From Sphingosinicella microcystinivorans (GTDB lineage Bacteria > Pseudomonadota > Alphaproteobacteria > Sphingomonadales > Sphingomonadaceae): a stretch of 64,000 nucleotides of DNA. Below are positions 1-64,000 of the stretch, one piece after another; the stretch's first letter is position 1, and each line of letters starts with the position of its first letter. The DNA is taken from contig NZ_CP116005.1 of NCBI RefSeq assembly GCF_027941835.1, positions 1,317,501 to 1,381,500 of the forward strand. Direction: 5' to 3'. The notes under the pieces were generated by a model that saw only the letters and a list, made by a program, of their open reading frames with translations, was not told where the DNA came from and did no database searches. Both the position numbers and the translations under genes were made by a program.

Positions 1-1218
1 GCCCCAGCCCTCCGCCTCGGCGCGCGCGATGACGGCGGCGATGGCGTCGTCCACCTCCATGCCGTCGAGGAAGCCGGAGTTCACGAGGCGCCCGGGGCCG
101 ACATAGGCCTCGTCGCCGATCGGCGCGTCCGCGTCGCCGACGACGCGCGTCACCGGAAGCTGGTATTTCCGCGCGAAATCGAGGTCGCGCTGGTCGTGCG
201 CCGGGCAACCGAAGACGGCGCCGGTGCCGTACTCCATCAGCACGAAGTTCGCGGCGAACACCGGCAGCGTCCACGCCGGGTCGAGCGGATGCACGACGCG
301 CAGGCCCGTGTCGTAGCCCTTCTTTTCGGCGGTCTCGATGGTCTCGGCGGACGTACCGGTCTTGCGGCACTCCTCGATGAAGGCGGCAAGGCCAGCATCC
401 TTCGCGGCCAGCCCGGCCGCGAGCGGATGGTCGGCGGCGATGGCGGCGAAGCTCGCGCCGAACAGCGTGTCCGGGCGCGTCGTGAACACGTCGAGGCCGT
501 CGTCGCGGCCTTCGATCGCGAAGCGGAACTTGAGGCCCCGGCTTCGGCCGATCCAGTTCTCCTGCATCAGCCGCACCTTGTCCGGCCACTGGTCGAGGCC
601 GGAAAGCCCGTCGAGCAGGTCGTCGGCGAAGGCGGTGATCTTCAGGAACCACTGGCTGAGCAGGCGGCGCTCCACGGGCGCGCCGGAGCGCCAGCCCTTG
701 CCGTCGATCACCTGCTCGTTGGCGAGCACGGTCATGTCGACCGGGTCCCAGTTGACGTAGCTTTCCTTGCGATAGACGAGGCCCGCCTCGTACATCTTCA
801 GGAACAGCGCCTGCTCGTGGCCGTAGTATTCGGCGTCGCAGGTCGCGAACTCGCGGCTCCAGTCGAGCGCGAAGCCGAGGCTCCTGAACTGCTCGCGCAT
901 CGCGGCGATGTTCTGCCGCGTCCAGCTTTCGGGGTGCGTCTTCTTCTCGAAGGCGGCGTTCTCGGCGGGCATCCCGAAGGCGTCCCAGCCCATCGGGTGC
1001 AGCACCTCGAAGCCGCGCGCGCGGCGGAAGCGCGCGATCACGTCGCCCATCGTGTAGTTGCGCACGTGGCCCATGTGCAGACGCCCCGACGGATAGGGGA
1101 ACATCTCCAGCACGTAGGTCTTGGGCTTTTCGGAGGCGCTGTCCGCCGCGAAGGCCTGGCGCTCTTCCCAAATGCGTTGCCAGCGGCCGTCGGCGACCGC
1201 GGGATTGAATCGCGTCAT
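1..1218 (-). CDS. leuS: Leucyl-tRNA synthetase, N-terminal part (cut by window edge)
   Basis: Class I aminoacyl-tRNA synthetase that charges tRNA-Leu in the cytoplasm. The reading frame starts at ATG 1218 and stays open to base 1, so about 406 N-terminal residues are present and the C-terminus lies outside the window. The class I signature is visible as HMGH at residues 48-51, after an N-terminus typical of LeuS (start [14 protein letters not shown]). The start lies 6 bases after the stop of the upstream DUF3576 lipoprotein gene, so the two are probably co-transcribed. Family assignment is firm from the motif and the N-terminal sequence. Confidence 0.95.
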
Positions 1219-1224
1219 CGGCCC

Positions 1225-1659
1225 TCAGCCCTGATACACGGCCCTGCGCATGTCGCGGGCGCGGGCGAGGATGGTTTCCTCCAGCTTCTGTACGGTGCCG
1301 GCGCGCACCGGGGCATCCACCCAGTTGCCGCCCTGCTGCTGCTGGCGGACGGCGGCGACGCGCAGCGCGTCGGCGCGCAATTCGCGGTCGAGGATGTAGA
1401 CGGTCACCTTCACGCGCTCGCCGGGCGCCTGCGGATTGGCGTACCAGTCGGTGACGATGACGCCGCCGTTCGAATCGACCTGCGCCATCGGCATGAACGC
1501 CAGCGTTTCGAGGCTCGCCCGCCAGAGGTAGGAATTGACGCCGATCGTCGTCGTCGTCGCGGCGGCGAGGTCGGCGCGCGGCGCGGCCTTCTTGCCTCCG
1601 CAGGCGGCGAGCAGGGCCAGCGCGACCGCCAGACCCATAATGCGTGCACTCGTCTTCAC
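1225..1659 (-). CDS. DUF3576 family lipoprotein
   Basis: A 144-residue protein with a lipoprotein signal: a short basic N-terminus, a hydrophobic stretch and a lipobox ending LLAAC at about residue 20, so it is expected to be acylated and held at the outer membrane or periplasm. The remainder matches the DUF3576 type as I remember it (YLWRASLETLAFMP, then DWYANP). No biochemical function is known for the family. It sits directly upstream of leuS with a 6-base gap, which suggests an operon. The family name is from memory; the lipoprotein nature is read directly. Confidence 0.85.
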   Translation of the reverse strand: MKTSARIMGLAVALALLAACGGKKAAPRADLAAATTTTIGVNSYLWRASLETLAFMPMAQVDSNGGVIVTDWYANPQAPGERVKVTVYILDRELRADALRVAAVRQQQQGGNWVDAPVRAGTVQKLEETILARARDMRRAVYQG

Positions 1660-1838
1660 GTGGATTTCCGCTCCATCAGGCTTGCTCGGCGGCCGTTATA
1701 GGCAGCGCTTTCGGGGGCGCATAGCCCCTCTTCGCGTTGCATTCGCTGTTGAGATGTTGCAACAGGTTGGAACGAACCCGGCCGGTCGCCGCCGAATGAG
1801 CGATTCGGACTCGGATTCGTGCGGAGGAATCTGTAGTT

Positions 1839-1856
1839 CTGTCACGTAGTTGTCAT
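1839..1856 (+). promoter_or_regulatory. Pho-box-like direct repeat
   Basis: CTGTCAC (1839-1845), four bases, then TTGTCAT (1850-1856): two 7-base half sites repeating every 11 bases, the layout recognised by PhoB. It lies about 27 bases upstream of the ATG at 1883. PhoB binding is inference from the pattern. Confidence 0.5.
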
Positions 1857-1882
1857 AGCGACGCGACAGAAGCGTGGGGGTT

Positions 1883-2668
1883 ATGATTCGGGTTGGGACA
1901 CACGCGACGAAGGCACTGGCCGCGATTTCCGCGGGCCTGATGCTGTGCGCGCTTCCCGCCGCCGCCTCCACCAAGAAGCCGGTCGAAAAGGTCGCGGCCG
2001 ACAAGGCCGCCGCCGCGACGTCTTCGGAAACGAAGCGCAAGCTGACGACGACGGCGGGCGTGGTGACTCCGCTCAAGGCCGAAACGCTCGGCTCGTTCAC
2101 GCCGCCGATGCTCGACAACGCCCGCCGCGCAGGGGTTGCCGGTGCGTCGCAGGAACGCACGTTCCGCTTCACGCCTTCGGGCAAGAGCCGCGACAGCAAG
2201 GCGCTGGCGCTGGGCGTCACGTCGCGCGTCGTCCGCGCGGCCGCGCCGGAAACCGCGCGCCCGGCCGAGACCGAAGCGGCGACCGCCTACAACTTCGACG
2301 TGTCGGTCGCGCTCAAGGGCTTCGCGCTCACCGGCGGCTACAGCAAGATCGCCAGCGTGCTCAGCGACGAGCGCGAGGGCATCGACCTCGGTCTCTCCTA
2401 TCGCGGCAGCCGCTGGAAGACCGCGCTTCAGCTGAACGCCGAGCGCGATGCGGACGGCTGGGTGAACCCGCTCAGCCTCGACAAGCGCTACACGGTCGAA
2501 CTCGGCGGCGCCTATGCGCTGAGCCCGCGCCTGTCGGTCATCGGCGGCGTCCGCTACCAGATGTCGGAACCGGATCCCTCGGGCCGCTACCTGCTGCGCC
2601 GCGGCGAGCGGCTCGGCACCGACGCCGAAGCCGGCGCGGTCTATCTCGGCACCTCCTTCAGCTTCTAG
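1883..2668 (+). CDS. Predicted outer-membrane beta-barrel protein, unknown function
   Basis: About 261 residues. The first ~28 residues form a Sec signal peptide (hydrophobic run ending LPAAAS). A low-complexity Ala/Lys/Thr-rich segment follows. From about residue 140 to the end the sequence alternates polar and hydrophobic residues (FDVSVALKGFALTGGYS, then YTVELGGAYAL) and ends in phenylalanine, as outer-membrane barrels do. An in-frame GTG at 1874 exists, but ATG 1883 follows a G-rich stretch and starts the signal peptide better. The gene is divergent from the DUF3576-leuS operon and sits behind a Pho-box-like repeat. I do not recognise a named family. Confidence 0.7.
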   Translation: MIRVGTHATKALAAISAGLMLCALPAAASTKKPVEKVAADKAAAATSSETKRKLTTTAGVVTPLKAETLGSFTPPMLDNARRAGVAGASQERTFRFTPSGKSRDSKALALGVTSRVVRAAAPETARPAETEAATAYNFDVSVALKGFALTGGYSKIASVLSDEREGIDLGLSYRGSRWKTALQLNAERDADGWVNPLSLDKRYTVELGGAYALSPRLSVIGGVRYQMSEPDPSGRYLLRRGERLGTDAEAGAVYLGTSFSF

Positions 2669-2691
2669 GACCGGTTCCGCGCGTTCCCGTC

Positions 2692-2707
2692 TCTCTCCGC
2701 GGGGAGA
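2692..2707. terminator. Hairpin between convergent genes
   Basis: CTCTCC and GGAGAG pair around a four-base GC loop, just after the stop of the barrel gene and before the stop of the ThiE-like gene. There is no clear T-run on either side, so it is at most a weak bidirectional terminator. Confidence 0.35.
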
Positions 2708-2722
2708 GGAGCGAACAAAATC

Positions 2723-3274
2723 TCATAGCCACGCGTCGATCGCGCCCCATGCCTGCGCGCCGAGCGGCTGCATCCGCGCGTAGCGCTCGCGGTTCATGCC
2801 GCCGAGCGCGGCGACGGCGATCCCCGCTCCACGCGCCATCAGCCCGAACCGGAGCGGGCCAAGCGTCCGGGCGCCGGGGTGCGAGCGTGTCGGGAACACG
2901 GGGGAGAGAAATACCAGCCGTGCACCTGCCCTTCGCGCCCGTACCAGCCCTGCGCGATCATGTGACGCTGCCGTTATGACGTCACGTGCCGGGCGTCCGC
3001 CGTCCGGCATATGGACCCCCGCCGCGCCTACGGCACGCGCGAGCCGGGCGTCGCCCGCGACGACAAGCATGTGCCCATGTCGCCGTGCCAGAGCCGCCGC
3101 GCGTTTGGCGATAGCGCGCCGGTCGGCTGCGCCGTAGTGCCTGAGCACGACGCCGCTGCCGCGCGGCAGGCGGCGGATGGCGTCCCACAGCGCCTCGCCC
3201 ATGCGCGGGTCGGTGAACAGCCAGATTTCAGGCAACGTCTCGGGCAGGGGCTGGCGGGAGTGGCGGCGTCGCAT
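2723..3274 (-). CDS. Thiamine phosphate synthase-like (ThiE/TenI family) protein
   Basis: 183 residues from ATG 3274; a longer frame would run into the opposite yggS gene. Typical TIM-barrel elements of the ThiE/TenI family are visible: IWLFTDPRM near the N-terminus, the substrate-loop type sequence VGAAGVHMPDGG in the middle, LVFLSPVFPTRSHPG, and the C-terminal VAALGGMN. True ThiE couples the thiazole and pyrimidine halves of thiamine. This copy is short, and stand-alone copies like this are often annotated only as 'thiamine phosphate synthase'. It starts 22 bases from yggS and is divergent from it. Enzyme activity is inferred. Confidence 0.75.
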   Translation of the reverse strand: MRRRHSRQPLPETLPEIWLFTDPRMGEALWDAIRRLPRGSGVVLRHYGAADRRAIAKRAAALARRHGHMLVVAGDARLARAVGAAGVHMPDGGRPARDVITAASHDRAGLVRARRAGARLVFLSPVFPTRSHPGARTLGPLRFGLMARGAGIAVAALGGMNRERYARMQPLGAQAWGAIDAWL

Positions 3275-3296
3275 CCCCCTCTCTATAGGGAAGCGC

Positions 3297-3959
3297 ATGA
3301 CCGCTGCCGAGACGCTCGCCGACATTCATGCCCGCATCGAAAAGGCCGCGAAGAGCGTGGGCCGCAAGCCGGATGTGACGCTCGTCGCCGTGTCCAAGAC
3401 CTTCGCGGCCGATGATATCCGCCCGCTGCTCGAAGCGGGCCAGCGCGTGTTCGGCGAGAATCGCGTGCAGGAGGCGGCGGCGAAATGGCCCGCGCTCCGT
3501 GAAGTGTTTCCGGGCGTGGAACTGCACCTCGTCGGCCAACTCCAGTCCAACAAGGCGGCCGAGGCCGTCGCGCTGTTCGATGTCATTCATTCGCTCGACC
3601 GGCCCTCGCTCGTCGCCGCGCTCGCGAAGGCGATGGCGGCGTCGGGGCGCCGCGTGCCCTGCTTCGTGCAGGTGAATATCGGCGACGAGTCGCAGAAAGG
3701 CGGCGTGGCCATCGGCGATCTCCCGGCGCTTCTGGATGAAGCCCGCGCCGCGGACATTCCGCTCGCCGGGCTGATGTGCGTGCCGCCCGCCGACAAGGAG
3801 CCCGCGCCCTATTTCGGGCTGCTCGCGAAGCTTGCGGCCCGGCACGGGTTCGCCGGGCTCAGCATGGGCATGTCGGCCGATTTCGAGATGGCCGTCACGC
3901 TCGGCGCCACGCATGTGCGTGTCGGCTCGGCGCTGTTCGGAACGCGCGAAACCCGTTAG
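3297..3959 (+). CDS. YggS/PLPBP family pyridoxal-phosphate homeostasis protein
   Basis: 220 residues. Fold-type III PLP protein that binds and buffers pyridoxal 5'-phosphate and affects amino-acid and keto-acid pools. The PLP lysine is K34 in VAVSKT, followed by FGENRVQEA, HLVGQLQSNK, and the C-terminal SMGMSADFEMAV phosphate-binding segment. ATG 3297 is chosen because it is preceded by AGGGA and opens with the family's usual N-terminal helix; upstream in-frame codons would overlap the divergent ThiE-like gene. It is followed 10 bases later by the oxidoreductase gene at 3970. Confidence 0.95.
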   Translation: MTAAETLADIHARIEKAAKSVGRKPDVTLVAVSKTFAADDIRPLLEAGQRVFGENRVQEAAAKWPALREVFPGVELHLVGQLQSNKAAEAVALFDVIHSLDRPSLVAALAKAMAASGRRVPCFVQVNIGDESQKGGVAIGDLPALLDEARAADIPLAGLMCVPPADKEPAPYFGLLAKLAARHGFAGLSMGMSADFEMAVTLGATHVRVGSALFGTRETR

Positions 3960-3969
3960 GCTCTCCCGC

Positions 3970-5016
3970 ATGGGCGGAGACATCCTCATCTATGGCGCGA
4001 ACGGCTACACCGGCCGTCTCGTGGTGGAACGTGCGCTCGCACGCGGATTGAGGCCGATCCTTGCGGGCCGCAATCGTCAGGCGGTCGAAGCGCTTGCCGA
4101 TGAAAGCGGCCTTCCCTCGCGCGTGTTCGATCTGAGGGGCAATGTCACGGACGACCTCGGCGGCGTCGGCACGGTGCTGCACCTCGCCGGGCCGTTTTCG
4201 CGCACGTCGTCGCCGATGCTGGACGCCTGCCTCGCGGCGCGCGCGCATTACATCGACATCACCGGCGAGATCGACGTGTTCGAGGCGCTCGCGGCGCGGG
4301 ACGCCGAGGCGAAGGCCGCCGGGATCGCCGTGCTGCCCGGCGCGGGGTTTGACGTCGTGCCGTCGGATTGCCTCGCCGCGCACCTGAAGCGCCGCCTGCC
4401 CGGCGCGGTCTCGCTCGATCTCGTCATCGGCGGCCTCAATGACCCGAGCCGCGGCACGACGCGCACGATGCTGGAGGGCATGGCGGCGGGCACGCGCGTT
4501 CGCGAGGGCGGCATCATCGTCGAACTCTCCGAAGTGCCGCGCGGCACCGCCGATTTCGGGCACGGATTGAAACCCACCCTCGGCGTCAGCTGGGGCGACG
4601 TTTCGACCGCGTGGCATTCCACCGGCATCCCCGACATCCGCGTCTTCTTCGAGGCGAGCCCGCCGCTCGAACGCGCCCTCGGCATCCCGCGCCCGCTGCG
4701 GGCGCTGATCGCCAGCGCGCCGGGCCGCTGGCTCGCGGGCCGCGCCATCGACCGGATGCCGCCCGGCCCCGACGCCGAAGCGCGCGGGCGGGGCCGCGCC
4801 GTCCTCGTCGGTCATGCGGCGGATGCCGAGGGGAACCGCGCCGTCAGCCAGCTCGAAACCCCGGAAGGCTACACGCTGACGGCGCTCACCGCCGTGGAGA
4901 TCGCCCGCCGCGTCCACGGCGGAGAAGTGGCGGTAGGCTTCCACACGCCGTCCCGCGCCTTCGGCCCGGATTTCATCCTCGGCTTCAGCGGCGTGAAGCG
5001 CCGGGACCTGTCGTAG
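3970..5016 (+). CDS. Saccharopine dehydrogenase / trans-acting enoyl reductase-like oxidoreductase
   Basis: 348 residues from ATG 3970. The N-terminus is a Rossmann fold (ILIYGANGYTGRLVVE, residues ~4-20), with HLAGPFSRTSSPMLDAC and YIDITGEIDVFEAL following, as in the saccharopine-dehydrogenase-like NAD(P)-binding family that includes mycobacterial trans-acting enoyl reductases. The C-terminus, GFHTPSRAFGPDFILGF, is also typical. Substrate is unknown; in bacteria these proteins are not usually lysine-pathway enzymes. It is co-directional with yggS (10-base gap), and its last 32 bases overlap the end of the convergent merR gene. Confidence 0.8.
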   Translation: MGGDILIYGANGYTGRLVVERALARGLRPILAGRNRQAVEALADESGLPSRVFDLRGNVTDDLGGVGTVLHLAGPFSRTSSPMLDACLAARAHYIDITGEIDVFEALAARDAEAKAAGIAVLPGAGFDVVPSDCLAAHLKRRLPGAVSLDLVIGGLNDPSRGTTRTMLEGMAAGTRVREGGIIVELSEVPRGTADFGHGLKPTLGVSWGDVSTAWHSTGIPDIRVFFEASPPLERALGIPRPLRALIASAPGRWLAGRAIDRMPPGPDAEARGRGRAVLVGHAADAEGNRAVSQLETPEGYTLTALTAVEIARRVHGGEVAVGFHTPSRAFGPDFILGFSGVKRRDLS

Positions 5017-5422
5017 GAGGCGCGGACGGGGGCGGGGCGAGCGCCTCGAGAATACGGCACTCCGCGACCGTGCCGCCGCAGCACGATGTGATCAGTTCGG
5101 ACAGCGCGCCTTTCAGGGCGACGAGATCGGCGATCTTGCGCTCGACCTCGGCGAGATGATCGCGGGCGAGGTCGTCGACCGTCGCGCAGTCGCGGCCGCG
5201 GTCGTCCGAGAGCTCCAGCAGCGCACGCACCTGATCGAGCGAAAAGCCGAGATCGCGCGCGCGCCGGATGAACGACAGGCGGTTGAGGTCCGGCGCGCCG
5301 TAGGCGCGGTAGTTGCCGTCCGTGCGCGGCGGCCTCGGCAGCAGGCCGATGCGCTCGTAATAGCGGATGGTCTCGACCTTCGTGTCCGTCGCTGTCGCAA
5401 GCGCGCCGATCTTCAGTCCCAT
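4985..5422 (-). CDS. MerR family heavy-metal-responsive regulator (ZntR/CadR-like)
   Basis: 145 residues. N-terminal winged helix (IGALATATDTKVETIRYYER, residues ~5-24), a long dimerisation helix, and metal-site cysteines at C79, C114/C115 and C122. The CCGGTVAEC ending of the metal loop resembles ZntR, CadR and PbrR rather than CueR. Such proteins distort a promoter with an over-long spacer and activate it when metal binds. The start ATG 5422 is 8 bases from a perfect palindrome shared with the divergent CDF transporter gene, so it most likely controls that exporter. Zn/Cd/Pb specificity is inferred from the cysteine pattern. Confidence 0.85.
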   Translation of the reverse strand: MGLKIGALATATDTKVETIRYYERIGLLPRPPRTDGNYRAYGAPDLNRLSFIRRARDLGFSLDQVRALLELSDDRGRDCATVDDLARDHLAEVERKIADLVALKGALSELITSCCGGTVAECRILEALAPPPSAPPTTGPGASRR

Positions 5423-5426
5423 GCCC

Positions 5427-5457
5427 TTGACCCTGTAGTGGCTACAGGGTGCATATG
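5427..5457 (+). promoter_or_regulatory. MerR-type operator-promoter of the CDF exporter
   Basis: TTGACC (5427-5432), a 19-base spacer and CATATG (5452-5457) form a stretched promoter. Inside the spacer region ACCCTGTAG and CTACAGGGT (5430-5438 and 5442-5450) are perfect 9-base inverted arms around TGG. Over-long spacing with a dyad in the spacer is the hallmark of MerR-activated promoters; the sequence resembles ZntR/CadR operators. Confidence 0.8.
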
Positions 5458-5489
5458 AGGCGCCGTGCCGGAAAAATCGAGGGTGATGC

Positions 5490-6203
5490 ATGGCGGGCGG
5501 ATGTTGCGGCGGTTGTGAGACGAAAGCGCCGGTCGAGGACAAGGCGTGGCGGCGGGTGCTCTGGATCGCGCTTGCGATCAATGCCGGCATGTTCGCGGTG
5601 GAGATCGCGGCGGGCGTCGCGGCGCACTCCGCCTCGCTGAAGGCCGATGCGCTTGATTTCCTGGGCGACAGCGCCAATTACGCGATCAGCCTCGGCGTCG
5701 CCGGCATGGCGCTCGAGTGGCGCGCCCGCGCGGCGCTGCTGAAGGGCGCGTCGCTGCTGCTGCTCGGCCTCTGGGTGCTCGGCAGCACGGTCTGGATGGC
5801 GGCGGCGGGCACGCTGCCGAAGGCGGAGACGATGGGCATCGTCGGCGTGCTCGCGCTTCTCGCCAACCTCGCCTGCGCGGTCATGCTGTGGCGGCACCGC
5901 GACGGCGACGCCAACCGCCGCTCGGTGTGGATCTGTTCGCGCAACGACGCGATCGGCAACATCGCCGTGGTGGCAGCGGCGCTCGGCGTGTTCGGCACGG
6001 GCACGGCGTGGCCCGATCTGGCGGTTGCGGCGATCCTCGCGGGGCTTGGCGTCAGCGGCGGCTGGCAGATCATCCGGCAGGCACGCGGCGAACTGAAAAC
6101 CGGCAGCGCCCCTCAGGCGATCGCGATCGTATCGGCCGGTGAAAGCCGCCCGACAAGCGCCAGCAACGCATCGCGCGAAACCGCGACGCAGCCCTGCGTA
6201 TAG
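5490..6203 (+). CDS. Cation diffusion facilitator-type metal exporter
   Basis: 237 residues with about six membrane segments and a short Cys-rich N-terminus (GGCCGGC). The CDF metal-site segments are visible as KADALDFLGDSANY (TM2) and SRNDAIGN (TM5). Members exchange Zn, Cd or Co for protons across the inner membrane. It lacks the usual long cytoplasmic C-terminal domain, as do short CzcD/DmeF-like proteins. It is expressed from the MerR-type promoter just upstream. The last ~30 codons overlap the end of the convergent L,D-transpeptidase gene by 91 bases, so the C-terminal tail is probably unstructured. Confidence 0.85.
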   Translation: MAGGCCGGCETKAPVEDKAWRRVLWIALAINAGMFAVEIAAGVAAHSASLKADALDFLGDSANYAISLGVAGMALEWRARAALLKGASLLLLGLWVLGSTVWMAAAGTLPKAETMGIVGVLALLANLACAVMLWRHRDGDANRRSVWICSRNDAIGNIAVVAAALGVFGTGTAWPDLAVAAILAGLGVSGGWQIIRQARGELKTGSAPQAIAIVSAGESRPTSASNASRETATQPCV

Positions 6204-6616
6204 GGCTTTTCCGCCGTGCAGTGCAGGAAGATGGCGCTGCCCATGCCCGGCACGGGCGGCGCGTCGTTGTGGCCGAGGATGACGATGAGGTCGTAAAGCC
6301 CGTCGTCGCGCCACAAATGCTCGGCCGAGAAGAGATGCGGGTGGCGTACCGGCCGGTTGTAGGCGGGGTCGCGCACGTCGTCGGACCAGCCGTCGCTTTG
6401 GTGCAGCCAGCGCCACGGCAGTGCGGTTTTCGGCGCTTGCATTCGGTCCGGCCGCACCAGCAGCGCGCGGACGGCGTAGGTGCCGCGCGGCGTCATGGCG
6501 TCACCTTCACGCTTGTCGGCGGCATCCGCGGCGCCCGCCTTGCCGATCAGGCAGGGTATGGTGTTGCCGAATGCGGTGAGCGTGCGGGCAGCTGTGTCGA
6601 CGCGGATGGCGCTCAA
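6113..6616 (-). CDS. L,D-transpeptidase family protein (YkuD domain)
   Basis: 167 residues. The YkuD active-site region is visible: HCTAEKPYTQGCVAVSRDAL near the C-terminus (H..., S/T-x-GC with catalytic Cys), preceded by ILGHND. Family members crosslink peptidoglycan stem peptides or attach proteins to the wall, but no export signal is evident here, so its place of action is unclear. The best start is TTG 6616, which overlaps the TGA stop of ribA (TTGA); no ATG gives a complete domain. Last gene of the xthA-ribA-ldt operon. Confidence 0.8.
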   Translation of the reverse strand: MSAIRVDTAARTLTAFGNTIPCLIGKAGAADAADKREGDAMTPRGTYAVRALLVRPDRMQAPKTALPWRWLHQSDGWSDDVRDPAYNRPVRHPHLFSAEHLWRDDGLYDLIVILGHNDAPPVPGMGSAIFLHCTAEKPYTQGCVAVSRDALLALVGRLSPADTIAIA

Positions 6617-7674
6617 AGCATGTGCCCGGTGCGGTCGCGCTTGGTGCGCAGGTACGCCTCGTTGTGCGCACCCTCGCCGGCCTTGAGGGGCAGCCGCTCG
6701 GCGACGCTGATCCCTTCCGCCTCCAGCCCCGCGACCTTCGCGGGGTTGTTGGTGAGCAGGCGGATGGTGCCGAAGCCGAGCGCCTTCAGCATGTTCGCGG
6801 CCAGCGCGAACTCGCGCTCGTCGATCTCGAAGCCGAGGCGCAGATTGGCGTCCACCGTGTCGAAACCCTGGTCCTGCAGCGCATAGGCGCGCAGCTTGTT
6901 GATGAGGCCGATGCCGCGCCCCTCCTGCTGGAGATAGAGCAGGATGCCGCCGCCCGATGCCGCGATGGCGTCGAGCGCGGCGTGGAGCTGGTCGCCGCAA
7001 TCGCACTTCAGCGAGCCGAGCAGGTCGCCGGTGAGGCAGGAACTGTGCAGGCGCACCAGCGGCGTCGCGGCGTAGGGGTCGCCGATCAGCAGCGCGAGAT
7101 GCTCCGGCCCGCCCGGCAGGCGGAAGGCGACGATCTCGGTCTTCTCGTGCGCCTTGATCGGCAGGCGCGCGCGGCTCACCAGTTTCAGCGCGCCGGTTTC
7201 GGCGAAACGCTCGATGTCGGCCGCAGCCACCGTGTCGTCCGCCTGCCCGCCCTCGATCACGAACAGCGCGGGCAGCAGCCCGGCGTGCTTGGCGAGGCTG
7301 AGCGCGGCGCGCCCGGCGCGTTCGATGCGCCCCGGCGGCAGGCTGCGGAACGGGCCTTTCATCGGCGTCGCGAGGTCGAGCACCGGGTCGGCGACCGCGC
7401 GCGCCGTATCGAGGTCGAGCCACGGCGCACGCTCGACCAGCACCGCCTGCATCCCCGCCGCCGCGAGCTGGTTGCCGAGGCCGAGGAAGGCGGCGCGCTT
7501 GTCGGTGAGCAGCACGTTCGCACGGGCCTCGCCCTCGAACGTCGCAAGCGATTCGGGATCGGCGAGTTCGATGGCGAGCACGGCGATCGCCGCCGCGCCG
7601 TCCGTCACCTGCACGGGGTGGCCGCGCCGCAGCGCGTCGATCGCGTGTTCGGCGCTTTGCGCGGCGCTCGTCAA
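6613..7674 (-). CDS. ribA: GTP cyclohydrolase II
   Basis: 353 residues. Catalyses the first step of riboflavin synthesis from GTP. The C-terminal half has the zinc-binding Cys cluster (SSCLTGDLLGSLKCDCGDQL), the catalytic YLQQEGRGIGL, and the terminal R-T-K-R-x-R-x-G-H-M-L sequence. The N-terminal ~150 residues resemble a degenerate RibB-like domain, common in alphaproteobacterial RibA. The start is taken as TTG 7674, overlapping the xthA stop as TTGA; longer frames would only read xthA in another frame. Co-transcribed with xthA and the L,D-transpeptidase gene. Confidence 0.9.
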   Translation of the reverse strand: MTSAAQSAEHAIDALRRGHPVQVTDGAAAIAVLAIELADPESLATFEGEARANVLLTDKRAAFLGLGNQLAAAGMQAVLVERAPWLDLDTARAVADPVLDLATPMKGPFRSLPPGRIERAGRAALSLAKHAGLLPALFVIEGGQADDTVAAADIERFAETGALKLVSRARLPIKAHEKTEIVAFRLPGGPEHLALLIGDPYAATPLVRLHSSCLTGDLLGSLKCDCGDQLHAALDAIAASGGGILLYLQQEGRGIGLINKLRAYALQDQGFDTVDANLRLGFEIDEREFALAANMLKALGFGTIRLLTNNPAKVAGLEAEGISVAERLPLKAGEGAHNEAYLRTKRDRTGHML

Positions 7675-8462
7675 AGCGTGAACTCCGCGACGAGCGGGAT
7701 GTGGTCGGAGGGCTTCTCCCAGCTCCGCGCGGGCTCCAGCACGCGGAAGCCCGTGAGCGTGTCCTTCATCGCGGGGGAGACCCACACGTGATCGAGCCGC
7801 CGCCCGCGGTCGTTCACGGTGTGGTCCCTGTTGCGGTAGCTCCACCACGTGTAGAGCCGCCCCGGCGCGGGCACGTGCGTGCGCGCCACGTCCACCCAGT
7901 CGTGGCTCTGCATCAGGCCAGTGAGCGCCTCCACCTCGACCGGCGTGTGGCTGACGACGTCGAGCAGCGCCTTGTGGCTCCAGACGTCGCATTCCAGCGG
8001 CGCGATGTTGAAATCGCCGAGGATGATCGTGGGATCGCGCAAGCGTTCGGACCAGCGCGTCATGCGCTGCACGAAATCCAGCTTCTGCCCGAACTTCGGG
8101 TTCAGCGTGCGGTCCGGGATGTCGCCGCCCGCGGGCACGTAGACGTTTTCGAGCAGGATGCCATTCGGCAGCCGCACGCCGATGTGGCGCGCCTCGCCGT
8201 TGTCCTGCCAGTCGAACCGGCGCTCCTCGACGAGCGGCAGCTTCGAAAGGATGGCGACGCCGTGGTGCATCCGCTGGCCGTTCAGGATCACGTGCGGGTA
8301 GCCGAGTCGCTGGATCGCGGCGAGCGGGAAATCCGTGTTCTGCGCCTTGGTTTCCTGAAGGCAGATGATGTCGGGCGATTCGTCCCGCACCAGCTGCGCG
8401 ATGATGGGCAGGCGGATGCGGACGGAGTTGATGTTCCAGCTGGCGATCTTGAGACGGGGCAT
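7671..8462 (-). CDS. xthA: Exodeoxyribonuclease III
   Basis: 263 residues of the exonuclease-endonuclease-phosphatase fold. Visible motifs: KIASWNINSVR (N-terminus), CLQETKAQ (metal-binding Glu), ILGDFNIAP, DHVWVS, and the terminal SDHIPLVAEF with the catalytic His. The enzyme cuts abasic sites and resects 3' ends in base-excision repair. Full family length. First gene of an operon with ribA and ldt; a structured leader or small RNA lies directly upstream. Confidence 0.95.
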   Translation of the reverse strand: MPRLKIASWNINSVRIRLPIIAQLVRDESPDIICLQETKAQNTDFPLAAIQRLGYPHVILNGQRMHHGVAILSKLPLVEERRFDWQDNGEARHIGVRLPNGILLENVYVPAGGDIPDRTLNPKFGQKLDFVQRMTRWSERLRDPTIILGDFNIAPLECDVWSHKALLDVVSHTPVEVEALTGLMQSHDWVDVARTHVPAPGRLYTWWSYRNRDHTVNDRGRRLDHVWVSPAMKDTLTGFRVLEPARSWEKPSDHIPLVAEFTL

Positions 8463-8515
8463 GGCGAGCGGCTTAGCAAGGCCGAACGCCGACGCAAAGG
8501 GCTCAGAAATGCGTA

Positions 8516-8617
8516 GGCCCCCGCCTTCGAGGAGAAGACGGGGGCCCTTTTGCGCTCGTCACGCAAGTCGGCGGCGGGTCCGGGCAACAGGGGGCAAATC
8601 CCGAACACCAGCCGACT
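8516..8617 (-). ncRNA. Candidate small RNA or structured xthA leader
   Basis: Read on the minus strand from 8617, the transcript would fold into three hairpins: an outer stem AGTCGGC/GCCGACT enclosing GTTCGGG/CCCGGAC (8568-8617), a small TTGCG/CGCAA hairpin, and a strong GGCCCCCG/CGGGGGCC stem (8516-8547). It begins right after a good sigma70-type promoter. No protein fits. It does not match the SRP RNA core (GGAAGGAAGC absent), and I could not confirm 6S RNA. The last hairpin has its T-run on the opposite strand, so termination is not obvious and the RNA may run on into xthA. Confidence 0.45.
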
Positions 8618-8623
8618 GAACGC

Positions 8624-8652
8624 AATTTAGGTGCCCGATGCTGTCGCTTCAA
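8624..8652 (-). promoter_or_regulatory. Sigma70-type promoter for the xthA leader
   Basis: On the minus strand TTGAAG (8652-8647), a 17-base spacer and TAAATT (8629-8624). The predicted transcription start at about 8617 coincides with the first base of the hairpin region. Confidence 0.5.
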
Positions 8653-8707
8653 TGAACGGGCCGTCGCTTGATCAGCAAATTCGACCGTTCCGCCTCCGAA
8701 TCTCCGT

Positions 8708-9310
8708 TCAGCGGCTGCCGGGGCGGCTACGCGGGCGCGGGTCGCGGTAGCGGAAGGCATTGTCGTTCACGGGCACGTTGAACGCGATGTTGGTGAGATC
8801 GACGCGCGTGGTGTTGCCCTGCGCGTCGAGCACGCGCCAGCCTTTCAGCTCGAGTCCGCCGGGGGCGGCCTTGTCGCGATCGAAAAAGAGGGTGATGACG
8901 CCGTATTCGGGGTGCTTCGCGTCCTTCGCCTCCACCGTCAGCGCCTTCGGCGTCGAGGATACGATACGCGCGAAACGCGAAAGGTCGGCGTCCGCATCGA
9001 GCAGCACCGAAAGCGGCGTCTGCTTGATCGGATAACGCGAGACCTGCGCCACCTGATAGTCGATCATGGTGAGGTTGCGCCCGTCCGCCACCACCAGCAA
9101 CGGCACCTCCTTCTGATACTGGAAGCGCACCTTGCCCGGCCGGGCGAGTGTGAGCTTCCCGGTCGCGACCGCGCCGCTCTCGGCGGTCTGCCGGAAATCG
9201 GCGGTCATCGTGCGCGTCGCGGCGAGATGCGCGCTCACCTCGGGAATCGAGGCGGCGGCGGGGACCGCGAGGCCGAGGGTGGCGGCAAGGGCAATAAGGG
9301 CTTTTTTCAT
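8708..9310 (-). CDS. lolA: LolA-family outer-membrane lipoprotein carrier
   Basis: 200 residues from ATG 9310. A Sec signal peptide (MKKALIALAATLGLAVPAAA) precedes a LolA-type half-barrel: SAHLAATRTMTADFRQT, GKLTLARPGKVRFQY, then the strand WRVLDAQGNTTRVDLTNI. LolA carries lipoproteins across the periplasm from LolCDE to LolB. It lies about 95 bases downstream of ftsK on the same strand, an arrangement also common in other proteobacteria. The C-terminus is Arg/Pro-rich and less conserved. Confidence 0.85.
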   Translation of the reverse strand: MKKALIALAATLGLAVPAAASIPEVSAHLAATRTMTADFRQTAESGAVATGKLTLARPGKVRFQYQKEVPLLVVADGRNLTMIDYQVAQVSRYPIKQTPLSVLLDADADLSRFARIVSSTPKALTVEAKDAKHPEYGVITLFFDRDKAAPGGLELKGWRVLDAQGNTTRVDLTNIAFNVPVNDNAFRYRDPRPRSRPGSR

Positions 9311-9405
9311 TGCGAATCCTGATAGCGCCGGCGCGCAGGCGCGGCAAATACGCGAGGATAGTGCCGCATCGCGCTTGAACCGGCGTTGAACCGGCGATGC
9401 CGTGA

Positions 9406-11727
9406 TCAGATCCGGTTTCCGTCCGGGTCGATCAGCACTTCGCGGCGGCCGACGTGGTCGGGCGTGCCGACGTAGCCGTCCTTCTCCATGCGCTCGATGA
9501 GGCGCGCGGCGTTGTTGTAGCCGACGCGGAGCTGGCGCTGGAGATACGATGTCGAGGCCTTCTGGCTTTCCGCGACGACCTGTATGGCGCGGCGGTAGAG
9601 GCCGGCCTCGGCATCGTCCTCGTCGATCGGCAGGCCGAACTGGCCGTCCGAGCCTTCCGGCTCCTCGGTGACGGCGGCGATATATTCGGGGGCGCCCTGC
9701 TCGCGCCAGTGGATGGCGACGCGCTCCACCTCCTCGTCGGACACGAACGGCCCGTGCACGCGCGCGATCTGCTTGCCGCCGGGCATGTAGAGCATGTCGC
9801 CCTTGCCCAGAAGCTGCTCGGCGCCCTGCTCGCCGAGGATGGTGCGCGAATCGATCTTGGAGGTGACGGAGAAGCTGATGCGCGTCGGCAGGTTCGCCTT
9901 GATGACGCCGGTGATGACGTCCACCGAAGGCCGCTGCGTCGCCATGATGAGGTGGATGCCCGCCGCGCGTGCCTTCTGCGCGAGGCGCTGGATCAGGAAC
10001 TCGACCTCCTTGCCCGCCGTCATCATCAGGTCGGCAAGCTCGTCGACGACGACGACGATGAGCGGCAGCGTGTCGAACTCCAGCGTCTCGGTCTCGTAGA
10101 TCGGCTGGCCGGTCTCGCTGTCGTAGCCGGTGTGGACGCGCCGCACGAACGGCTCGCCCTTCGCCCGCGCCTCCTTGACGCGCGCGTTGAAGCCGGAGAG
10201 CGAGCGGACGTTGACCGACGCCATCATCCGGTAGCGGTCCTCCATCTGCTCCACCGCCCACTTGAGCGCGCGGATCGCCTTCGGCGGCTCGGTGACGACC
10301 GGGGAAAGCAGGTGGGGGATGCCGTCGTAGACGGAAAGCTCCAGCATCTTGGGGTCGATCATGATCATTTTGCACTCGCGCGGGCTGAGCCGGTAGAGCA
10401 GCGACAGGATCATGGCGTTGAGGCCCACCGACTTGCCGGAGCCGGTGGTGCCCGCGATGAGGAGGTGCGGCATCGGCGCGAGGTCGGCGACGACCGGGTC
10501 GCCCGCGATGTCCTTGCCGAGCACGATGGGCAGCGCGGCGTTCTGCGATTCGAACGCGTCCGACGACAGCATCTCCGAAAGCGACACCGTCTCGCGCTTC
10601 ACGTTCGGCAGCTCGATGCCGATGACGTTGCGGCCCGGCACCACGGCGATGCGCGCGGACAGCGCCGACATCGAGCGGGCGATGTCGTCGGCAAGCCCGA
10701 TCACGCGGCTCGCCTTGATGCCCGCGGCGGGTTCGAGTTCGTACATGGTGACGACCGGGCCGGGGCGCACCTCGACGATCTCGCCCTTCACGCCGAAGTC
10801 GTCGAGCACGGATTCGAGCAGGCGCGCGTTCTGCTCGAGGCTCGCGGCGTCGATCTTGCGCGCGGCGGCCTTGGGCGGCGGCGTCAGCAGCGACAGCGGC
10901 GGCAACTGGAACGAATCGCGCAGGTCGAGCCGCGATTGCTTCTCGCGCGCCTCGCGCTTCGACGGCGCGGCCTTCTTCTCGGGCGTGACGATGCGCTTGG
11001 TCGGCGCGGCCGCGGTTTCCGGTACGGTCTCGGCGTCGCGCGGCGCGTCACGGCGCGGCTGCGCGCGCGGCGCGGGGCGTGACGGCGGCGCATCGGCGCG
11101 CTCGCTGCTGCGCTCGGCGAGGCGCGCGCGAAGCGCCGCAAGATTCTCCCGGCTGATGCCGAGCGCGTAGAAGAACAGGGCGAGCGCCGCGAGGCCGAGC
11201 AGCACGCCGACCGGCGCCGTCACGGCCGCGGGATTCACGTCCGGCGGCAGGAGGCCCGTCGCGGCTTCGGGGATGCGACCGAGCAGGAGCCCCGCGATGC
11301 CTCCGGCGCCCGCGGGGAGATCGCTGAGGAAGTCGCGCCCCGGCAGCGCCAGCGCCGTTGCGGTGAGCAGCACCGCGCCGAGCGTCGCGGCAAGCTGGCG
11401 TCGCCAGCCCTCGATGCCGCGCCGCTGGATCAGCCGCACGCCGAGCAGCGCGAGGACCGGCACGAGCAGCAAGTTGGCGAGCCCCGCGAGCTGCAACAGC
11501 AGGTCAGACGCATAGGCGCCGGTATGCCCCAGCCAGTTCTGCGGTGCCGCGATCGTGGCGCGGTTGAACGAGGGGTCGCCGCTGTCGTAGCTCGCGAGCG
11601 CCAGCGCCAGCGCCAGCGCGGCCATCACCAGCACGCCGCCGCCCGCGACGACGGCCGCGCGCTCCAGCGCCGCCACCCAGCTCTGCGGCATGATCGCCGT
11701 CGATTTGCCTGCTGCCCCGCGCGCCAT
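9406..11727 (-). CDS. ftsK: DNA translocase FtsK
   Basis: 773 residues. Four or so N-terminal membrane segments (about residues 20-190), a Pro/Arg-rich linker, the alpha/beta motor with Walker A GTTGSGKS near residue 427 and the RecA-like segments that follow, and a C-terminal winged-helix gamma domain (LRVGYNNAARLIERMEKDG) that reads polar KOPS-type sites. FtsK pumps chromosome ends through the septum and activates XerCD at dif. An alternative ATG lies 12 codons inside. lolA follows on the same strand. Confidence 0.97.
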   Translation of the reverse strand: MARGAAGKSTAIMPQSWVAALERAAVVAGGGVLVMAALALALALASYDSGDPSFNRATIAAPQNWLGHTGAYASDLLLQLAGLANLLLVPVLALLGVRLIQRRGIEGWRRQLAATLGAVLLTATALALPGRDFLSDLPAGAGGIAGLLLGRIPEAATGLLPPDVNPAAVTAPVGVLLGLAALALFFYALGISRENLAALRARLAERSSERADAPPSRPAPRAQPRRDAPRDAETVPETAAAPTKRIVTPEKKAAPSKREAREKQSRLDLRDSFQLPPLSLLTPPPKAAARKIDAASLEQNARLLESVLDDFGVKGEIVEVRPGPVVTMYELEPAAGIKASRVIGLADDIARSMSALSARIAVVPGRNVIGIELPNVKRETVSLSEMLSSDAFESQNAALPIVLGKDIAGDPVVADLAPMPHLLIAGTTGSGKSVGLNAMILSLLYRLSPRECKMIMIDPKMLELSVYDGIPHLLSPVVTEPPKAIRALKWAVEQMEDRYRMMASVNVRSLSGFNARVKEARAKGEPFVRRVHTGYDSETGQPIYETETLEFDTLPLIVVVVDELADLMMTAGKEVEFLIQRLAQKARAAGIHLIMATQRPSVDVITGVIKANLPTRISFSVTSKIDSRTILGEQGAEQLLGKGDMLYMPGGKQIARVHGPFVSDEEVERVAIHWREQGAPEYIAAVTEEPEGSDGQFGLPIDEDDAEAGLYRRAIQVVAESQKASTSYLQRQLRVGYNNAARLIERMEKDGYVGTPDHVGRREVLIDPDGNRI

Positions 11728-11815
11728 GACCCTTTGCCGACCCCGCCGTTACGCCCCCGTTCGCGGAACATCCCGCGAACATGCCTAAGATTGAGTCCGT
11801 GGGCCGCCGGGGTCA

Positions 11816-11848
11816 AGAAAAAGTCGGCCGGCGGTGAGGCCGGCCGAC
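11816..11848 (-). terminator. Strong rho-independent terminator, possible end of a small RNA
   Basis: On the minus strand GTCGGCCGGC pairs perfectly with GCCGGCCGAC (10 bp, 6-base loop, 11823-11848), followed by TTTTT. The gap 11849-12066 upstream holds no protein gene on this strand, so the terminator either ends an unrecognised small RNA or attenuates transcription into ftsK, which starts 90 bases further on. The gap also has a GCGAGA/TCTCGC dyad near 11892-11908. Confidence 0.6.
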
Positions 11849-12066
11849 AGGAACGGTCCTGAAAAATCCAGGTTCCCGAGCGAGCAGAGACGCGAGATGC
11901 GTCTCGCGGGAGTCTCTTCAAATTCCATGCCAAGCGCAGAATGGCGCAGTTCCGCCGGTTTTCAGTGCAAGACTGCCCAATAAATAGGCTTCAAAAGACG
12001 TGCGCCTGAAAAACAGGCAATCTTGATGCCCTTTCGCGGCTCACGATGTGCGGCTAGGCTTCGGCC

Positions 12067-13284
12067 ATGCGCCACACCCACGACACCATCATCATCGGCG
12101 GCGGCCTCGTCGGCATGACGACGGCGCTCGCGCTGGCAGCGTCCGGCATCCGCTCGGCCGTCATCGACAGCGCCGACCTCGAAGCGACGCTGGCCGCGGG
12201 CTTCGACGGGCGCGCGTCGGCGATCGCCAGCGCGACGTGGCGGATGCTCGCCGCGCTCGGTCTCGATACCGAACTCGCGCCGAAAGGCTGCCCGATCCGC
12301 GAGATTCGTGTGACGGACGGTCTCTCGCCGCTGCACCTCCATTTCGACGGTACCGGCGACGCGTCCGGCGAACCGCTCGGCTACATGTTCGAAAACCGCC
12401 ACCTGCGCATGGCGCTGGTCGCGTCCGGTTCGGCCTCGCCGCACGTCGATGTCCGCGCGCCCGATGCGGCAGCCGAAATCGCGCGCACGGACAGCGGCGT
12501 CACCGTCCGTCTCGCGAGCGGCGGCACGCTCACCGCGCCGCTGCTCATCGCCGCGGACGGCCGCCGCTCGAAGATCCGCGAGGATGCGGGCATCCGCATC
12601 GCCGCGTGGAGCTATCACCAGACCGCGATCGTCGGCATGATCGAGCACGCGGTACCGCACGGCAACGTCGCGTTCGAGTTGTTCTATCCGGCGGGGCCGT
12701 TCGCGGTGCTGCCGATGCTGCCGGGCACGCGCTCGGCGATCGTGTGGACGGTGCGCGAGCGCGATGCCGCGGCCACGCTGGCGCTGCCGGAGCGTGCTTT
12801 CGTTGCCGAGATCGACAAGCGCATGGGCGGTTTTCTGGGGCAGGTGCGTCTCGCCGCGAAGCCCAGTTCCTTCCCGCTCGGCTTCCACCATGCCGAACGC
12901 TACACCGACCGCCGCCTGATCCTCGTAGGCGACAGCGCACACGGTATGCACCCCATCGCCGGACAGGGCCTCAATCTCGGCCTTCGCGATTCCGCCGCGC
13001 TCGCCGATGTGCTTGCCGAAGCCGTGCGGCTCGGGCTCGACCTCGGCGATCCGCAGGTGCTCGCGCGCTATCAGCGCTGGCGCGGCTTCGACAGCATGTC
13101 GGTGATGGGCGCGACGGACGTGCTCAACAAGCTGTTCGCACTTCCCGGCCGCCCCGCCGCACTGGTCCGCCGCCTCGGCCTCGCGGGCGTTCACCGCCTG
13201 CCGCCGCTGAAGCGCTTCTTCATGGCCGAAGCGCGCGGCGCCTCGGGCGATCTGCCGTCGCTGCTGCGCGGCGACCTGCCTTAA
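12067..13284 (+). CDS. UbiH/UbiF/VisC-family FAD-dependent hydroxylase
   Basis: 405 residues. N-terminal FAD-binding [17 protein letters not shown], the middle DGR segment, and the C-terminal [21 protein letters not shown] that closes the flavin site. These enzymes hydroxylate the ring of polyprenylated ubiquinone precursors. Which ring position is modified cannot be decided here, so no symbol is given. Monocistronic on the plus strand; its stop overlaps that of the convergent Trm112 gene by 4 bases. Confidence 0.9.
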
Positions 13285-13469
13285 CCCTCGGCCTCGCCGA
13301 GTTCCCGCGCTTCCTCGATCACCATCACCGGCACGCCGTCGCGCACCGGGTAAGCAAGCCCCGCCGCCTTGCTGACGAGTTCCTGTTTCTCGCGGTCGTA
13401 GCTGAGCGGCGCCTTGGTGAGCGGGCAGACGAGGATGGCGAGCAGCCGGGGATCGACATCGCGGCTCAA
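13281..13469 (-). CDS. Trm112 family small protein
   Basis: 62 residues with the family pattern: [16 protein letters not shown], a central [19 protein letters not shown], and an acidic end. In eukaryotes Trm112 activates methyltransferases; bacterial YcaR-like relatives have no settled role. Of the usual zinc cysteines only C15 is present, so metal binding is doubtful. ATG 13469 overlaps the upstream stop (ATGA), so translation is coupled to the LON-domain gene. Confidence 0.9.
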
Positions 13470-14101
13470 TGCACCAGCCCCGATCCGTTCTCGGCGCCGG
13501 GCTGCGCCAGCGTCATCAGCGCGCAGAGCGTCGCGGCGCGGATCGGCACCGTCTTCGCCTCCAGCAGCGCCTGCTTCTCCGCCACGTCGAACGGGCAGAC
13601 GGCGGCGAGCGTGTTCACCAGCGATTCGTCGTCGGCGCCGGAAACCGCTTCCCAGTCGGCGGAGAGGCCCTGCGTGTCGAGATACGTCCGCAGCGTCGTC
13701 TCGAGGTCGGCGCGCAGCACCGCCGCCATCGGCTGCGGCGCCTGAAAGTCTTCGGTAAAGCCGCTGTAGTCGGCGCGCACCTGCCGGTACGGCGTCGCGG
13801 CGTCGAGTTCCCCGGCGATGCGGAACCGCGTGACGCCGGTCAGCACGATCAGCAGGCGGCCGTTCTCCGGGTCGGTGAACTGGGTGATGCGGCCGAGCCC
13901 GCCGATCTCGAACAGGCTGCCGTCCTCCTTCGGCTGGATCATGCCGATCAGCCGGTCGCCGCCCATCGCCGCCTTCACCATGGCGAGGTAGCGCGGCTCG
14001 AAGATGTTGAGGGGCAGCTGACCGCGCGGCAGCACGATCGCGTTTTCCAGCGGGAACACCGGGATCACCTCCGGCAGCGCGCTGGCCCCGAAACCGCTCA
14101 C
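13466..14101 (-). CDS. LON N-terminal (substrate-binding) domain protein
   Basis: 211 residues. It contains only the PUA-like N-terminal domain of Lon protease ([22 protein letters not shown], then FEPRYLAMV) and lacks the ATPase and protease domains. Such stand-alone proteins are widespread in alphaproteobacteria and have no proven function. The start is taken as GTG 14101, which overlaps the upstream stop (GTGA) and gives the usual N-terminus; a longer frame starting at 14146 would lie inside the thioredoxin gene. Confidence 0.88.
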
Positions 14102-15003
14102 GAGAACAGCAGCGCGGAGAGCTTGCGGCGGGTGGCGCTCACCCACGGGTCTTCAAGGCCGATCGCCTCGAACAGCTTCAGCAGCTGCGCGCGTGCCGCA
14201 TTGTCGTTCCAGCCGGGCTCGCGGCGCATCACCTCGAACAGATGCTCCGCCGCCGCATCGCGCTCGCCGTTCGCCGCGAGCGCGGCGGCAAGCTCCAGCC
14301 GCTTGGCGTGGTCGTCCGGGTTCGCGGCGAGCGCGGCTTCCAGCGCGGCGACAGCGCCGGCGGGCACGCGCTTCTTCGCCATCTCGATCGCGGCGCGCAC
14401 CTGCGCCAGCCCCGGCGCCTTGCTGTCGGCGGCAACGGCAGCGAGCGCCGCCTCGGCCTCGTCGATCCGGTCGAGGTTGGCGAGGGCGCGGGCAAGGCCG
14501 ATCGCGTGCGCCTCCTGCTCCGGCTCTTCCGTGCGCAGCGCCGTATAGAGCTGCTCGGCCTGCGCGAAGTCGCCCGCGTCGAGCGCGGCGGCTGCGGCCT
14601 CGGCATAGGCGGCGAGCGACCGGTCATGGCCGTCCGCCGCGCTGATCGGCAGCTGCGGCAGGATCTGGTCGAGGAACTGGGCAAGCTCGCGCTCGGTGCG
14701 CGCCGGCGTCAGGTCGGCGACCGGCTGGCCCTGGAAGAACGCATAAACGGTCGGGATGGACTGGACGCGGAACTGCGAGGCGATCATCTGGTTCTTGTCG
14801 ACGTCGATCTTCACCAGCTTCACGCCGCGCGGCGCATAGTCGGCCGCCACCTTTTCCAGAACGGGCGCCAGCTGTTTGCACGGGCCGCACCAGTCCGCAT
14901 AGAAATCGAGGATGACGAGCGACCCCATCGAGGGCTCGATCACGTCGCGCTTGAAGGCCTCGATCGAAGCGCGCTCGGATTCGGGGGTGCTGAGAGTGGC
15001 CAA
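14098..15003 (-). CDS. Thioredoxin-TPR protein (CnoX/YbbN-like)
   Basis: 301 residues: a thioredoxin domain (residues ~1-115) with WCGPC (C39, C42), then about 180 residues of Ala-rich tetratricopeptide helices. E. coli CnoX (YbbN) has this domain order and acts as a chaperone-redoxin handing clients to GroEL; here the full CxxC redox motif is retained, so redox activity is likely. First gene of a three-gene set (thioredoxin, LON-domain, Trm112) joined by 4-base overlaps. Confidence 0.9.
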
Positions 15004-15162
15004 GATACGTGCCCTTTTCGAAAGACGAAGGTGGGTTCCCGGCGTTCATATGGGAAGTCCGCGCGCCCCGTCCAACCCCAATCGCGAATCCGCTTGCGCT
15101 TTTCGCCGCGCTCATGCTAGCAGCCGCGGCCTCTGGCGGAGCGAGCCTCCGCATACGTTCGA

Positions 15163-15237
15163 GCGGGCGTAGCTCAGGGGTAGAGCACAACCTTGCCAAG
15201 GTTGGGGTCGAGGGTTCGAATCCCTTCGCCCGCTCCA
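15163..15237 (+). tRNA. tRNA-Gly (anticodon GCC)
   Basis: A complete cloverleaf: acceptor GCGGGCG paired with CGCCCGC, D-arm GCTCAGGGGTAGAGC, anticodon stem-loop CAACCTTGCCAAGGTTG with anticodon GCC, T-arm GAGGGTTCGAATCCCTT, and an encoded CCA end. It is the integration target of the island to its right. Confidence 0.97.
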
Positions 15238-15238
15238 G
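15193..15238 (+). repeat. Left attachment repeat (attL) in tRNA-Gly
   Basis: 46 bases from the anticodon loop to one base past CCA, repeated without a mismatch at 38139-38184. Sequence identity ends abruptly on both sides. Confidence 0.9.
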
Positions 15239-15487
15239 TTTTCTCCCAGAAAACCAACGTTTTGAAGCCAAGGCCAACCGGTCTTGGCCTGGAGACAAAG
15301 GTCTCCCGCGGAGCCTCTGTCTCCACATTGTCTCCAATTTTCCGGAAGGCCGCGCGTAAGTTCGGCTGTTGCAGCGTAGGCGGATGAATTTCCGGCTCGC
15401 TGATCGATCTCGTTTATGTGCAGCGGCAGATGAGTCGGAGGGAATTCCCGGCCTGACCGAATTCAATGCGACATCTCTGTCGGCGAT
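15239..15487. other. Non-coding gap beside attL with four GTCTCC/GGAGAC sites
   Basis: No gene is seen. Between 15291 and 15335 the hexamer GGAGAC or its complement GTCTCC occurs four times (15291, 15301, 15319, 15330). Repeated short sites close to a core attachment site can be integrase arm sites; this is only a suggestion. Confidence 0.35.
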
Positions 15488-15880
15488 TTACATCGCGCGC
15501 AGGCGGTCACCGGTCGCGCTGATCTCATAAAAGCCGCTGGCAACTGTCTCGGAGATGCTGACCAGCTTGGGCCACAGGGTCAGTACCCGGGCGCATTGTC
15601 GTTCCATTGGCCATTTGGCCACGGCAGGTGCCGGAAAGAAGCCAATCAGGCCTGCATGCGAGAATATATGTCGGGACGGTCGTTTTCTGGCGATGTTGCG
15701 ATCCGCAGTCAGCACGCACCAGCGTCCTTCCCGGCCAAGGAGTTCGATCCACTCCTCGTCCTTGAGGCTGCCCGTCCCGAACTTGTCCTTGATATGGACG
15801 ACCGTATGCATGCCGTCGAAAAACGCCCCAAGGCCCCTGCCGAGCCTTGGTGGCAGATTGTTGTCGACGAGCAGCTTCAT
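15488..15880 (-). CDS. DUF5615 PIN-like toxin
   Basis: 130 residues. The start KLLVDNNLPPRLGRGL has the first PIN-fold aspartate, followed by a conserved VLTADRNIARK segment with another acidic residue, as in DUF5615 proteins, which are compact PIN-like putative RNases. They are usually paired with DUF433 proteins. The ATG overlaps the stop of the DUF433 gene by 4 bases, so antitoxin and toxin are translated together. RNase activity is inferred from the fold. Confidence 0.8.
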   Translation of the reverse strand: MKLLVDNNLPPRLGRGLGAFFDGMHTVVHIKDKFGTGSLKDEEWIELLGREGRWCVLTADRNIARKRPSRHIFSHAGLIGFFPAPAVAKWPMERQCARVLTLWPKLVSISETVASGFYEISATGDRLRAM

Positions 15881-16560
15881 GCCGCCTTTCGGTTGCCGAT
15901 GCTCGCCTCGTAGGCGATTGCATCACGAATGAGGCGCGGCTTGATTTCATAGACCCGCGCTGCTTGCTCTACTGAGCCTTCGGCAGCGACAGCCTCGACC
16001 ATCCGGGCCGTCGATATGCCGCATTCGGCCAATATCGGCTGGCCGAAGGAGCGGGTGGGATCGGCAACGACGGTTTTCTTGCCGTGAAGCAGCCACCAGC
16101 GTTCAGCCCCGCCCGGGCCAAAATCAAGATCCTGGAGGCTCGGCTCCACGACCCGCTTGAAGACGCCCTGGCTTTTCCTGAGATCGATGAACTCCGGTTC
16201 ATCGAGATCCCGGGTTATCTCGAGAAAGATTGTCTTCCCATCGGTCCTGAAGGCCTTGGTCGAGAAGGGTCGCTCGTCGCCGACAATCTCCCGGGCCCGT
16301 TCAATGCACTTTCTGATCGTTGGAAGGCCAATACGCTGTTTGCGTAGTGCATAAACGATCCGCGCCTCGACCAGATCGCGGAAACCCAGGAGGACGCCGT
16401 CTTCGTCAGGCTCATACTGGGGATGCCAGAGCGCGGGTTCCGGCTTGCTGTCATGCTGATAGCCCAGCAACCAGCGACGAAGCGTGGATTGGCTCATCCC
16501 GACCATCCGGGCGGCCTCGAGTGCCGTATAGGCCCCAATTCCATAATCCACGCTATCCAT
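15877..16560 (-). CDS. DUF433 family antitoxin
   Basis: 227 residues. The N-terminus has a helix-turn-helix of MerR-like type (YTALEAARMVGMSQSTLRRW) and the C-terminus a second one with the DUF433 look (GSVEQAARVYEIKPRLIRDAIAYE). It should bind its own promoter and neutralise the PIN-like toxin encoded downstream. The pair lies next to attL, a place where stabilisation modules are common in islands. The family names are from memory, but the gene order and overlap support the pairing. Confidence 0.8.
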   Translation of the reverse strand: MDSVDYGIGAYTALEAARMVGMSQSTLRRWLLGYQHDSKPEPALWHPQYEPDEDGVLLGFRDLVEARIVYALRKQRIGLPTIRKCIERAREIVGDERPFSTKAFRTDGKTIFLEITRDLDEPEFIDLRKSQGVFKRVVEPSLQDLDFGPGGAERWWLLHGKKTVVADPTRSFGQPILAECGISTARMVEAVAAEGSVEQAARVYEIKPRLIRDAIAYEASIGNRKAA

Positions 16561-17160
16561 GTCGCTCTATAATCATAACCGGTGAGCAAGGGGCAAAGGA
16601 ATTCGTCGATGAGTGGAAGCCGCGACATTGCTGCCGCGGCGAGTATTTCGGCCATGGCATCAACATCCATCGTTTGCAGTGCATCCGTTGACGCTGTGGC
16701 AGAAGACGACATGGGGATTGCAATACCGGAAGGGGGAAAGCCTTCCCCTCGGTCGGAGACGCTGCGCTGTCCCGACCTACCCCATCTGCGGGGGCACCCC
16801 GCAACGCCCCTGGAAACGGAGCGGGGCTGATGACGCGCTCTATCCCGCAGGTCCTGACGGACCTGCTCCTGAGGGCGCGGTAGCTTTATCTATCGGGCCC
16901 CGCACGCACTCTGACCCGGCGCGAATGGCAGCAATGGCAGCCTGTGAACGCCGACCGGCCCCGCCGTTCGGTCTGCCAGGCATCTGGCAAGCCATTTCCC
17001 GCCTCTGTCAGGGTGCGCTCTTTCTGTTCGGGCGATCTCGCTGGCCGCTCGCGCGATGGCTGGCAACGGTGTTGGAGAGTGAGAGCCTGGCGGCTTCGGC
17101 CGTGACGGTGCCGAAGCCAGAGGGAGTGGCCCCCGGCCGGTCCGTCCGAGGAGACAGGCC
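16561..17160. other. 600-base gap upstream of ardC
   Basis: No convincing gene. Short open frames on both strands have no recognisable start or family. Near the right end a perfect 9-bp hairpin (GGCTTCGGC 17092-17100, GCCGAAGCC 17110-17118) is followed by GAGGAGAC, the ribosome site of ardC, so this end is the structured leader of ardC. Confidence 0.5.
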
Positions 17161-18099
17161 ATGGCATCTTTCCGCGCACGTAGCGCTTCCGTAACCGAGC
17201 GGACCGACCTCTATCAGGACATCACTGACCGGATTATCATTCAGCTCGAGCAGGGGCGCGTGCCCTGGGTGCAGCCGTGGGATTCGGCCGCAGCAGCCCT
17301 TGACCTGCCGGTCAATGCCAGCACTCGCGCGCGCTACAGCGGGATCAACATCCTGATCCTGTGGAGCGCGATGATCGAACGCGGCTTCACCACCAACCGC
17401 TTCCTCACCTTCCGCCAAGCGCTGGAGCTTGGCGGTAATGTCCGCAAGGGCGAGCGGGGCATGACCGTGGTCTATGCCCATCGCTACACGCCGCAGCAGG
17501 AGCGCGAACGGGCCCGCGAGGAAGACCGGATGCCCGGAACGATCCCGTTCCTGAAGCGCTACACGGTCTTTTCGACCGACCAGTGCGAAGGCCTGCCCGA
17601 GGACTTGAGCGCGCCGATCGAGCCGGTCGACCGCTCGCTGATCCTGCCCGAGGCCGACGCCCTGATCCGCGCCACCGGCGCCGATATTCGCATCGTGGGC
17701 GGTGAGGCCTTCTACGTGCCTTCGCGCGACTACATCCAGATTCCGCGCCCCGAGGCCTTCCCCGACCCGATCAACTGGCACCGCACGGCCTTTCATGAAC
17801 TGGGGCACTGGACGGGGCATCCGAGCCGGCTCTCCCGCGTTCAGTCCGGCCGGTTTGGCTCGCCTGAATATGGCCGGGAGGAACTGTGCGCGGAGATGAC
17901 GAGCGCCTTCGTCTGCGCGGCGCTGGGGATCGAGCCCAGCGTGCGCCATGCCGACTACCTCGGTTCGTGGCTGGCGATCCTGCGGGAGGACAACCGCGCC
18001 ATCGTGCGGGCCGCAAGTGCCGCCTCAAAGGCCGCAGACTTCCTCCTCGCCTTCGCACGGGCGGAAGAGGCGGCGCCCGACCTCGCCCGGGGGGCCTGA
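17161..18099 (+). CDS. ArdC-family antirestriction protein (zincin-like)
   Basis: 312 residues. The N-terminal ssDNA-binding part is of DUF1738 type (DITDRIIIQLEQGRVPWVQPW, then NILILWSA, and KGERGMTVVY). The C-terminal zinc peptidase domain has HELGH at 212-216 with a downstream EELCAEM glutamate. ArdC proteins ride on conjugative plasmids and shield incoming DNA from type I restriction. Strong ribosome site just upstream. First gene of the rightward island core that includes the ParB-like and helicase genes. Confidence 0.88.
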   Translation: MASFRARSASVTERTDLYQDITDRIIIQLEQGRVPWVQPWDSAAAALDLPVNASTRARYSGINILILWSAMIERGFTTNRFLTFRQALELGGNVRKGERGMTVVYAHRYTPQQERERAREEDRMPGTIPFLKRYTVFSTDQCEGLPEDLSAPIEPVDRSLILPEADALIRATGADIRIVGGEAFYVPSRDYIQIPRPEAFPDPINWHRTAFHELGHWTGHPSRLSRVQSGRFGSPEYGREELCAEMTSAFVCAALGIEPSVRHADYLGSWLAILREDNRAIVRAASAASKAADFLLAFARAEEAAPDLARGA

Positions 18100-18255
18100 G
18101 GTCTCCGCGCGGGCCATGGGCGGGATCGGGGCAAGGGCGTCGCTGCCTCCGGGCAGGCGGCGCCCGCCCCATAGAGGGAAAGGGAAGCCGGGGGCTTCGT
18201 GACGGGCCAGGGGCTGGGAGAGAGGCTCCCGGCGGTCCGCCACCGGAGACCTGAC

Positions 18256-20397
18256 ATGGCAAGTGCTGCTTCCAAGATCATCCTGTCGCAGTCGCGCGAC
18301 ATTCCCTTCAACCAGCTGGTCCTGAGCCAGGCCAATGTCCGGCGGGTCAAGACCGGCGTCTCGATCGAGGCGCTGGCCGAGGACATCGCCCGGCGCACCC
18401 TGCTCCAGAGCCTCAATGTCCGCCCCCAGCTTGACGATGACGGCAAGGAAACCGGCCTGTTCGAAGTGCCTGCGGGCGGCCGCCGCTTCCGCGCCCTCGA
18501 GTTGCTGGTGAAGCAGAAGCGCATGGCGAAAACCCAGCCCGTCCCTTGCGTGGTGCGCGAGGGCAGCGACATTTCTGCGGAAGAAGACTCGCTGGCGGAA
18601 AACACCCACCGCGAACAGCTGCACCCCCTCGACCAGTTTCGCGCCATGCAGGTGCTGAGCGATCAGGGCCTGGGGCTCGAGGACATCGCCGCCCATTTCA
18701 TGGTGACGTCGGCTGTCGTGCGCCAGCGGCTCAAGCTCGCCTCGGTCTCGCCCCGGCTGCACGCGATCTATGCCGATGACGGGATGACCCTCGATCAGCT
18801 GATGGCCTTCTCGGTCTGCGAGGATCACGAACGGCAGGAGCAGGTCTGGGAGATGCTGGCGCACAGCTTCAACCGTTCGCCCGCTTATATCCGCTCGCGC
18901 CTGACCGAAGATACCGTGCGCGCCTCCGACAAGCGGGTCCGCTTCGTCACGCTCGATGCCTATGAGGCCGCAGGCGGCAGCGTCATGCGCGACCTGTTCG
19001 AGGATGACCACGGGGGCTGGCTGCAGGACGTGCACCTGCTCGACACGCTGGTCGCCGACCGCTTGCAGGCAGAGGCGGCAAAGCTCGAAGCCGAAGGCTG
19101 GAAATGGGCGGCGACGGCAGTCGATTTTCCCTGGGGTTACCGCGACGGCATGCGCGTCATCACCGGCACGGCCGCCGAGCTCACCCAGGAAGAACAGGCC
19201 CGGGTCGAAGCCTTGCAAGCCGAAGCTGCGGGTATCGAGAACGACTACGAGGGTGTCTCCGAGATCCCGGATGAGGTCGAACAGCGGCTGACCGCGATCG
19301 ACCAGGAGCTGGCGCTGCTGCTGGAACGCTCGCCGGTATTTGCACCCGAGGACATGGCGATGGCTGGGGTATTCATCAGCATCGATGTCGACGGATCGCT
19401 CCATGTCGAACGCGGCTTCGTGCGCGCCGAGGATGAGCCGAAGCCTGACTCGGACATGCCGGATGACGGCGGGTATGCTGGCGGCGAAGATGGGCACGAT
19501 GCCGGAAGCGTCGATGCCGATCGGCCCTTTGGCGGCGAACCGTCGCAGGGCAGCGAACCTTCCGGCGAGCCCGAAGAAGACGAGAGCAGCATCAAACCGC
19601 TGCCCGACAAGCTCGTCTGCGAACTGACCGCCGAGCGCACGCTGGCGTTGCAGGATGCGGTTGCGAACCGCCCTGACGTGGCCTTTGCCGTCGTCCTCCA
19701 TGCCATGGTCCTCCAGACGTTCTACCATGGAGCGCGGGAAAGCTGTCTCGGCGTGGCGGTGCATCGCACCGGCTTCCCGCACCAGGCGCCGGGCATGGCG
19801 GATTCGACGAGCGCCCGCGCGATCATCGCGCGGCATGACCAGTGGAAGGCCAAACTGCCCGAGCACGACATCGATCTTTGGGCAGCTCTTCTGTCCATGA
19901 CCGGCGCCGACCAGGCAACCCTGTTCGCCCATTGCGCCGCTTTCGGCATCAATGCGCAGTGGGAACCGGCCAGCCGCTACGATGGCAGGGTTTCCGCCCA
20001 CACGGTGGCGCGGCGCATCGAGCATGCCCATGTCCTCGCCCGCGCAGTCGATCTCGACATGGTGGCCGCAGGCTGGAAGCCCGGCGTCGAGAACTACCTC
20101 GGCCGGGTGACCAAGCCGCACATCCTTGCTGCGGTGACCGAAGCCCGGGGCGAGGAGACCGCAGCGCTGATCGATCACCTCAAGAAAGGCGACATGGCCC
20201 GCGAGGCAGCCCGCCTGCTCGAGGACAGCGCATGGCTGCCCGAACCGCTGCGCACGCCGGGCATCGCCGATCTTGTCGATCTTGGCGCAGTCAGCACCGC
20301 AGCGAGTGACGACCTGCCAGCCTTCCTCACCGGCGACGGGGAGCCCGAGGACGGTGAAGACGGCAGCTTCGACGCGTGGGCCATCGCGGCCGAGTGA
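18256..20397 (+). CDS. Long ParB/RepB/Spo0J-type protein
   Basis: 713 residues, more than twice the length of a chromosomal ParB. Residues ~15-125 match the ParB N-terminal nuclease-like domain (LSQANVRR, PAGGRRFRALE, LAENTHREQLHPLDQF), followed by an HTH-like segment (LEDIAAHFMVTSAVVRQRLKL). The acidic middle (~380-450) is a linker, and the C-terminal ~250 residues are a helical part I do not recognise. No ParA partner lies next to it, so a role in segregation is uncertain; regulation or DNA processing is equally possible. Start ATG 18256 follows CCGGAGACC. Confidence 0.85.
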   Translation: MASAASKIILSQSRDIPFNQLVLSQANVRRVKTGVSIEALAEDIARRTLLQSLNVRPQLDDDGKETGLFEVPAGGRRFRALELLVKQKRMAKTQPVPCVVREGSDISAEEDSLAENTHREQLHPLDQFRAMQVLSDQGLGLEDIAAHFMVTSAVVRQRLKLASVSPRLHAIYADDGMTLDQLMAFSVCEDHERQEQVWEMLAHSFNRSPAYIRSRLTEDTVRASDKRVRFVTLDAYEAAGGSVMRDLFEDDHGGWLQDVHLLDTLVADRLQAEAAKLEAEGWKWAATAVDFPWGYRDGMRVITGTAAELTQEEQARVEALQAEAAGIENDYEGVSEIPDEVEQRLTAIDQELALLLERSPVFAPEDMAMAGVFISIDVDGSLHVERGFVRAEDEPKPDSDMPDDGGYAGGEDGHDAGSVDADRPFGGEPSQGSEPSGEPEEDESSIKPLPDKLVCELTAERTLALQDAVANRPDVAFAVVLHAMVLQTFYHGARESCLGVAVHRTGFPHQAPGMADSTSARAIIARHDQWKAKLPEHDIDLWAALLSMTGADQATLFAHCAAFGINAQWEPASRYDGRVSAHTVARRIEHAHVLARAVDLDMVAAGWKPGVENYLGRVTKPHILAAVTEARGEETAALIDHLKKGDMAREAARLLEDSAWLPEPLRTPGIADLVDLGAVSTAASDDLPAFLTGDGEPEDGEDGSFDAWAIAAE

Positions 20398-20501
20398 CCC
20401 CCGAGGGCCGGGATGTGCCTGCTCGCGTCCCGGCCACTTCCCATCCCCTTTCCGGCGCGCGCGCGATGACGCCGCAGCGCCCCGATCACAGGACCAGACT
20501 G

Positions 20502-20975
20502 ATGAATGCCCATGACCTTTTCGACACCGCGCCGCTTGGCAGCCTGATAAGCTTTGCCAATGACCAGCCCCGACCGCCCGAGCGCTTCCGGCGCAAACTG
20601 GCTGCCTGGCGTACCTGGAACGGCGCTGGCCGGCTTGTCGCCATCTACCCGCGCCGCCTGATAGGCAGCAGCTTCCAGTCCGCTGGGTTCGTGCTGAAGA
20701 TCGGCGAATACGGCTCCGAAGGCGTGACGATCCTCACCGTCAGCCGCCATTTCGAGCTCACCTGTCCGCTCGACTTCGCCATCCTTGAGCGCCCGCGCCC
20801 CGGCATGGTTCGGGTCCTGACCGAATGGAACAGCAAGGTCGAGCTTCAGCATCTGGCCGAAGACCTGCCCTCAGCCCACGAATGGCTGGCACGCCACCGC
20901 TATTCGAACGCTTTCCTCAGCATTGCCGCAGCGGACGAAACGGGCGGACTTGGCGCCCTACGGAGGGCAGCGTGA
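20502..20975 (+). CDS. Hypothetical protein of the island core
   Basis: 157 residues from ATG 20502; ATG 20466 is an alternative. No family recognised. It begins NAHDLFDTAPLGSLISF, has basic surface stretches (PERFRRKLAAW), and contains a beta-rich middle (GEYGSEGVTILTVSRHFELT). Soluble, no signal peptide. Its stop overlaps the start of the next gene (GTGA), so the two are translationally coupled, and its place in the core suggests a shared role with the ParB-like and DUF7007-like proteins. Confidence 0.75.
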   Translation: MNAHDLFDTAPLGSLISFANDQPRPPERFRRKLAAWRTWNGAGRLVAIYPRRLIGSSFQSAGFVLKIGEYGSEGVTILTVSRHFELTCPLDFAILERPRPGMVRVLTEWNSKVELQHLAEDLPSAHEWLARHRYSNAFLSIAAADETGGLGALRRAA

Positions 20976-21802
20976 AGACGCCCAGGACAAATCCCGCACC
21001 GGTGTTCGGCAGAACCGCCGGAGGTCTGCTCGCCGCAAGCCTAGAGGATCATTCCTGGATCGCAGTTCCTGTCCGGACCGGCCTGCGCATCGCCAATGCC
21101 TGGCGGCTCAAGAAGACGATGGCCGACTGGACCGAGGAGGACTTCTGGGGTTCGTGCGGCATCGTTGCCGACGAGGCCGCATTCCGGGATCACGTTGCCG
21201 AGATTGCCGAGCACCACCGCGAATTGCGGGGTCTTCCCCGTCCGACCATGATCCCACGCCGGTCGACGCCGTGGGGTCCGGCCCAGCAATCCTGCCGCTA
21301 TGGTGAGGGGATCAGTTGCCACTCCACCGCCGGGCATGGCGGCTTCCATCTCGACGATCTACGCAATGCCGCGGTTCATCCGCTGCTGCGGCATGCCAAT
21401 GGCTGGTACGAAGAGGACTGCGACTGGGCCAAGGTAGCCTTCACCTTCCCGCGCCTGTTCACTACGCGGGAGCGACGGATCGCGGCTGAAAGCCTGATCG
21501 CCTATTATCCGGACGCCTGGGAGGCGATCCACGACATCGAGCTTGCCCCCGGCCAGTCACGCGTCAAGGACGAGCGCCGTTTCCGCGAGGTCCATGCGGC
21601 CAACTGGATCGTCATCTCGGCAGTGCGGTCGGACAGCCATCCGGGAATGGTCGACTGTGTCGCGACGATGGGCGGTGCGCGCGGAGCAGTGCCTGTCCGA
21701 CACTACCGGGTGCCGGTCGGCGAATACGCTCCCGGCGCGTTCGGCTTTGTCATCGATCCGGACCGCCACGAACAGGTGGAGCCTTCAGCCCTCAGCGCCT
21801 GA
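20972..21802 (+). CDS. DUF7007-like protein of the island core
   Basis: 276 residues from GTG 20972, which overlaps the preceding stop. The conserved middle is GEGISCHSTAGHGGFHLDD, followed by a stretch with WYEEDCDWAKVAF and the helix RERRIAAESLIAYYPDAWEAI, which I associate with DUF7007, a family found beside helicase genes on plasmids and islands. Two His and one Cys in the first motif could bind metal. No function is known, and the family name is from memory. Confidence 0.7.
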   Translation: MKTPRTNPAPVFGRTAGGLLAASLEDHSWIAVPVRTGLRIANAWRLKKTMADWTEEDFWGSCGIVADEAAFRDHVAEIAEHHRELRGLPRPTMIPRRSTPWGPAQQSCRYGEGISCHSTAGHGGFHLDDLRNAAVHPLLRHANGWYEEDCDWAKVAFTFPRLFTTRERRIAAESLIAYYPDAWEAIHDIELAPGQSRVKDERRFREVHAANWIVISAVRSDSHPGMVDCVATMGGARGAVPVRHYRVPVGEYAPGAFGFVIDPDRHEQVEPSALSA

Positions 21803-21995
21803 CCGCCAGCATACGGGAACAACAGCGCTGCCGGACCGGCCCGCTTCCGCGCATTCCCGCACGGAGGCGGGCCTTTTCGCATGTCCGCCTGCACGGCGGA
21901 CCAGAGAGGACGAGGCTGGCCGGGACGCAAGCGAGCCCGGGCAGGATCGAGGGAGATCGTGCCGGGCCGCAACCTTCAGTCCGGAGTTCCCTGTC

Positions 21996-24900
21996 ATGTC
22001 TCTTCTGCCCGTTTCCGCCTCGGCCTTGCCGCGCGCCGCGCATGCAAGGCCCCCCGCCGCCGCAGACAGCGAGCCCAGTCGCCTGATCACGGCAGCTACC
22101 GCGCTCCTTCCCCTGCTGGTGCGGGGCGAGCGCATTGCCACCGCGCGGTTGCGCCGGGTCATGGAGGAAGCCTTCGGCGGCAGCGATGCCGAGGGGCGCT
22201 GGAGCTGGAAGCTTGCCTATGAAGCCTGCGAAGCGGCCCAGGTCCTGTTCCTGCGCCGCTATGGCGCAGCCCTGCTGAGGCGGCCGGGCGGAGCACAGGC
22301 ATTGCTCGCCGCCATCCAACGCTTGGCCGACCTGCTTCCGACCCAGACCCGGCGATCGGAAGACGGACAGGCCTTTCAGCAGTTCTCCACGCCCCTGCCG
22401 CTGGGGCTAGTTGCCGCCGTCGCAGCCCGGATCACGCCCAGTGACCTGGTTCTCGAACCATCGGCAGGAACCGGCATGCTGGCGATCCTCGCCGAGATCA
22501 TGGGCGCCCGTTTGCACCTTAACGAGCTGGCCGATGGCCGGGCTGACCTGTTGTCCGGACTGTTTGCGACCCTGCCGGTCACGCGCCACGACGCTGCCCA
22601 GATCGACGATTTTCTGGAGCTCGACCTGTCACCGAGCCTCGTGCTGATGAACCCGCCGTTCTCGGCAGCGGTCCACGTCAAGGGCCGGGTCCGCGATGCA
22701 GCCTTGCGCCACATGCGCTCGGCGTTTGCGCGGCTTGCCCCCGGCGGGCGGCTTGTCGCCATCACCGGCGCGAACTGCTCGCCCCATGATCCTGCCTGGC
22801 AGGACGCCTTTGCTGAACTCCAGCAGGCAGGCACTCTCGTCTTTACCGCCGCGATTGCCGGCAAGGTGTTCGCGCCCCACGGCACCGCGATTGCCACGCG
22901 CCTGACCGTGATCGACAAGCTGCCTGCTGCCGATCCGCTTGCTTTCCCTGAGCCGCGCGGGATGGCCCCGGACGTTGCCAGCCTGCTCGACTGGATCCTC
23001 GCCGACCTGTCGCCCCGGCCGGACTGCACGCCGTCTGTTCCCGTCCACATCGTCGGGCCCCAGGATGGACGCGCCACCGGGATGCAGCATGGCCGTCCTG
23101 CCGTGGTCGCGGTCCCGCTGAAGGGCAATGTCCCGTCGCTCGAAGGGATCGAGCTCGAGTATGAGACGCTCGAAAGCGCCCCAGCAGACACCGTCCAGCT
23201 GGGCGAGGCAATCTACGAGCCTTACACGCTCCAGTCGCTCCGCATCCCGGGCGCAGTTCCCCATCCGACGCCGCTGGTCCAGTCGGCGGCCATGGCCTCG
23301 GTAGCACCGCCGCCACCCAACTATCGTCCGCATGTCCCGGCGAGACTGGTCGCCGATGGCATGCTGTCTGACACACAGCTCGAATCAGTGATCTATGCCG
23401 GGGAAGCCCATGCCGGATTTCTGTCCGGAGCCTGGGCAGTGGATGCGACGTTCGATGTCCTGTCGGCCGCGAGCGAGGAGCAGGAGGGCGCCGTCCGCTT
23501 CCGGCGGGGCTGGTTCCTCGGTGATGGCACCGGCGCGGGCAAAGGCCGCCAGGTCGCCGGGATCATCCTCGACAACTGGCTCAAGGGTCGCCGCCGCGCG
23601 TTATGGATTTCGGTGTCGGACCGGTTGTTGGAAGACGCGCAGCGCGACTGGGCGGCCCTCGGCCAGGAGCGCCTGCCGGTCACGCCGCTGTCGCGTTTCC
23701 GGCAGGGTAGCCCGATCCGCCTTGCCGAAGGCATCCTGTTTACGACCTATGCGACCCTCCGTTCGCAGGAACGCGAAGGCAAGGCCTCGCGCCTGGCGCA
23801 GATTGTCGAATGGCTCGGCTGCGATTTTGACGGGGTCATCGTGTTTGACGAAGCCCATGCCATGGCCAATGCCGCCGGCGGCAAGGGCAGTCGGGGCGAA
23901 CAGACGCCCTCCCAGCAGGGCCGGGCGGGCCTGCGCCTCCAGCATGCCTTGCCCTCGGCACGAGTGGTCTATGTCTCGGCGACCGGGGCGACCACGGTCC
24001 AGAACCTGGCCTATGCCCAGAGGCTCGGACTGTGGAGCGGTGAAGACTTCCCCTTCGCGACGCGCGGCGAATTCGTGGCGGCGATCGAGAACGGCGGGGT
24101 CGCGGCAATGGAAGTGCTGGCCCGCGATCTCAAGGCGCTCGGGCTGTATGCCTCGCGTTCGCTGTCGTTCGACGGGGTCGAATATGACATGCTCGAACAC
24201 GCGCTGACGGGCGAGCAGGTGCGGATCTACGATGCCTATGCCGCCGCCTTCCAGGTCATTCACAATCACCTCGATGCAGCCCTTGCCGCAGCCAACGTCA
24301 CTTCGGCGACCGGCACGCTCAACGCCCAGGCCAAGTCGGCCGCCCGCTCGGCGTTCGAAAGCGCGAAGCAGCGCTTCTTCAACCACCTGATCACCGCGAT
24401 GCAGTGTCCGAGCGTCATTGCCGCGATCGAGCAGGATCTGGACGCCGGACATGCCGCCGTCGTGCAGATCGTCTCGACCGGGGAAGCCCTTATGGAGCGC
24501 CGTCTGGCGGACATTCCGACCGAGGAGTGGAACGACGTCCGCGTCGACATCACGCCTCGCGAATATGTTCTGTCGTACCTCGAGCACAGCTTCCCAGTGC
24601 AGTTGTTCGAGCCCTACAGCGATGAGGAGGGGAACCTGTCATCGCGCCCGGTCTGGAAGGATGGGCAGCCGGTTCTCTGCCGCGAGGCGGTCGCACGCCG
24701 CCAGCAGATGATCGAGCATCTGGCCGCCTTGCCGCCGGTGCCTGCCGCGCTCGACCAGATCCTTCATCATTTTGGCACGGATGTGGTCGCCGAAGTGACC
24801 GGCCGCGCACGACGCATTGTCGCGCACCGCGATGGAAGCGGGCAGGTCCGCTTTGCCGTCGAGACCCGTCCCACGTCCGCCAACCTCGCCGAGACCCAAG

Positions 24901-26375
24901 CCTTCATGGACGATGCCAAGCGGATCCTCATCTTCTCCGACGCCGGGGGCACGGGGCGTTCCTACCATGCCGATCTGGGAGCCCGGAACCGCCGGCTGCG
25001 GGTCCACTATCTGCTCGAAGCCGGATGGAAGGCCGACAATGCCATCCAGGGCTTCGGGCGGACCAACCGCACCAACCAGGCGCAGCCGCCGCGGTTTCGT
25101 CCAGTGACGACCGATGTGAAGGCGCAGAAGCGCTTTATCTCGACCATCGCCCGGCGGCTCGACAGCCTTGGCGCCATCACCCGCGGCCAGCGACAGACGG
25201 GCGGGCAGAACATGTTCCGGCCCGGGGACAATCTGGAATCGCACTATGCGCGCGACGCCCTGCGCCAGCTTTATGCCCTGATTGCCGCCGGCAAGGTTGA
25301 AGGCTGCAGTCTCCAGCAGTTCGAGCAGGCGACCGGGCTATCGATCATTGAAGCCGAAGGCGGCGGGCTGCGCGACGAGCTTCCGCCGATCACGACCTTC
25401 CTCAACCGCATGCTGGCCCTGACGATTGCGCTGCAGGACATTCTCTTCACCGCGTTCGAAGACCTGCTCTCCCGCCGGATCGAAGGCGCGATGGCCAGCG
25501 GCACTTATGAAATCGGCCTAGAGACCCTGCGCGCAGAGAGCTTCGCGCTGACCTCACGCCGGACCATCTATACCCATCCCGGCACCGGCGCCGTGACCGA
25601 CCTGCTGACCATCACCCGCAAGGATCGCACTCGGACGGTTACGCTGGATGAAGCACTTGAGCTTGCCGGACGCAGCCAGGGACGGCTGCTCTTCAACCAG
25701 CGCTCGGGCCGCGCGGCGGTCGAGATGCCCGCGCGCAGCATGATGCGCGACGACGGTTCGGTCGAAGCCCGCATTCGACTGGTGCGCCCGGGCGAGGCCA
25801 GCACGGTGCCGGTTGAGGCCATGGCGGCAAGCCACTGGGAGCCTGCCGACGAAACAGCGTTCAGGACAGCCTGGACGGCCGAACTGGCGACGATCCCGGA
25901 GTTTGAAACCAGCACCCTGCACATGGTCAGCGGTCTGTTGCTGCCGATCTGGAAGCAGCTGCCCGACGAAAGCACCCGGGTATACCGGCTCCAGACCGAT
26001 GACGGGCAGCGCTTTGTCGGGCGCAAGGTCTCGCCAGCATGGGTCGCCGCGATCATCGAGGAAGAGGCACCGGCACTCGCGCCCGATGCCGCCTTTGCCA
26101 TGCTCATGTCCGGAGAAGCGGCGTTGCAACTGCGCGAAGGGCAGACCCTCCAGCAGGTCCGCGCCATGGGTACTCCGCGCATCGAGCTTGCGGGTTTCAG
26201 CGATCTGGCGCTCGACCGGCTGAAGGCGATCGGGCTCATCTCCGAAATCGTCTCGTGGAAGCTGCGCCTGTTCGTGCCGACCGGCAGCGACGGCCCCGCC
26301 ATCCTCGCCCGGCTGCTCGAGCGCTATCCTCTCGAGCGCATCCTGCCCCGCCGCGAGAGCGCCAGGGTAGCCTGA
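21996..26375 (+). CDS. Methyltransferase plus strawberry-notch helicase fusion (DarB-like)
   Basis: 1459 residues. Part one (~130-300) is an adenine-type DNA methyltransferase with the SAM motif EPSAGTGM (154-161) and catalytic NPPF (219-222). Part two (~470-1060) is a superfamily 2 helicase of the strawberry-notch type: Walker A-like GDGTGAGKG (509-517), DEAH (618-621), VYVSATGAT, and GFGRTNRTNQ (~1019-1028). The C-terminal ~400 residues are the family's own domain. Phage P1 DarB has the same order and protects injected DNA from restriction; an anti-restriction role is inferred. The start ATG 21996 opens after a 190-base hairpin-rich leader. Confidence 0.88.
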   Translation: MSLLPVSASALPRAAHARPPAAADSEPSRLITAATALLPLLVRGERIATARLRRVMEEAFGGSDAEGRWSWKLAYEACEAAQVLFLRRYGAALLRRPGGAQALLAAIQRLADLLPTQTRRSEDGQAFQQFSTPLPLGLVAAVAARITPSDLVLEPSAGTGMLAILAEIMGARLHLNELADGRADLLSGLFATLPVTRHDAAQIDDFLELDLSPSLVLMNPPFSAAVHVKGRVRDAALRHMRSAFARLAPGGRLVAITGANCSPHDPAWQDAFAELQQAGTLVFTAAIAGKVFAPHGTAIATRLTVIDKLPAADPLAFPEPRGMAPDVASLLDWILADLSPRPDCTPSVPVHIVGPQDGRATGMQHGRPAVVAVPLKGNVPSLEGIELEYETLESAPADTVQLGEAIYEPYTLQSLRIPGAVPHPTPLVQSAAMASVAPPPPNYRPHVPARLVADGMLSDTQLESVIYAGEAHAGFLSGAWAVDATFDVLSAASEEQEGAVRFRRGWFLGDGTGAGKGRQVAGIILDNWLKGRRRALWISVSDRLLEDAQRDWAALGQERLPVTPLSRFRQGSPIRLAEGILFTTYATLRSQEREGKASRLAQIVEWLGCDFDGVIVFDEAHAMANAAGGKGSRGEQTPSQQGRAGLRLQHALPSARVVYVSATGATTVQNLAYAQRLGLWSGEDFPFATRGEFVAAIENGGVAAMEVLARDLKALGLYASRSLSFDGVEYDMLEHALTGEQVRIYDAYAAAFQVIHNHLDAALAAANVTSATGTLNAQAKSAARSAFESAKQRFFNHLITAMQCPSVIAAIEQDLDAGHAAVVQIVSTGEALMERRLADIPTEEWNDVRVDITPREYVLSYLEHSFPVQLFEPYSDEEGNLSSRPVWKDGQPVLCREAVARRQQMIEHLAALPPVPAALDQILHHFGTDVVAEVTGRARRIVAHRDGSGQVRFAVETRPTSANLAETQAFMDDAKRILIFSDAGGTGRSYHADLGARNRRLRVHYLLEAGWKADNAIQGFGRTNRTNQAQPPRFRPVTTDVKAQKRFISTIARRLDSLGAITRGQRQTGGQNMFRPGDNLESHYARDALRQLYALIAAGKVEGCSLQQFEQATGLSIIEAEGGGLRDELPPITTFLNRMLALTIALQDILFTAFEDLLSRRIEGAMASGTYEIGLETLRAESFALTSRRTIYTHPGTGAVTDLLTITRKDRTRTVTLDEALELAGRSQGRLLFNQRSGRAAVEMPARSMMRDDGSVEARIRLVRPGEASTVPVEAMAASHWEPADETAFRTAWTAELATIPEFETSTLHMVSGLLLPIWKQLPDESTRVYRLQTDDGQRFVGRKVSPAWVAAIIEEEAPALAPDAAFAMLMSGEAALQLREGQTLQQVRAMGTPRIELAGFSDLALDRLKAIGLISEIVSWKLRLFVPTGSDGPAILARLLERYPLERILPRRESARVA

Positions 26376-26448
26376 CCGCGCCGATTTGCCGGTCCCGGGC
26401 CGCGCATCGCATCCTTACCCCTTCTCTGTTCGGCAGGAGCTTTGCCTC

Positions 26449-27486
26449 ATGAATGCCACCGAATTATCCCGCCGCCTTGGCCAGCAGGCCGAGGCGGTAT
26501 GCCGCCGCTATCTGTCGAACGGGTGCAGGGAGGGGCGTTACTGGCTGGTCGGCAATGTCGACAACGCACCGGGGCGCAGTCTTTATGTCCGCTTGGTCGA
26601 TGGCGAGAAAGGCCCAGCCGGTAAATGGACCGATGCTGCCACCGGCGATCATGGCGACCTGCTCGACATTATCGGTCACTCGGTTCGGGCCGCCGGCATG
26701 CGGGAGGCCCTGAGCGAGGCCCGTCGCTTTCTCTCCCTCCCGGAAGCTCCAGCCCCTGCGCCGCGATCGCGTCCTTTAGGGCTCAGTTGCATCAGTTCAG
26801 GCCAGCGGGACGCCGCCTTGCGGCTTTGGTCGGGCAGCCATCCGACCGCGGGCACTCTCGCGCAAGCTTACCTCCAGTCCCGGGGCCTTGAAGCAGGTGC
26901 GGACCTCACGGCCTTGCGGTTCCATCCCGGTTGTCATTACCGGCCGTCCCGTGACGATCCGTCTGACACGCCGACGCGTTGGCCAGCCCTGATTGCTGCG
27001 GTCACCGACAATGCAGGTGCGATCACCGGCGTTCATCGCACCTGGCTCGACCCGTCCGGTAAGGACAAGGCGCCTGTTGCCAATCCGCGAAAGACCATGG
27101 GCGCCATTCTCGGCCATGCCGTCCGCTTTGGCGTGCCGTCGGAGCGAATGATCATCGGCGAAGGCATCGAGACCATGCTTTCCCTGCGAGCATGTCTTCT
27201 GGCCATGCCTCTCGCGGCCTGTACGTCGTCCGCGCACCTGGCAGCCTTCCTGTTCCCGGCAGGCGTAAACCGCCTCTATGTCGCCCGCGATCGCGACACG
27301 GCCGGCGAGGCAGCTTTTGCCGCCATCGTCGACCGCTGCGCCACGTCGGGCATCGAGGTGATCCCACTCATGCCGATCTTGGGCGACTTCAACGACGACC
27401 TGCGACAATGCTCCCGCGAGGCTATGGCGGCCAACCTTGCCCGGCAGCTCGGTAGCGGGGACGAAGCCTTGCTGCGCAAGGCGTGA
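26449..27486 (+). CDS. Toprim-domain (primase-like) protein
   Basis: 345 residues. The N-terminal ~100 residues resemble the plasmid-type DUF7146 primase region without an obvious Cys zinc finger. The C-terminal toprim fold shows MIIGEGIETMLSL with its catalytic Glu and VARDRDTAGE with the D-x-D pair. Toprim proteins of this class accompany helicases on plasmids and islands and probably make primers or act on DNA ends. It starts 73 bases after the helicase gene, in the same direction, behind GGCAGGAGC. Confidence 0.82.
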   Translation: MNATELSRRLGQQAEAVCRRYLSNGCREGRYWLVGNVDNAPGRSLYVRLVDGEKGPAGKWTDAATGDHGDLLDIIGHSVRAAGMREALSEARRFLSLPEAPAPAPRSRPLGLSCISSGQRDAALRLWSGSHPTAGTLAQAYLQSRGLEAGADLTALRFHPGCHYRPSRDDPSDTPTRWPALIAAVTDNAGAITGVHRTWLDPSGKDKAPVANPRKTMGAILGHAVRFGVPSERMIIGEGIETMLSLRACLLAMPLAACTSSAHLAAFLFPAGVNRLYVARDRDTAGEAAFAAIVDRCATSGIEVIPLMPILGDFNDDLRQCSREAMAANLARQLGSGDEALLRKA

Positions 27487-27817
27487 GACCGGGAAGAGAA
27501 GCAAGCGGTCCGGGTGATCGGGCTGTCCTGTTGGTGCTTCTGTCAGTCATCTGCCGGATCGTTCGGCCTTCCTTCCTGCGATGCGCGTCTGCGCCGGCCT
27601 GTCCGGCGGAGCAACGGCGCCGCCCGGGCTATTTTCCGTCGGCGGGCCGGGGGCCCGCCTTTACATCGCGAAGCAAAATAGCCCGGGCTTTGCCGTCCTG
27701 CGCTGATCGCTGCGGCCGTCCGCTTCGCTCCCGGTGCGCCGCCGGTCTGGCCGTCACCAGAGGACGCGCGAAGGAAGGCCGGGAGAACGCCCGGCTCCGC
27801 TATCAGGAGCGCACCCC
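27487..27817. other. 331-base gap with a nested inverted repeat
   Basis: No gene. It is filled by the inverted repeat described at 27622-27688 and GC-rich flanks, and ends in the ribosome site AGGAG of the DUF2493 gene. Confidence 0.6.
27622..27688. repeat. Nested inverted repeat (cruciform-prone)
   Basis: Outer arms GCCCGGGCTATTTT (27622-27635) and AAAATAGCCCGGGC (27675-27688) are perfect 14-base complements. Inside lies a second hairpin, GGCGGGCC (27641-27648) with GGCCCGCC (27652-27659). Each outer arm itself contains the palindrome GCCCGGGC. It sits between the toprim and DUF2493 genes. Possible roles are a transfer or replication site, a transcription barrier or an operator. Confidence 0.7.
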
Positions 27818-28747
27818 ATGCAAGACTATGACGATCACGAACCCGAACACGCATCTTCCCCCACGGCGCACTTGCTCGAAGAACTCAGCCTCTATGGCTA
27901 CCGCCCCTTCTCGGACGAGGCCGACCCCAGGCCGCTGCCCGAAGAGCGGATCGCGTCCGGTGCGATCGCCGACATGTTCGACGCCCTGATCGCCACCATG
28001 CTCGACACCCGTCTCGAGCCTGACCTTGAGGAACTGTGCTGGTCGACCGTCAACATCTTCCACCGCGCCACCGGCCGCGTGCAGCGCGAACTTGATGACA
28101 ACGAGGATGCCCAGCGCCGCAGCCAGGGTGAACAGGATGGCTCGGAAGTCCGCTCGGTCGAACTTGAACGGCTCCTGCGCGAAGGCCTGTCGCTGATCGA
28201 ACGCCGCAATGCCCTGGAATTCATGCGCGAAGCCGCCAGTGACCAGTACGAACGACACTTCCGCAAGCCCTGGACGCCGCGCACCGGATCACTCGTCCAC
28301 CACAAGACCCTGACGGCCGCGATGATCGACAGCCGCGACTTCCTCGCCGCCAAGCGCAAGGCCGAGATCGAGCCGCTGCTGCCAACCGGAACCCGCGTCG
28401 CTTTCACGGCTGGCCCTGACTACACCGACCACAAGCGGATCTGGGACGTGCTCGACCGAGTTCACGCCAAATATCCCGACATGGTCCTGTTCCACGGCGG
28501 CAACCCGACCGGGGGCGAACACATCGCGATGCTCTGGGCCCGCAACCGCAAGGTCCAGCATGTTGCCTTCCGGCCCGAGTGGGAACGCTACCGCAAAGCC
28601 GCCCCGTTTCGCCGCAACGATGCCATGCTCGAGGCCATGCCAAAGGCGGTGATCGCCTGCCCCGGCAACGGGATCAACGCCAACCTCGTCGACAAGGCGC
28701 GCAAGCTGGGGCTCAAGGTCTGGAAGGTGGGCGCAAGCGGCAGCTGA
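27818..28747 (+). CDS. DUF2493 (SLOG-superfamily-like) protein
   Basis: 309 residues. The C-terminal ~110 residues are the DUF2493 domain: RVAFTAGPDYTDHKRIWDVL, then MVLFHGGNPTGGEHIAMLWA and ACPGNGINANLVDKARKLG, a Rossmann-like nucleotide-binding fold related to SLOG sensors. The N-terminal ~190 residues are helical and acidic. DUF2493 genes are regular members of plasmid and ICE backbones; the ligand and function are unknown. Last gene of the rightward core; its stop faces the tonB stop 69 bases away. Confidence 0.85.
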   Translation: MQDYDDHEPEHASSPTAHLLEELSLYGYRPFSDEADPRPLPEERIASGAIADMFDALIATMLDTRLEPDLEELCWSTVNIFHRATGRVQRELDDNEDAQRRSQGEQDGSEVRSVELERLLREGLSLIERRNALEFMREAASDQYERHFRKPWTPRTGSLVHHKTLTAAMIDSRDFLAAKRKAEIEPLLPTGTRVAFTAGPDYTDHKRIWDVLDRVHAKYPDMVLFHGGNPTGGEHIAMLWARNRKVQHVAFRPEWERYRKAAPFRRNDAMLEAMPKAVIACPGNGINANLVDKARKLGLKVWKVGASGS

Positions 28748-28815
28748 GCGCCCATTTCGACAACGGCCGCCAAGCCTGAAGGTCCTTGCCGCAGTGTCCC
28801 TGCGGTCCAGGCCGC

Positions 28816-29535
28816 CTAACGAAAATTGATAGGTATCTCGAACGTCAGCTGCGTATCCGCGATGCCGGTCGGAGCACGTGGGAAAGGCGCCGCCTGACGC
28901 ACGGATCGAAGCGCGATCTTGTCGAGCTGAATCAGGCCGCTGGTTCGCGAAACGGCAGATTCGATGAGCGCGCCGTCGGGTGTAAGGCGGAACCGTATCA
29001 TGGCAGTTCCGCGCATGGTGACACCACGGGGCCGATGCGCATCGATCTGTCGCCAAAGCGCGGCTCGGTAGAGCTCGAGTGCAGATTCCCGTTCGGCCGC
29101 AGTCGAAAGCCTTTCTGGAGCCGGACCCGAAATGCTCATTTCGGCAGGTTTCACGGATTCGGACGCCGCGGGGACAGGGGCAGACGAGCCTGGCGCCGAT
29201 GACGTTTCTGCGCCTGGCGCTCTGGTCGGCCGACGTTCCGCTGGTTCTGGGAGGTGCGATGATGGAGCCGGCAGAGTGGCGGGCGTCGGCTCTGCCCTTT
29301 CCTCTCGCATCGCCACGGGCGGTATCACTGCCAGGGTCACGACGGTTAGAGCCGCCCCCCGATCCTTGGCATTATCGGGCCTGAAATCGAGGATGCTGGC
29401 AAGAGTTGCGGCCACAAGCAGATGCAAGATTGTCGTCGCGCACAGGGCAATCAGGCGGGCACCCTTCAGGCAGTCAGGCAGGGCCATCGGGTGATGACCC
29501 TGCGATGCCCCATCTGGTTGCCCGCCTGTGTTCAT
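28816..29535 (-). CDS. Energy transducer TonB
   Basis: 239 residues. One N-terminal membrane anchor (ARLIALCATTILHLLVAATLA), a Pro/Ala-rich periplasmic spacer (residues ~70-140), and a C-terminal TonB domain (GTAMIRFRLTPDGALIESAV, then FPRAPTGI and TFEIPINF). It couples the proton gradient to an outer-membrane receptor. Its start lies 2 bases after the stop of the TonB-dependent receptor gene, so it is very likely that receptor's dedicated partner in copper handling. ATG 29487 is an alternative start. Confidence 0.85.
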   Translation of the reverse strand: MNTGGQPDGASQGHHPMALPDCLKGARLIALCATTILHLLVAATLASILDFRPDNAKDRGAALTVVTLAVIPPVAMREERAEPTPATLPAPSSHLPEPAERRPTRAPGAETSSAPGSSAPVPAASESVKPAEMSISGPAPERLSTAAERESALELYRAALWRQIDAHRPRGVTMRGTAMIRFRLTPDGALIESAVSRTSGLIQLDKIALRSVRQAAPFPRAPTGIADTQLTFEIPINFR

Positions 29536-29537
29536 GC

Positions 29538-31688
29538 TCAGAAGCTGGCGCTGAGGCCAAAGTTTACCGAACGCCCACGACCGGGCACCGGCCGCAGCAC
29601 ACCGGTCGCCTTGTAATCGCCCAGCGATACGCCGCCGAGCGGCAGGTTGTAGCCCTTGTCGAACAGGTTTTCCGCCTCGACGCTCAGTTTTACCGGCCCA
29701 AGGTTGTAGGCAAGGCGCAGGTTGACGAGGGCGTAAGCGCTGGTCACCGGTTCGTTGCGGGTGGCGTCCACACGGGTTTTTTCTGCCACCCATTCGAGGT
29801 CGACGCCCGCTTCGACCGGCCCCTGGCGGTGGTCGAGCGCGACCTTAACGTTCAAGGGCATCTGATGGTAGAGCGGTGCATTATCGGAGAGGTTCTGGCC
29901 GCGCACCCAGGACAGCGACCCGCTGAGGCGTGTCCCGGCATCCTTGCCGCCATCCCAAAGCTCCACCTGACCAGACACGTCCACCCCGACAAATTCAGCC
30001 TTCTGGTTTGCGAACTGCAGTTGGACAAAAGGCATCGGCAGGCCCGACATCGGGTGCGTCAGATTCTTCACGAACGCGGCGTCGATGTAGTCATTGACGT
30101 GGGTGTAATACGGTGAAACCCGCAGTGACCAGGTATCGTCCGTTCCCTTGAACTCGATTGCCGCACTGACCGTATCGGCGCGTTCCGGCTTCAGGTTCAA
30201 ATTGCCAACATAGCCGTTGCCATCGCCATACCAGCCGATCATCCGGCTCGCCATGGTCCCGCGCCCCCAGGTATAGCGTTCATAGATATTGGGCGAACGA
30301 GCCTTGTGCGCATAGCCAAGCTCGATCGCGACCCCTGAAGTGGGCGCATAGCTTAGCAGCGCGGATGCGCTCCAGTTGTTGTCGGTGCGTTTGTGTCCCA
30401 CCGCGTTGAAAGCATCCGCCGCCGTGGCGTCGGGCATGTTCATCATTGATGTGGAATAGGGCTGGACCTGCCCGGTATTCATGCGGACATGGTCAAGCCG
30501 CGCGCCGATCACGCTGGATAGCGTGTCGCTCCAGTGGGCTTCCCACTCGGCAAACCCGCCGATGCGGTCGCGCGTGCCGCCATTGATGTTCACGAAGGTG
30601 TTTGGCCCCATCATCATGTTGCCGGCTACCGGTGGCCAGTAGTCGTTCAGCCACTGGTGGTGGTATTCGCCGCCGAAGCGCAGCTTGTCACGCGCGGATA
30701 CCGGCAGTTCGAGCTTGAGCGCGGTGCTGAAGGTATGGACCTCGGTGATCATCGGCATGGCGCCGGGGAGCTTGTCCTCCAGGAAGTTCATCTCGTGGTC
30801 GGTATCGCGGTAATCAGCCGTGAACTTCACCGAGCCCCAGTCGAATTCTCCGTCATAACCGGCGTTGAGGAACCACGACTTGTTGGAGACCATGTCCATC
30901 GCCTGGTTGGCGAAGCCTTCATAGGGCGAAAAGTGGTAGCCACCCTTCAGCTTGAACAGCCCGGCATCGTTCTGAAACGCGAGGGCGAGGGCATGGTCGG
31001 TCTTGGCGTATTCGGTCGAGCGGACCCGCCCGAGATCGCCACCGGCCTTGTATTGCTGTGCCTGGGTATAGGAGCCGGTGTAGGTTGCACTGAGGTTGGC
31101 GCTCGCCACCGTCAGCAGCGCCGAGCCGCCAAAACCATCGCCGTTGGAACGATAGAACGCGGAAACCTCACCAGTCACCAGCGTGGTGCCGTCGCTAGCG
31201 AAGCGGGGAGCTACGCTCTCGACCGAGATGATCCCGCCGATGTTGTCGCCGCCCATGCTGACCGGCGCCACGCCCGGCACGACCCGGATCGATTCGATCG
31301 TCTGCGGAACCGTATAGGACAGCGGCGAATTCATGTCGTTGGGGCAGGACAGATCGATCGGCGCGCCATCAACCGTAATGCGCAGTCGCTGCTCGGACAG
31401 ACCGCGCAGAGCCGGCATCGAGGAGAACCCGCCGCCCGAATTGGCGCTGACACCGGGCAACTGGCGCAGCAGATCGCCGGTATCGCTTGTCGCGTTGTGG
31501 CGGCGCTTGATGTCCTCGCGTGTCAATTCTCGTCCTGTCACCGGAGCAGTGCCCACGCTATCGGCCGCATTTGCGGCATCTGCATCGACCGGGGGCAGTT
31601 GCGTGATTTCCTGTGCGTGCGCGGCAAACGGCAGCAGGGTGGATGAGGCGGCGAGCAGAACGCGCAGCGAGACAATTTTCGAATTCAT
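29538..31688 (-). CDS. TonB-dependent receptor, probably for copper
   Basis: 716 residues with a 25-residue signal peptide, a plug domain (GDLLRQLPGVSANSGGG, PALRGLSEQRLRITVDGAPI), and a 22-strand barrel ending in LSASF. Extracellular parts are rich in methionine (GNMMMGP, STSMMNMP), as in the OprC/NosA copper receptors. It is encoded between SCO and its own tonB. Copper as substrate is inferred from the Met clusters and from neighbouring PCu(A)C and SCO proteins. Confidence 0.85.
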   Translation of the reverse strand: MNSKIVSLRVLLAASSTLLPFAAHAQEITQLPPVDADAANAADSVGTAPVTGRELTREDIKRRHNATSDTGDLLRQLPGVSANSGGGFSSMPALRGLSEQRLRITVDGAPIDLSCPNDMNSPLSYTVPQTIESIRVVPGVAPVSMGGDNIGGIISVESVAPRFASDGTTLVTGEVSAFYRSNGDGFGGSALLTVASANLSATYTGSYTQAQQYKAGGDLGRVRSTEYAKTDHALALAFQNDAGLFKLKGGYHFSPYEGFANQAMDMVSNKSWFLNAGYDGEFDWGSVKFTADYRDTDHEMNFLEDKLPGAMPMITEVHTFSTALKLELPVSARDKLRFGGEYHHQWLNDYWPPVAGNMMMGPNTFVNINGGTRDRIGGFAEWEAHWSDTLSSVIGARLDHVRMNTGQVQPYSTSMMNMPDATAADAFNAVGHKRTDNNWSASALLSYAPTSGVAIELGYAHKARSPNIYERYTWGRGTMASRMIGWYGDGNGYVGNLNLKPERADTVSAAIEFKGTDDTWSLRVSPYYTHVNDYIDAAFVKNLTHPMSGLPMPFVQLQFANQKAEFVGVDVSGQVELWDGGKDAGTRLSGSLSWVRGQNLSDNAPLYHQMPLNVKVALDHRQGPVEAGVDLEWVAEKTRVDATRNEPVTSAYALVNLRLAYNLGPVKLSVEAENLFDKGYNLPLGGVSLGDYKATGVLRPVPGRGRSVNFGLSASF

Positions 31689-31732
31689 GGAATGCCTTTC
31701 CTGGAGTGATGCTTGAAAGTTCGAAGGTCGGT

Positions 31733-32368
31733 TCAGCCGATCAGGCGCTTGAGCTTGGCAAGCGCCGTCGCGTCGGGCTCGTGGGCGTCGATCGTGCCCG
31801 AGAACTCGCCTCTGGCGGTCATCAGGTAGATCGCGGCAGTATGATCGATGGTATAGTCGCCGCCCGGCTGCGGGACTTTGGCGGAGTAGACCCCATACCC
31901 CTTCTTGATCTGGGCCAGCTGGGCTTCGGTGCCGGTCAGCCCGATGATCGGGGTGCCGAACAGCGCCACATAGTTTCCAATATCAGCCGGCTTGTCGTGG
32001 CCGGGGTCGACCGAGACGAAGACGATATTGAACTTTGCGCCATCCGGGCCGAGTTGTTTCCGGAGCCGTGCCATGCGGGCAAGACTGGTCGGGCATACAT
32101 CGGGGCAACGGGTGAAGCCGAAGAAGATGGCATAGGGTTTACCCGCTAACGTCTTGTCGGTGACGCTCGATCCATCCGGGGCGGTCAGAACAAACGGACC
32201 GCCGAACGCACTGGCATATTGGCTGGCTGGATCGCCGGGAGGATGGCCGCGATCATAGATCACGGCCAGTGCGATCAATACGCTCACACCTGCAGCCACC
32301 CACAGGCCTGCGCGCAGCCGCGCCAGTCCCTTGCGCCCGGCTTTCTGCTCAGTGCCCTGCATGGCCAC
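31733..32368 (-). CDS. SCO family copper protein
   Basis: 211 residues: one N-terminal membrane anchor (residues ~22-38) and a periplasmic thioredoxin fold with the copper motif CPDVC (C88, C92) and the distal His in IDHTAAIYLM. SCO proteins insert copper into the CuA site of cytochrome oxidase or act as thiol reductases. The N-terminus overlaps the end of the PCu(A)C gene by 20 bases. These two proteins usually cooperate in copper delivery. Confidence 0.92.
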   Translation of the reverse strand: MAMQGTEQKAGRKGLARLRAGLWVAAGVSVLIALAVIYDRGHPPGDPASQYASAFGGPFVLTAPDGSSVTDKTLAGKPYAIFFGFTRCPDVCPTSLARMARLRKQLGPDGAKFNIVFVSVDPGHDKPADIGNYVALFGTPIIGLTGTEAQLAQIKKGYGVYSAKVPQPGGDYTIDHTAAIYLMTARGEFSGTIDAHEPDATALAKLKRLIG

Positions 32369-32840
32369 TGTCCATCGAGCCCGAGGAGGTCACGGGCAGA
32401 ACCGAGACTTGCACTGTCACGCTGCCTGCGCGCTGGAAACGCAGCGTTACGGGAAAGCGCTCGCCTTGGCGCAGCTGGCGCTTCAGCCCCATGAACATGA
32501 TGTGATAGCTGCCGGGCTTGAGTTCGAGCGTGCCTCTAGCTGGCACGGCGATGCCACCCTCGACCCGGCGCATGCGCATGATGCCGCCATCCATGGTCAT
32601 GGTATGGAGTTGCACTTCGGCGGCCACAGGGCTGGTGCCGGACAGGAGGCGGTCCGCTGCGGCTCCGCGGTTGGAGATGGTCATGAACCCGCCGCCCACG
32701 GACTGCCCGGCTGCCGTCTCGCGCGACCAGGCATGATGAACAGCAAGGCCCTCGGACTGGTTGGCTTGCGCCAGGGCGGAGGTGCCCAGGGCAGCCAATG
32801 CAGCCATCGGAACGAGAATTCTGGACTGAAGGAACATCAT
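32349..32840 (-). CDS. PCu(A)C periplasmic copper chaperone
   Basis: 163 residues from ATG 32840; a second ATG is the next codon. Sec signal peptide, then the DUF461/PCu(A)C fold with copper ligands in VQLHTMTMDGGIMRM and the downstream HIMFMGL, the usual H-M ... M ... H-x-M spacing. The tail (GSMDSGHAGH) adds Met and His. It passes Cu(I) to CuA sites with SCO. The start overlaps the stop of the small upstream gene (ATGA). Confidence 0.92.
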   Translation of the reverse strand: MMFLQSRILVPMAALAALGTSALAQANQSEGLAVHHAWSRETAAGQSVGGGFMTISNRGAAADRLLSGTSPVAAEVQLHTMTMDGGIMRMRRVEGGIAVPARGTLELKPGSYHIMFMGLKRQLRQGERFPVTLRFQRAGSVTVQVSVLPVTSSGSMDSGHAGH

Positions 32841-33034
32841 GGATTGCACTCCTGTGCGACAGAGCCGGCAGGTATTTCCTGTGCGGCGAGAGAGTGGGTG
32901 GGTTCGATGAAACCAAAGCCGAGCGCGGTGTCGGCAAGGCGCAACGCGGCGCAAAGAACGATTGCCTTCCACACCTTGAGGCGGAATCGCTTCAAGCTCT
33001 GGTGGCGTTGGTCGGAAACGGCGAGGATGCTCAT
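32837..33034 (-). CDS. Small hypothetical protein in the copper operon
   Basis: 65 residues, with a basic start (DQRHQSLKRFRLKVWKAIVLCAALRLADTALGFGFIEPTHS) that could form one membrane or amphipathic helix. No family recognised. It is tied to both neighbours: 3 bases after the DUF2244 stop and overlapping the PCu(A)C start by 4 bases, which favours real translation. Confidence 0.55.
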   Translation of the reverse strand: MSILAVSDQRHQSLKRFRLKVWKAIVLCAALRLADTALGFGFIEPTHSLAAQEIPAGSVAQECNP

Positions 33035-33037
33035 GGC

Positions 33038-33568
33038 TCAGCACCCCCGTGTCTGCGCGAGGGCCGCAGCTACCAGCGGGGCAACGGCGCGGCGTTCATC
33101 AAGGCTGAGGCAGCGCCCGAATTCGATCGAGCCATCCCGGCCCCGCAGGAACAGGCGCAATTCGGATGGACTGCGGCCCTCTGCGGCAAGCCGCATCCAG
33201 AATGAGGGCAGTTCGACCTGCTGCCCGGCGCTATCACGATGCCGCACCCTGCCTTCGGCAAGTTCGAGCGTTTCGCTGGCAGGCCGGGACTTGCCATGCC
33301 TTTCGAGCGCGAACGTCAGACCCGCAAGGGCAAGGATCGAGAAGGCAGGGACGAGCCAGTGACCTTTTAGCGCGGGCGCGATGCTGGTAACCAAAAACAG
33401 CAGGGCAATGACACTGAAACAGACCCGCGCTTCCTGCGTCAGGTGCGAGCGGTTCTCCTGCATGTGCAGGATGAGGGGCCTGGAAGTGCCCCGTTCGGGC
33501 ACTGCAACCAGCTTTTCAGGCTGGGGCGCCCAGGGCCGCTGCGATGAACGGCACAACAGTTCGTACAT
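33038..33568 (-). CDS. DUF2244 membrane protein
   Basis: 176 residues with two adjacent membrane helices at about 50-88 (ARVCFSVIALLFLVTSIAPAL, then WLVPAFSILALAGLTFAL) followed by a cytoplasmic domain (WMRLAAEGRSPSELRLFLRGRDGSIEFG). This layout fits DUF2244, often found beside cytochrome oxidase and copper genes; no function is proven. Placed second in the copper operon after the DUF2946 gene. Confidence 0.78.
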   Translation of the reverse strand: MYELLCRSSQRPWAPQPEKLVAVPERGTSRPLILHMQENRSHLTQEARVCFSVIALLFLVTSIAPALKGHWLVPAFSILALAGLTFALERHGKSRPASETLELAEGRVRHRDSAGQQVELPSFWMRLAAEGRSPSELRLFLRGRDGSIEFGRCLSLDERRAVAPLVAAALAQTRGC

Positions 33569-33646
33569 GGAAATGTGCTCCGGCTAAGCCGGTGCACGCG
33601 CAAAATGGGCGCAGGACCGGCCGGTCCGACAAATCGGTTCAGATTG

Positions 33647-34051
33647 TCAGACGAGAGCCGGCGGTCCGCGCAGCGGCGGACGGAGATGGAATACGCGCTC
33701 AGGATGGGCTGTGCGGGTCGGCACAAAGCCCAGAGCCAGGATGAAGGCCAGCGCCAGCGCCAGCAATGCCGGATCGGCACCCGACATCGACGCCATGGAC
33801 AGCGAGGTGAAGGGACATTCGCCCTTGCCCTGCTTGCCGCTTGAGTCGCTGCCGCCATCCTTCATCGGGATGGCGATCTGCTTGACCGCGTGATTGCCAA
33901 AGGCGTCATCGCAGATCTGCACTGTCAGAAACTTGGAGTTCTGGCCGATCATGAAGCCTGTCGGGACGATTGCCTTCATGCACAGCGTCGCCAGCACCAG
34001 CACGATAGCCAGAGCTCGATGTCGCAGGAAAAAGGCGCGAACAAGATTCAT
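33647..34051 (-). CDS. DUF2946 family protein
   Basis: 134 residues: an N-terminal membrane helix (ALAIVLVLATLCMKAIVPTGFM), a Cys-containing QICDD segment, GKGECPFTSLSMA in the middle, and a second membrane helix (LLALALAFILALGF). DUF2946 proteins are typically found near copper TonB receptors. Probably the first gene of the leftward copper operon, as no same-strand gene lies close upstream. Confidence 0.82.
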   Translation of the reverse strand: MNLVRAFFLRHRALAIVLVLATLCMKAIVPTGFMIGQNSKFLTVQICDDAFGNHAVKQIAIPMKDGGSDSSGKQGKGECPFTSLSMASMSGADPALLALALAFILALGFVPTRTAHPERVFHLRPPLRGPPALV

Positions 34052-34107
34052 GTCGGGCCGCCCTATGCGATCATCGGTTATTTGTCATCCCCGGACCGCT
34101 TCGCCAA

Positions 34108-34233
34108 AAAGCGGGCAGTATCCGCCGGGCCGGTATTGTCCGGGTCAAGGAAGTCGAGCGCGACGATGGCCGGATCGAAGTGGAAGGCTATGACGCGAAG
34201 GGACGCGAAATCGAACTCGTCATGGATGCTGCC
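34108..34233 (+). pseudogene. PepSY-domain gene fragment
   Basis: On the plus strand the frame reads AGIVRVKEVERDDGRIEVEG, then YDAKGREIELVMD, which is the second half of a PepSY domain. There is no start or N-terminal half upstream, and after VMDA the frame runs into unrelated sequence. It lies antisense between the DUF2946 and Fic genes. Read as the remnant of a recombination event. Confidence 0.6.
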
Positions 34234-34336
34234 GGCAAGCGGTGCTCGCAACCCGGGTCGATCATCGCTGGGATGACTGACGGCAACGAGCCCATTCGCC
34301 CGCAGACGGCCTGGCGAATGGGCATTGCGCCTGTGG

Positions 34337-35452
34337 TCAAAACGCCTCCCGGCCCTCCGCAATGTTCAGCAATTCCGAAAACACGAATGTTGCGGGTGCC
34401 CGCCCGGAGGCGGGCACCAGTTCTCGCAGCAAGCCGTTGTCGCGCAGGTCGCGGATAATCTTGCGGGCGGTCGCCGGCGGGATCTGGGCCGAGGCGATGA
34501 AGTCCGGTGTCTGAAAGATCGGGCGCTGGAAGATCCAGTCCAAAGCTCGCACGGCATATTGCGAGTGAGTGATCTCGACCACCCAATCGCGCTTGTCCTG
34601 ATGTAGCGCCAGAATCGCCTGGGCCTTCTGGGTGTTGGCTTCTGCCTGGGCGATGATGCCGCGCAGGAAGAAGGCCACCCATCCGCTCCAATCGTCGTCG
34701 CGGGAAACGGCCAGCATCCGGTCGTAATACTCGTCCCGATTGGCTTCGAGGTATTCCGACAGGTAGAAATTGGGGCGCGACAACAGCCCATGGGCATAGA
34801 GGAACAGCGGGATGATCAATCGCCCGATGCGCCCGTTGCCATCGAGGAAGGGGTGGATCGATTCAAACTCGGCATGAACGATAGCCAGTTGCACCAGCCT
34901 ATCCGGCGCATCGGCATGAATATAGGCTTCCCAGCCCGCCATTGCGTCCTCGATGCGATCGGCACCTGGCGGTACGAAGCGTGCCTGTTCGATGGTGCAA
35001 CCGTCCGGACCGATCCAGTTGGGGATGCGGCGGTATTCGCCCGGATCCTTGTGACGGCCGCGCACACCATCCATCAAAACCCGATGCGTGGCCTTGATCA
35101 GGCGTTGCGACAGCGGAAGCTCCGCCATCAGGCTGTCCGCCTCGCGCAGGGCGGCGCGATAGTTCAGCACTTCGCGTGCGTCGGCTTTCTTGGGCGTGCT
35201 CTCGTCAAACAGATGCCCTTGCGCCTCGAACTCCAGAACCTCGCCAAGCGTTACCTGCGTTCCCTCAATTTTGCTGGAGAGCACGGCTTCGCGAGCCGTC
35301 AACGGCGAAAGCAGAATGTCGGGATTGGGAATGCTGGAGAGGACGCCCTCATAGCGCGCAATGGCGGCATTGGCTGGCCCGACCAGCGGAAACAGCGCGC
35401 CCAGATCAAGCGTTGCGGGCGGGAAACGTCCTTCGTGATAGACAACAGGCAA
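34337..35452 (-). CDS. Fic family protein (class II, self-inhibited)
   Basis: 371 residues. The AMPylation motif HPFLDGNGRIGR is at 200-211. Upstream, SSKIEG at 59-64 fits the inhibitory (S/T)xxxE(G/N) helix, so this is a class II Fic enzyme that blocks its own ATP site. The C-terminal ~90 residues form a winged helix-like region (SAQIPPATARKIIRDLRDNG), which could bind its own promoter. Fic enzymes transfer AMP to Ser/Thr/Tyr of target proteins; the target is unknown. A set of TTTGATG repeats lies just upstream. Confidence 0.9.
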   Translation of the reverse strand: MPVVYHEGRFPPATLDLGALFPLVGPANAAIARYEGVLSSIPNPDILLSPLTAREAVLSSKIEGTQVTLGEVLEFEAQGHLFDESTPKKADAREVLNYRAALREADSLMAELPLSQRLIKATHRVLMDGVRGRHKDPGEYRRIPNWIGPDGCTIEQARFVPPGADRIEDAMAGWEAYIHADAPDRLVQLAIVHAEFESIHPFLDGNGRIGRLIIPLFLYAHGLLSRPNFYLSEYLEANRDEYYDRMLAVSRDDDWSGWVAFFLRGIIAQAEANTQKAQAILALHQDKRDWVVEITHSQYAVRALDWIFQRPIFQTPDFIASAQIPPATARKIIRDLRDNGLLRELVPASGRAPATFVFSELLNIAEGREAF

Positions 35453-35503
35453 TGGCGTCTCCGTCAGGCGGGCGTAGGCTAGTGCGCACGAATCACAACG
35501 CGC

Positions 35504-35600
35504 TTTGATGATCGTCTATCAACAGCTATACCATTTGATGATCGCAAAGTAGGGTTTTGCCTACATCAAACACCTTTGATGTTCACAGACGATCACCAAA
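35504..35600. promoter_or_regulatory. Repeated operator-like sites upstream of fic
   Basis: TTTGATGATCG occurs at 35504-35514 and again at 35534-35544, exactly 30 bases apart. TTTGATG also appears at 35575-35581, and its complement CATCAAA at 35564-35570. TTTGATGATCGTCT (35504-35517) is matched by an inverted copy at 35587-35600 with one mismatch. The cluster covers the expected fic promoter. Confidence 0.55.
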
Positions 35601-35640
35601 GGCTTCACACGTATCGGATCAGGCCGGTTCCATCGCAAGA

Positions 35641-36138
35641 TGGTGACACGCCTCGAAGAGGAGACCCGGATCGGCAAAGGCGGGACCCTGGCGGCGCAGC
35701 TGTCGCGGCTCGACCTGATCGTGCTCGACGAGCTCGGTTATCTGCCGTTCGCCCGCTCGGGAGGGCAGTTGCTGTTCCACCTCATCAGCAAGCTTTATGA
35801 GCGGACCAGCGTCATCATCACCACGAACCTCGCCTTCGGCGAATGGCCGACCGTGTTCGGCGATCCCAAGATGACCACGGCGCTGCTCGACCGCGTCACC
35901 CACCACTGCGATATCGTCGAGACGGGCAACGACAGCTGGCGCTTCAAAAACCGCAGCTGACAGCCACCTTCGGCGCCTTCAAAAATCTATCTTGCGCTGC
36001 GCGCGCCTCCGGTCGGGCTACGCCCGCCCTCCGCCGCACGCAGCGCAAGGCCATCTTCAACAAACCAGCATCATATTATCCGAAAAGGGGGTCCCTCTTC
36101 GACGCCGATCGGGGGTCCCTTTTGAACGCCGTTTGACA
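35641..36138 (+). mobile_element. IS21-family fragment (3' end of istB plus right end)
   Basis: 498 bases identical to 59448-59945, the right end of the complete IS21-family copy. It encodes the last ~106 codons of IstB (Walker B-type [12 protein letters not shown] retained, Walker A lost) and ends with the right terminal repeat. The left boundary falls in the middle of istB, so the copy is truncated and inactive. Confidence 0.9.
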
Positions 36139-36289
36139 CTTTGGGGGAAGCGCCAACCACTACAATGCCGTCTGTTGCGGTTGCATCGGTGGGAGCTAGG
36201 GCAACATCTGCCCCATACTGGCTATTCAGCGGGACCGGGAAGGCAGACGAAGCTGCCTCCGGCCATGACGTGACATTATCGTATTCCAT
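36139..36289 (-). pseudogene. Gene start cut by the IS21 fragment
   Basis: From ATG 36289 an open frame of about 50 codons runs into the IS end. It contains TDGIVVVGAS, which looks like the start of a TonB-receptor plug but could be coincidence. No family is assigned. It lies 14 bases downstream of the remnant at 36304. Confidence 0.3.
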
Positions 36290-36303
36290 GAACAGCGGAC
36301 GTC

Positions 36304-36477
36304 TCAGGCAGCGATGCTTGCAATGAAGGCTTCGACCTCTCCCGCAACATAGCGGGGACAGGAGCCGATATAGCGCGGGTCTAGTGCAAGAATATGGGGC
36401 AGGCCGTGCTTTCGCTTGTGGCGCTGTGTTGTGTTGCTGCGAAAATAAGACGGGGAGAGTCGTAAAACCTCCCTACC
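36304..36477 (-). pseudogene. HTH/excisionase-like gene remnant
   Basis: A 57-codon open frame without ATG, GTG or TTG reads EVLRLSPSYFRSNTTQRHKR, then LDPRYIGSCPRYVAGEVEAF and a stop at 36304. This resembles the recognition helix and C-terminus of small AlpA/excisionase-type DNA-binding proteins. The start is missing (in-frame TAG at 36478), although a ribosome-site-like GGGAGG and a perfect promoter precede it. It lies just downstream of the integrase gene, where excisionase genes are usual. Confidence 0.45.
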
Positions 36478-36487
36478 CTATACCAAC

Positions 36488-36516
36488 ATTATACCAAAAA
36501 ATGGGAGATTTGTCAA
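36488..36516 (-). promoter_or_regulatory. Perfect consensus sigma70 promoter
   Basis: On the minus strand TTGACA (36516-36511), a 17-base spacer and TATAAT (36493-36488). It lies in an unusually AT-rich stretch between integrase and the HTH remnant and points at the remnant. Confidence 0.8.
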
Positions 36517-36590
36517 GAAAAATGTTGCATAATGCTAAATATATTGCTATATTCATGCAGTGCGACGGTTTTTCTATTGATAAAGACCTG

Positions 36591-37904
36591 TCAAGGGGCG
36601 TGACCTTCCGGGGCTGCCAAGTCGCCCGAGCGTGCCGCTTCTATCTCGCCGTCTTCCTCAATAGCATCGGCGGCCTCTTTAGGCTTTTTCCTCTTCACTA
36701 TTGGGGTGCTGAATGCCTTTGCGGCCTCCATGTCTCCTAGATCCACGGCATAGTGTTTGGCCAGCATTGCCGTGCCGGAATGGCCAAGTCTTCCTGCCAC
36801 TGTTCGAGGGTCGATATTGCGCTGTAGGAGCAGCGTAGCATGTGTACGCCTCAAGTCGTGCAGGCGAATATCCCGCAAGCCTGTTGCCCTCCACAAGCCC
36901 GTCAGGGAGCGTTTGAGCGTCGTCAGAGACACCGGGAACAAACGGTTATCACCTTCCACCCGATCCAAAGCACGCAGCGCCGGAAGGATTGTCAGCATTT
37001 CCTCTGTGCATGTTACGGTTCGGGGCTTGCCCGTCTTGGTGTTGATAACCTCGATGACTGTAGTTTCGCCGTTGATCTTCCGCACATTATCCCACGTTAG
37101 ATTGAGGATTTCGGCCCGCCGCATACCGGAGTTGTAGGCCCAAACAACGTAGTGGCGTAGCCATCCCCTGATCTGCTGCGGTGTACGCTCCTTGTTCTCT
37201 TCCTGATCCTGTTCGATCTTGTCCACCGCTTTCAGGATAACTTCCCATTCCTCGTCGGTAACAAATCGCTGCCTTGGCTCGACGCCTTTGATCCGGTCGG
37301 CCCTATCAGTGGGGTTCTTCTCAATAACGCCGCTCCGAACGGCATCATTCATAATGGCATTGAATGTAGACAACTGCCTCTGAACAGTTGCTGGTTTCAG
37401 TTTGGCGCTTTGCTTCCCAATCCAGCGGTTCACGTCTGCAATGGTAATGACGTTCAAAGCCTTTTTCCCGAACGTAGGGCCAAGGGCAGAATTGATATGT
37501 CCTTTGGTTACGCCATAGCCCTTCATTGTCGGCTTTTTCCGTTCAAGCCATTCTGAGGCGTATTTGGCAAAGGTATCGACCTCCACAGCCTCCAAAGGTT
37601 CACCACGATCAGCCAGACCTTGCAACCGATCCCGCTCTGCTACGAGTTGCGACCAGTCCCAGGACGAGCGCTTGCCTAGTTTATGTTCGACAGGTCCGCC
37701 AACCGGGATTGTGCGCCCGTTGTATGTGCCCCCGCGTGGCAGTGTGATCTTGACCCAGACGGTTGTGACGGTCGCGCCTTTGTATATGCCAATGCCGTCG
37801 CAATAAGCGGGACGCTTGGTCTTTTTCGAAGATAGTGAAGCCTCAAACCGCTCAAAGTTGTCGAAACGGCCAGGGCGACCAACCGGACGTTTAACTACTA
37901 CCAT
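36591..37904 (-). CDS. Tyrosine-type integrase of the island
   Basis: 437 residues from ATG 37904, which is preceded by GGAAGAGGAG. N-terminal arm-binding and core-binding parts (SAM-like helix at ~110-200), then the catalytic domain with R262, K293, H349-x-x-R352, H375 and the nucleophile Y385 (in AKHYAV). All catalytic residues are present. It should recombine the 46-bp tRNA-Gly repeats. The gene starts 235 bases inside attR and is transcribed inward. Confidence 0.93.
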   Translation of the reverse strand: MVVVKRPVGRPGRFDNFERFEASLSSKKTKRPAYCDGIGIYKGATVTTVWVKITLPRGGTYNGRTIPVGGPVEHKLGKRSSWDWSQLVAERDRLQGLADRGEPLEAVEVDTFAKYASEWLERKKPTMKGYGVTKGHINSALGPTFGKKALNVITIADVNRWIGKQSAKLKPATVQRQLSTFNAIMNDAVRSGVIEKNPTDRADRIKGVEPRQRFVTDEEWEVILKAVDKIEQDQEENKERTPQQIRGWLRHYVVWAYNSGMRRAEILNLTWDNVRKINGETTVIEVINTKTGKPRTVTCTEEMLTILPALRALDRVEGDNRLFPVSLTTLKRSLTGLWRATGLRDIRLHDLRRTHATLLLQRNIDPRTVAGRLGHSGTAMLAKHYAVDLGDMEAAKAFSTPIVKRKKPKEAADAIEEDGEIEAARSGDLAAPEGHAP

Positions 37905-38138
37905 CGCTCCTCTTCCTTTCGCCAAGCCTATACGGCATATGCCAGTGGGGAATCTAGTGGGGTGCATTAAAAATCACCGGGAAAAGGGGGTGATTCTATG
38001 CCCCACTCGATCCCCACTCGGAACGTTTATAAATCCATGAATGCGTCTATAGCAGTATAAACACTGGATTTTTAGAAAGGGCGGAAGTCCGGCAACGGCA
38101 ATAACATCCAAGATGCCGGATAACGTGTGGTACTTACG

Positions 38139-38184
38139 TTGCCAAGGTTGGGGTCGAGGGTTCGAATCCCTTCGCCCGCTCCAG
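38139..38184 (+). repeat. Right attachment repeat (attR)
   Basis: Perfect copy of the 3' part of tRNA-Gly at 15193-15238. It lacks the 5' half, so it is not a second tRNA gene. Confidence 0.9.
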
Positions 38185-38375
38185 ATTTTTCCGCATTGGT
38201 AGACATGTTTGCAGCCAACCGCGACGGACTGGCTGGCTCTTGGCCGTTTGTCGCCGAGCTGCAATTTTTCGGGCATTTTTCTGTCACGCAAACGACGCCT
38301 GCGCGTAACCGCGTGCCCCTAAGCGGTCGCCGCAAGGGGCGGCATCGGGACTGCCCCCGCACAAAGGGGTATTCC

Positions 38376-41210
38376 ATGTCGCACCGAATCCGCGCTCGCC
38401 GCAGCCGCCTCGTGGCTGCGTTCTTCGCCGTAACCTCGCTTTCCTCACCCGCCTTCGCCGGCACGCTCGTCGGCAGCGTCGTCGACGCAGGCGGCGTTCG
38501 CGGCCTTCAGGGCGCCGAGGTGGAGCTCGTCGAGCTGGGCCGCCGCACGTCGGCGGGGCCGGACGGCAGCTTCCGGTTCGCGGACGTGCCCTCGGGCCGC
38601 TACACGCTGCGCGCCGTCTATGCGGGCGCGGATGAAAGCCGCACCCCGGTGAGCGTGACGGAGGACGGCATCACGCGTGTCGATGTTGCGCTCAGCGCGG
38701 GCGACGACAGCCTCATCCTCGTCATCGGCCAGCAGGCGAACCTCGGCAGCTCGATCGCGCGGCAGCGCGCGGCGGACGGCGTCGCGTCCGTGCTCACGCG
38801 CGACGCGGTCGGCCAGTTCCCGGACCAGAACGTCGCGGAATCGCTGCGCCGCCTGCCGGGCGTCAACATCCTCAACGACCAGGGCGAGGGCCGTTTCGTT
38901 TCGGTGCGCGGCCTCGATCCCGAACTCAACGCCGCGTCGCTGAACGGCACTCGCCTGCCCGCGCCGGAATCGGACGTGCGTTCGGTCGCGCTCGATGTCA
39001 TCTCCAGCGACCTCATCGAATCCATCGAGGTGAAGAAGTCGCTGACGCCGGACATGGACGGCGACACCATCGGCGCCTCCATCGAGATCAACACGACGAG
39101 CGCGTTCGCGCGCAAGAAGGACCTGCTGAAGCTGAGCGCGGAAGGCAGCTACAACGATCTCACCGATCACCTCTCGCCCAAGGGCGCGATCGATTTCTCG
39201 GCGAAGCTCAGTGACAATGTCGGCGTCGCGGGCGGCATCTCCTACTACAAGCGCAAGTTCGCGACCGACAACATGGAGATGGACGGCTGGGACGAGGACG
39301 ACGGCGTCGTCTATGCCGATACGCTCGAATACCGCGACTACGACGTGGAGCGCGAACGCATCAGCGCTTCGCTCTCCTTCGACTTCAAGGCGGGCGAAAG
39401 CACCACGCTTTACGTGCGCGGCCTCTACAGCCAGTTCGACGATCAGGAATATCGCCGCCGCCTGATCTTCGAGATGGACGAATCCCCCTCGTCCGGCACG
39501 GGCACCACGGCGGAGTTCCTCTCCGACGGCGGCGAGATCAGCGTGCAGCGCGATCTCAAGGACCGGTTCGAAACGCAGAAGATCCGCTCGCTGACGCTCG
39601 GCGGCGAGACCGAGACGGGACCGTGGAAGCTCGTCTATTCGGGAAGCTGGGCGAAATCGAGCGAGCGCGAAAAGGGCTCGATCGACCCGGTGGTGTTCGA
39701 ACGCCAGTTCGAGGACGAAGGCGAGTTCGGTGTCAGCTTCGATTACAGCAAGCCGAAGCTCACGAGCTACGCGATCACTGCCGGAAACGACCTGTTCCTC
39801 GACCCTGGCGAATATGAGTTCGACGCGCTGGAGCGCACCACGCTCAGCAATTCGCAGGATGAGGAATGGACGCTGAAGGCGGACGTCTCGCGCGTGTTCG
39901 CGCTGGGTGGCGGCGAGTTCACCGTGCAGGGCGGCGTGAAGTCGCGCTGGCGCGAGAAATTCTACAACGGCCAGTTCGACATCTACGACGGCTTCGACGG
40001 CGATCTGACGCTCGCGGATGTCCTCGGACCGCAGGACTACGGCCTTGCCGTCATCGATCCGGTGCCGGCGAAGAAGTCGTTCCGCAAGTTCTTCAACGCC
40101 AACCGCGACGCGTTCGAACGCGATCCGTTCGATACCGCGCAGGCATCCGCCGAGGAGGATTACAGCGTCGACGAGGACATCCTTGCGGCCTATCTGCTCG
40201 GCCGCTGGGACAGCAGCACGCTCAGGGTCATCGGCGGCGTGCGCATGGAGCGCACGAAGAACCGCATGACCGGAAACGTCGTCACGCTGGTCGAGGAAGG
40301 CGGCGAATTCGGCGGTGTCGAGGTGGAGGAGGACACGGTCTTCATCACGCCGCAGAGCTTCAGCCGTAGCTACACGGACTGGCTGCCGAGCCTCACCGTG
40401 CGCTACGAGCCAGTGCCGAACCTCGTGCTGCGCGCGGCAGGCTACAAGAACCTCATGCGTCCGAAACTGTCGAGCCTCGCGCCGCGCGCGGTCATCGAGG
40501 ACAACGAGGGCGAATTCGGCAATCCCGACCTCAAGCCCTACCGGGCGTGGAATGCCGATCTTTCGGTCGAATATTATTTCGGCCGCAACGCCGCGGTCTC
40601 CGCGGGCGTCTTCTACAAGGACGTCAAGAACTACATCATCGAATACACGGTCGACGGCGGCGACACGGGCATTCCCTACAACGGCGAGCTGCTCGACGAA
40701 GCGACAACGTGGATCAACGGCGACACCGCCAAGATCCGCGGCTTCGAATTCAGCTACAATCAGGCGTTCGATTTCCTGCCTGCACCGTTCGACGGCCTGC
40801 TCGCGCAGTTCAACTACACCTACACGGACGCCAAGGGCCGGGTGACGACGGACGGCGATCTCGGCGATCTGCGCAGGGTCGGCCTGCCCGCGTCGGCGAA
40901 GCACACGTTCAACGCCGTGCTCGGCTATGAAAAGGGTCCGATCAGCCTGCGCGTCGCGGGCGCCTATCGCAGCAAGTATCTCGACGAGCTGAACGACGAG
41001 GCCGACCAGGACCGCTATGTCGCCAGCCACTTCCAGCTCGATCTCAGCGCCAAGTACAAGGTCACCGAGAACATCCAGATCTTCGGCGAATGGGTGAACG
41101 TCACCGACGAACCCTATTTCGCTTACCAGAACTTCGGCGGTTCACGGCGTCTGCTGCAGTACGAGGAGTATAGCTGGACGGCGAAGTTCGGCGTGAAGGC
41201 CACGTTCTGA
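38376..41210 (+). CDS. TonB-dependent receptor of the phytase locus
   Basis: 944 residues. Signal peptide, then a carboxypeptidase-like regulatory fold (GTLVGSVVDAGGVRGLQGAE ... FRFADVPSGRYTLRAVYAG), a plug (SLRRLPGVNILNDQGEGRFVS), and a large barrel ending in VKATF. This layout is common in sphingomonad and Caulobacter receptors for large or charged ligands. It directly precedes metallophosphatase and beta-propeller phytase genes (one-base overlap), so inositol phosphates are a likely ligand. A single CTGTCAC (38281-38287) half Pho box lies upstream. Confidence 0.88.
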   Translation: MSHRIRARRSRLVAAFFAVTSLSSPAFAGTLVGSVVDAGGVRGLQGAEVELVELGRRTSAGPDGSFRFADVPSGRYTLRAVYAGADESRTPVSVTEDGITRVDVALSAGDDSLILVIGQQANLGSSIARQRAADGVASVLTRDAVGQFPDQNVAESLRRLPGVNILNDQGEGRFVSVRGLDPELNAASLNGTRLPAPESDVRSVALDVISSDLIESIEVKKSLTPDMDGDTIGASIEINTTSAFARKKDLLKLSAEGSYNDLTDHLSPKGAIDFSAKLSDNVGVAGGISYYKRKFATDNMEMDGWDEDDGVVYADTLEYRDYDVERERISASLSFDFKAGESTTLYVRGLYSQFDDQEYRRRLIFEMDESPSSGTGTTAEFLSDGGEISVQRDLKDRFETQKIRSLTLGGETETGPWKLVYSGSWAKSSEREKGSIDPVVFERQFEDEGEFGVSFDYSKPKLTSYAITAGNDLFLDPGEYEFDALERTTLSNSQDEEWTLKADVSRVFALGGGEFTVQGGVKSRWREKFYNGQFDIYDGFDGDLTLADVLGPQDYGLAVIDPVPAKKSFRKFFNANRDAFERDPFDTAQASAEEDYSVDEDILAAYLLGRWDSSTLRVIGGVRMERTKNRMTGNVVTLVEEGGEFGGVEVEEDTVFITPQSFSRSYTDWLPSLTVRYEPVPNLVLRAAGYKNLMRPKLSSLAPRAVIEDNEGEFGNPDLKPYRAWNADLSVEYYFGRNAAVSAGVFYKDVKNYIIEYTVDGGDTGIPYNGELLDEATTWINGDTAKIRGFEFSYNQAFDFLPAPFDGLLAQFNYTYTDAKGRVTTDGDLGDLRRVGLPASAKHTFNAVLGYEKGPISLRVAGAYRSKYLDELNDEADQDRYVASHFQLDLSAKYKVTENIQIFGEWVNVTDEPYFAYQNFGGSRRLLQYEEYSWTAKFGVKATF

Positions 41211-42601
41211 TGCTGCGCCTTGCCGCGCTCCTGCTCGCGGCGGCGACACCCGCCGCCGCTGGGCAGGCGGTTCCGATTCCCCGTTCGCCCGGCCTCCCCT
41301 ACGCGGCGAAAACCCTGCCCGACCGCATCGTGCTGACCGCCGGTGCGGACCCGTCGCGCGAGATGGCGGTCGCGTTCCGCACCGATACGGCGCAGGCCAC
41401 GGCCGAGGCGGAGATCGCGCCCGCGATCGACGGACCGTCGCTCGGCGCGCGTGCCGTCAGGGTCGTCGGCAGCAATTCGGAAATCGAGAACGAGAACGGC
41501 AAGGCGCTTTATCATCAGGTGCGCTTCACCGGGCTCGAGCCGGGGCGGGCCTACGTCTACCGCGTGAAGGGCAGTGCGGGCTGGAGCGAATGGCTCCAGT
41601 TCCGCACCGCGAGCGCGGAGGCGCAGCCGTTCCGCTTCCTCTATTTCGGCGACACCCAGAACAATATCCTCAGCATCGCCTCGCGCGTGATCCGGCAGGC
41701 GTTCCACGCGACGGCGAGCCCAGCGCTCGTCGTCCACGCCGGCGATCTCGTCGCGCAGCGCGACAATCTCGCGCATGACGACGAGTGGGGCGAGTGGACC
41801 GAGGCGGGCGGCTATAATTACAGCATCGTCCCGCAGCTCCCGGCCACCGGCAACCACGAATATGTCGACAACGAGCTGCCGGACGGCACCGAGCAATATG
41901 TGCTCGGGCCGCACTGGCCGCGCCAGTTCGTGCTGCCTGGAAACGGCGCCGAGGCGGCGAAGGCGACGACCTATTTCGTCGATTATCAGGGCGTGCGCTT
42001 CATCATCCTCGACGGCACCGCCGCGCTGGAACTCGGCGCGCTCGAAAGCCAGACGCGCTGGCTGGACGCGACGCTCGCAGCGAGCAAGGCGCGCTGGAAC
42101 GTCGTGCTCTTCCACCAGCCGATCTTCACCTGCGCGCGGCCGAACGACACCGCAAAGCTGAAGGCGGCATGGAAGCCGGTGTTCGAGGCGCGGAAGGTGG
42201 ACCTCGTGCTGCAGGGCCATGACCATTGCTACAGCCGCCTCACCGCGGAGGGCGGCAAGACCGTCTCCGCGAAGGCGCGCGCCGACGGCAAGGTGCAGGG
42301 GCCGGTGTATCTCGTGTCCGTCACGGGCTCCAAGATGTACGGCCTCAACGACCGCGCGGGCACGCAGCCCGACCGCGTCGCGGAGGACACCGAACTCTAT
42401 CAGGTCGTCGACGTGGCGGCGGACAGGCTCCAGTTCCGTACCTATACGGCGAGCGGCCGCCTCTACGACGGCTTCGACCTCATCCGCCACGCGGACGGCA
42501 ACCGCCTCGTCGAGATTCCCGAGGCCGCCGGTCCCGTGCGCCGCTGCGCGGGACAGACGGGACCGGACGGCGTACCCTGCACGGCAAACGCCAAGGACTG
42601 A
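41210..42601 (+). CDS. Secreted metallophosphoesterase (purple acid phosphatase-like)
   Basis: 463 residues with a signal peptide (ending AAAG). An N-terminal fibronectin-like domain is followed by a calcineurin-type core with metal motifs FGDTQN, HAGDLV, TGNHE, FHQP and GHDHCYSR. These enzymes release phosphate from monoesters in the periplasm or outside the cell. It begins with TGATG, sharing one base with the receptor stop, and is followed 3 bases later by phytase. Together the pair could strip phosphate from phytate products. Confidence 0.88.
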   Translation: MLRLAALLLAAATPAAAGQAVPIPRSPGLPYAAKTLPDRIVLTAGADPSREMAVAFRTDTAQATAEAEIAPAIDGPSLGARAVRVVGSNSEIENENGKALYHQVRFTGLEPGRAYVYRVKGSAGWSEWLQFRTASAEAQPFRFLYFGDTQNNILSIASRVIRQAFHATASPALVVHAGDLVAQRDNLAHDDEWGEWTEAGGYNYSIVPQLPATGNHEYVDNELPDGTEQYVLGPHWPRQFVLPGNGAEAAKATTYFVDYQGVRFIILDGTAALELGALESQTRWLDATLAASKARWNVVLFHQPIFTCARPNDTAKLKAAWKPVFEARKVDLVLQGHDHCYSRLTAEGGKTVSAKARADGKVQGPVYLVSVTGSKMYGLNDRAGTQPDRVAEDTELYQVVDVAADRLQFRTYTASGRLYDGFDLIRHADGNRLVEIPEAAGPVRRCAGQTGPDGVPCTANAKD

Positions 42602-42604
42602 TTG

Positions 42605-43654
42605 ATGAAGACGCTTTTCACCGCCCTTCCGCTCGTCCTGCTCGCCGCCTGCGCCGCGCAGGAGGCCGACCTGCCGCAGGGCACCGCCGCGCGCGGCGAC
42701 CCTGCGAAGGCGGTGCCCGCGGCGGTGGAGACGGTCGTCGCCACCGATCCCGCCGTCGATGCCGACGATCCCGCGCTCTGGGCCGATCCGCGCGATCCGT
42801 CGCGCGCTGTGCTCTTCGGCACGGACAAGAGCGATGGCCTTTATGTTCACGATATAGACGGCGAGGTTCGCCAGTTCCTTCCGGACGGTCCGCTCAACAA
42901 CGTCGACCTCCGCACCGGCTTCACGGTGGAGGGCAAGGACTATGTCCTCGTCACCGCGACCGAACGTGAGAACTTCACGCTCATTGCGTACCTCTTCGAT
43001 CCGGACACGCTGGAGACGCGGCGCTACGGCGTGCTGCCGCTCGATATGGGTGAACCCTACGGCTATTGCATGGGGAAGCTCGGCGGCGATTTCTACCTGA
43101 TCCCCAACAACAAGGCGGGCGAGATCCGCGCGCTGCGCCTTGCGAACGGCGCGCCGCTTTCCGAGGCGAAACACGCCTACAGCTTCAAGGTCGGCAGCCA
43201 GCCCGAGGGCTGCGTCGTCGATGACGAGACCGGACGGCTTTATCTGGGCGAGGAGGACGTCGCGATCTGGCGCTTCGACCTGAAGCCGGGCGCGAGCGCC
43301 GAGGGCATCAAGGTCGCCGCCGTGGACGGCGAGCGCCTCACCGCCGATGTCGAGGGCATCTCGATCCTGCGCGATCGCGGCGCGAAATACCTGATCGCCT
43401 CCAGCCAGGGCGACGCCACCTACCCCGTCTGGCGGATCGAGGGCGACGGCTACACCTACAAGGGCCGCTTCGCCGTGGAAGGCGGCACGATCGACAACGT
43501 GACCGGCACCGACGGCCTCGACGCGTGGAGCGGCCCGATCGGTCCCTTCCCCGAAGGCGCCATCGCGATGCACGACACCGACGACGGCGGCGGGCAGCAG
43601 AACTTCAAGATCGTCGACTGGCGCGAGGTGCGCCGGGCGCTGTCGCTACCCTGA
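42605..43654 (+). CDS. Beta-propeller 3-phytase (lipoprotein)
   Basis: 349 residues. A lipobox LAAC at 13-16 predicts a lipidated, surface- or periplasm-facing protein. The propeller repeats carry calcium and phosphate-site residues: DADDPALWADP, LFGTDKSDGLYVHD, NNVDLRTGF, GSQPEGCVVDDE, GEEDVAIW, VEGISIL, and the end DGGGQQNFKIVDW. Beta-propeller phytases cleave inositol hexakisphosphate with Ca2+. ATG 42605 is preferred to a TTG one codon earlier. Ends the receptor-phosphatase-phytase operon. Confidence 0.92.
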   Translation: MKTLFTALPLVLLAACAAQEADLPQGTAARGDPAKAVPAAVETVVATDPAVDADDPALWADPRDPSRAVLFGTDKSDGLYVHDIDGEVRQFLPDGPLNNVDLRTGFTVEGKDYVLVTATERENFTLIAYLFDPDTLETRRYGVLPLDMGEPYGYCMGKLGGDFYLIPNNKAGEIRALRLANGAPLSEAKHAYSFKVGSQPEGCVVDDETGRLYLGEEDVAIWRFDLKPGASAEGIKVAAVDGERLTADVEGISILRDRGAKYLIASSQGDATYPVWRIEGDGYTYKGRFAVEGGTIDNVTGTDGLDAWSGPIGPFPEGAIAMHDTDDGGGQQNFKIVDWREVRRALSLP

Positions 43655-43739
43655 TCGCAACCGTCTGCCGCAAGGCTGCGTGCGCCTGTCGCGATGGCCC
43701 TTGCATCCATTTCGCTTGCGGTGCGTTCGCGGCAACGCA

Positions 43740-45299
43740 ATGAAAACACGGATGAACCCTGATCGAAACGCACGCTGGTCGCGGCGCGAAGCAATGGCGG
43801 GCCTCGCCGCGTTCGGCCTGCTGCCCGCGCTTCCTGCGCTCGCCGCGCCCCGCCTCGGCCGTGCCGAAGCCTTCTCGTGGGAGGGGCTGAAACGGCAGGC
43901 GATGGCGCTGTCCGGGCGGCCGTTCGTGCCGCTTGCCCGCGTCGAGGCGGCCGCGGCGGTCGACTACGACGCGCTGAACGCCGTCCGCTACCGCGATTCC
44001 GCGGCGCTCTGGCCGGATCGGCCGGGGCAATCGGTGCGCCTGTTCCCGCTCGGGAAATATGCGCGCGAGCCCATCGCGATCCACGTCGTCGAGGCAGGAC
44101 GCGCACGCGCGCTTCGCTATTCGCCCGATCTCTACGAGATGCCGGAGGACAGCCCGGCGCGCGCGCTGACGACGGAGAACGGCGGTTTCGCGGGCTTCCG
44201 CGTCATGAACCCCGGCGACATCGGCGACTGGCTCGCCTTTCAGGGCGCGTCCTATTTCCGCACCGCGGGCCCGCTTCATCAATACGGCCTCTCCGCGCGC
44301 GGCCTCGCCATCGACACGGGGCTTTCGACACCGGAGGAATTCCCGGTGTTCCGCGCCTTCTGGCTGGAGCCGGGCGAGGACGCCTTCACCGTCTACGCGC
44401 TTCTCGACGGGCCGCGCGTCGCGGGCGCCTACCGCTTCGTGAACCGCGTCCTCAAGGACGAGATGGTGCAGGAGGTGACGCTCTCCATTCGCCTGCGCGC
44501 CGATGTCGAACGCCTCGGCTTCGCGCCGATGACGAGCATGTACTGGTACGGTGAGACCGAGCCCGGCCCGCGCCGCGACTGGCGGCCGGAAATCCATGAT
44601 TCCGACGGGCTTCTCATCGCCAACGGCGCGGGCGAGCGGCTGTGGCGGCCGCTCGTCAACCCGCCCCGCACCGCGCTCAATACCTTCCTAGACCGCAATC
44701 CGCGCGGTTTCGGCCTGTTCCAGCGCGACCGGAATTACGACAATTACGAGGACGACGGCGTCTTCTACCACAAGCGCCCCTCGCTCTGGGCCGAGCCGGT
44801 CGGCGACTGGGGCGAGGGCACCGTCGATCTCGTCGAGATCCCGACGAGAGGAGAGACGGACGACAATATCGTCGCCTTCTGGCAGCCGAAGGCCCCGGCG
44901 CGCGCGGGCGCGCGCTACGACATGGCCTATCGCCTGCGCTGGCTCGGCGGCGAGCCGGACGCATCGCCGCTCGCGCGCGTCATCGGCACCTATCGCGGCC
45001 TCGGCGGGCGCCCCGGCCATCCCGCGCAGGAGGATGTCGTCAAGCTCGTCGTCGATTTCGAAGGCGAAGGGCTGAAGGGCCGCGCGCACGGCGATGTCAC
45101 GGCCGACGTTTCGGTCACGAACGGCGAGATCCTGATGCAGGCCGCCTATCCGGTCGCCGGTCGCCCGACTCGCTGGCGGCTGATGATCGACGTCGCGCCT
45201 CGAAACGGCGCCGAAACGGACCTTCGGGGGGCGCTCGTCTGCTGCGGCGCACAACTCACCGAAACGTGGCTATATCAAATACCTGCAATGGGGAACTGA
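43740..45299 (+). CDS. Periplasmic glucan biosynthesis protein OpgG/OpgD
   Basis: 519 residues from ATG 43740. The N-terminus has a Tat-like SRRE followed by a hydrophobic run. The MdoG domain follows, with FSWEGLKRQAMALSG, PLARVEAAAAVDYDALNAVRYR, ALWPDRP, and the C-terminal immunoglobulin-like part. OpgG/OpgD modify the osmoregulated periplasmic glucans made by OpgH; the two cannot be told apart by inspection. The glucosyltransferase gene follows immediately. Confidence 0.9.
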   Translation: MKTRMNPDRNARWSRREAMAGLAAFGLLPALPALAAPRLGRAEAFSWEGLKRQAMALSGRPFVPLARVEAAAAVDYDALNAVRYRDSAALWPDRPGQSVRLFPLGKYAREPIAIHVVEAGRARALRYSPDLYEMPEDSPARALTTENGGFAGFRVMNPGDIGDWLAFQGASYFRTAGPLHQYGLSARGLAIDTGLSTPEEFPVFRAFWLEPGEDAFTVYALLDGPRVAGAYRFVNRVLKDEMVQEVTLSIRLRADVERLGFAPMTSMYWYGETEPGPRRDWRPEIHDSDGLLIANGAGERLWRPLVNPPRTALNTFLDRNPRGFGLFQRDRNYDNYEDDGVFYHKRPSLWAEPVGDWGEGTVDLVEIPTRGETDDNIVAFWQPKAPARAGARYDMAYRLRWLGGEPDASPLARVIGTYRGLGGRPGHPAQEDVVKLVVDFEGEGLKGRAHGDVTADVSVTNGEILMQAAYPVAGRPTRWRLMIDVAPRNGAETDLRGALVCCGAQLTETWLYQIPAMGN

Positions 45300-45333
45300 T
45301 CGGTGCGGCAGGCATTTGCTGACGGGCCGGACG

Positions 45334-47244
45334 ATGCTGCTGAGACGGCAAGCCGGGAATGAAACCAGGGTCGATATTGCACATATGCGACATGAAGTTC
45401 TGCTGGCTGAGGGCGCGTCCGGTGGCTACGACGCGGTCTCCTTCGAAATCCTCCATCGGCGCACGGACAGCCTTCCGCCCGAGGCGCCGCTTGCCATGCC
45501 GCTGCAGGACTGGCGCGCGTGCGCGCCTGCGCCGCTGCGCTCCGAAACCGCGCCGCGCGGCATTGCGCTGCGCCGTTTCCTGCTGATCCTCGCGACGCTG
45601 CTCATCGCGCTCGCGGGCGGCGCCGAAATGGCGCGCGCCGCCGCGCCCGGCGGCTTCGCGCTGGGCGAGCTGCTGCTCATCGCGCTGTTCGTGCCGCTCT
45701 TCGCGTGGATCGGCTTCGGCTTCCTCACCGCGCTCGCCGGCTTCGTTCGCCTGCTTCGCAAGGCGCGCGATTTCGATCTCGTCGACGAGGCCGTGCCGGA
45801 AGGGCGCACCGCCGTCCTCGTCCCCGTCTACAACGAGGACGTCGCCGCCGTGTTCGGCCGCATCCGCGCGATGGCCTGCTCGCTCGCACGCGAGGGCCGC
45901 GCGCGCGATTTCGACATCTTCGTGCTGAGCGATTCGAGCCCCGAGAACGGCCGCGCGGAGTACGCTGCCTTCCTGTCGCTCAGGCCCACGCTCGCCCCCC
46001 GCCTCTTCTATCGCCGCCGCGAAAAGAACATCGAGCGCAAGCCCGGCAACATCGCCGACTGGGTGCGCCGCTTCGGCGGCGCCTACGACTACATGCTCGT
46101 GCTCGACGCCGACAGCCTGATGGACGGCCGCACGATGGCGCGCATGGCCGCCACGATGGACCGGAACCCCGGCGTCGGCCTTATCCAGACGGTGCCGGAC
46201 GTCATCAATGCCCGCACGCTCTTCGCGCGCTGGCAGCAGTTCTCCGGCCGCCTCTACGGGCCGGTGGCGACGGCGGGCATGATCTGGTGGTCGGGCAGCG
46301 AGGCGACCTTCTGGGGCCACAACGCGATTCTGCGCACGCACGCCTTCGCCGAAAGCTGCGGCCTTGCCGCGCTTCCCGGCGCCGCGCCCTTCGGCGGGGC
46401 GATCATGAGCCACGACATGGTGGAGGCGGCGCTGCTCCGCCGCCGCGGCTGGGCGGTGCACATGGTCGCCGCGCCGGGCAGCACGGAGGAGTTCCCGCCC
46501 AGCATCGTCGATTTCGCGAAGCGCGACCGCCGCTGGTGCCAGGGCAATCTCCAGCATCTCCGGATTCTCGGCAGCGCGGGGTTCCACTGGGTGAACCGGC
46601 TCCAGCTGCTGATGGGCGGCTCGGCCTACCTCACCTCGCCCTTGTGGCTGCTGCTCATCGTCGCGGGCGTCGTGCACCACGTCACGCTCGGCGCGGGAGG
46701 CGCCGCCGCGCCCTCGCCGTGGCTGCTCGGCGTCACGCTGGCGCTGCTGTTCGGTCCGAAGCTGCTCGGGCTCGCCTGGACGCTGGTGGACCGCCGCCGC
46801 CGCGCCGCGCTCGGCGCCGTGCGGCGGATCGCGGCGGGCATCCTCGTCGACGTGCCGCTCTCGGCGCTCGTCGCGCCCCTGATGATGCTCACGCAGACGC
46901 TGAACCTCGCCGACATCCTGATGGGCCGCAGCAGCGGCTGGTCGCCGCAGCGCCGCGAGACGGACGGCATCGCGCCCGGCGAGGCGCTGCGCCACTATCG
47001 CCCGCACCTGCTGCTCGGCGCTGCCATGCTGGCGTTCGCGGCGCTCGGCGCGGGATCGTCGCTGTGGCTGCTGCCGGTCGCCGCCGGTCTCGTGCTCAGC
47101 CCGTGGATCGAGATGGCGACGGCGCGGCAATCCGCGCTGCCGGGTCTGTTCGGTGTCGCGGACAGGCCGGTGCAGGCGGTCGCGGCCGGGGCCGCTAGCG
47201 GGCCCGTTCCGTTTCGCGCTCCGCCATCGGCCTTGGCCGCGTGA
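45334..47244 (+). CDS. opgH: Glucans biosynthesis glucosyltransferase MdoH/OpgH
   Basis: About 636 residues. Family 2 glycosyltransferase of the inner membrane: two N-terminal membrane helices, LVPVYNEDVAAVFGR, the DAD metal site (LVLDADSLMDG), SHDMVEAALLRRRGW, the acceptor motif RDRRWCQGNLQHL, and several C-terminal membrane helices. It polymerises beta-1,2-glucose for periplasmic glucans with OpgG. ATG 45334 is used, but TTG 45316 and ATG 45385 cannot be excluded, as no strong ribosome site is seen. The last 50 bases overlap the convergent YbaN-like gene. Confidence 0.9.
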   Translation: MLLRRQAGNETRVDIAHMRHEVLLAEGASGGYDAVSFEILHRRTDSLPPEAPLAMPLQDWRACAPAPLRSETAPRGIALRRFLLILATLLIALAGGAEMARAAAPGGFALGELLLIALFVPLFAWIGFGFLTALAGFVRLLRKARDFDLVDEAVPEGRTAVLVPVYNEDVAAVFGRIRAMACSLAREGRARDFDIFVLSDSSPENGRAEYAAFLSLRPTLAPRLFYRRREKNIERKPGNIADWVRRFGGAYDYMLVLDADSLMDGRTMARMAATMDRNPGVGLIQTVPDVINARTLFARWQQFSGRLYGPVATAGMIWWSGSEATFWGHNAILRTHAFAESCGLAALPGAAPFGGAIMSHDMVEAALLRRRGWAVHMVAAPGSTEEFPPSIVDFAKRDRRWCQGNLQHLRILGSAGFHWVNRLQLLMGGSAYLTSPLWLLLIVAGVVHHVTLGAGGAAAPSPWLLGVTLALLFGPKLLGLAWTLVDRRRRAALGAVRRIAAGILVDVPLSALVAPLMMLTQTLNLADILMGRSSGWSPQRRETDGIAPGEALRHYRPHLLLGAAMLAFAALGAGSSLWLLPVAAGLVLSPWIEMATARQSALPGLFGVADRPVQAVAAGAASGPVPFRAPPSALAA

Positions 47245-47584
47245 CCACGAAGAGCGCCGAGGCGATCAGCCCGGCGGCGGCAAGTCCGCGCCACAGCGGC
47301 GCGGGGTTCCCCGTCAGGTGGAAGACGGCGTAGCCGACGGCCATGCCGGTGCACGCCGCGATCTTCGCGCGCGTGCCGATCGCGCCCTCGCGCCGCCATG
47401 CGATCACCGGCGGCCCCAGCTTCGGGTGGGCGAGGATCTTCGCCTCCAGCCGCGCCGACGACCGACCGAAGCAATAGGCGGCGATGATGATGAAGATGGT
47501 GGTGGGAAGCAGCGGCAGGAACGCCCCGACGATGCCGAGCGCCAGCGAGACGAAGCCGAGCGCAAGGTAAAGGTGGCAAGTCAT
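47195..47584 (-). CDS. YbaN/DUF454 membrane protein
   Basis: 129 residues. DUF454 pattern with two N-terminal membrane helices (LGFVSLALGIVGAFLPLLPTT, then IIAAYCFGRSS), LEAKILAHPKLGPPVIAWRREG in the loop, and a C-terminal helix pair. No function has been shown. It faces opgH and overlaps its end by 50 bases. Confidence 0.85.
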   Translation of the reverse strand: MTCHLYLALGFVSLALGIVGAFLPLLPTTIFIIIAAYCFGRSSARLEAKILAHPKLGPPVIAWRREGAIGTRAKIAACTGMAVGYAVFHLTGNPAPLWRGLAAAGLIASALFVVTRPRPMAERETERAR

Positions 47585-47663
47585 GCCCCGGTTATGGCCG
47601 CCCGCGCCGCTGCCGTCGATACGCTATCGACACTCATTCGCGTTCTGGCGCCGCCCGAGGGGC

Positions 47664-47708
47664 TTGACGCGATGCACGCGCTCATGATTTAGTCTGTTCG
47701 CTAACAGA
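47664..47708 (+). promoter_or_regulatory. sdpRI promoter with palindromic operator
   Basis: TTGACG (47664) and a weak -10 (ATTTAG, about 47687) precede the palindrome TCTGTT-CGCT-AACAGA (47693-47708), which overlaps the expected transcription start. AACAGA is repeated at 47711-47716. Autorepression by the ArsR-type product is the obvious reading. Confidence 0.55.
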
Positions 47709-47722
47709 CAAACAGAGGGTTC

Positions 47723-48022
47723 GTGAACGAGGTTTTCGACGCGCTGGCGCATCCGATCCGCAGGCAGGTGCTCGAGATGCTGAAGACGGGCGGCAAGTCC
47801 GCCGGGGAGCTTGCCGATGCGTTTCCAGTGTCGAAGCCCACGATGTCCGCGCACTTCGCGAAGCTGAAATCGGCGGGGCTCATTCAGGGCGAAAGCCGCG
47901 GCGGCGGCATCGTCTACACGCTCAACCTGTCGGCGGTGGAAGAGGTCGTGATGGCCTTCATGGGCCGGCTCGGTGTCGGGGAAGCAGGGAAAGGAACGGC
48001 GGAATGCGCGAGCACGCACTGA
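47723..48022 (+). CDS. SdpR-type ArsR-family autorepressor
   Basis: 99 residues from GTG 47723, preceded by AGAGGG. Winged helix with VFDALAHPIRRQVLEML, SAGELADAFPVSKPTMSAHF and the wing GGGIVYTLN. The arrangement with an SdpI-like membrane protein matches Bacillus sdpRI, where SdpI senses the toxin SdpC and sequesters the repressor; whether that applies here is unknown. The two genes overlap by 19 bases. Confidence 0.85.
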   Translation: MNEVFDALAHPIRRQVLEMLKTGGKSAGELADAFPVSKPTMSAHFAKLKSAGLIQGESRGGGIVYTLNLSAVEEVVMAFMGRLGVGEAGKGTAECASTH

Positions 48023-48660
48023 TCGTCATGTCATGGGTCACGGTGGCGTTTCTGGCCGCAATCGCGACGATCGCGCTCGCGCTGCTGCCGGAAGGCACGC
48101 GGCTTCCCGTGCACTGGAACCTTGCGGGAGAAGCGGACCGCCATGCCGGCGCCGCCTTCGCGCTGTTCACGCCCGTGGCGATGTGCGCCGGGCTGTCGCT
48201 GCTTTTCGCGGTCCTGCCGCGCATCGAGCCGCTTCAGAACCGCATGGAGGGCAGCGCGGCGCTGTACCGCGTGACGTGGATCGCCCTGCTGGCCGTCATG
48301 GTCATGGTCCAGCTTCTGGTCGCGGCCCCCGCTTTCGGCTGGGCGATTCCGATGACGCTGCCGTTCGTGGCCGTCGGCCTGCTGCTCATCGTCATCGGCA
48401 ACGTGCTGCCGAAATCGCGCCCCGGCTTCTTCGTCGGCATCCGCACGCCGTGGGCGCTGCTCGACACCGACAACTGGATCGCTACGCACCGTCTCGGCGC
48501 ATGGACCATGATGGCGGGCGGCGCGGCGCTGCTGCTCGTCGGCCTGCTGCCGCTCACGCCCGCCGCGCGCGGTGCGCTCGTCGTCGGCGCCCTGCTCGTC
48601 AGCACGGTCCCGCCCGTCTTCTACTCCTGGCTGCTCTGGCACCGCCGCACGGGGCGCTGA
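48004..48660 (+). CDS. SdpI family membrane protein
   Basis: 218 residues with six predicted membrane helices. Family features: LPVHWNLAGEADRHAG (DUF1648), then IGNVLPKSRPGFFVGIRTPW, characteristic of SdpI. In Bacillus, SdpI gives immunity to a secreted killing peptide and works as signal receptor; in proteobacteria the role is unproven. No toxin gene is seen nearby. Confidence 0.85.
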   Translation: MREHALIVMSWVTVAFLAAIATIALALLPEGTRLPVHWNLAGEADRHAGAAFALFTPVAMCAGLSLLFAVLPRIEPLQNRMEGSAALYRVTWIALLAVMVMVQLLVAAPAFGWAIPMTLPFVAVGLLLIVIGNVLPKSRPGFFVGIRTPWALLDTDNWIATHRLGAWTMMAGGAALLLVGLLPLTPAARGALVVGALLVSTVPPVFYSWLLWHRRTGR

Positions 48661-48786
48661 CGCCGGTGTTCCGAGCCGCTCGACTCTCCGGCTGCGGGGC
48701 GCATCCGAGGAACGTGCGGATTCTACCGGGCTCGCGGGATCTTCATTAGCGCGACACGCGTGCCGTGCGTCCCTCTGCCCCTCCCC

Positions 48787-49572
48787 TTATGCCGCTGCGC
48801 CGAACCGTTTCGCATAGCGCGCCGCGATGGCGTCCACCGGCATCATCATGAACACGTCGACGGTGTTGAACTGCCGGTCGATGAAGGCGCCGCTGCCCAC
48901 CATCGCGCCGACGCGCAGGTAGCCCTTGATGAGCGGCGGCAGCGCGCGCCACGCCGCCTTGGGGTCGTAGCCGCCGATCGGCAGGCGCGCCATGTCGGTG
49001 AAGTGGCGGACGTGGGCGCTCACGCGCCGGTCCTGCGGGGCGAGGTGGTTGTGGTGGAGATAGGCGAGCGCGGCGGCGTGTGCGTCCGGGTCGGTGCCGG
49101 GGAAGCTCGCGCAGCCGAACATGTGGCCGATGCGACGCTGCATCAGGTAATCGCCGATGCCGCGCCAGAGCAGCTGAATGGTCGCCGTGTCGCGGTATTC
49201 CGGCGCGACGCACGAGCGTCCGAGCTCCAGGAGCTCGCCGCCGTGCCGCGCCGCGTGCGCCTCGAGCGGGACGAGGTCGTATTCGGAGGCGCTGTAGAAG
49301 CCGCCGTGCCGTGCCGCGACGCTCTGGCGGAGCAGCCGGTAGGTGCCGACGACGCGCGCGCCGTCCGCGCCGGTCTCCTCGACGAGCAGGTGGTCGCAGA
49401 ACCGGTCGTAGGGATCGACGTCAAGGCCCGCCGCCGCGCCGCCCGGCACTGCGCCCATGTCGCGGAAGAAGACCTGATAGCGCAGCGCCTGCGCGGCGCG
49501 CACGTCGGCCTCGCTGTCTGCAAGCCGGATGCTCAAGGATATGTCGCGGGCCGTGTTTTCGATGAGACGCAT
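48787..49572 (-). CDS. OlsB-like GNAT acyltransferase (ornithine lipid type)
   Basis: 261 residues from ATG 49572, behind a GGGGGAA ribosome site. Features: LRYQVFFRDMGA, VGTYRLL, LELGRSCVAPEYR, and the C-terminal LPPLIKGYLRVGAMVGSG. This is the PF13444-like family that includes OlsB, which transfers a 3-hydroxyacyl chain from ACP to ornithine in ornithine-lipid synthesis. No olsA-like partner is in the window, so the acceptor is uncertain. Confidence 0.75.
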   Translation of the reverse strand: MRLIENTARDISLSIRLADSEADVRAAQALRYQVFFRDMGAVPGGAAAGLDVDPYDRFCDHLLVEETGADGARVVGTYRLLRQSVAARHGGFYSASEYDLVPLEAHAARHGGELLELGRSCVAPEYRDTATIQLLWRGIGDYLMQRRIGHMFGCASFPGTDPDAHAAALAYLHHNHLAPQDRRVSAHVRHFTDMARLPIGGYDPKAAWRALPPLIKGYLRVGAMVGSGAFIDRQFNTVDVFMMMPVDAIAARYAKRFGAAA

Positions 49573-49656
49573 GGCGGTTCCCCCGGGGATTGTGACCGCT
49601 CGCGGATGTCGCACGCGTGTGTTGCGGGCGCGCGTCGCTCTTGCGACAGAAATGCG

Positions 49657-50826
49657 TCAGCCGAGCCGGGCGCGCAGCGCCGCGAAGGCGCGCGCGTGCA
49701 GCGGCTCGCTGGCGATGTTGGAAGGAAGCGGCGTCGAGGCGAGGCGGATGATGGCGAGATCGCTTTCCGGCTCGATGTGCAGGCGCTGGCCGTAGACGCC
49801 CATCGCCATCAGCGCGGGCGGCGGCGCGTGGTCCACCCACCAGAAGCCGCGATAGGAATGATCGGGCCGCATGTTCGCCGCGCCGGCCGCGAACAGCGCG
49901 CGGTCGCCGCCGGCGATCAGCGCCTCCGCAACCGGGCCGCCCGCCATCAGGAAGCGCGCCAGCCGGGCGAGGTCGCGCGCCGTGGCGTTGAGGCCCGATC
50001 CGGCGATCTCGTGGCCGCCGGTGTCGAGGAGGAAGTGCGCGGGGTCGCCGCAGCCCGCGGGTTTCCACACATGCTCCGCGACAAGGCGCGCGAGCGAACG
50101 CCCGGTCGCGCGGCGCAGCACCCATGCGGCGGCGTCCGCGATCGGCGTGCGGTAGCGGAAGGCGGTGCCCGGCGCGGCCTCGCGGCGGGTGAGCGCCGCA
50201 AGCGCGGGCAGCGTGCCGCCCTTTGCCACGTCCGGCATCCAGTAGCTCGCCGAATAGCGGTGCACGTCGGAATCGAGGTTGGCGTAGTCCTCGTCGAAGC
50301 CGATGCCGTCGGTCATGTCGAGGAGCTGGCGCAGCGTCGTGCCCGCGAAGGCGCTTGCGCCGAGTTCCGGCACCGCCTCGACGGTAGCGAGGTCCGCCGC
50401 GACCGCGCCGCCTGCGATCAGCGTTTCCGCAAGCAGCCCGACGATGGACTTGGTGACGGAGAACAGGTGGTGGGGCGTCGCTGCCGTCATGCCGTTGCGG
50501 TAGGTCTCGTAAACGATAACGCCCCGGTGCAGCACGATCATCGCATCCGTGTAGGTGGATGCGACATAGGTCTCCCAGTCCAGCGCTTCGCCGTTCTCGC
50601 CCGCGAAGCGCAGCGCCGAGAGACCGGCCGGCCGTTCGGGAAGCGGCGCCGGCCTGTCCGCGCCCGCGAGCGGCACGGACGGCACCAGCCGCCGCGTGTG
50701 CTGGAACGCCCAGCGGTTGAACGGCCACGTCCGCCAGTTGGCGCCGGTCACGCGGCGGTCCTCGGGAATATCCGCGTCGATGCCGAGCCCGGCCTCGCGC
50801 CAGTCGATCGGCGGCGGCAGCGTCAT
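49657..50826 (-). CDS. Serine hydrolase of the beta-lactamase (class C) family
   Basis: 389 residues. SVTKS (residues ~127-131) holds the S-x-x-K nucleophile, YSASYW is the possible Y-x-N equivalent, and HSYRGFWWVDH and GVYGQRLHIEP lie near the C-terminus. No signal peptide is obvious, so it may be cytoplasmic and act as an esterase rather than a beta-lactamase. The next gene on the strand ends 4 bases upstream. Confidence 0.85.
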   Translation of the reverse strand: MTLPPPIDWREAGLGIDADIPEDRRVTGANWRTWPFNRWAFQHTRRLVPSVPLAGADRPAPLPERPAGLSALRFAGENGEALDWETYVASTYTDAMIVLHRGVIVYETYRNGMTAATPHHLFSVTKSIVGLLAETLIAGGAVAADLATVEAVPELGASAFAGTTLRQLLDMTDGIGFDEDYANLDSDVHRYSASYWMPDVAKGGTLPALAALTRREAAPGTAFRYRTPIADAAAWVLRRATGRSLARLVAEHVWKPAGCGDPAHFLLDTGGHEIAGSGLNATARDLARLARFLMAGGPVAEALIAGGDRALFAAGAANMRPDHSYRGFWWVDHAPPPALMAMGVYGQRLHIEPESDLAIIRLASTPLPSNIASEPLHARAFAALRARLG

Positions 50827-50830
50827 CGCG

Positions 50831-51409
50831 TCAGGCGGCGTCCGCGCCCAGCTTTCGCATCAGCGCCAGCGCCCCGGTGCGGTTCCCGGCATTGCCCTCG
50901 ACATTGCCGACCAGGGTCTCCCGGATCGGCCCGATGCCGACGAAGCGCAGGATGTTGCTGCGCAGGCTCTTGAGGCTGTGGGCGCGGTACACCCAGCGGT
51001 AGAACAGCGCGGGCATTCCCATCGTCACGACGATGCGCGCGGACTTGCCCTTCAGCAGGCCCCCGTGCGGTTTGCGCGGACCGGTGGGGAACGCGAAGCC
51101 GGGCCGGAACACCTGCTCGAGGAACGCCTTCAGCAGCGCGGGCACGTCGCCGAGCCACAGCGGGAACAGGATCACCAGATGATCGGCGCGGGCGATCATC
51201 GCCTGCGCGTCCCGGATGGCGGGAGAGGCCTCGCCCTCCTCCCAGTCCGCGCGCGTGCGCAGCACGGGAACGTCGAGCCCCGACAGCGCCAGCCGCTCGA
51301 CGGCATGGCCCGCGCCCGCGGCGCTCTCCGCATAGGTATCGGCGAGCGCATGGCAGAAGCGCACCGGATCGGGGTCCGGGTGCGCGTCGATGACGAGGAT
51401 GCGCGCCAC
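50831..51409 (-). CDS. Flavodoxin-fold NAD(P)H-dependent oxidoreductase
   Basis: 192 residues from GTG 51409, which follows GAGG and begins right after the sdaA stop. ILVIDAHPDPDPVRFCHALAD, LVILFPLWLGDVPALLKAF and VTMGMPALFYRW are characteristic of the NQO1/MdaB-like quinone reductases that bind FMN or FAD. A longer frame from 51442 would extend into sdaA. Probably co-transcribed with the serine hydrolase gene. Confidence 0.85.
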   Translation of the reverse strand: MARILVIDAHPDPDPVRFCHALADTYAESAAGAGHAVERLALSGLDVPVLRTRADWEEGEASPAIRDAQAMIARADHLVILFPLWLGDVPALLKAFLEQVFRPGFAFPTGPRKPHGGLLKGKSARIVVTMGMPALFYRWVYRAHSLKSLRSNILRFVGIGPIRETLVGNVEGNAGNRTGALALMRKLGADAA

Positions 51410-51416
51410 CCGCGCC

Positions 51417-52832
<1,416 letters not shown>

Positions 52833-52914
52833 GCGCCTCTCGGTCCCTCGTTCAACCCCGGGGTCCTTTTAGGCGCAAACGCGCCCGGCCGCTACCGGCG
52901 GCAGGGCCGGATTT

Positions 52915-54087
52915 TCACACCGCGGCAAGCGTGTCGCGCTTGATCCTCTTGGCAAGCGACCATTTGTGGACCTCGGTGGGTCCGTCATAGATGCGGAAGG
53001 CGCGGATTTCGCGGAATACCTGCTCGACGATGGTGTCGCCCGACACGCCCATGCCGCCCATCACCTGCACTGAGCGGTCGGCGACGCGCATCAGCGCCTC
53101 GGACACCGCGACCTTCGTCATCGAGCTTTCCACCGTGCCGAGCGCGCCAGTGTCGAGCACGTCGGCGCACCAGTCGATCATCAACTCGGCCTGCTTCAGG
53201 TCGATGAGGTTCTCGGCGAGCATGAAGCCGACGCCCTCGTGGTCGACGAGCAGCTTGCCGAACGCCTGCCGCCTGCACGCATAGGCGCTCGCGATCTCGT
53301 TGGCGCGCGCCGCCGCACCCCACCAGCGCATGCAGTGCGAAAGCCGCGCGGGGCTGAGGCGCACCTGCGCGTATTTGAAGCCCTCGCCGCTCGCCCCGAG
53401 CATCTGGTCGGCGGGCACGCGCAGGTTGTCGATGGCGACGACGGCATGGCCGCCGGGCATCGAGGAATCGATCGTGTCGAGCACGCGCTCGATGCGGATG
53501 GCAGGGTCGGGCAGGTCGACGAGGAACATGCAGGCGCCCCCGGTTCCGTCAGTGGCCTCGGACTTCGCCATGACGATGCCGACCTTGGCGCCTTCCGCAC
53601 CCGTGATGAACGCCTTGCGGCCGTTTATCACCCAGTGGTTGCCGTCCTGCCGGCAGGTCGTCCGCATCATCGAGGGGTCGGAACCCGCGCCGCCCTCGTC
53701 GGCCGGCTCGGTCATGAAGAACGCCGAGCGCGCCTCGCCCGAAACCAGCGGCGCAAGGAAACGCGCCTTCTGCTCGGGGCTGCCGACCTTGCCGAGCAGG
53801 TACATGTTGCCCTCGTCCGGCGCCATCGTGTTCACCGCGACCGGGCCCAGCGGCGACAGGCCGGACGCTTTCAGCACCGTCGCCGTGCCGCGCTGATCGA
53901 GATGCGACCCGTCCGCGAAGATGTGCGGCGTCATCACGCCCGCCGCGCGCGCCTTCTCCCGAAGCTCGCGCACCAGATCCTCCGAAGGGCCGTGCGGCCC
54001 GAGGCGCGGATCGTGCTCGTAAGGCGCGACCACCTCGCGGACGAACGCTTCGACGCGGGCGGCGATGGCGGCGGCGGTTTCGGACAT
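52915..54087 (-). CDS. Acyl-CoA dehydrogenase family protein
   Basis: 390 residues from ATG 54087. FAD-binding FFMTEPADEGGAGSDPSMMRT and WVINGRKAFITGA, the mid-domain LDTIDSSMPGGHAVV, and the C-terminal QVMGGMGVSGDTIVEQVFREIRAFRIYDGPTEVH. The family oxidises acyl-CoA thioesters at alpha-beta; the GPTEVH type is related to ACAD10/11-like enzymes. Substrate unknown. Monocistronic. Confidence 0.92.
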   Translation of the reverse strand: MSETAAAIAARVEAFVREVVAPYEHDPRLGPHGPSEDLVRELREKARAAGVMTPHIFADGSHLDQRGTATVLKASGLSPLGPVAVNTMAPDEGNMYLLGKVGSPEQKARFLAPLVSGEARSAFFMTEPADEGGAGSDPSMMRTTCRQDGNHWVINGRKAFITGAEGAKVGIVMAKSEATDGTGGACMFLVDLPDPAIRIERVLDTIDSSMPGGHAVVAIDNLRVPADQMLGASGEGFKYAQVRLSPARLSHCMRWWGAAARANEIASAYACRRQAFGKLLVDHEGVGFMLAENLIDLKQAELMIDWCADVLDTGALGTVESSMTKVAVSEALMRVADRSVQVMGGMGVSGDTIVEQVFREIRAFRIYDGPTEVHKWSLAKRIKRDTLAAV

Positions 54088-54168
54088 CGGCAAATCCCCA
54101 TTCTCGTTGCTTGGTTGATGAGCCTGCTAAGCGAATGCGGCCTGCGAGGAAATGCCTGATCGTGCCCC

Positions 54169-55089
54169 CTAGCGCCGGCGGAGGATGTGCGGCGCCGCGA
54201 GCGGCCAGAGAATATTGACTGCGAGGCCCCCCATCACCAGCGTTGCCGCCAGCAGCTTCCAGCCCGGTAGCCCCTCGTTCAGCAGGATCGCCGACGACGC
54301 CATGCCGAACACGGGGACGAGCAGCGCGCTCGGCGTGATCGTCGCCGCCGGATGCCGCGCGAGCAGCCAGCCCCACGCGGCATAGCCGAACAGCGTGTTG
54401 CCCACCGATTGCCAGAGCACCGCCGCCCACGTCGCGGTATCCGCCCGCGCCAGCGCCGCGCCGATCGACGCCGGGCCTTCGAACAGCAGCGAGCCGATGA
54501 TGAGGGGCGGCACCGAGAACAGGCTCGACCAGACGACGAAGCCGAGCATGTCGGAAACGCCGCTCGTCCGCGCGACATGGTTGCCGATCGCCCAGCTCAT
54601 CGCGGCGACGAGCACGAGGACGAGGCCGAGCGGCGTCGTGCTGCCGTCCGTGTGGGCGAGAATCACGCCGATCCCGGCGGTCGCGAGCAGCAGCGCGGCG
54701 ATCTGGAAGGGCCGCAGCCTCTCCCGCGCGAAATACATGGCGAGCCCGATCGTGAAGAACACCTGCGACTGCACGACGAGCGAGGCGAGCCCCGGCGAGA
54801 TGTCGCTGCGCATCGCGATGTAGAGCAGGCCGAACTGCCCGAAGCCGATCAGCACGCCGTAGGCGGCGAGCGCCTGCCAGCGCACATCGGGGCGGCGGAT
54901 GAAGAGCGCCGCCGGCAGGAAGGCGAAGGTGAAACGCAGCGCCGCGAACAGCAGCGGCGGCAGGTCGTCGAGCGCGACCCGGATCACCACGAAGTTCGTA
55001 CCCCACACCGCGACGACCGCGAGCGCCAGCAGCAGGTGGAGCGGCGGAATGCGGCCGGACGTGGCTGGCGGAGATTCGGCGTCGCTCAT
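54169..55089 (-). CDS. EamA family (DMT superfamily) transporter
   Basis: 306 residues, ten predicted membrane helices in two EamA repeats (LALAVVAVWGTNFVVIRVAL ... and LVLVAAMSWAIGNHVARTSG ...). ATG 55089 is chosen; an upstream in-frame start at 55143 has no ribosome site. Such proteins export amino acids or metabolites; substrate is unknown. Confidence 0.88.
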   Translation of the reverse strand: MSDAESPPATSGRIPPLHLLLALAVVAVWGTNFVVIRVALDDLPPLLFAALRFTFAFLPAALFIRRPDVRWQALAAYGVLIGFGQFGLLYIAMRSDISPGLASLVVQSQVFFTIGLAMYFARERLRPFQIAALLLATAGIGVILAHTDGSTTPLGLVLVLVAAMSWAIGNHVARTSGVSDMLGFVVWSSLFSVPPLIIGSLLFEGPASIGAALARADTATWAAVLWQSVGNTLFGYAAWGWLLARHPAATITPSALLVPVFGMASSAILLNEGLPGWKLLAATLVMGGLAVNILWPLAAPHILRRR

Positions 55090-55347
55090 GAAGTCCTCTA
55101 TACGGAGACGGCGCCCGGCTGACAGGCCCCGGCGAATGCACAACAGGCCTGCACGCCGGGCATGGCGTCCTTAGCCCTGGATCGGGGAATGGCGCAGCCG
55201 CAGGATGCGAACCCGCGACCTCTGCCATCCGTGCGCCAACGAGCGTAAGCCTCTAGGTTCCTTGATGATTTCCATGCTCCAGGATTTGTTCCTCTTTAGC
55301 TCCGCGGGCAATAAGGCTAGGGTGACGGCCGTCTAGGATTTTACCGT

Positions 55348-57054
55348 GTGAGATTTCCCCTGATGACTTCCTCCGCCCCCGTGCTTGCCAGGTACCAGGA
55401 TGTAAGCGAGGCGAAGGCCGGGGGAGCAACGTATACGCCGCAGCTTCTGTCGGATTTTGTAGCCGGGCAGATTCTGGCAGTCGCGAATCTGGGTGCCTCG
55501 CGTCCGCTTCGGGTCCTCGATCCTGCGATCGGGCATGGGGAGTTGCTGGTTAGCCTCCTCTCTCGTTTGGAAGGCAACGTAGAAGTTTTCGGTTACGAGA
55601 CCGATCCGGCGGCATTGCAGGTGGCCCGGGAGAGGCTGACGGGCTTGTTTCCCGATGCGACGCTGAATCTCTCGCTCGGCAGCTTCCTGGACCATGTGCT
55701 CGATGACCACTCCGGCGGTCCGTTCCCCACCGGCGAGCGCTATGACCTGATCATTGCGAATCCCCCTTACGTCCGAACCCAGATCATCGGCGCCGACAAG
55801 GCGCAACGCCTCGCCGAACAGTTCGGGTTGACCGGGCGTGTCGACCTCTATTTCGCATTTCTGCTCGGCATGGCGCGGGTCCTTCGGGAAGGCGGCACGT
55901 GCGGCATCATCGTCTCGAACCGTTTCATGACCACCAAGTCTGGTGCGACGGTGCGCGAGGCGCTTGCCCGCAAGCTCGATCTCAAGCGCATATTCGACCT
56001 GGGCGACACCAAGCTTTTCGACGCAGCGGTCTTGCCTGCCGTAATTATTGCAAACGGCCCCATGGCGGGCTCGGCTACCTCCGAGGCCCCCCGGTTCACG
56101 ACCATTTACGAGGCGAAAGGGAAAGCACCTTTGGCCACGGCGGAGAATGCGATTGCGGCTCTGGGCTTGTCCGGTGCCGTCGGGCTTTCCGACGGTCGGG
56201 TATTCGACGTGCAGCATGGGATGCTCCAGACAACCGCCGATGGGAGCGACGTTTGGCGGCTGGGTTCAGCCGGGGTCACTGCGTGGCTGGATGCCGTGGA
56301 AGCGAAGGCATGGGCTTGTTTTCGCGACATCGGCAAGGTTCGCGTCGGGGTGAAGACCACTGCGGACAAGATCTTCATTCGGCGGGAATGGAAAGACGAG
56401 CTCGAGCTCTTGCGGCCGCTGACGACACACAAAATCGCCCGGCGGTTTCGCGCCGATGTCCGTTCGGAGAAGATACGAATCCTCTATCCCCATGATACTG
56501 TCGACGGACGCCGGACAGCCGTTGATCTTGAGAAGTATCCCGCCAGCCGGGCATATCTCGAAGAACACCGGGAGAAGCTCGAGGGGCGGACATATGTGAT
56601 CGAAGGCGGCCGGAAGTGGTATGAGATTTGGGTGCCGCAAAACCCGTCCGACTGGTCCGGGCCCAAGCTCGTCTTTCGGGACATTTCCGAGCGACCGACT
56701 TTCTGGATCGACGTAGACGACACGATCGTCAACGGAGACTGCTACTGGCTGAAGCCCAGGCAGGGAATGGAAGGTGTCCTGTGGCTCGTCCTTGCCGTGG
56801 CGAACTCGACGTTCATAGAGCGCTTCTACGACACGCGGTTCAACAACAAGCTCTACGCCGGCCGCCGCCGTTTCATCACGCAGTACGTCGATGCGTTTCC
56901 TGTTCCCGATCCGAACACCGACATAGGGCAGGAGATTATCGAGAAAACGAGGCGTCTGTTTGACCGCGTCGGCGAGGATGACGCCCCCGCGCTGGAGCGG
57001 GAGTTGGATGGCCTCGTCTGGCGCGCCTTCGGGCTGTTACCGGAAGAAATCTGA
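55348..57054 (+). CDS. Type II N6-adenine DNA methyltransferase
   Basis: 568 residues. SAM-binding LDPAIGHGELL (57-67) and catalytic NPPY (138-141) followed by VRTQ, as in Eco57I/TaqI-type enzymes; the C-terminal ~250 residues hold the target-recognition part. GTG 55348 or ATG 55363 may be the start. It faces a restriction-endonuclease remnant and overlaps it by 18 bases, so the pair was a restriction-modification system. The methylation sequence cannot be read here. Confidence 0.88.
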   Translation: MRFPLMTSSAPVLARYQDVSEAKAGGATYTPQLLSDFVAGQILAVANLGASRPLRVLDPAIGHGELLVSLLSRLEGNVEVFGYETDPAALQVARERLTGLFPDATLNLSLGSFLDHVLDDHSGGPFPTGERYDLIIANPPYVRTQIIGADKAQRLAEQFGLTGRVDLYFAFLLGMARVLREGGTCGIIVSNRFMTTKSGATVREALARKLDLKRIFDLGDTKLFDAAVLPAVIIANGPMAGSATSEAPRFTTIYEAKGKAPLATAENAIAALGLSGAVGLSDGRVFDVQHGMLQTTADGSDVWRLGSAGVTAWLDAVEAKAWACFRDIGKVRVGVKTTADKIFIRREWKDELELLRPLTTHKIARRFRADVRSEKIRILYPHDTVDGRRTAVDLEKYPASRAYLEEHREKLEGRTYVIEGGRKWYEIWVPQNPSDWSGPKLVFRDISERPTFWIDVDDTIVNGDCYWLKPRQGMEGVLWLVLAVANSTFIERFYDTRFNNKLYAGRRRFITQYVDAFPVPDPNTDIGQEIIEKTRRLFDRVGEDDAPALERELDGLVWRAFGLLPEEI

Positions 57055-57418
57055 CGGCAGGGGGATTTGGAGCTTCTTGTTGAGCACCTTGCCTTGGAAT
57101 TGAGGAAAGCGGCTGAAGAAGCTTTCGCCCGGCGTGAGATAGAAACGGGTCAAGGTGACGGTGACACCGTCTGTCTGCGCGTAAAAAATCGCATAGCGAA
57201 CATCGCAATGACGTATCTGCCGACCTGCGATTTGCGGCACGTCCAGAGCCGCTTCACTGTCGGGACAGACCAGCCCCAGATCGATAGTCGGAGAGGTCTG
57301 CAACTTGACCTCGAGGAGCTGTTGGCGAACGTCCGGGAAGCGCCCGTCATCTCGATAGTCGGCAAAGCCAAGTTCTCGGCAAACCAGTTCGTGCAGGGCG
57401 GCCCCGCGATTGCGCACC
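57037..57418 (-). pseudogene. Restriction endonuclease C-terminal remnant
   Basis: About 125 codons ending at 57037, with a PD-(D/E)xK-like centre: FPDVRQQLLEVKLQTSP. The upstream part is cut by the left end of the IS21 element at 57419. There is no intact N-terminal half on the other side of the element, because only 160 bases separate it from the LuxR-type gene. An open frame without a start continues through the IS end to a TGA at 57520; I consider this chance. Confidence 0.65.
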
Positions 57419-57537
57419 TGATTGAGGATCAGCGTGCAATAGGCACCCCCTTCGTGGGGTGATCGGCGTGCAAAAAGGACCCCTTCATCCCGGGGATTTA
57501 GTCGGCCGACTGGTTTTGATCAGTTGGCGAGAACGGG

Positions 57538-59052
57538 ATGTTGATCGTGGAGACAGTGGTTCGGATTCGGCGTGAGCATGCAGCGGGTAAGGCGATCAAG
57601 GCGATCGCTCGTGACCTTCGTTTGTCGCGGAAGGTCGTCCGCAAAGCGATCCGGTCGCCGGAGGCGGCGTTCAACTATCAGCGCAAAGTCCAGCCGCTGC
57701 CGCGGATCGGTCCTTATCAGGATCGTCTCGATGCGCTGCTTGAGGAGAACGAAGGTCGCGGCCGCCGCGATCGGCTACGGATGACGCGTATCCATGACCT
57801 GCTGGTGCGCGAGGGGTTCGATGGATCCTATGATGCGGTGCGCCGCTATGCGGCGCGCTGGCGTGCTGCGCGGCGGAAGGATGCTGGCGAAGGCGCACCG
57901 GCGTTCATCCCGATGACCTTCCAGCCGGGTGAGGCCTACCAGTTCGACTGGAGCCACGAGGATGTGGAGATCGCCGGCAAGCCGATGCGGGTGAAGGTGG
58001 CGCATATGCGTCTCTGCGACTCGCGCGCACCCTATGTCCGAGCCTATCCGCGCGAGGGCCAGGAGATGCTGTTCGATGCCCATGCCCGGGCGTTCGCGTT
58101 CTTCGGCGGTGTGCCGCGACGCGGTATCTACGATAATATGAAGACGGCGGTGACGGCCGTGTTCACCGGCAAGGAGCGTGTGTTCAACCGCCGCTTCCTG
58201 ATCATGACCGATCATTACATGGTCGAGCCGACCGCCTGCTCGCCGGCGGCGGGATGGGAGAAGGGCCAGGTCGAGCAGCAGGTCCAGACGATCCGAGGCC
58301 GCTTCTTCCAGCCGCGACTCCGGTTCGCCAGCCTGGCCGAGCTCAACGGGTGGCTGGAGGCCGAGTGCCGGCGCTGGGCCGAGCATCATGCCCATCCCGA
58401 ACGCGGGGATATTACCGTCGCCGAGGCGCTGGATATGGAGCGACCGGCCCTGCAGCCGATCCTGGCACCGTTCGACGGCTTCCATGAGAGCGAGCATGCC
58501 GTCACCGGCACCTGCCTCATCAGCTTCGATCGCAACCGCTACTCGGTCATGTCGACGGCCGCACGCCGGACCGTTCAGGTGCGCTCCTATGCCGATCGCA
58601 TCGTCATACGCTGCGGCGATGCGATCGTCGGGGAGCATGAGCGCCACTTCGGTCGGAACCGCACGATATACGATCCCTGGCATTATCTGCCGGTCCTCGC
58701 GCACAAGCCCGGCGCGCTGCGTAACGGCGCACCGTTCCAGGACTGGGATCTGCCGCCCGCCCTGCACCGATTACGGCGAAGGCTCGGCACCGGGGACGAG
58801 GCCGATCGCAGGTTCGTGCGGGTCCTCTCGGCGGTGCTCACCGATGGCCTGGAGCCGGTAGAGGCTGCCGTGCGCGAAGCGTTGGCGAACGGAACGGCCA
58901 GCGACGAGCTGATCCTCAACATCCTCTCCCGGCGCCGCGAGCCGGCGACACCCCACAGCATCGTCACTTCGGAAGACCGGATGCTGCAGCATCCTCCGCT
59001 CGCCGACTGTGCCCGCTATGATCTGCTGCGAGGCTATGATGCAGCGGCATGA
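57538..59052 (+). CDS. istA: IS21-family transposase IstA
   Basis: 504 residues. N-terminal HTH ([20 protein letters not shown]), then a DDE integrase core with FDWSHED, the middle [11 protein letters not shown] and the acidic [11 protein letters not shown]. The C-terminal beta domain (SFDRNRYSV) is typical of IstA. It works with the IstB ATPase to move the element. istB starts 17 bases before the istA stop. Confidence 0.95.
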
Positions 59053-59767
59053 TATGATCGACACGATGCGCGGCCTCGGACTCAAGGGCATGGCGGCGGC
59101 GTTCGACGAGGCGGTCACCACCGGCCTCCAGCGCAAGCGCACCACCATGGAGATACTGACCGACCTGCTCCGTGCTGAGGCGACCCACCGGGATGCAGCC
59201 TCCATCCGCTATCGGATGACGGCTGCGAGGCTGCCCGTGGTGAAGGACCTGGAGCGGTTCAGCTTCGAGGGCACACCGATCAATGAGGAGATGATCCGCT
59301 CCCTTCACGATGGCTCCTTCCTCCCGCCTCGCCGCAATATCGTGCTGGTCGGCGGCACGGGGACAGGCAAGACCCACCTCGCCATCGCGATCACCGCCAA
59401 TGTCGTGCGAAGGGGCGCTCGCGCCCGCTACTTCAACACCGTCGATCTGGTGACACGCCTCGAAGAGGAGACCCGGATCGGCAAAGGCGGGACCCTGGCG
59501 GCGCAGCTGTCGCGGCTCGACCTGATCGTGCTCGACGAGCTCGGTTATCTGCCGTTCGCCCGCTCGGGAGGGCAGTTGCTGTTCCACCTCATCAGCAAGC
59601 TTTATGAGCGGACCAGCGTCATCATCACCACGAACCTCGCCTTCGGCGAATGGCCGACCGTGTTCGGCGATCCCAAGATGACCACGGCGCTGCTCGACCG
59701 CGTCACCCACCACTGCGATATCGTCGAGACGGGCAACGACAGCTGGCGCTTCAAAAACCGCAGCTGA
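59036..59767 (+). CDS. istB: IS21-family helper ATPase IstB
   Basis: 243 residues from ATG 59036, which overlaps istA. AAA+ ATPase with Walker [12 protein letters not shown], Walker B-type [12 protein letters not shown], and [11 protein letters not shown]. It loads target DNA for IstA. The last ~106 codons are duplicated without change in the island at 35641. Confidence 0.95.
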
Positions 59768-59949
59768 CAGCCACCTTCGGCGCCTTCAAAAATCTATCTT
59801 GCGCTGCGCGCGCCTCCGGTCGGGCTACGCCCGCCCTCCGCCGCACGCAGCGCAAGGCCATCTTCAACAAACCAGCATCATATTATCCGAAAAGGGGGTC
59901 CCTCTTCGACGCCGATCGGGGGTCCCTTTTGAACGCCGTTTGACACACC

Positions 59950-60111
59950 GAAAGCTCGCCGCCTAATATCAACCCCAAGACGAGGCTCGCACTCCGATAA
60001 TTTACGCCGCGAGTTGCGCCAAATGTTCTGACGACGGACACCCTGGAGAATGCCGGATGGACCAGAATTTGAATGCTTCTTCGGGATCCATTTGAGCAGG
60101 GTCTCGGATAA
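59950..60111. other. Short gap between IS21 and the LuxR-type gene
   Basis: 162 bases without a recognisable gene or promoter. An open frame on the minus strand has no family likeness. Confidence 0.5.
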
Positions 60112-62868
60112 TTGACCTCAAAATCGGACCGGAGCGCTCCCAAGGACCCAGCCTGGCTGATCGCCAGCAAGTTGAAGCCGTCAGCCTCTGCCGGTCATTT
60201 GGTCAAGCGCTCGGCCTTGTTGGAAAAATTGAATGCCGCCCTAGGCGTCCGCCTAACACTGGTCCGCGCTCCGGCTGGGTTTGGCAAGACGACCTTGCTC
60301 CAGCAATTTTATGCGAGGCTGAGCGAGGAGGGAATTGCGGTCTGCTGGCTGACGCTGGACGAGGAGGACGGGAAGGGCGGACAGTTTCTCGCCTACCTGT
60401 CCGGGGCGCTCGTCCGGGCGGGAATATTGGAGGGCATACCTTCGCCGGTAGCGATCGATGATGCCAATACCCCGCCGGATCGATCGATCCTATCGTCGCT
60501 GCTCAACCAGCTAGCCGCGACCGATCGGGACATCGTCTTGATCCTGGACGATTATCACCGGGTGCAATCGGCGGAGGTCGATTCCCAATTCGGCTTCTTC
60601 ATTCGGCACCTTTCGGCCAACGTGCACCTTATCGTGTCATCCCGGGAAACGCCGGGTTTCGAATGGACGTCATGCCGTACGAACGGTGGCTTGCTCGACA
60701 TTGGCTCAAGCCATCTCCAATTCGCGCTGGAAGAGACCGGAGCTCTGGTGAACGGCCAGCAGCAGAAACAAAATGCGGCATGCCTGTCCGACGTTCAGGT
60801 CGAGAGGTTATTCCTGCTCACCGAAGGTTGGGTGATGGGAATCCAGTTGGCTTCGGCTTGGCTCACCAACGTTTCCTTCGATCCATCGCGGCTCGACGAC
60901 TATTCCGGGCAGTCGGCAGAGGTAGCCGATTATCTAGCCGAACAGGTGTACCGACATTTGCCGGCCACCATTCAGGATTTCCTCGTCAAGACGTCCGTCC
61001 TCGAACGGTTCAACGGAGACCTCTGCAACGAGATTTGCGACTTCACGGAGAGCTGGCGTATCATTGAGGAATTGGAGTGCCGCAACTTGTTCATCTTCTT
61101 CCTGGACAAGGATCGTGAGTGGGCCCGCTACCACCAGCTCTTTTCGGACTTTCTGCAGCGCAAGCTTCGGAGAAACGGCCACGGAAGCGTCGAGGCGATT
61201 CATCGCAAGGCGGCAGAATGGTTCCTGCAGCAGGGTGACATTACCGGGGCCATTCATCACGCCCTCAACGCCAATGACGCCGATAATTGTGCGAGCATCA
61301 TTGACCGCGCAGGGGGATGGCGGCTGGCGATCAACGGTTATGCGGGTCGGTTGAGGCATGCTTTCGCGAAGATACCCGATGATGTCCTGAAGCTTTATCC
61401 CAGGGCTTGGCTCGCCCACATATTGCTGAGCGGAAAGGCCGGTGGCCAAATCGAGGCGCGCGCTAAGCTCCAGGCGCTTCAGGTCGAGATCGAAGGTTCC
61501 CCAGCCTTGCAGGAGCTTGGGGATGAGCTCATCGCCGTCAAATTCCTGCTCTTCGCCTTCGAAGACCGCCTTCACGACGCGGTCGTGCTTCGCGACCTGG
61601 AAAGGGCGGTGGAGAAGATCGGTGCCTCGAAGGACCTGATTGCGGGCATCCTCGGCAACCAATTATGTGCTCTTTACGTCACCACGGGCAGGTTCACGGA
61701 GTGCCTGGCCGTAGGCGCGCGCGCGGAACAGCATGTGCGCGTTGCCGGCAATGCTTATTCGGAGCTTTTTGTCGGAATGCACATGGCGCAGGCCCATCTC
61801 GGCCAGGGTAACCTCGACGAAGCCGACACGGCCTATCGCGACGTCTACCAGCGTCTTCATGCGTCGTTCCGGATGGACGACGATCTAGTCGGAACGCTGC
61901 AGACTTTGCTCGCCGAAACCGCCTATGAGCGGGATAATCTTCTGGAAGCGCAAGCCTTTCTCGAGCAGTCACTTCCTTCGTTGGAGCGGATCGGAGGCTG
62001 GTTCGACGTATTTGCGGCCGGTTACGGGACCGCTGCGTCTCTCGCGCACGCCAGGCATGACATCGGCGCGGCGATGGCCGTCCTCGATCGCGCGGAGGAG
62101 CTTGCCAAGCGTGGCGGCTTTGCGCGGCTGCCGCAGTTCGTCGTGGCCCAGCGCGTGCGGGAACTGACGCTGGCCGGCCAGATCGATTTGGCCGACAAAT
62201 TCGCGGAAAGGCTCGACGCTATCCCTGCTCCGGGACTCTCCGGCAGTGCGGATATGGTTAGCTGGCGCCTGCAGGAGGCCGTCTTCACCGCCCTGGCCAG
62301 GCTCGAAATAGCCAAAGGCAATCCCGATCTGGCGCTCTCCTTGCTGCAGCGGTTGCGCGCCCAGGCGGAACGCGAGCGGCATGTTCGCACTTTGATCAAG
62401 CTCGATCTGCTGCAAGCCATGGCCCAGGACTTGGCGGGTCGGCGCGCCATGGCGATGGCCAGCCTCGAATCCTGTCTCGATCGCGCGGCACCTTTGGGTT
62501 TCCTCAGGACGTTGCTGGACGAAGGCGAGCCGATGAAAAGGCTGCTTGGGCTTTTTGATGCCAGCAGGCGGGCATCACCGGTTGTGAGGACCTATGTGGC
62601 GCGGCTCAGGGATGATGATAACCGTCCCCGAGTGCCGCTGACGGCGCGCGAGACGCAAATATTGGCCCTGTTGGTTGCCGGCTATTCGACCAAGGAAATG
62701 GCCTATGACCTCAATCTGGGCATGAACACGATCAAGTATCATCGTCGCAACGTATTCGATAAATTGGGCGTTCGGTCCCGGTCCGAAGCCATTGCTGTGG
62801 CACGGCAGCGCGGCGGACTGCCCATCGCTTCGGGCGGAGGTTCGAAAGCGGTCCCCTCCATCGACTAA
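60112..62868 (+). CDS. MalT-like LuxR-family regulator (ATP-dependent)
   Basis: 918 residues from TTG 60112. STAND-type ATPase in the first ~300 residues: Walker A APAGFGKTTLLQQF near residue 50 and LILDDYHRV. A middle of TPR-like helices follows, and a C-terminal LuxR HTH (LTARETQILALLVAGYSTKE, with NTIKYHRRNVFDKLG). MalT-type proteins bind a small molecule and switch on uptake genes. The TonB receptor gene downstream, in the same direction, is the likely target. Ribosome site weak. Confidence 0.88.
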   Translation: MTSKSDRSAPKDPAWLIASKLKPSASAGHLVKRSALLEKLNAALGVRLTLVRAPAGFGKTTLLQQFYARLSEEGIAVCWLTLDEEDGKGGQFLAYLSGALVRAGILEGIPSPVAIDDANTPPDRSILSSLLNQLAATDRDIVLILDDYHRVQSAEVDSQFGFFIRHLSANVHLIVSSRETPGFEWTSCRTNGGLLDIGSSHLQFALEETGALVNGQQQKQNAACLSDVQVERLFLLTEGWVMGIQLASAWLTNVSFDPSRLDDYSGQSAEVADYLAEQVYRHLPATIQDFLVKTSVLERFNGDLCNEICDFTESWRIIEELECRNLFIFFLDKDREWARYHQLFSDFLQRKLRRNGHGSVEAIHRKAAEWFLQQGDITGAIHHALNANDADNCASIIDRAGGWRLAINGYAGRLRHAFAKIPDDVLKLYPRAWLAHILLSGKAGGQIEARAKLQALQVEIEGSPALQELGDELIAVKFLLFAFEDRLHDAVVLRDLERAVEKIGASKDLIAGILGNQLCALYVTTGRFTECLAVGARAEQHVRVAGNAYSELFVGMHMAQAHLGQGNLDEADTAYRDVYQRLHASFRMDDDLVGTLQTLLAETAYERDNLLEAQAFLEQSLPSLERIGGWFDVFAAGYGTAASLAHARHDIGAAMAVLDRAEELAKRGGFARLPQFVVAQRVRELTLAGQIDLADKFAERLDAIPAPGLSGSADMVSWRLQEAVFTALARLEIAKGNPDLALSLLQRLRAQAERERHVRTLIKLDLLQAMAQDLAGRRAMAMASLESCLDRAAPLGFLRTLLDEGEPMKRLLGLFDASRRASPVVRTYVARLRDDDNRPRVPLTARETQILALLVAGYSTKEMAYDLNLGMNTIKYHRRNVFDKLGVRSRSEAIAVARQRGGLPIASGGGSKAVPSID

Positions 62869-63069
62869 CGCCTCGGATCCGTGTGGCGGCCAGTTTGAGG
62901 TGGCCCAGCCGCCCGACCCCACCCTTTTTCTCGATTCAGCTAAAAGCGCCCCACCCTTTTTGGCCAATAGTGCGGCCCACTCTCCGAGCGCACATTCCAT
63001 TTCAGACGCGAGGGTCACCAGCCTCGTCGCGGACAGGGAATTAGGACCGCCCGGTTCCTGCCCAGTCTC

Positions 63070-64000
63070 ATGACATTTGGGAGAACGATCTTGAACTCAT
63101 TATCAAGCGCCCCGTCCGATCCAGTCCACGGCGCTCATGCTGGAGCATGGTCGTCGCCCTGTTGGACACGCTCCGCCTGCTCCGCTCTCGCCTTGGTTCT
63201 GGGCCTCGCCCATCCAAGTGTCGTCCAGGCCCAGGAAGTTTCGAGCGAGACGGCCGCCCAGGCCGAGAATGACTCGAAATCGTCGCCCAGCGTCGAGAAA
63301 GGCGGGCTGGAAGAGATTGTCGTCACCGCCACCAAGACTGGCGTGACCCGGCTTCAGGAAACGCCCATTTCGATCACCGCTTTCGCGGCGGAAGCGCTCG
63401 AGCGCTCCAATCTGGAAAGCATAAAGGATATAGGCGCGCTGGTGCCGGGCCTCAGCGTTGCCAACAACGCATCCTACGCCCAGCTCTATATTCGCGGGAT
63501 AGGCACCAACAACGTCTTCACCGGGTCGGACCCGAGCGTAACCGTCCATCTTGACGGCGTCTACCTGGCCCGGCCCACGATGATCTTCACGGATTTCGTC
63601 GACGTCGATCGCATCGAAGTGCTCCGCGGACCGCAGGGTACGCTTTACGGGCGCAACTCGGCCGGGGGCACGATCAACATCATCTCCAAACTACCCACGA
63701 ACAACTTCGGGCTGAAACTGACCGCCGGCTATGGAAGCTATGACCGCCTCCGGCTCTCGGGAAGCGTCAGTGGTCCGATTGTCCAGGATAAGGTGATGGC
63801 CAGCCTCGCCGCAATCCATACAAGAAGCGACGGCTATGTTAACAATATCAATACCGAGCCGGGGTCGCGCGATCTTAACAATGAAAATAGCTATGCGGTG
63901 CGCGGCACCTTGCTTTTCGCCCTCGGCGACCGGACGGACTTGGTTCTGACCGGCGACTATAATTATTACAAGACGCGGGGCAATGCGATGAAGCCCCTTT
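63070..64000 (+). CDS. TonB-dependent receptor, N-terminal part (cut by window edge)
   Basis: At least 310 residues, open to the end of the window. A long N-terminal region with a hydrophobic signal segment (CSALALVLGLAHPSVVQAQ) is followed by a TonB box (LEEIVVTATKTG) and a plug with LVPGLSVANNAS, YIRGIGTNN and VLRGPQGTLYGRNSAGG. ATG 63070 is used; TTG 63091, preceded by GGGAGAA, may be the true start. Ligand unknown. It follows the MalT-like regulator by 200 bases. Confidence 0.88.
   Translation, partial: MTFGRTILNSLSSAPSDPVHGAHAGAWSSPCWTRSACSALALVLGLAHPSVVQAQEVSSETAAQAENDSKSSPSVEKGGLEEIVVTATKTGVTRLQETPISITAFAAEALERSNLESIKDIGALVPGLSVANNASYAQLYIRGIGTNNVFTGSDPSVTVHLDGVYLARPTMIFTDFVDVDRIEVLRGPQGTLYGRNSAGGTINIISKLPTNNFGLKLTAGYGSYDRLRLSGSVSGPIVQDKVMASLAAIHTRSDGYVNNINTEPGSRDLNNENSYAVRGTLLFALGDRTDLVLTGDYNYYKTRGNAMKPL

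Follow-up and report, generated by a model that had tools for sequence, protein, structure and literature searches.

A putative leading region with a covarying hairpin in an integrative element of Sphingosinicella microcystinivorans without transfer genes

Introduction

Seven genes related to anti-restriction and DNA-processing functions lie together in a 64,000-nt stretch of the Sphingosinicella microcystinivorans contig NZ_CP116005.1 (the window, here the whole stretch analysed). Why would such genes stand in a region with no transfer machinery beside them, and do they form one unit? A preliminary description, made from the sequence alone, had taken them as what looks like a single module for the protection, re-priming or stabilisation of entering DNA, read in one direction and without transfer genes. 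The block was re-examined by domain searches, genome comparison, structure prediction and nucleic acid folding.

Gene content of the block

All seven open reading frames, for which later start codons were chosen, were intact and co-directional, which bears out the described single direction:

17161–18099, + strand: ArdC (ArdcN plus zincin; Pfam E = 4e-43 and 5e-50)
18256–20397, + strand: ParB-like protein, 713 aa (ParB_N, E = 1e-5), relative of an IncI1 protein encoded between ssb and psiB
20466–20975, + strand: 169-aa protein, mostly beta in the model (no Pfam match; pLDDT 83)
20972–21802, + strand: DUF7007 protein, 276 aa (Pfam E = 2e-46; pLDDT 91)
21996–26375, + strand: methyltransferase/Strawberry-notch-type SF2 helicase, 1459 aa (AAA_34 and Helicase_C_4, Pfam)
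26449–27486, + strand: DUF7146–Toprim_3 protein, presumed primase (Pfam)
27565–27780, − strand: structured hairpin, ~215 nt, conserved core 27609–27714 (folding, covariation), between the toprim and DUF2493 genes
27818–28747, + strand: DUF2493 protein (YAcAr, SLOG-type; Pfam E = 3e-27)

A further reading frame (27483–27989) had no Pfam match and overlaps the conserved hairpin, and is therefore probably no gene. The ParB_N match of the 713-aa protein scores 25.9 bits, slightly under the 26.3 bits that Pfam requires. CTP-hydrolysing ParB proteins carry the motif GERRxR with its glutamate; in the aligned ParB-like sequences, the IncI1 protein included, this glutamate is absent and GGRR is found instead (12/12). 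The methylase part of the 1459-aa protein gave a weak Pfam match below cut-off (MTS, E = 0.022), and in annotated plasmid relatives this part is named methylase or methyltransferase. DarB and Strawberry-notch helicases are both treated as SWI2/SNF2-related, and Toprim_3 as a mobile-element primase, in PMC5512222. Structure prediction of the two unfamiliar proteins, proposed earlier as a check, yielded models for both, and neither the 169-aa nor the DUF7007 model matched the PDB at E ≤ 0.001.

The integrative element and its full-size relative

The block lies within an integrative element bounded by direct repeats (54/57 nt identical between 15190–15246 and 38136–38192):

15163–15237: tRNA-Gly
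15190–38192: integrative element of 22.9 kb from attL to attR, lacking its transfer half, 57-nt direct repeat
15190–15246: attL, 3′ end of tRNA-Gly, direct repeat
35641–36139, + strand: istB 3′ remnant, IS21-family, 499 bp, at the junction where the ICE transfer half is missing
36591–37967, − strand: tyrosine integrase (21% identity over 275 aa to the integrase of the Novosphingobium piscinae relative)
38136–38192: attR, direct repeat

The first tRNA pattern searched in the genome itself gave 0 matches. PIN/DUF433 and Fic genes are also found inside the element. An integrase gene and att sites are present, while relaxase, coupling protein and trb type IV secretion genes are absent, so that the phrase "without transfer genes" holds for the element in the window. 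It does not hold for the lineage: in Novosphingobium piscinae the corresponding integration site is occupied by a ~93-kb ICE, 96% identical over 20 kb (window 15161–21783 and 21857–35643), which continues past the shared part with RepA, S26, transglycosylase, DUF3363 relaxase, coupling protein and TrbB/TrbE/VirB8/CagX-type proteins. This relative ruled out a free-standing island without transfer genes. From the comparison, the absence of transfer genes is local damage, the other half of a conjugative ICE having been lost here, and the block was left stranded when its carrier lost the transfer machinery. The junction remnant is identical (100% over 499 bp) to window positions 59448–59946, where an ORF (59009–59767) encodes IstB_IS21 (Pfam E = 1e-71). 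Since the integrase is unlike that of the N. piscinae relative, the element is a hybrid and not the product of a simple deletion.

Conservation of the module

Helicase matches in 196 genomes, all of one order, numbered 59; for 56 of them a same-strand partner (toprim, DUF2493 or ParB-like) lay no more than 30 kb away, and none had an opposite-strand partner within that distance. For these counts, 84/86 DUF7146 and 73/80 YAcAr matches were kept (those left out were below cut-off or fragments), together with the best 70 ParB-like and 58 relaxase matches. The objection that the genes might rarely occur together elsewhere thus found no support. The proposed single module stood for most of its genes only: the widely kept core consists of the ParB-like, helicase, toprim and DUF2493 genes, whereas DUF7007 was found in 10/80 loci, the 169-aa protein in 9/80 and ArdC in 3/80, the last perhaps too low a count with a survey of at most 10 kb on each side. 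The module is also present on conjugative plasmids; on Sphingomonas pBAR4 its gene order is changed and ssb genes accompany it. The block is probably best read as serving the protection and processing of entering DNA, which it would help through the first minutes in a recipient cell.

Orientation relative to oriT

In ICEMlSymR7A, oriT lies upstream of rlxS (PMC11963761). Upstream of DUF3363 relaxases, a TTATCTYG|CC-like site was found on the opposite strand in 22 of 23 regions, one of them reading TATCCTG|CC. A search for exact YATCCTGY near these relaxases had given scattered hits with no shared place, and alignment revealed the variant; the exact oriT block pattern gave 0 matches in the S. 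microcystinivorans genome, though one of the relaxase regions of this genome (L114) belongs to the 22 with such a site. Out of 29 relaxases examined, 18 had a module member within 60 kb, upstream in 17 of them (one of the 18, G252, counts solely through a YAcAr match 57.6 kb away); G023 is the lone relaxase with the module downstream. The motif and its inverted repeat suggest the nic strand, which would place the module on the leading side of oriT; the expectation that nic lies opposite the genes was recorded only after the result and is to be treated as unregistered. No nic site, transcript or transfer assay for this family turned up in the literature consulted.

These data bear on two other readings of the locus. 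That the element is an autonomous mobilisable island keeping the module for its own entry would suit the integrase, the att sites, the intact module and the DUF3363 relaxase matches at four places elsewhere in the host genome, but is improbable: the lone oriT-like motif in the window, with one mismatch, lies inside int and is at chance level (1 found vs 1.29 expected at ≤2 mismatches), and the junction is an IS remnant. Very improbable is a host-maintained defence or addiction island unrelated to DNA entry, to which the PIN/DUF433 and Fic genes might point; the module is linked to and co-oriented with relaxase and oriT, and it occurs on conjugative plasmids.

A covarying hairpin upstream of DUF2493 and DUF736 genes

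The hairpin, which the preliminary description had overlooked, belongs to a covarying family that recurs in mobile elements of related bacteria, with 128 doubly changed cells against 32.7 ± 4.1 in shuffles. Rfam gave no family match over it, neither in the window nor in 19 loci. Its loops have conserved sequences. Intergenic gaps of 150–600 nt were retained (window plus 64/80 loci), and two hairpin groups (R1, R2) were modelled separately because a joint MAFFT alignment (A4) yielded only 5 pairs. The models gave 47 matches in 28/196 genomes of the order, and the hairpin was also found in 23/299 genomes of the phylum; the window holds one copy, before DUF2493 only. It lies ~80–165 nt before DUF2493 or DUF736 genes in 20/20 loci (20 of the 47 matches, the window's own copy included) and in 31/37 of a second sample (all 37 of 44 phylum matches that were absent from the order sample). 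These counts supersede an automatic next-ORF tally of 89 hits, which often chose the wrong frame (DUF2493 58, DUF736 4, ParA 4, other 23) and had left out minus-strand shadow and partial weak matches. A relaxase lies within 60 kb of 35/47 hairpin matches, on the same strand in 35/35 and downstream in 33/35, as counted with the best 23 YAcAr matches and a ParB-like set without its middle tier.

The minus strand, presumably the transferred one, folds more stably in 42/42 copies (43 matches minus one near-duplicate), compared with 30/48 coding windows, and in 3/3 alignments (minus/plus −54.0/−34.4, −81.9/−51.7 and −111.7/−85.3 kcal/mol). The core helices by themselves hardly tell the strands apart (17 A.C vs 7 G.U cells). 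A cis-regulatory RNA (5′ UTR) or attenuator of DUF2493/DUF736 with no single-stranded DNA signal would fit the covariation, the distance to the start codons, the gene orientation of most copies and a plus strand that also folds beyond shuffles (mean z −3.21); it is nevertheless unlikely in view of the minus-strand stability and of 614 Watson–Crick against 7 G.U cells, a proportion taken as strict for an RNA. A minus-strand antisense RNA may be a further alternative.

A classical promoter was not supported, TTGACA/TATAAT scoring no better in the hairpin than in shuffles (best 6.95 vs 7.02 on the plus and 6.71 vs 6.98 on the minus strand). With an alphaproteobacterial −10 element, CTATTT, combined with TTGACA, 9/12 positions were reached in 10/42 copies on the plus strand vs 7% of shuffles, and these matches are probably the A/T-rich inner stem itself. 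This lack of a canonical promoter, the conserved loops and the position of the window copy after a primase gene would suit a site that serves mainly for priming (ssi-type) or for binding a protein such as the toprim primase or a plasmid regulator, with promoter activity absent. Such a role seems rather unlikely, because five Methylocystis-type loci (L008, L010, L011, L013, L050) retain the copy beside DUF2493 with the toprim gene 2–7 kb away, and because copies preceding DUF736 are oriented with that gene, a feature superfluous for a primer site. The hairpin is read here as a putative Frpo-like signal that would serve as single-stranded DNA promoter or for priming. With one copy in the window and only modest folding upstream of the ArdC, ParB-like and helicase genes (z −0.46 to −2.62), it cannot explain early expression of the whole block.

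Comparison with known systems

The anti-defence islands of plasmid leading regions described in PMC11541004 have co-directional genes on the leading side, the position presumed for the present block, and share with it anti-restriction and methyltransferase genes and structured elements before genes; the gene set and the hairpin differ. For the single-stranded DNA promoters of that study, the described approach was BLAST against five Frpo/ssi sequences already known, together with a −35/−10 search, and the words "alphaproteobacteria" and "Agrobacterium" are absent from its main text. Like Frpo/ssi of F and ColIb, the family presents a long, imperfectly paired hairpin before genes of the putative leading region, several per element; unlike these, it has no canonical −35/−10. 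Strong folding on the same strand is likewise seen upstream of ssb in IncI1 (z −8.5), and neither R1 nor R2 matches the IncI1 locus (L083).

In the ssb-parB2-psiB-psiA cluster of F/IncI plasmids (PMC8406263), the IncI1 ParB-like relative (28% identity over 93% of the query) shares the GGRR motif, and its leading region has the same polarity toward oriT as presumed for the block; annotation within 10 kb of the IncI1 copy shows neither ArdC nor a Strawberry-notch helicase, nor a toprim or DUF2493 gene. For pED208, effects of a parB2 deletion on transfer and SOS are described as undetected (PMC8406263). With ICEMlSymR7A-type ICEs (PMC8627217, PMC11963761) the lineage shares the order of traF (S26), transglycosylase, oriT and rlxS, and trb genes; the window element differs in having lost its transfer genes. 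DUF736 is described on all elements of this type (PMC8627217, PMC11963761), and the module is not among the 16 genes named in PMC8627217 for a Mesorhizobium ICE core of 17. Methylase–helicase dyads, the same pairing of ArdC-N with a metallopeptidase, methylase-coupled Strawberry-notch ATPases and toprim primases of T4SS elements are described in PMC5512222 as domains and neighbourhoods, whereas here they are separate genes of one conserved module.

Proposed mechanism

Read from the sequence are the block, its synteny, the loss of the other half and the covariation and placement of the hairpin. The block likely represents the leading (establishment) region of an alphaproteobacterial ICE of the ICEMlSymR7A kind (DUF3363 relaxase, trb-type T4SS), equipped with a hairpin that is proposed to act as a single-stranded DNA signal. 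The nic strand, the strand of action, the promoter activity and the protein roles in the following scheme are putative. In intact relatives, with oriT directly upstream of the relaxase gene, the transferred strand would enter the recipient module-end first, and the module genes would be read toward oriT with this strand as template. There, ArdC would shield the single-stranded DNA from restriction (R388 ArdC is described as required in the recipient against HsdRMS, PMC7213743), the methyltransferase–helicase would mark the new duplex or patrol it, and second-strand synthesis would begin with the toprim primase, with the ParB-like, DUF7007, 169-aa and DUF2493 proteins as putative helpers. The hairpin, placed before DUF2493 and in relatives also before DUF736, would fold on the transferred strand, where it would serve these genes as a promoter and/or priming signal. 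In the window, an IS21-associated rearrangement would have removed the RepA, relaxase and T4SS genes and stranded the block.

Significance

For conjugation, the literature searched describes how genes are switched on from single-stranded DNA in F- and IncI-type plasmids. Tentatively, and with slightly less than even confidence, it is proposed that alphaproteobacterial conjugative elements may have their own class of single-stranded DNA promoter or primer, in which a covarying hairpin with conserved loops would replace −35/−10 and activate the DUF2493 and DUF736 genes, perhaps at times ArdC as well, from the entering strand. As the hairpin is compact and searchable, the question would become testable in further bacteria, and the hairpin flags candidate leading regions together with their uncharacterised genes, DUF736 and DUF2493 among them.

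The integrative element and its conjugative relative

All seven genes named in the preliminary description (ArdC, a 713-aa ParB-like protein, a 169-aa protein, DUF7007, a methyltransferase/Strawberry-notch-type helicase, toprim and the YAcAr-domain protein DUF2493) were intact and in the same direction by ORF reading of the window and Pfam. A tyrosine integrase adjoins attR of the surrounding element, and a Fic gene lies right of the module on the other strand.

Features of the window
15190–38192: integrative element, 22.9 kb, attL 15190–15246 to attR 38136–38192, 57-nt repeat of a tRNA-Gly 3′ end
17161–28747 (plus): the seven-gene module
27565–27780: structured element (hairpin) between toprim and DUF2493
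28816–34051 (minus): TonB, TonB-dependent receptor, SCO1/SenC, PCu(A)C and DUF2946 genes, right of the module

By genome search, a corresponding left end was located at the same tRNA-Gly in Novosphingobium piscinae, with a second att copy 93 kb off. Window positions 15161–21783 and 21857–35643 matched this genome at 96%; between DUF7007 and the helicase, N. piscinae carries an extra 6.45 kb. The N. piscinae genes past Fic are DUF736, DUF2285, RepA, S26 peptidase, transglycosylase, a DUF3363 relaxase, a coupling protein and trb-type genes. The TonB to DUF2946 genes are probably copper-handling cargo common to the window and the N. piscinae ICE. At the left end of the element, a PIN_10/HTH-DUF433 pair (15488–16560, minus) is 99–100% identical to its N. 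piscinae counterpart and resembles a toxin–antitoxin pair. Downstream of the N. piscinae relaxase lies an ORC-CDC6-like ATPase (PF24389, E 3e-98; extracted locus L099, 18307–19902, minus).

The match ends at a 499-bp piece (35641–36139), 100% identical to an IstB_IS21 gene end and the sequence after it, 24 kb away in the window. An IS21-family copy with rve/Mu-transpos_C_2 and IstB_IS21 ORFs lies outside the element (57538–59946), its istB end being the one duplicated at the junction. The two integrases share 21% identity over 275 aa. The 96% match, the IS21-piece junction and the divergent integrase mark the window element as what is left, in hybrid form, of a conjugative ICE. The reading in the preliminary description was mostly right: its finding is real, and the absence of transfer genes holds for the window element but not for its kind, since the N. 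piscinae relative has a relaxase and trb-type genes; they were lost locally.

Conservation of the gene set

The helicase was searched in one genome per species (84,980 species); 113 places were confirmed and the best 80 kept. Among these 80 loci, toprim followed the helicase co-directionally in 75 and DUF2493 in 72, and the ParB-like gene was present in 63 (56 upstream, 6 downstream, 1 on the opposite strand), whereas DUF7007 (10/80), the 169-aa protein (9/80) and ArdC (3/80) were rarer. ParB-like gene, helicase, toprim and DUF2493 all followed the window's order in 50 of the best 80, several loci being cut by contig ends. In 196 genomes of the order, 56/59 helicase matches had a toprim, YAcAr or ParB-like match no more than 30 kb away in the same orientation, with none on the opposite strand (partner rows used: 84 of 86 DUF7146, 73 of 80 YAcAr and the 70 best ParB-like), in agreement with the proposal of one functional module and against the refuting case of genes seldom found together; those without partner were on contigs G024:C18, G240:C24 and G240:C38. 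Gene orders varied (window type 8, toprim–helicase–ParB type 32 of the 59), and Sphingomonas plasmid pBAR4 carries the set reordered, plus two ssb genes, all on one strand. Linkage that survives such reshuffling points to a shared function of the genes. On Haematobacter pOT1-7 (locus L105, 27104–44230), WYL, DEAD/DEAH helicase, N-6 methylase and UvrD genes follow DUF2493 and a WGR gene, forming a defence-like island in the cargo slot.

The module represents a known kind of gene set in a new arrangement. R388 ArdC is required in the recipient against HsdRMS (PMC7213743), methylase-coupled Strawberry-notch ATPases and toprim primases have been described in conjugative elements (PMC5512222), as have leading-region anti-defence islands and Frpo promoters (PMC11541004).

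Relatives of the ParB-like protein occurred in at least 5,000 plasmid records, 4,994 of those listed being below 60% identity; in IncI1 the relative is located between ssb and psiB. CTP-using ParB proteins carry the motif GERR; GGRR stood at this position in 12/12 aligned sequences, and the family may bind nucleotide without hydrolysis. ParB2 of pED208, a possible member of the same family, is translocated, and its deletion is reported to be without detectable change in transfer or SOS (PMC8406263).

Position relative to oriT

In ICEMlSymR7A, oriT lies upstream of rlxS, past traF and msi107 (PMC11963761). Alignment and pattern search revealed one strongly conserved block upstream of 23 DUF3363 relaxases, with a pattern match in 22/23 (the variant in locus L116 was visible in the alignment only) and nic presumably located at −136 to −197. 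The block's sequence, given for the strand opposite to the relaxase gene, is TTTATCTYG|CC, near the MOBP nic consensus, with TATCCTG|CC in locus L128. An oriT is expected to carry its inverted repeat on the 5′ side of nic, where the higher score was obtained in 18/22, with ties in 2/22. The same arrangement was seen in the IncI1 record, where CATCCTG|T stands on the strand opposite to nikA and the genes upstream are ssb, the ParB-like gene, psiB, psiA and ardA. A module member lay within 60 kb of 18 of the 29 longest relaxase matches (genome G252 counted through one distant YAcAr match), on the same strand in 18/18 and upstream in 17/18, the exception being G023. If nic sits at the predicted place, the module would be the first to enter the recipient.

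The hairpin between toprim and DUF2493

The toprim–DUF2493 gap was compared in the window and the 64/80 loci with a gap of 150–600 nt (337–435 nt including 30 nt of gene). Against dinucleotide shuffles, 15 diverse members gave mean z −2.71 (plus) and −3.72 (minus), versus −0.19 for 30 control windows within the helicase gene. RNAalifold of ten sequences yielded 52 pairs, 26 of them changed on both sides; doubly changed cells numbered 51 versus 18.5 ± 3.2 shuffled (0/500), with this alignment itself as the source of the structure. Model R1, built from nine DUF2493-upstream cores, located further copies; in an alignment fitted to R1, 43 matches (42 distinct) had 128 doubly changed cells versus 32.7 ± 4.1 shuffled. 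The hairpin had no match in Rfam, and none of the open-licence papers listed on Frpo/leading regions in alphaproteobacteria, DUF736/DUF2493, or strawberry notch with antirestriction dealt with it by title or abstract.

R1 had 47 matches in 28/196 genomes of the order, the window copy being the only one in its genome. A DUF3363 relaxase lay within 60 kb of 35/47, on the same strand in 35/35 and downstream in 33/35 (not downstream for the window's copy and G023:C1:320043); 5/47 had no relaxase, ParB-like or YAcAr nearby in the match lists used, which comprised the 23 best YAcAr rows and a ParB-like list without its middle tier. In the 20 of the 47 loci covered with their DNA (window included), the next gene was DUF2493 in 12 and DUF736 in 8. 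In the phylum sample, 23/299 genomes had matches, 22 in the same class (own genome included) and one from outside that class, where the match was weak (E 4e-4). Of 37 matches new to the order sample, 18 preceded DUF736 (identity confirmed by Pfam in two examples) and 14 DUF2493, at about 80–165 nt in 31 of these 32 and 260 nt in one; two (L184, L191) lay ~440 nt upstream of ArdC and three preceded none of the reference genes. In the window, neither ArdC nor the ParB-like gene nor the helicase has such a hairpin in front of it. Five Methylocystis-type loci keep the copy with DUF2493 although toprim is 2–7 kb off. Contig G437:C6 carries four copies inside 7 kb (225406–232057), one on the opposite strand; the match at 228998 is opposite in strand to its neighbours.

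Strand preference and promoter motifs

Folded with DNA energies (core + 75 nt per side), the strand opposite the genes (minus) was more stable in 42/42 copies, which are related and not 42 independent events (mean difference −8.5 kcal/mol; z −4.57 vs −3.21), compared with 30/48 control coding windows (mean difference −1.9). Many minus-only pairs were A.C on plus, hence G.T on minus; core helices were strict (614 Watson–Crick, 17 A.C, 7 G.U, 24 other). For the IncI1 region upstream of ssb, the expected place of single-strand promoters, z was −8.5 on the corresponding and −6.6 on the opposite strand. The regions upstream of ardA (−6.0/−5.5) and of a DUF1380 gene (−4.6/−5.0) also folded, as did, at about −2.5 to −3.1, two stretches of coding sequence, which shows good folding to be a general trait of this plasmid.

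A TTGACA/TATAAT promoter scored no better than shuffles in the 42 copies. With CTATTT, an alphaproteobacterial −10, 9/12 matches were reached on plus in 10/42 copies versus 7% of shuffles, an excess for which the A/T-rich inner stem may account. Taken together, the hairpin's position, its orientation and its strand preference make a single-stranded promoter or priming signal more likely than an RNA, and the hairpin family is the part worth following up.
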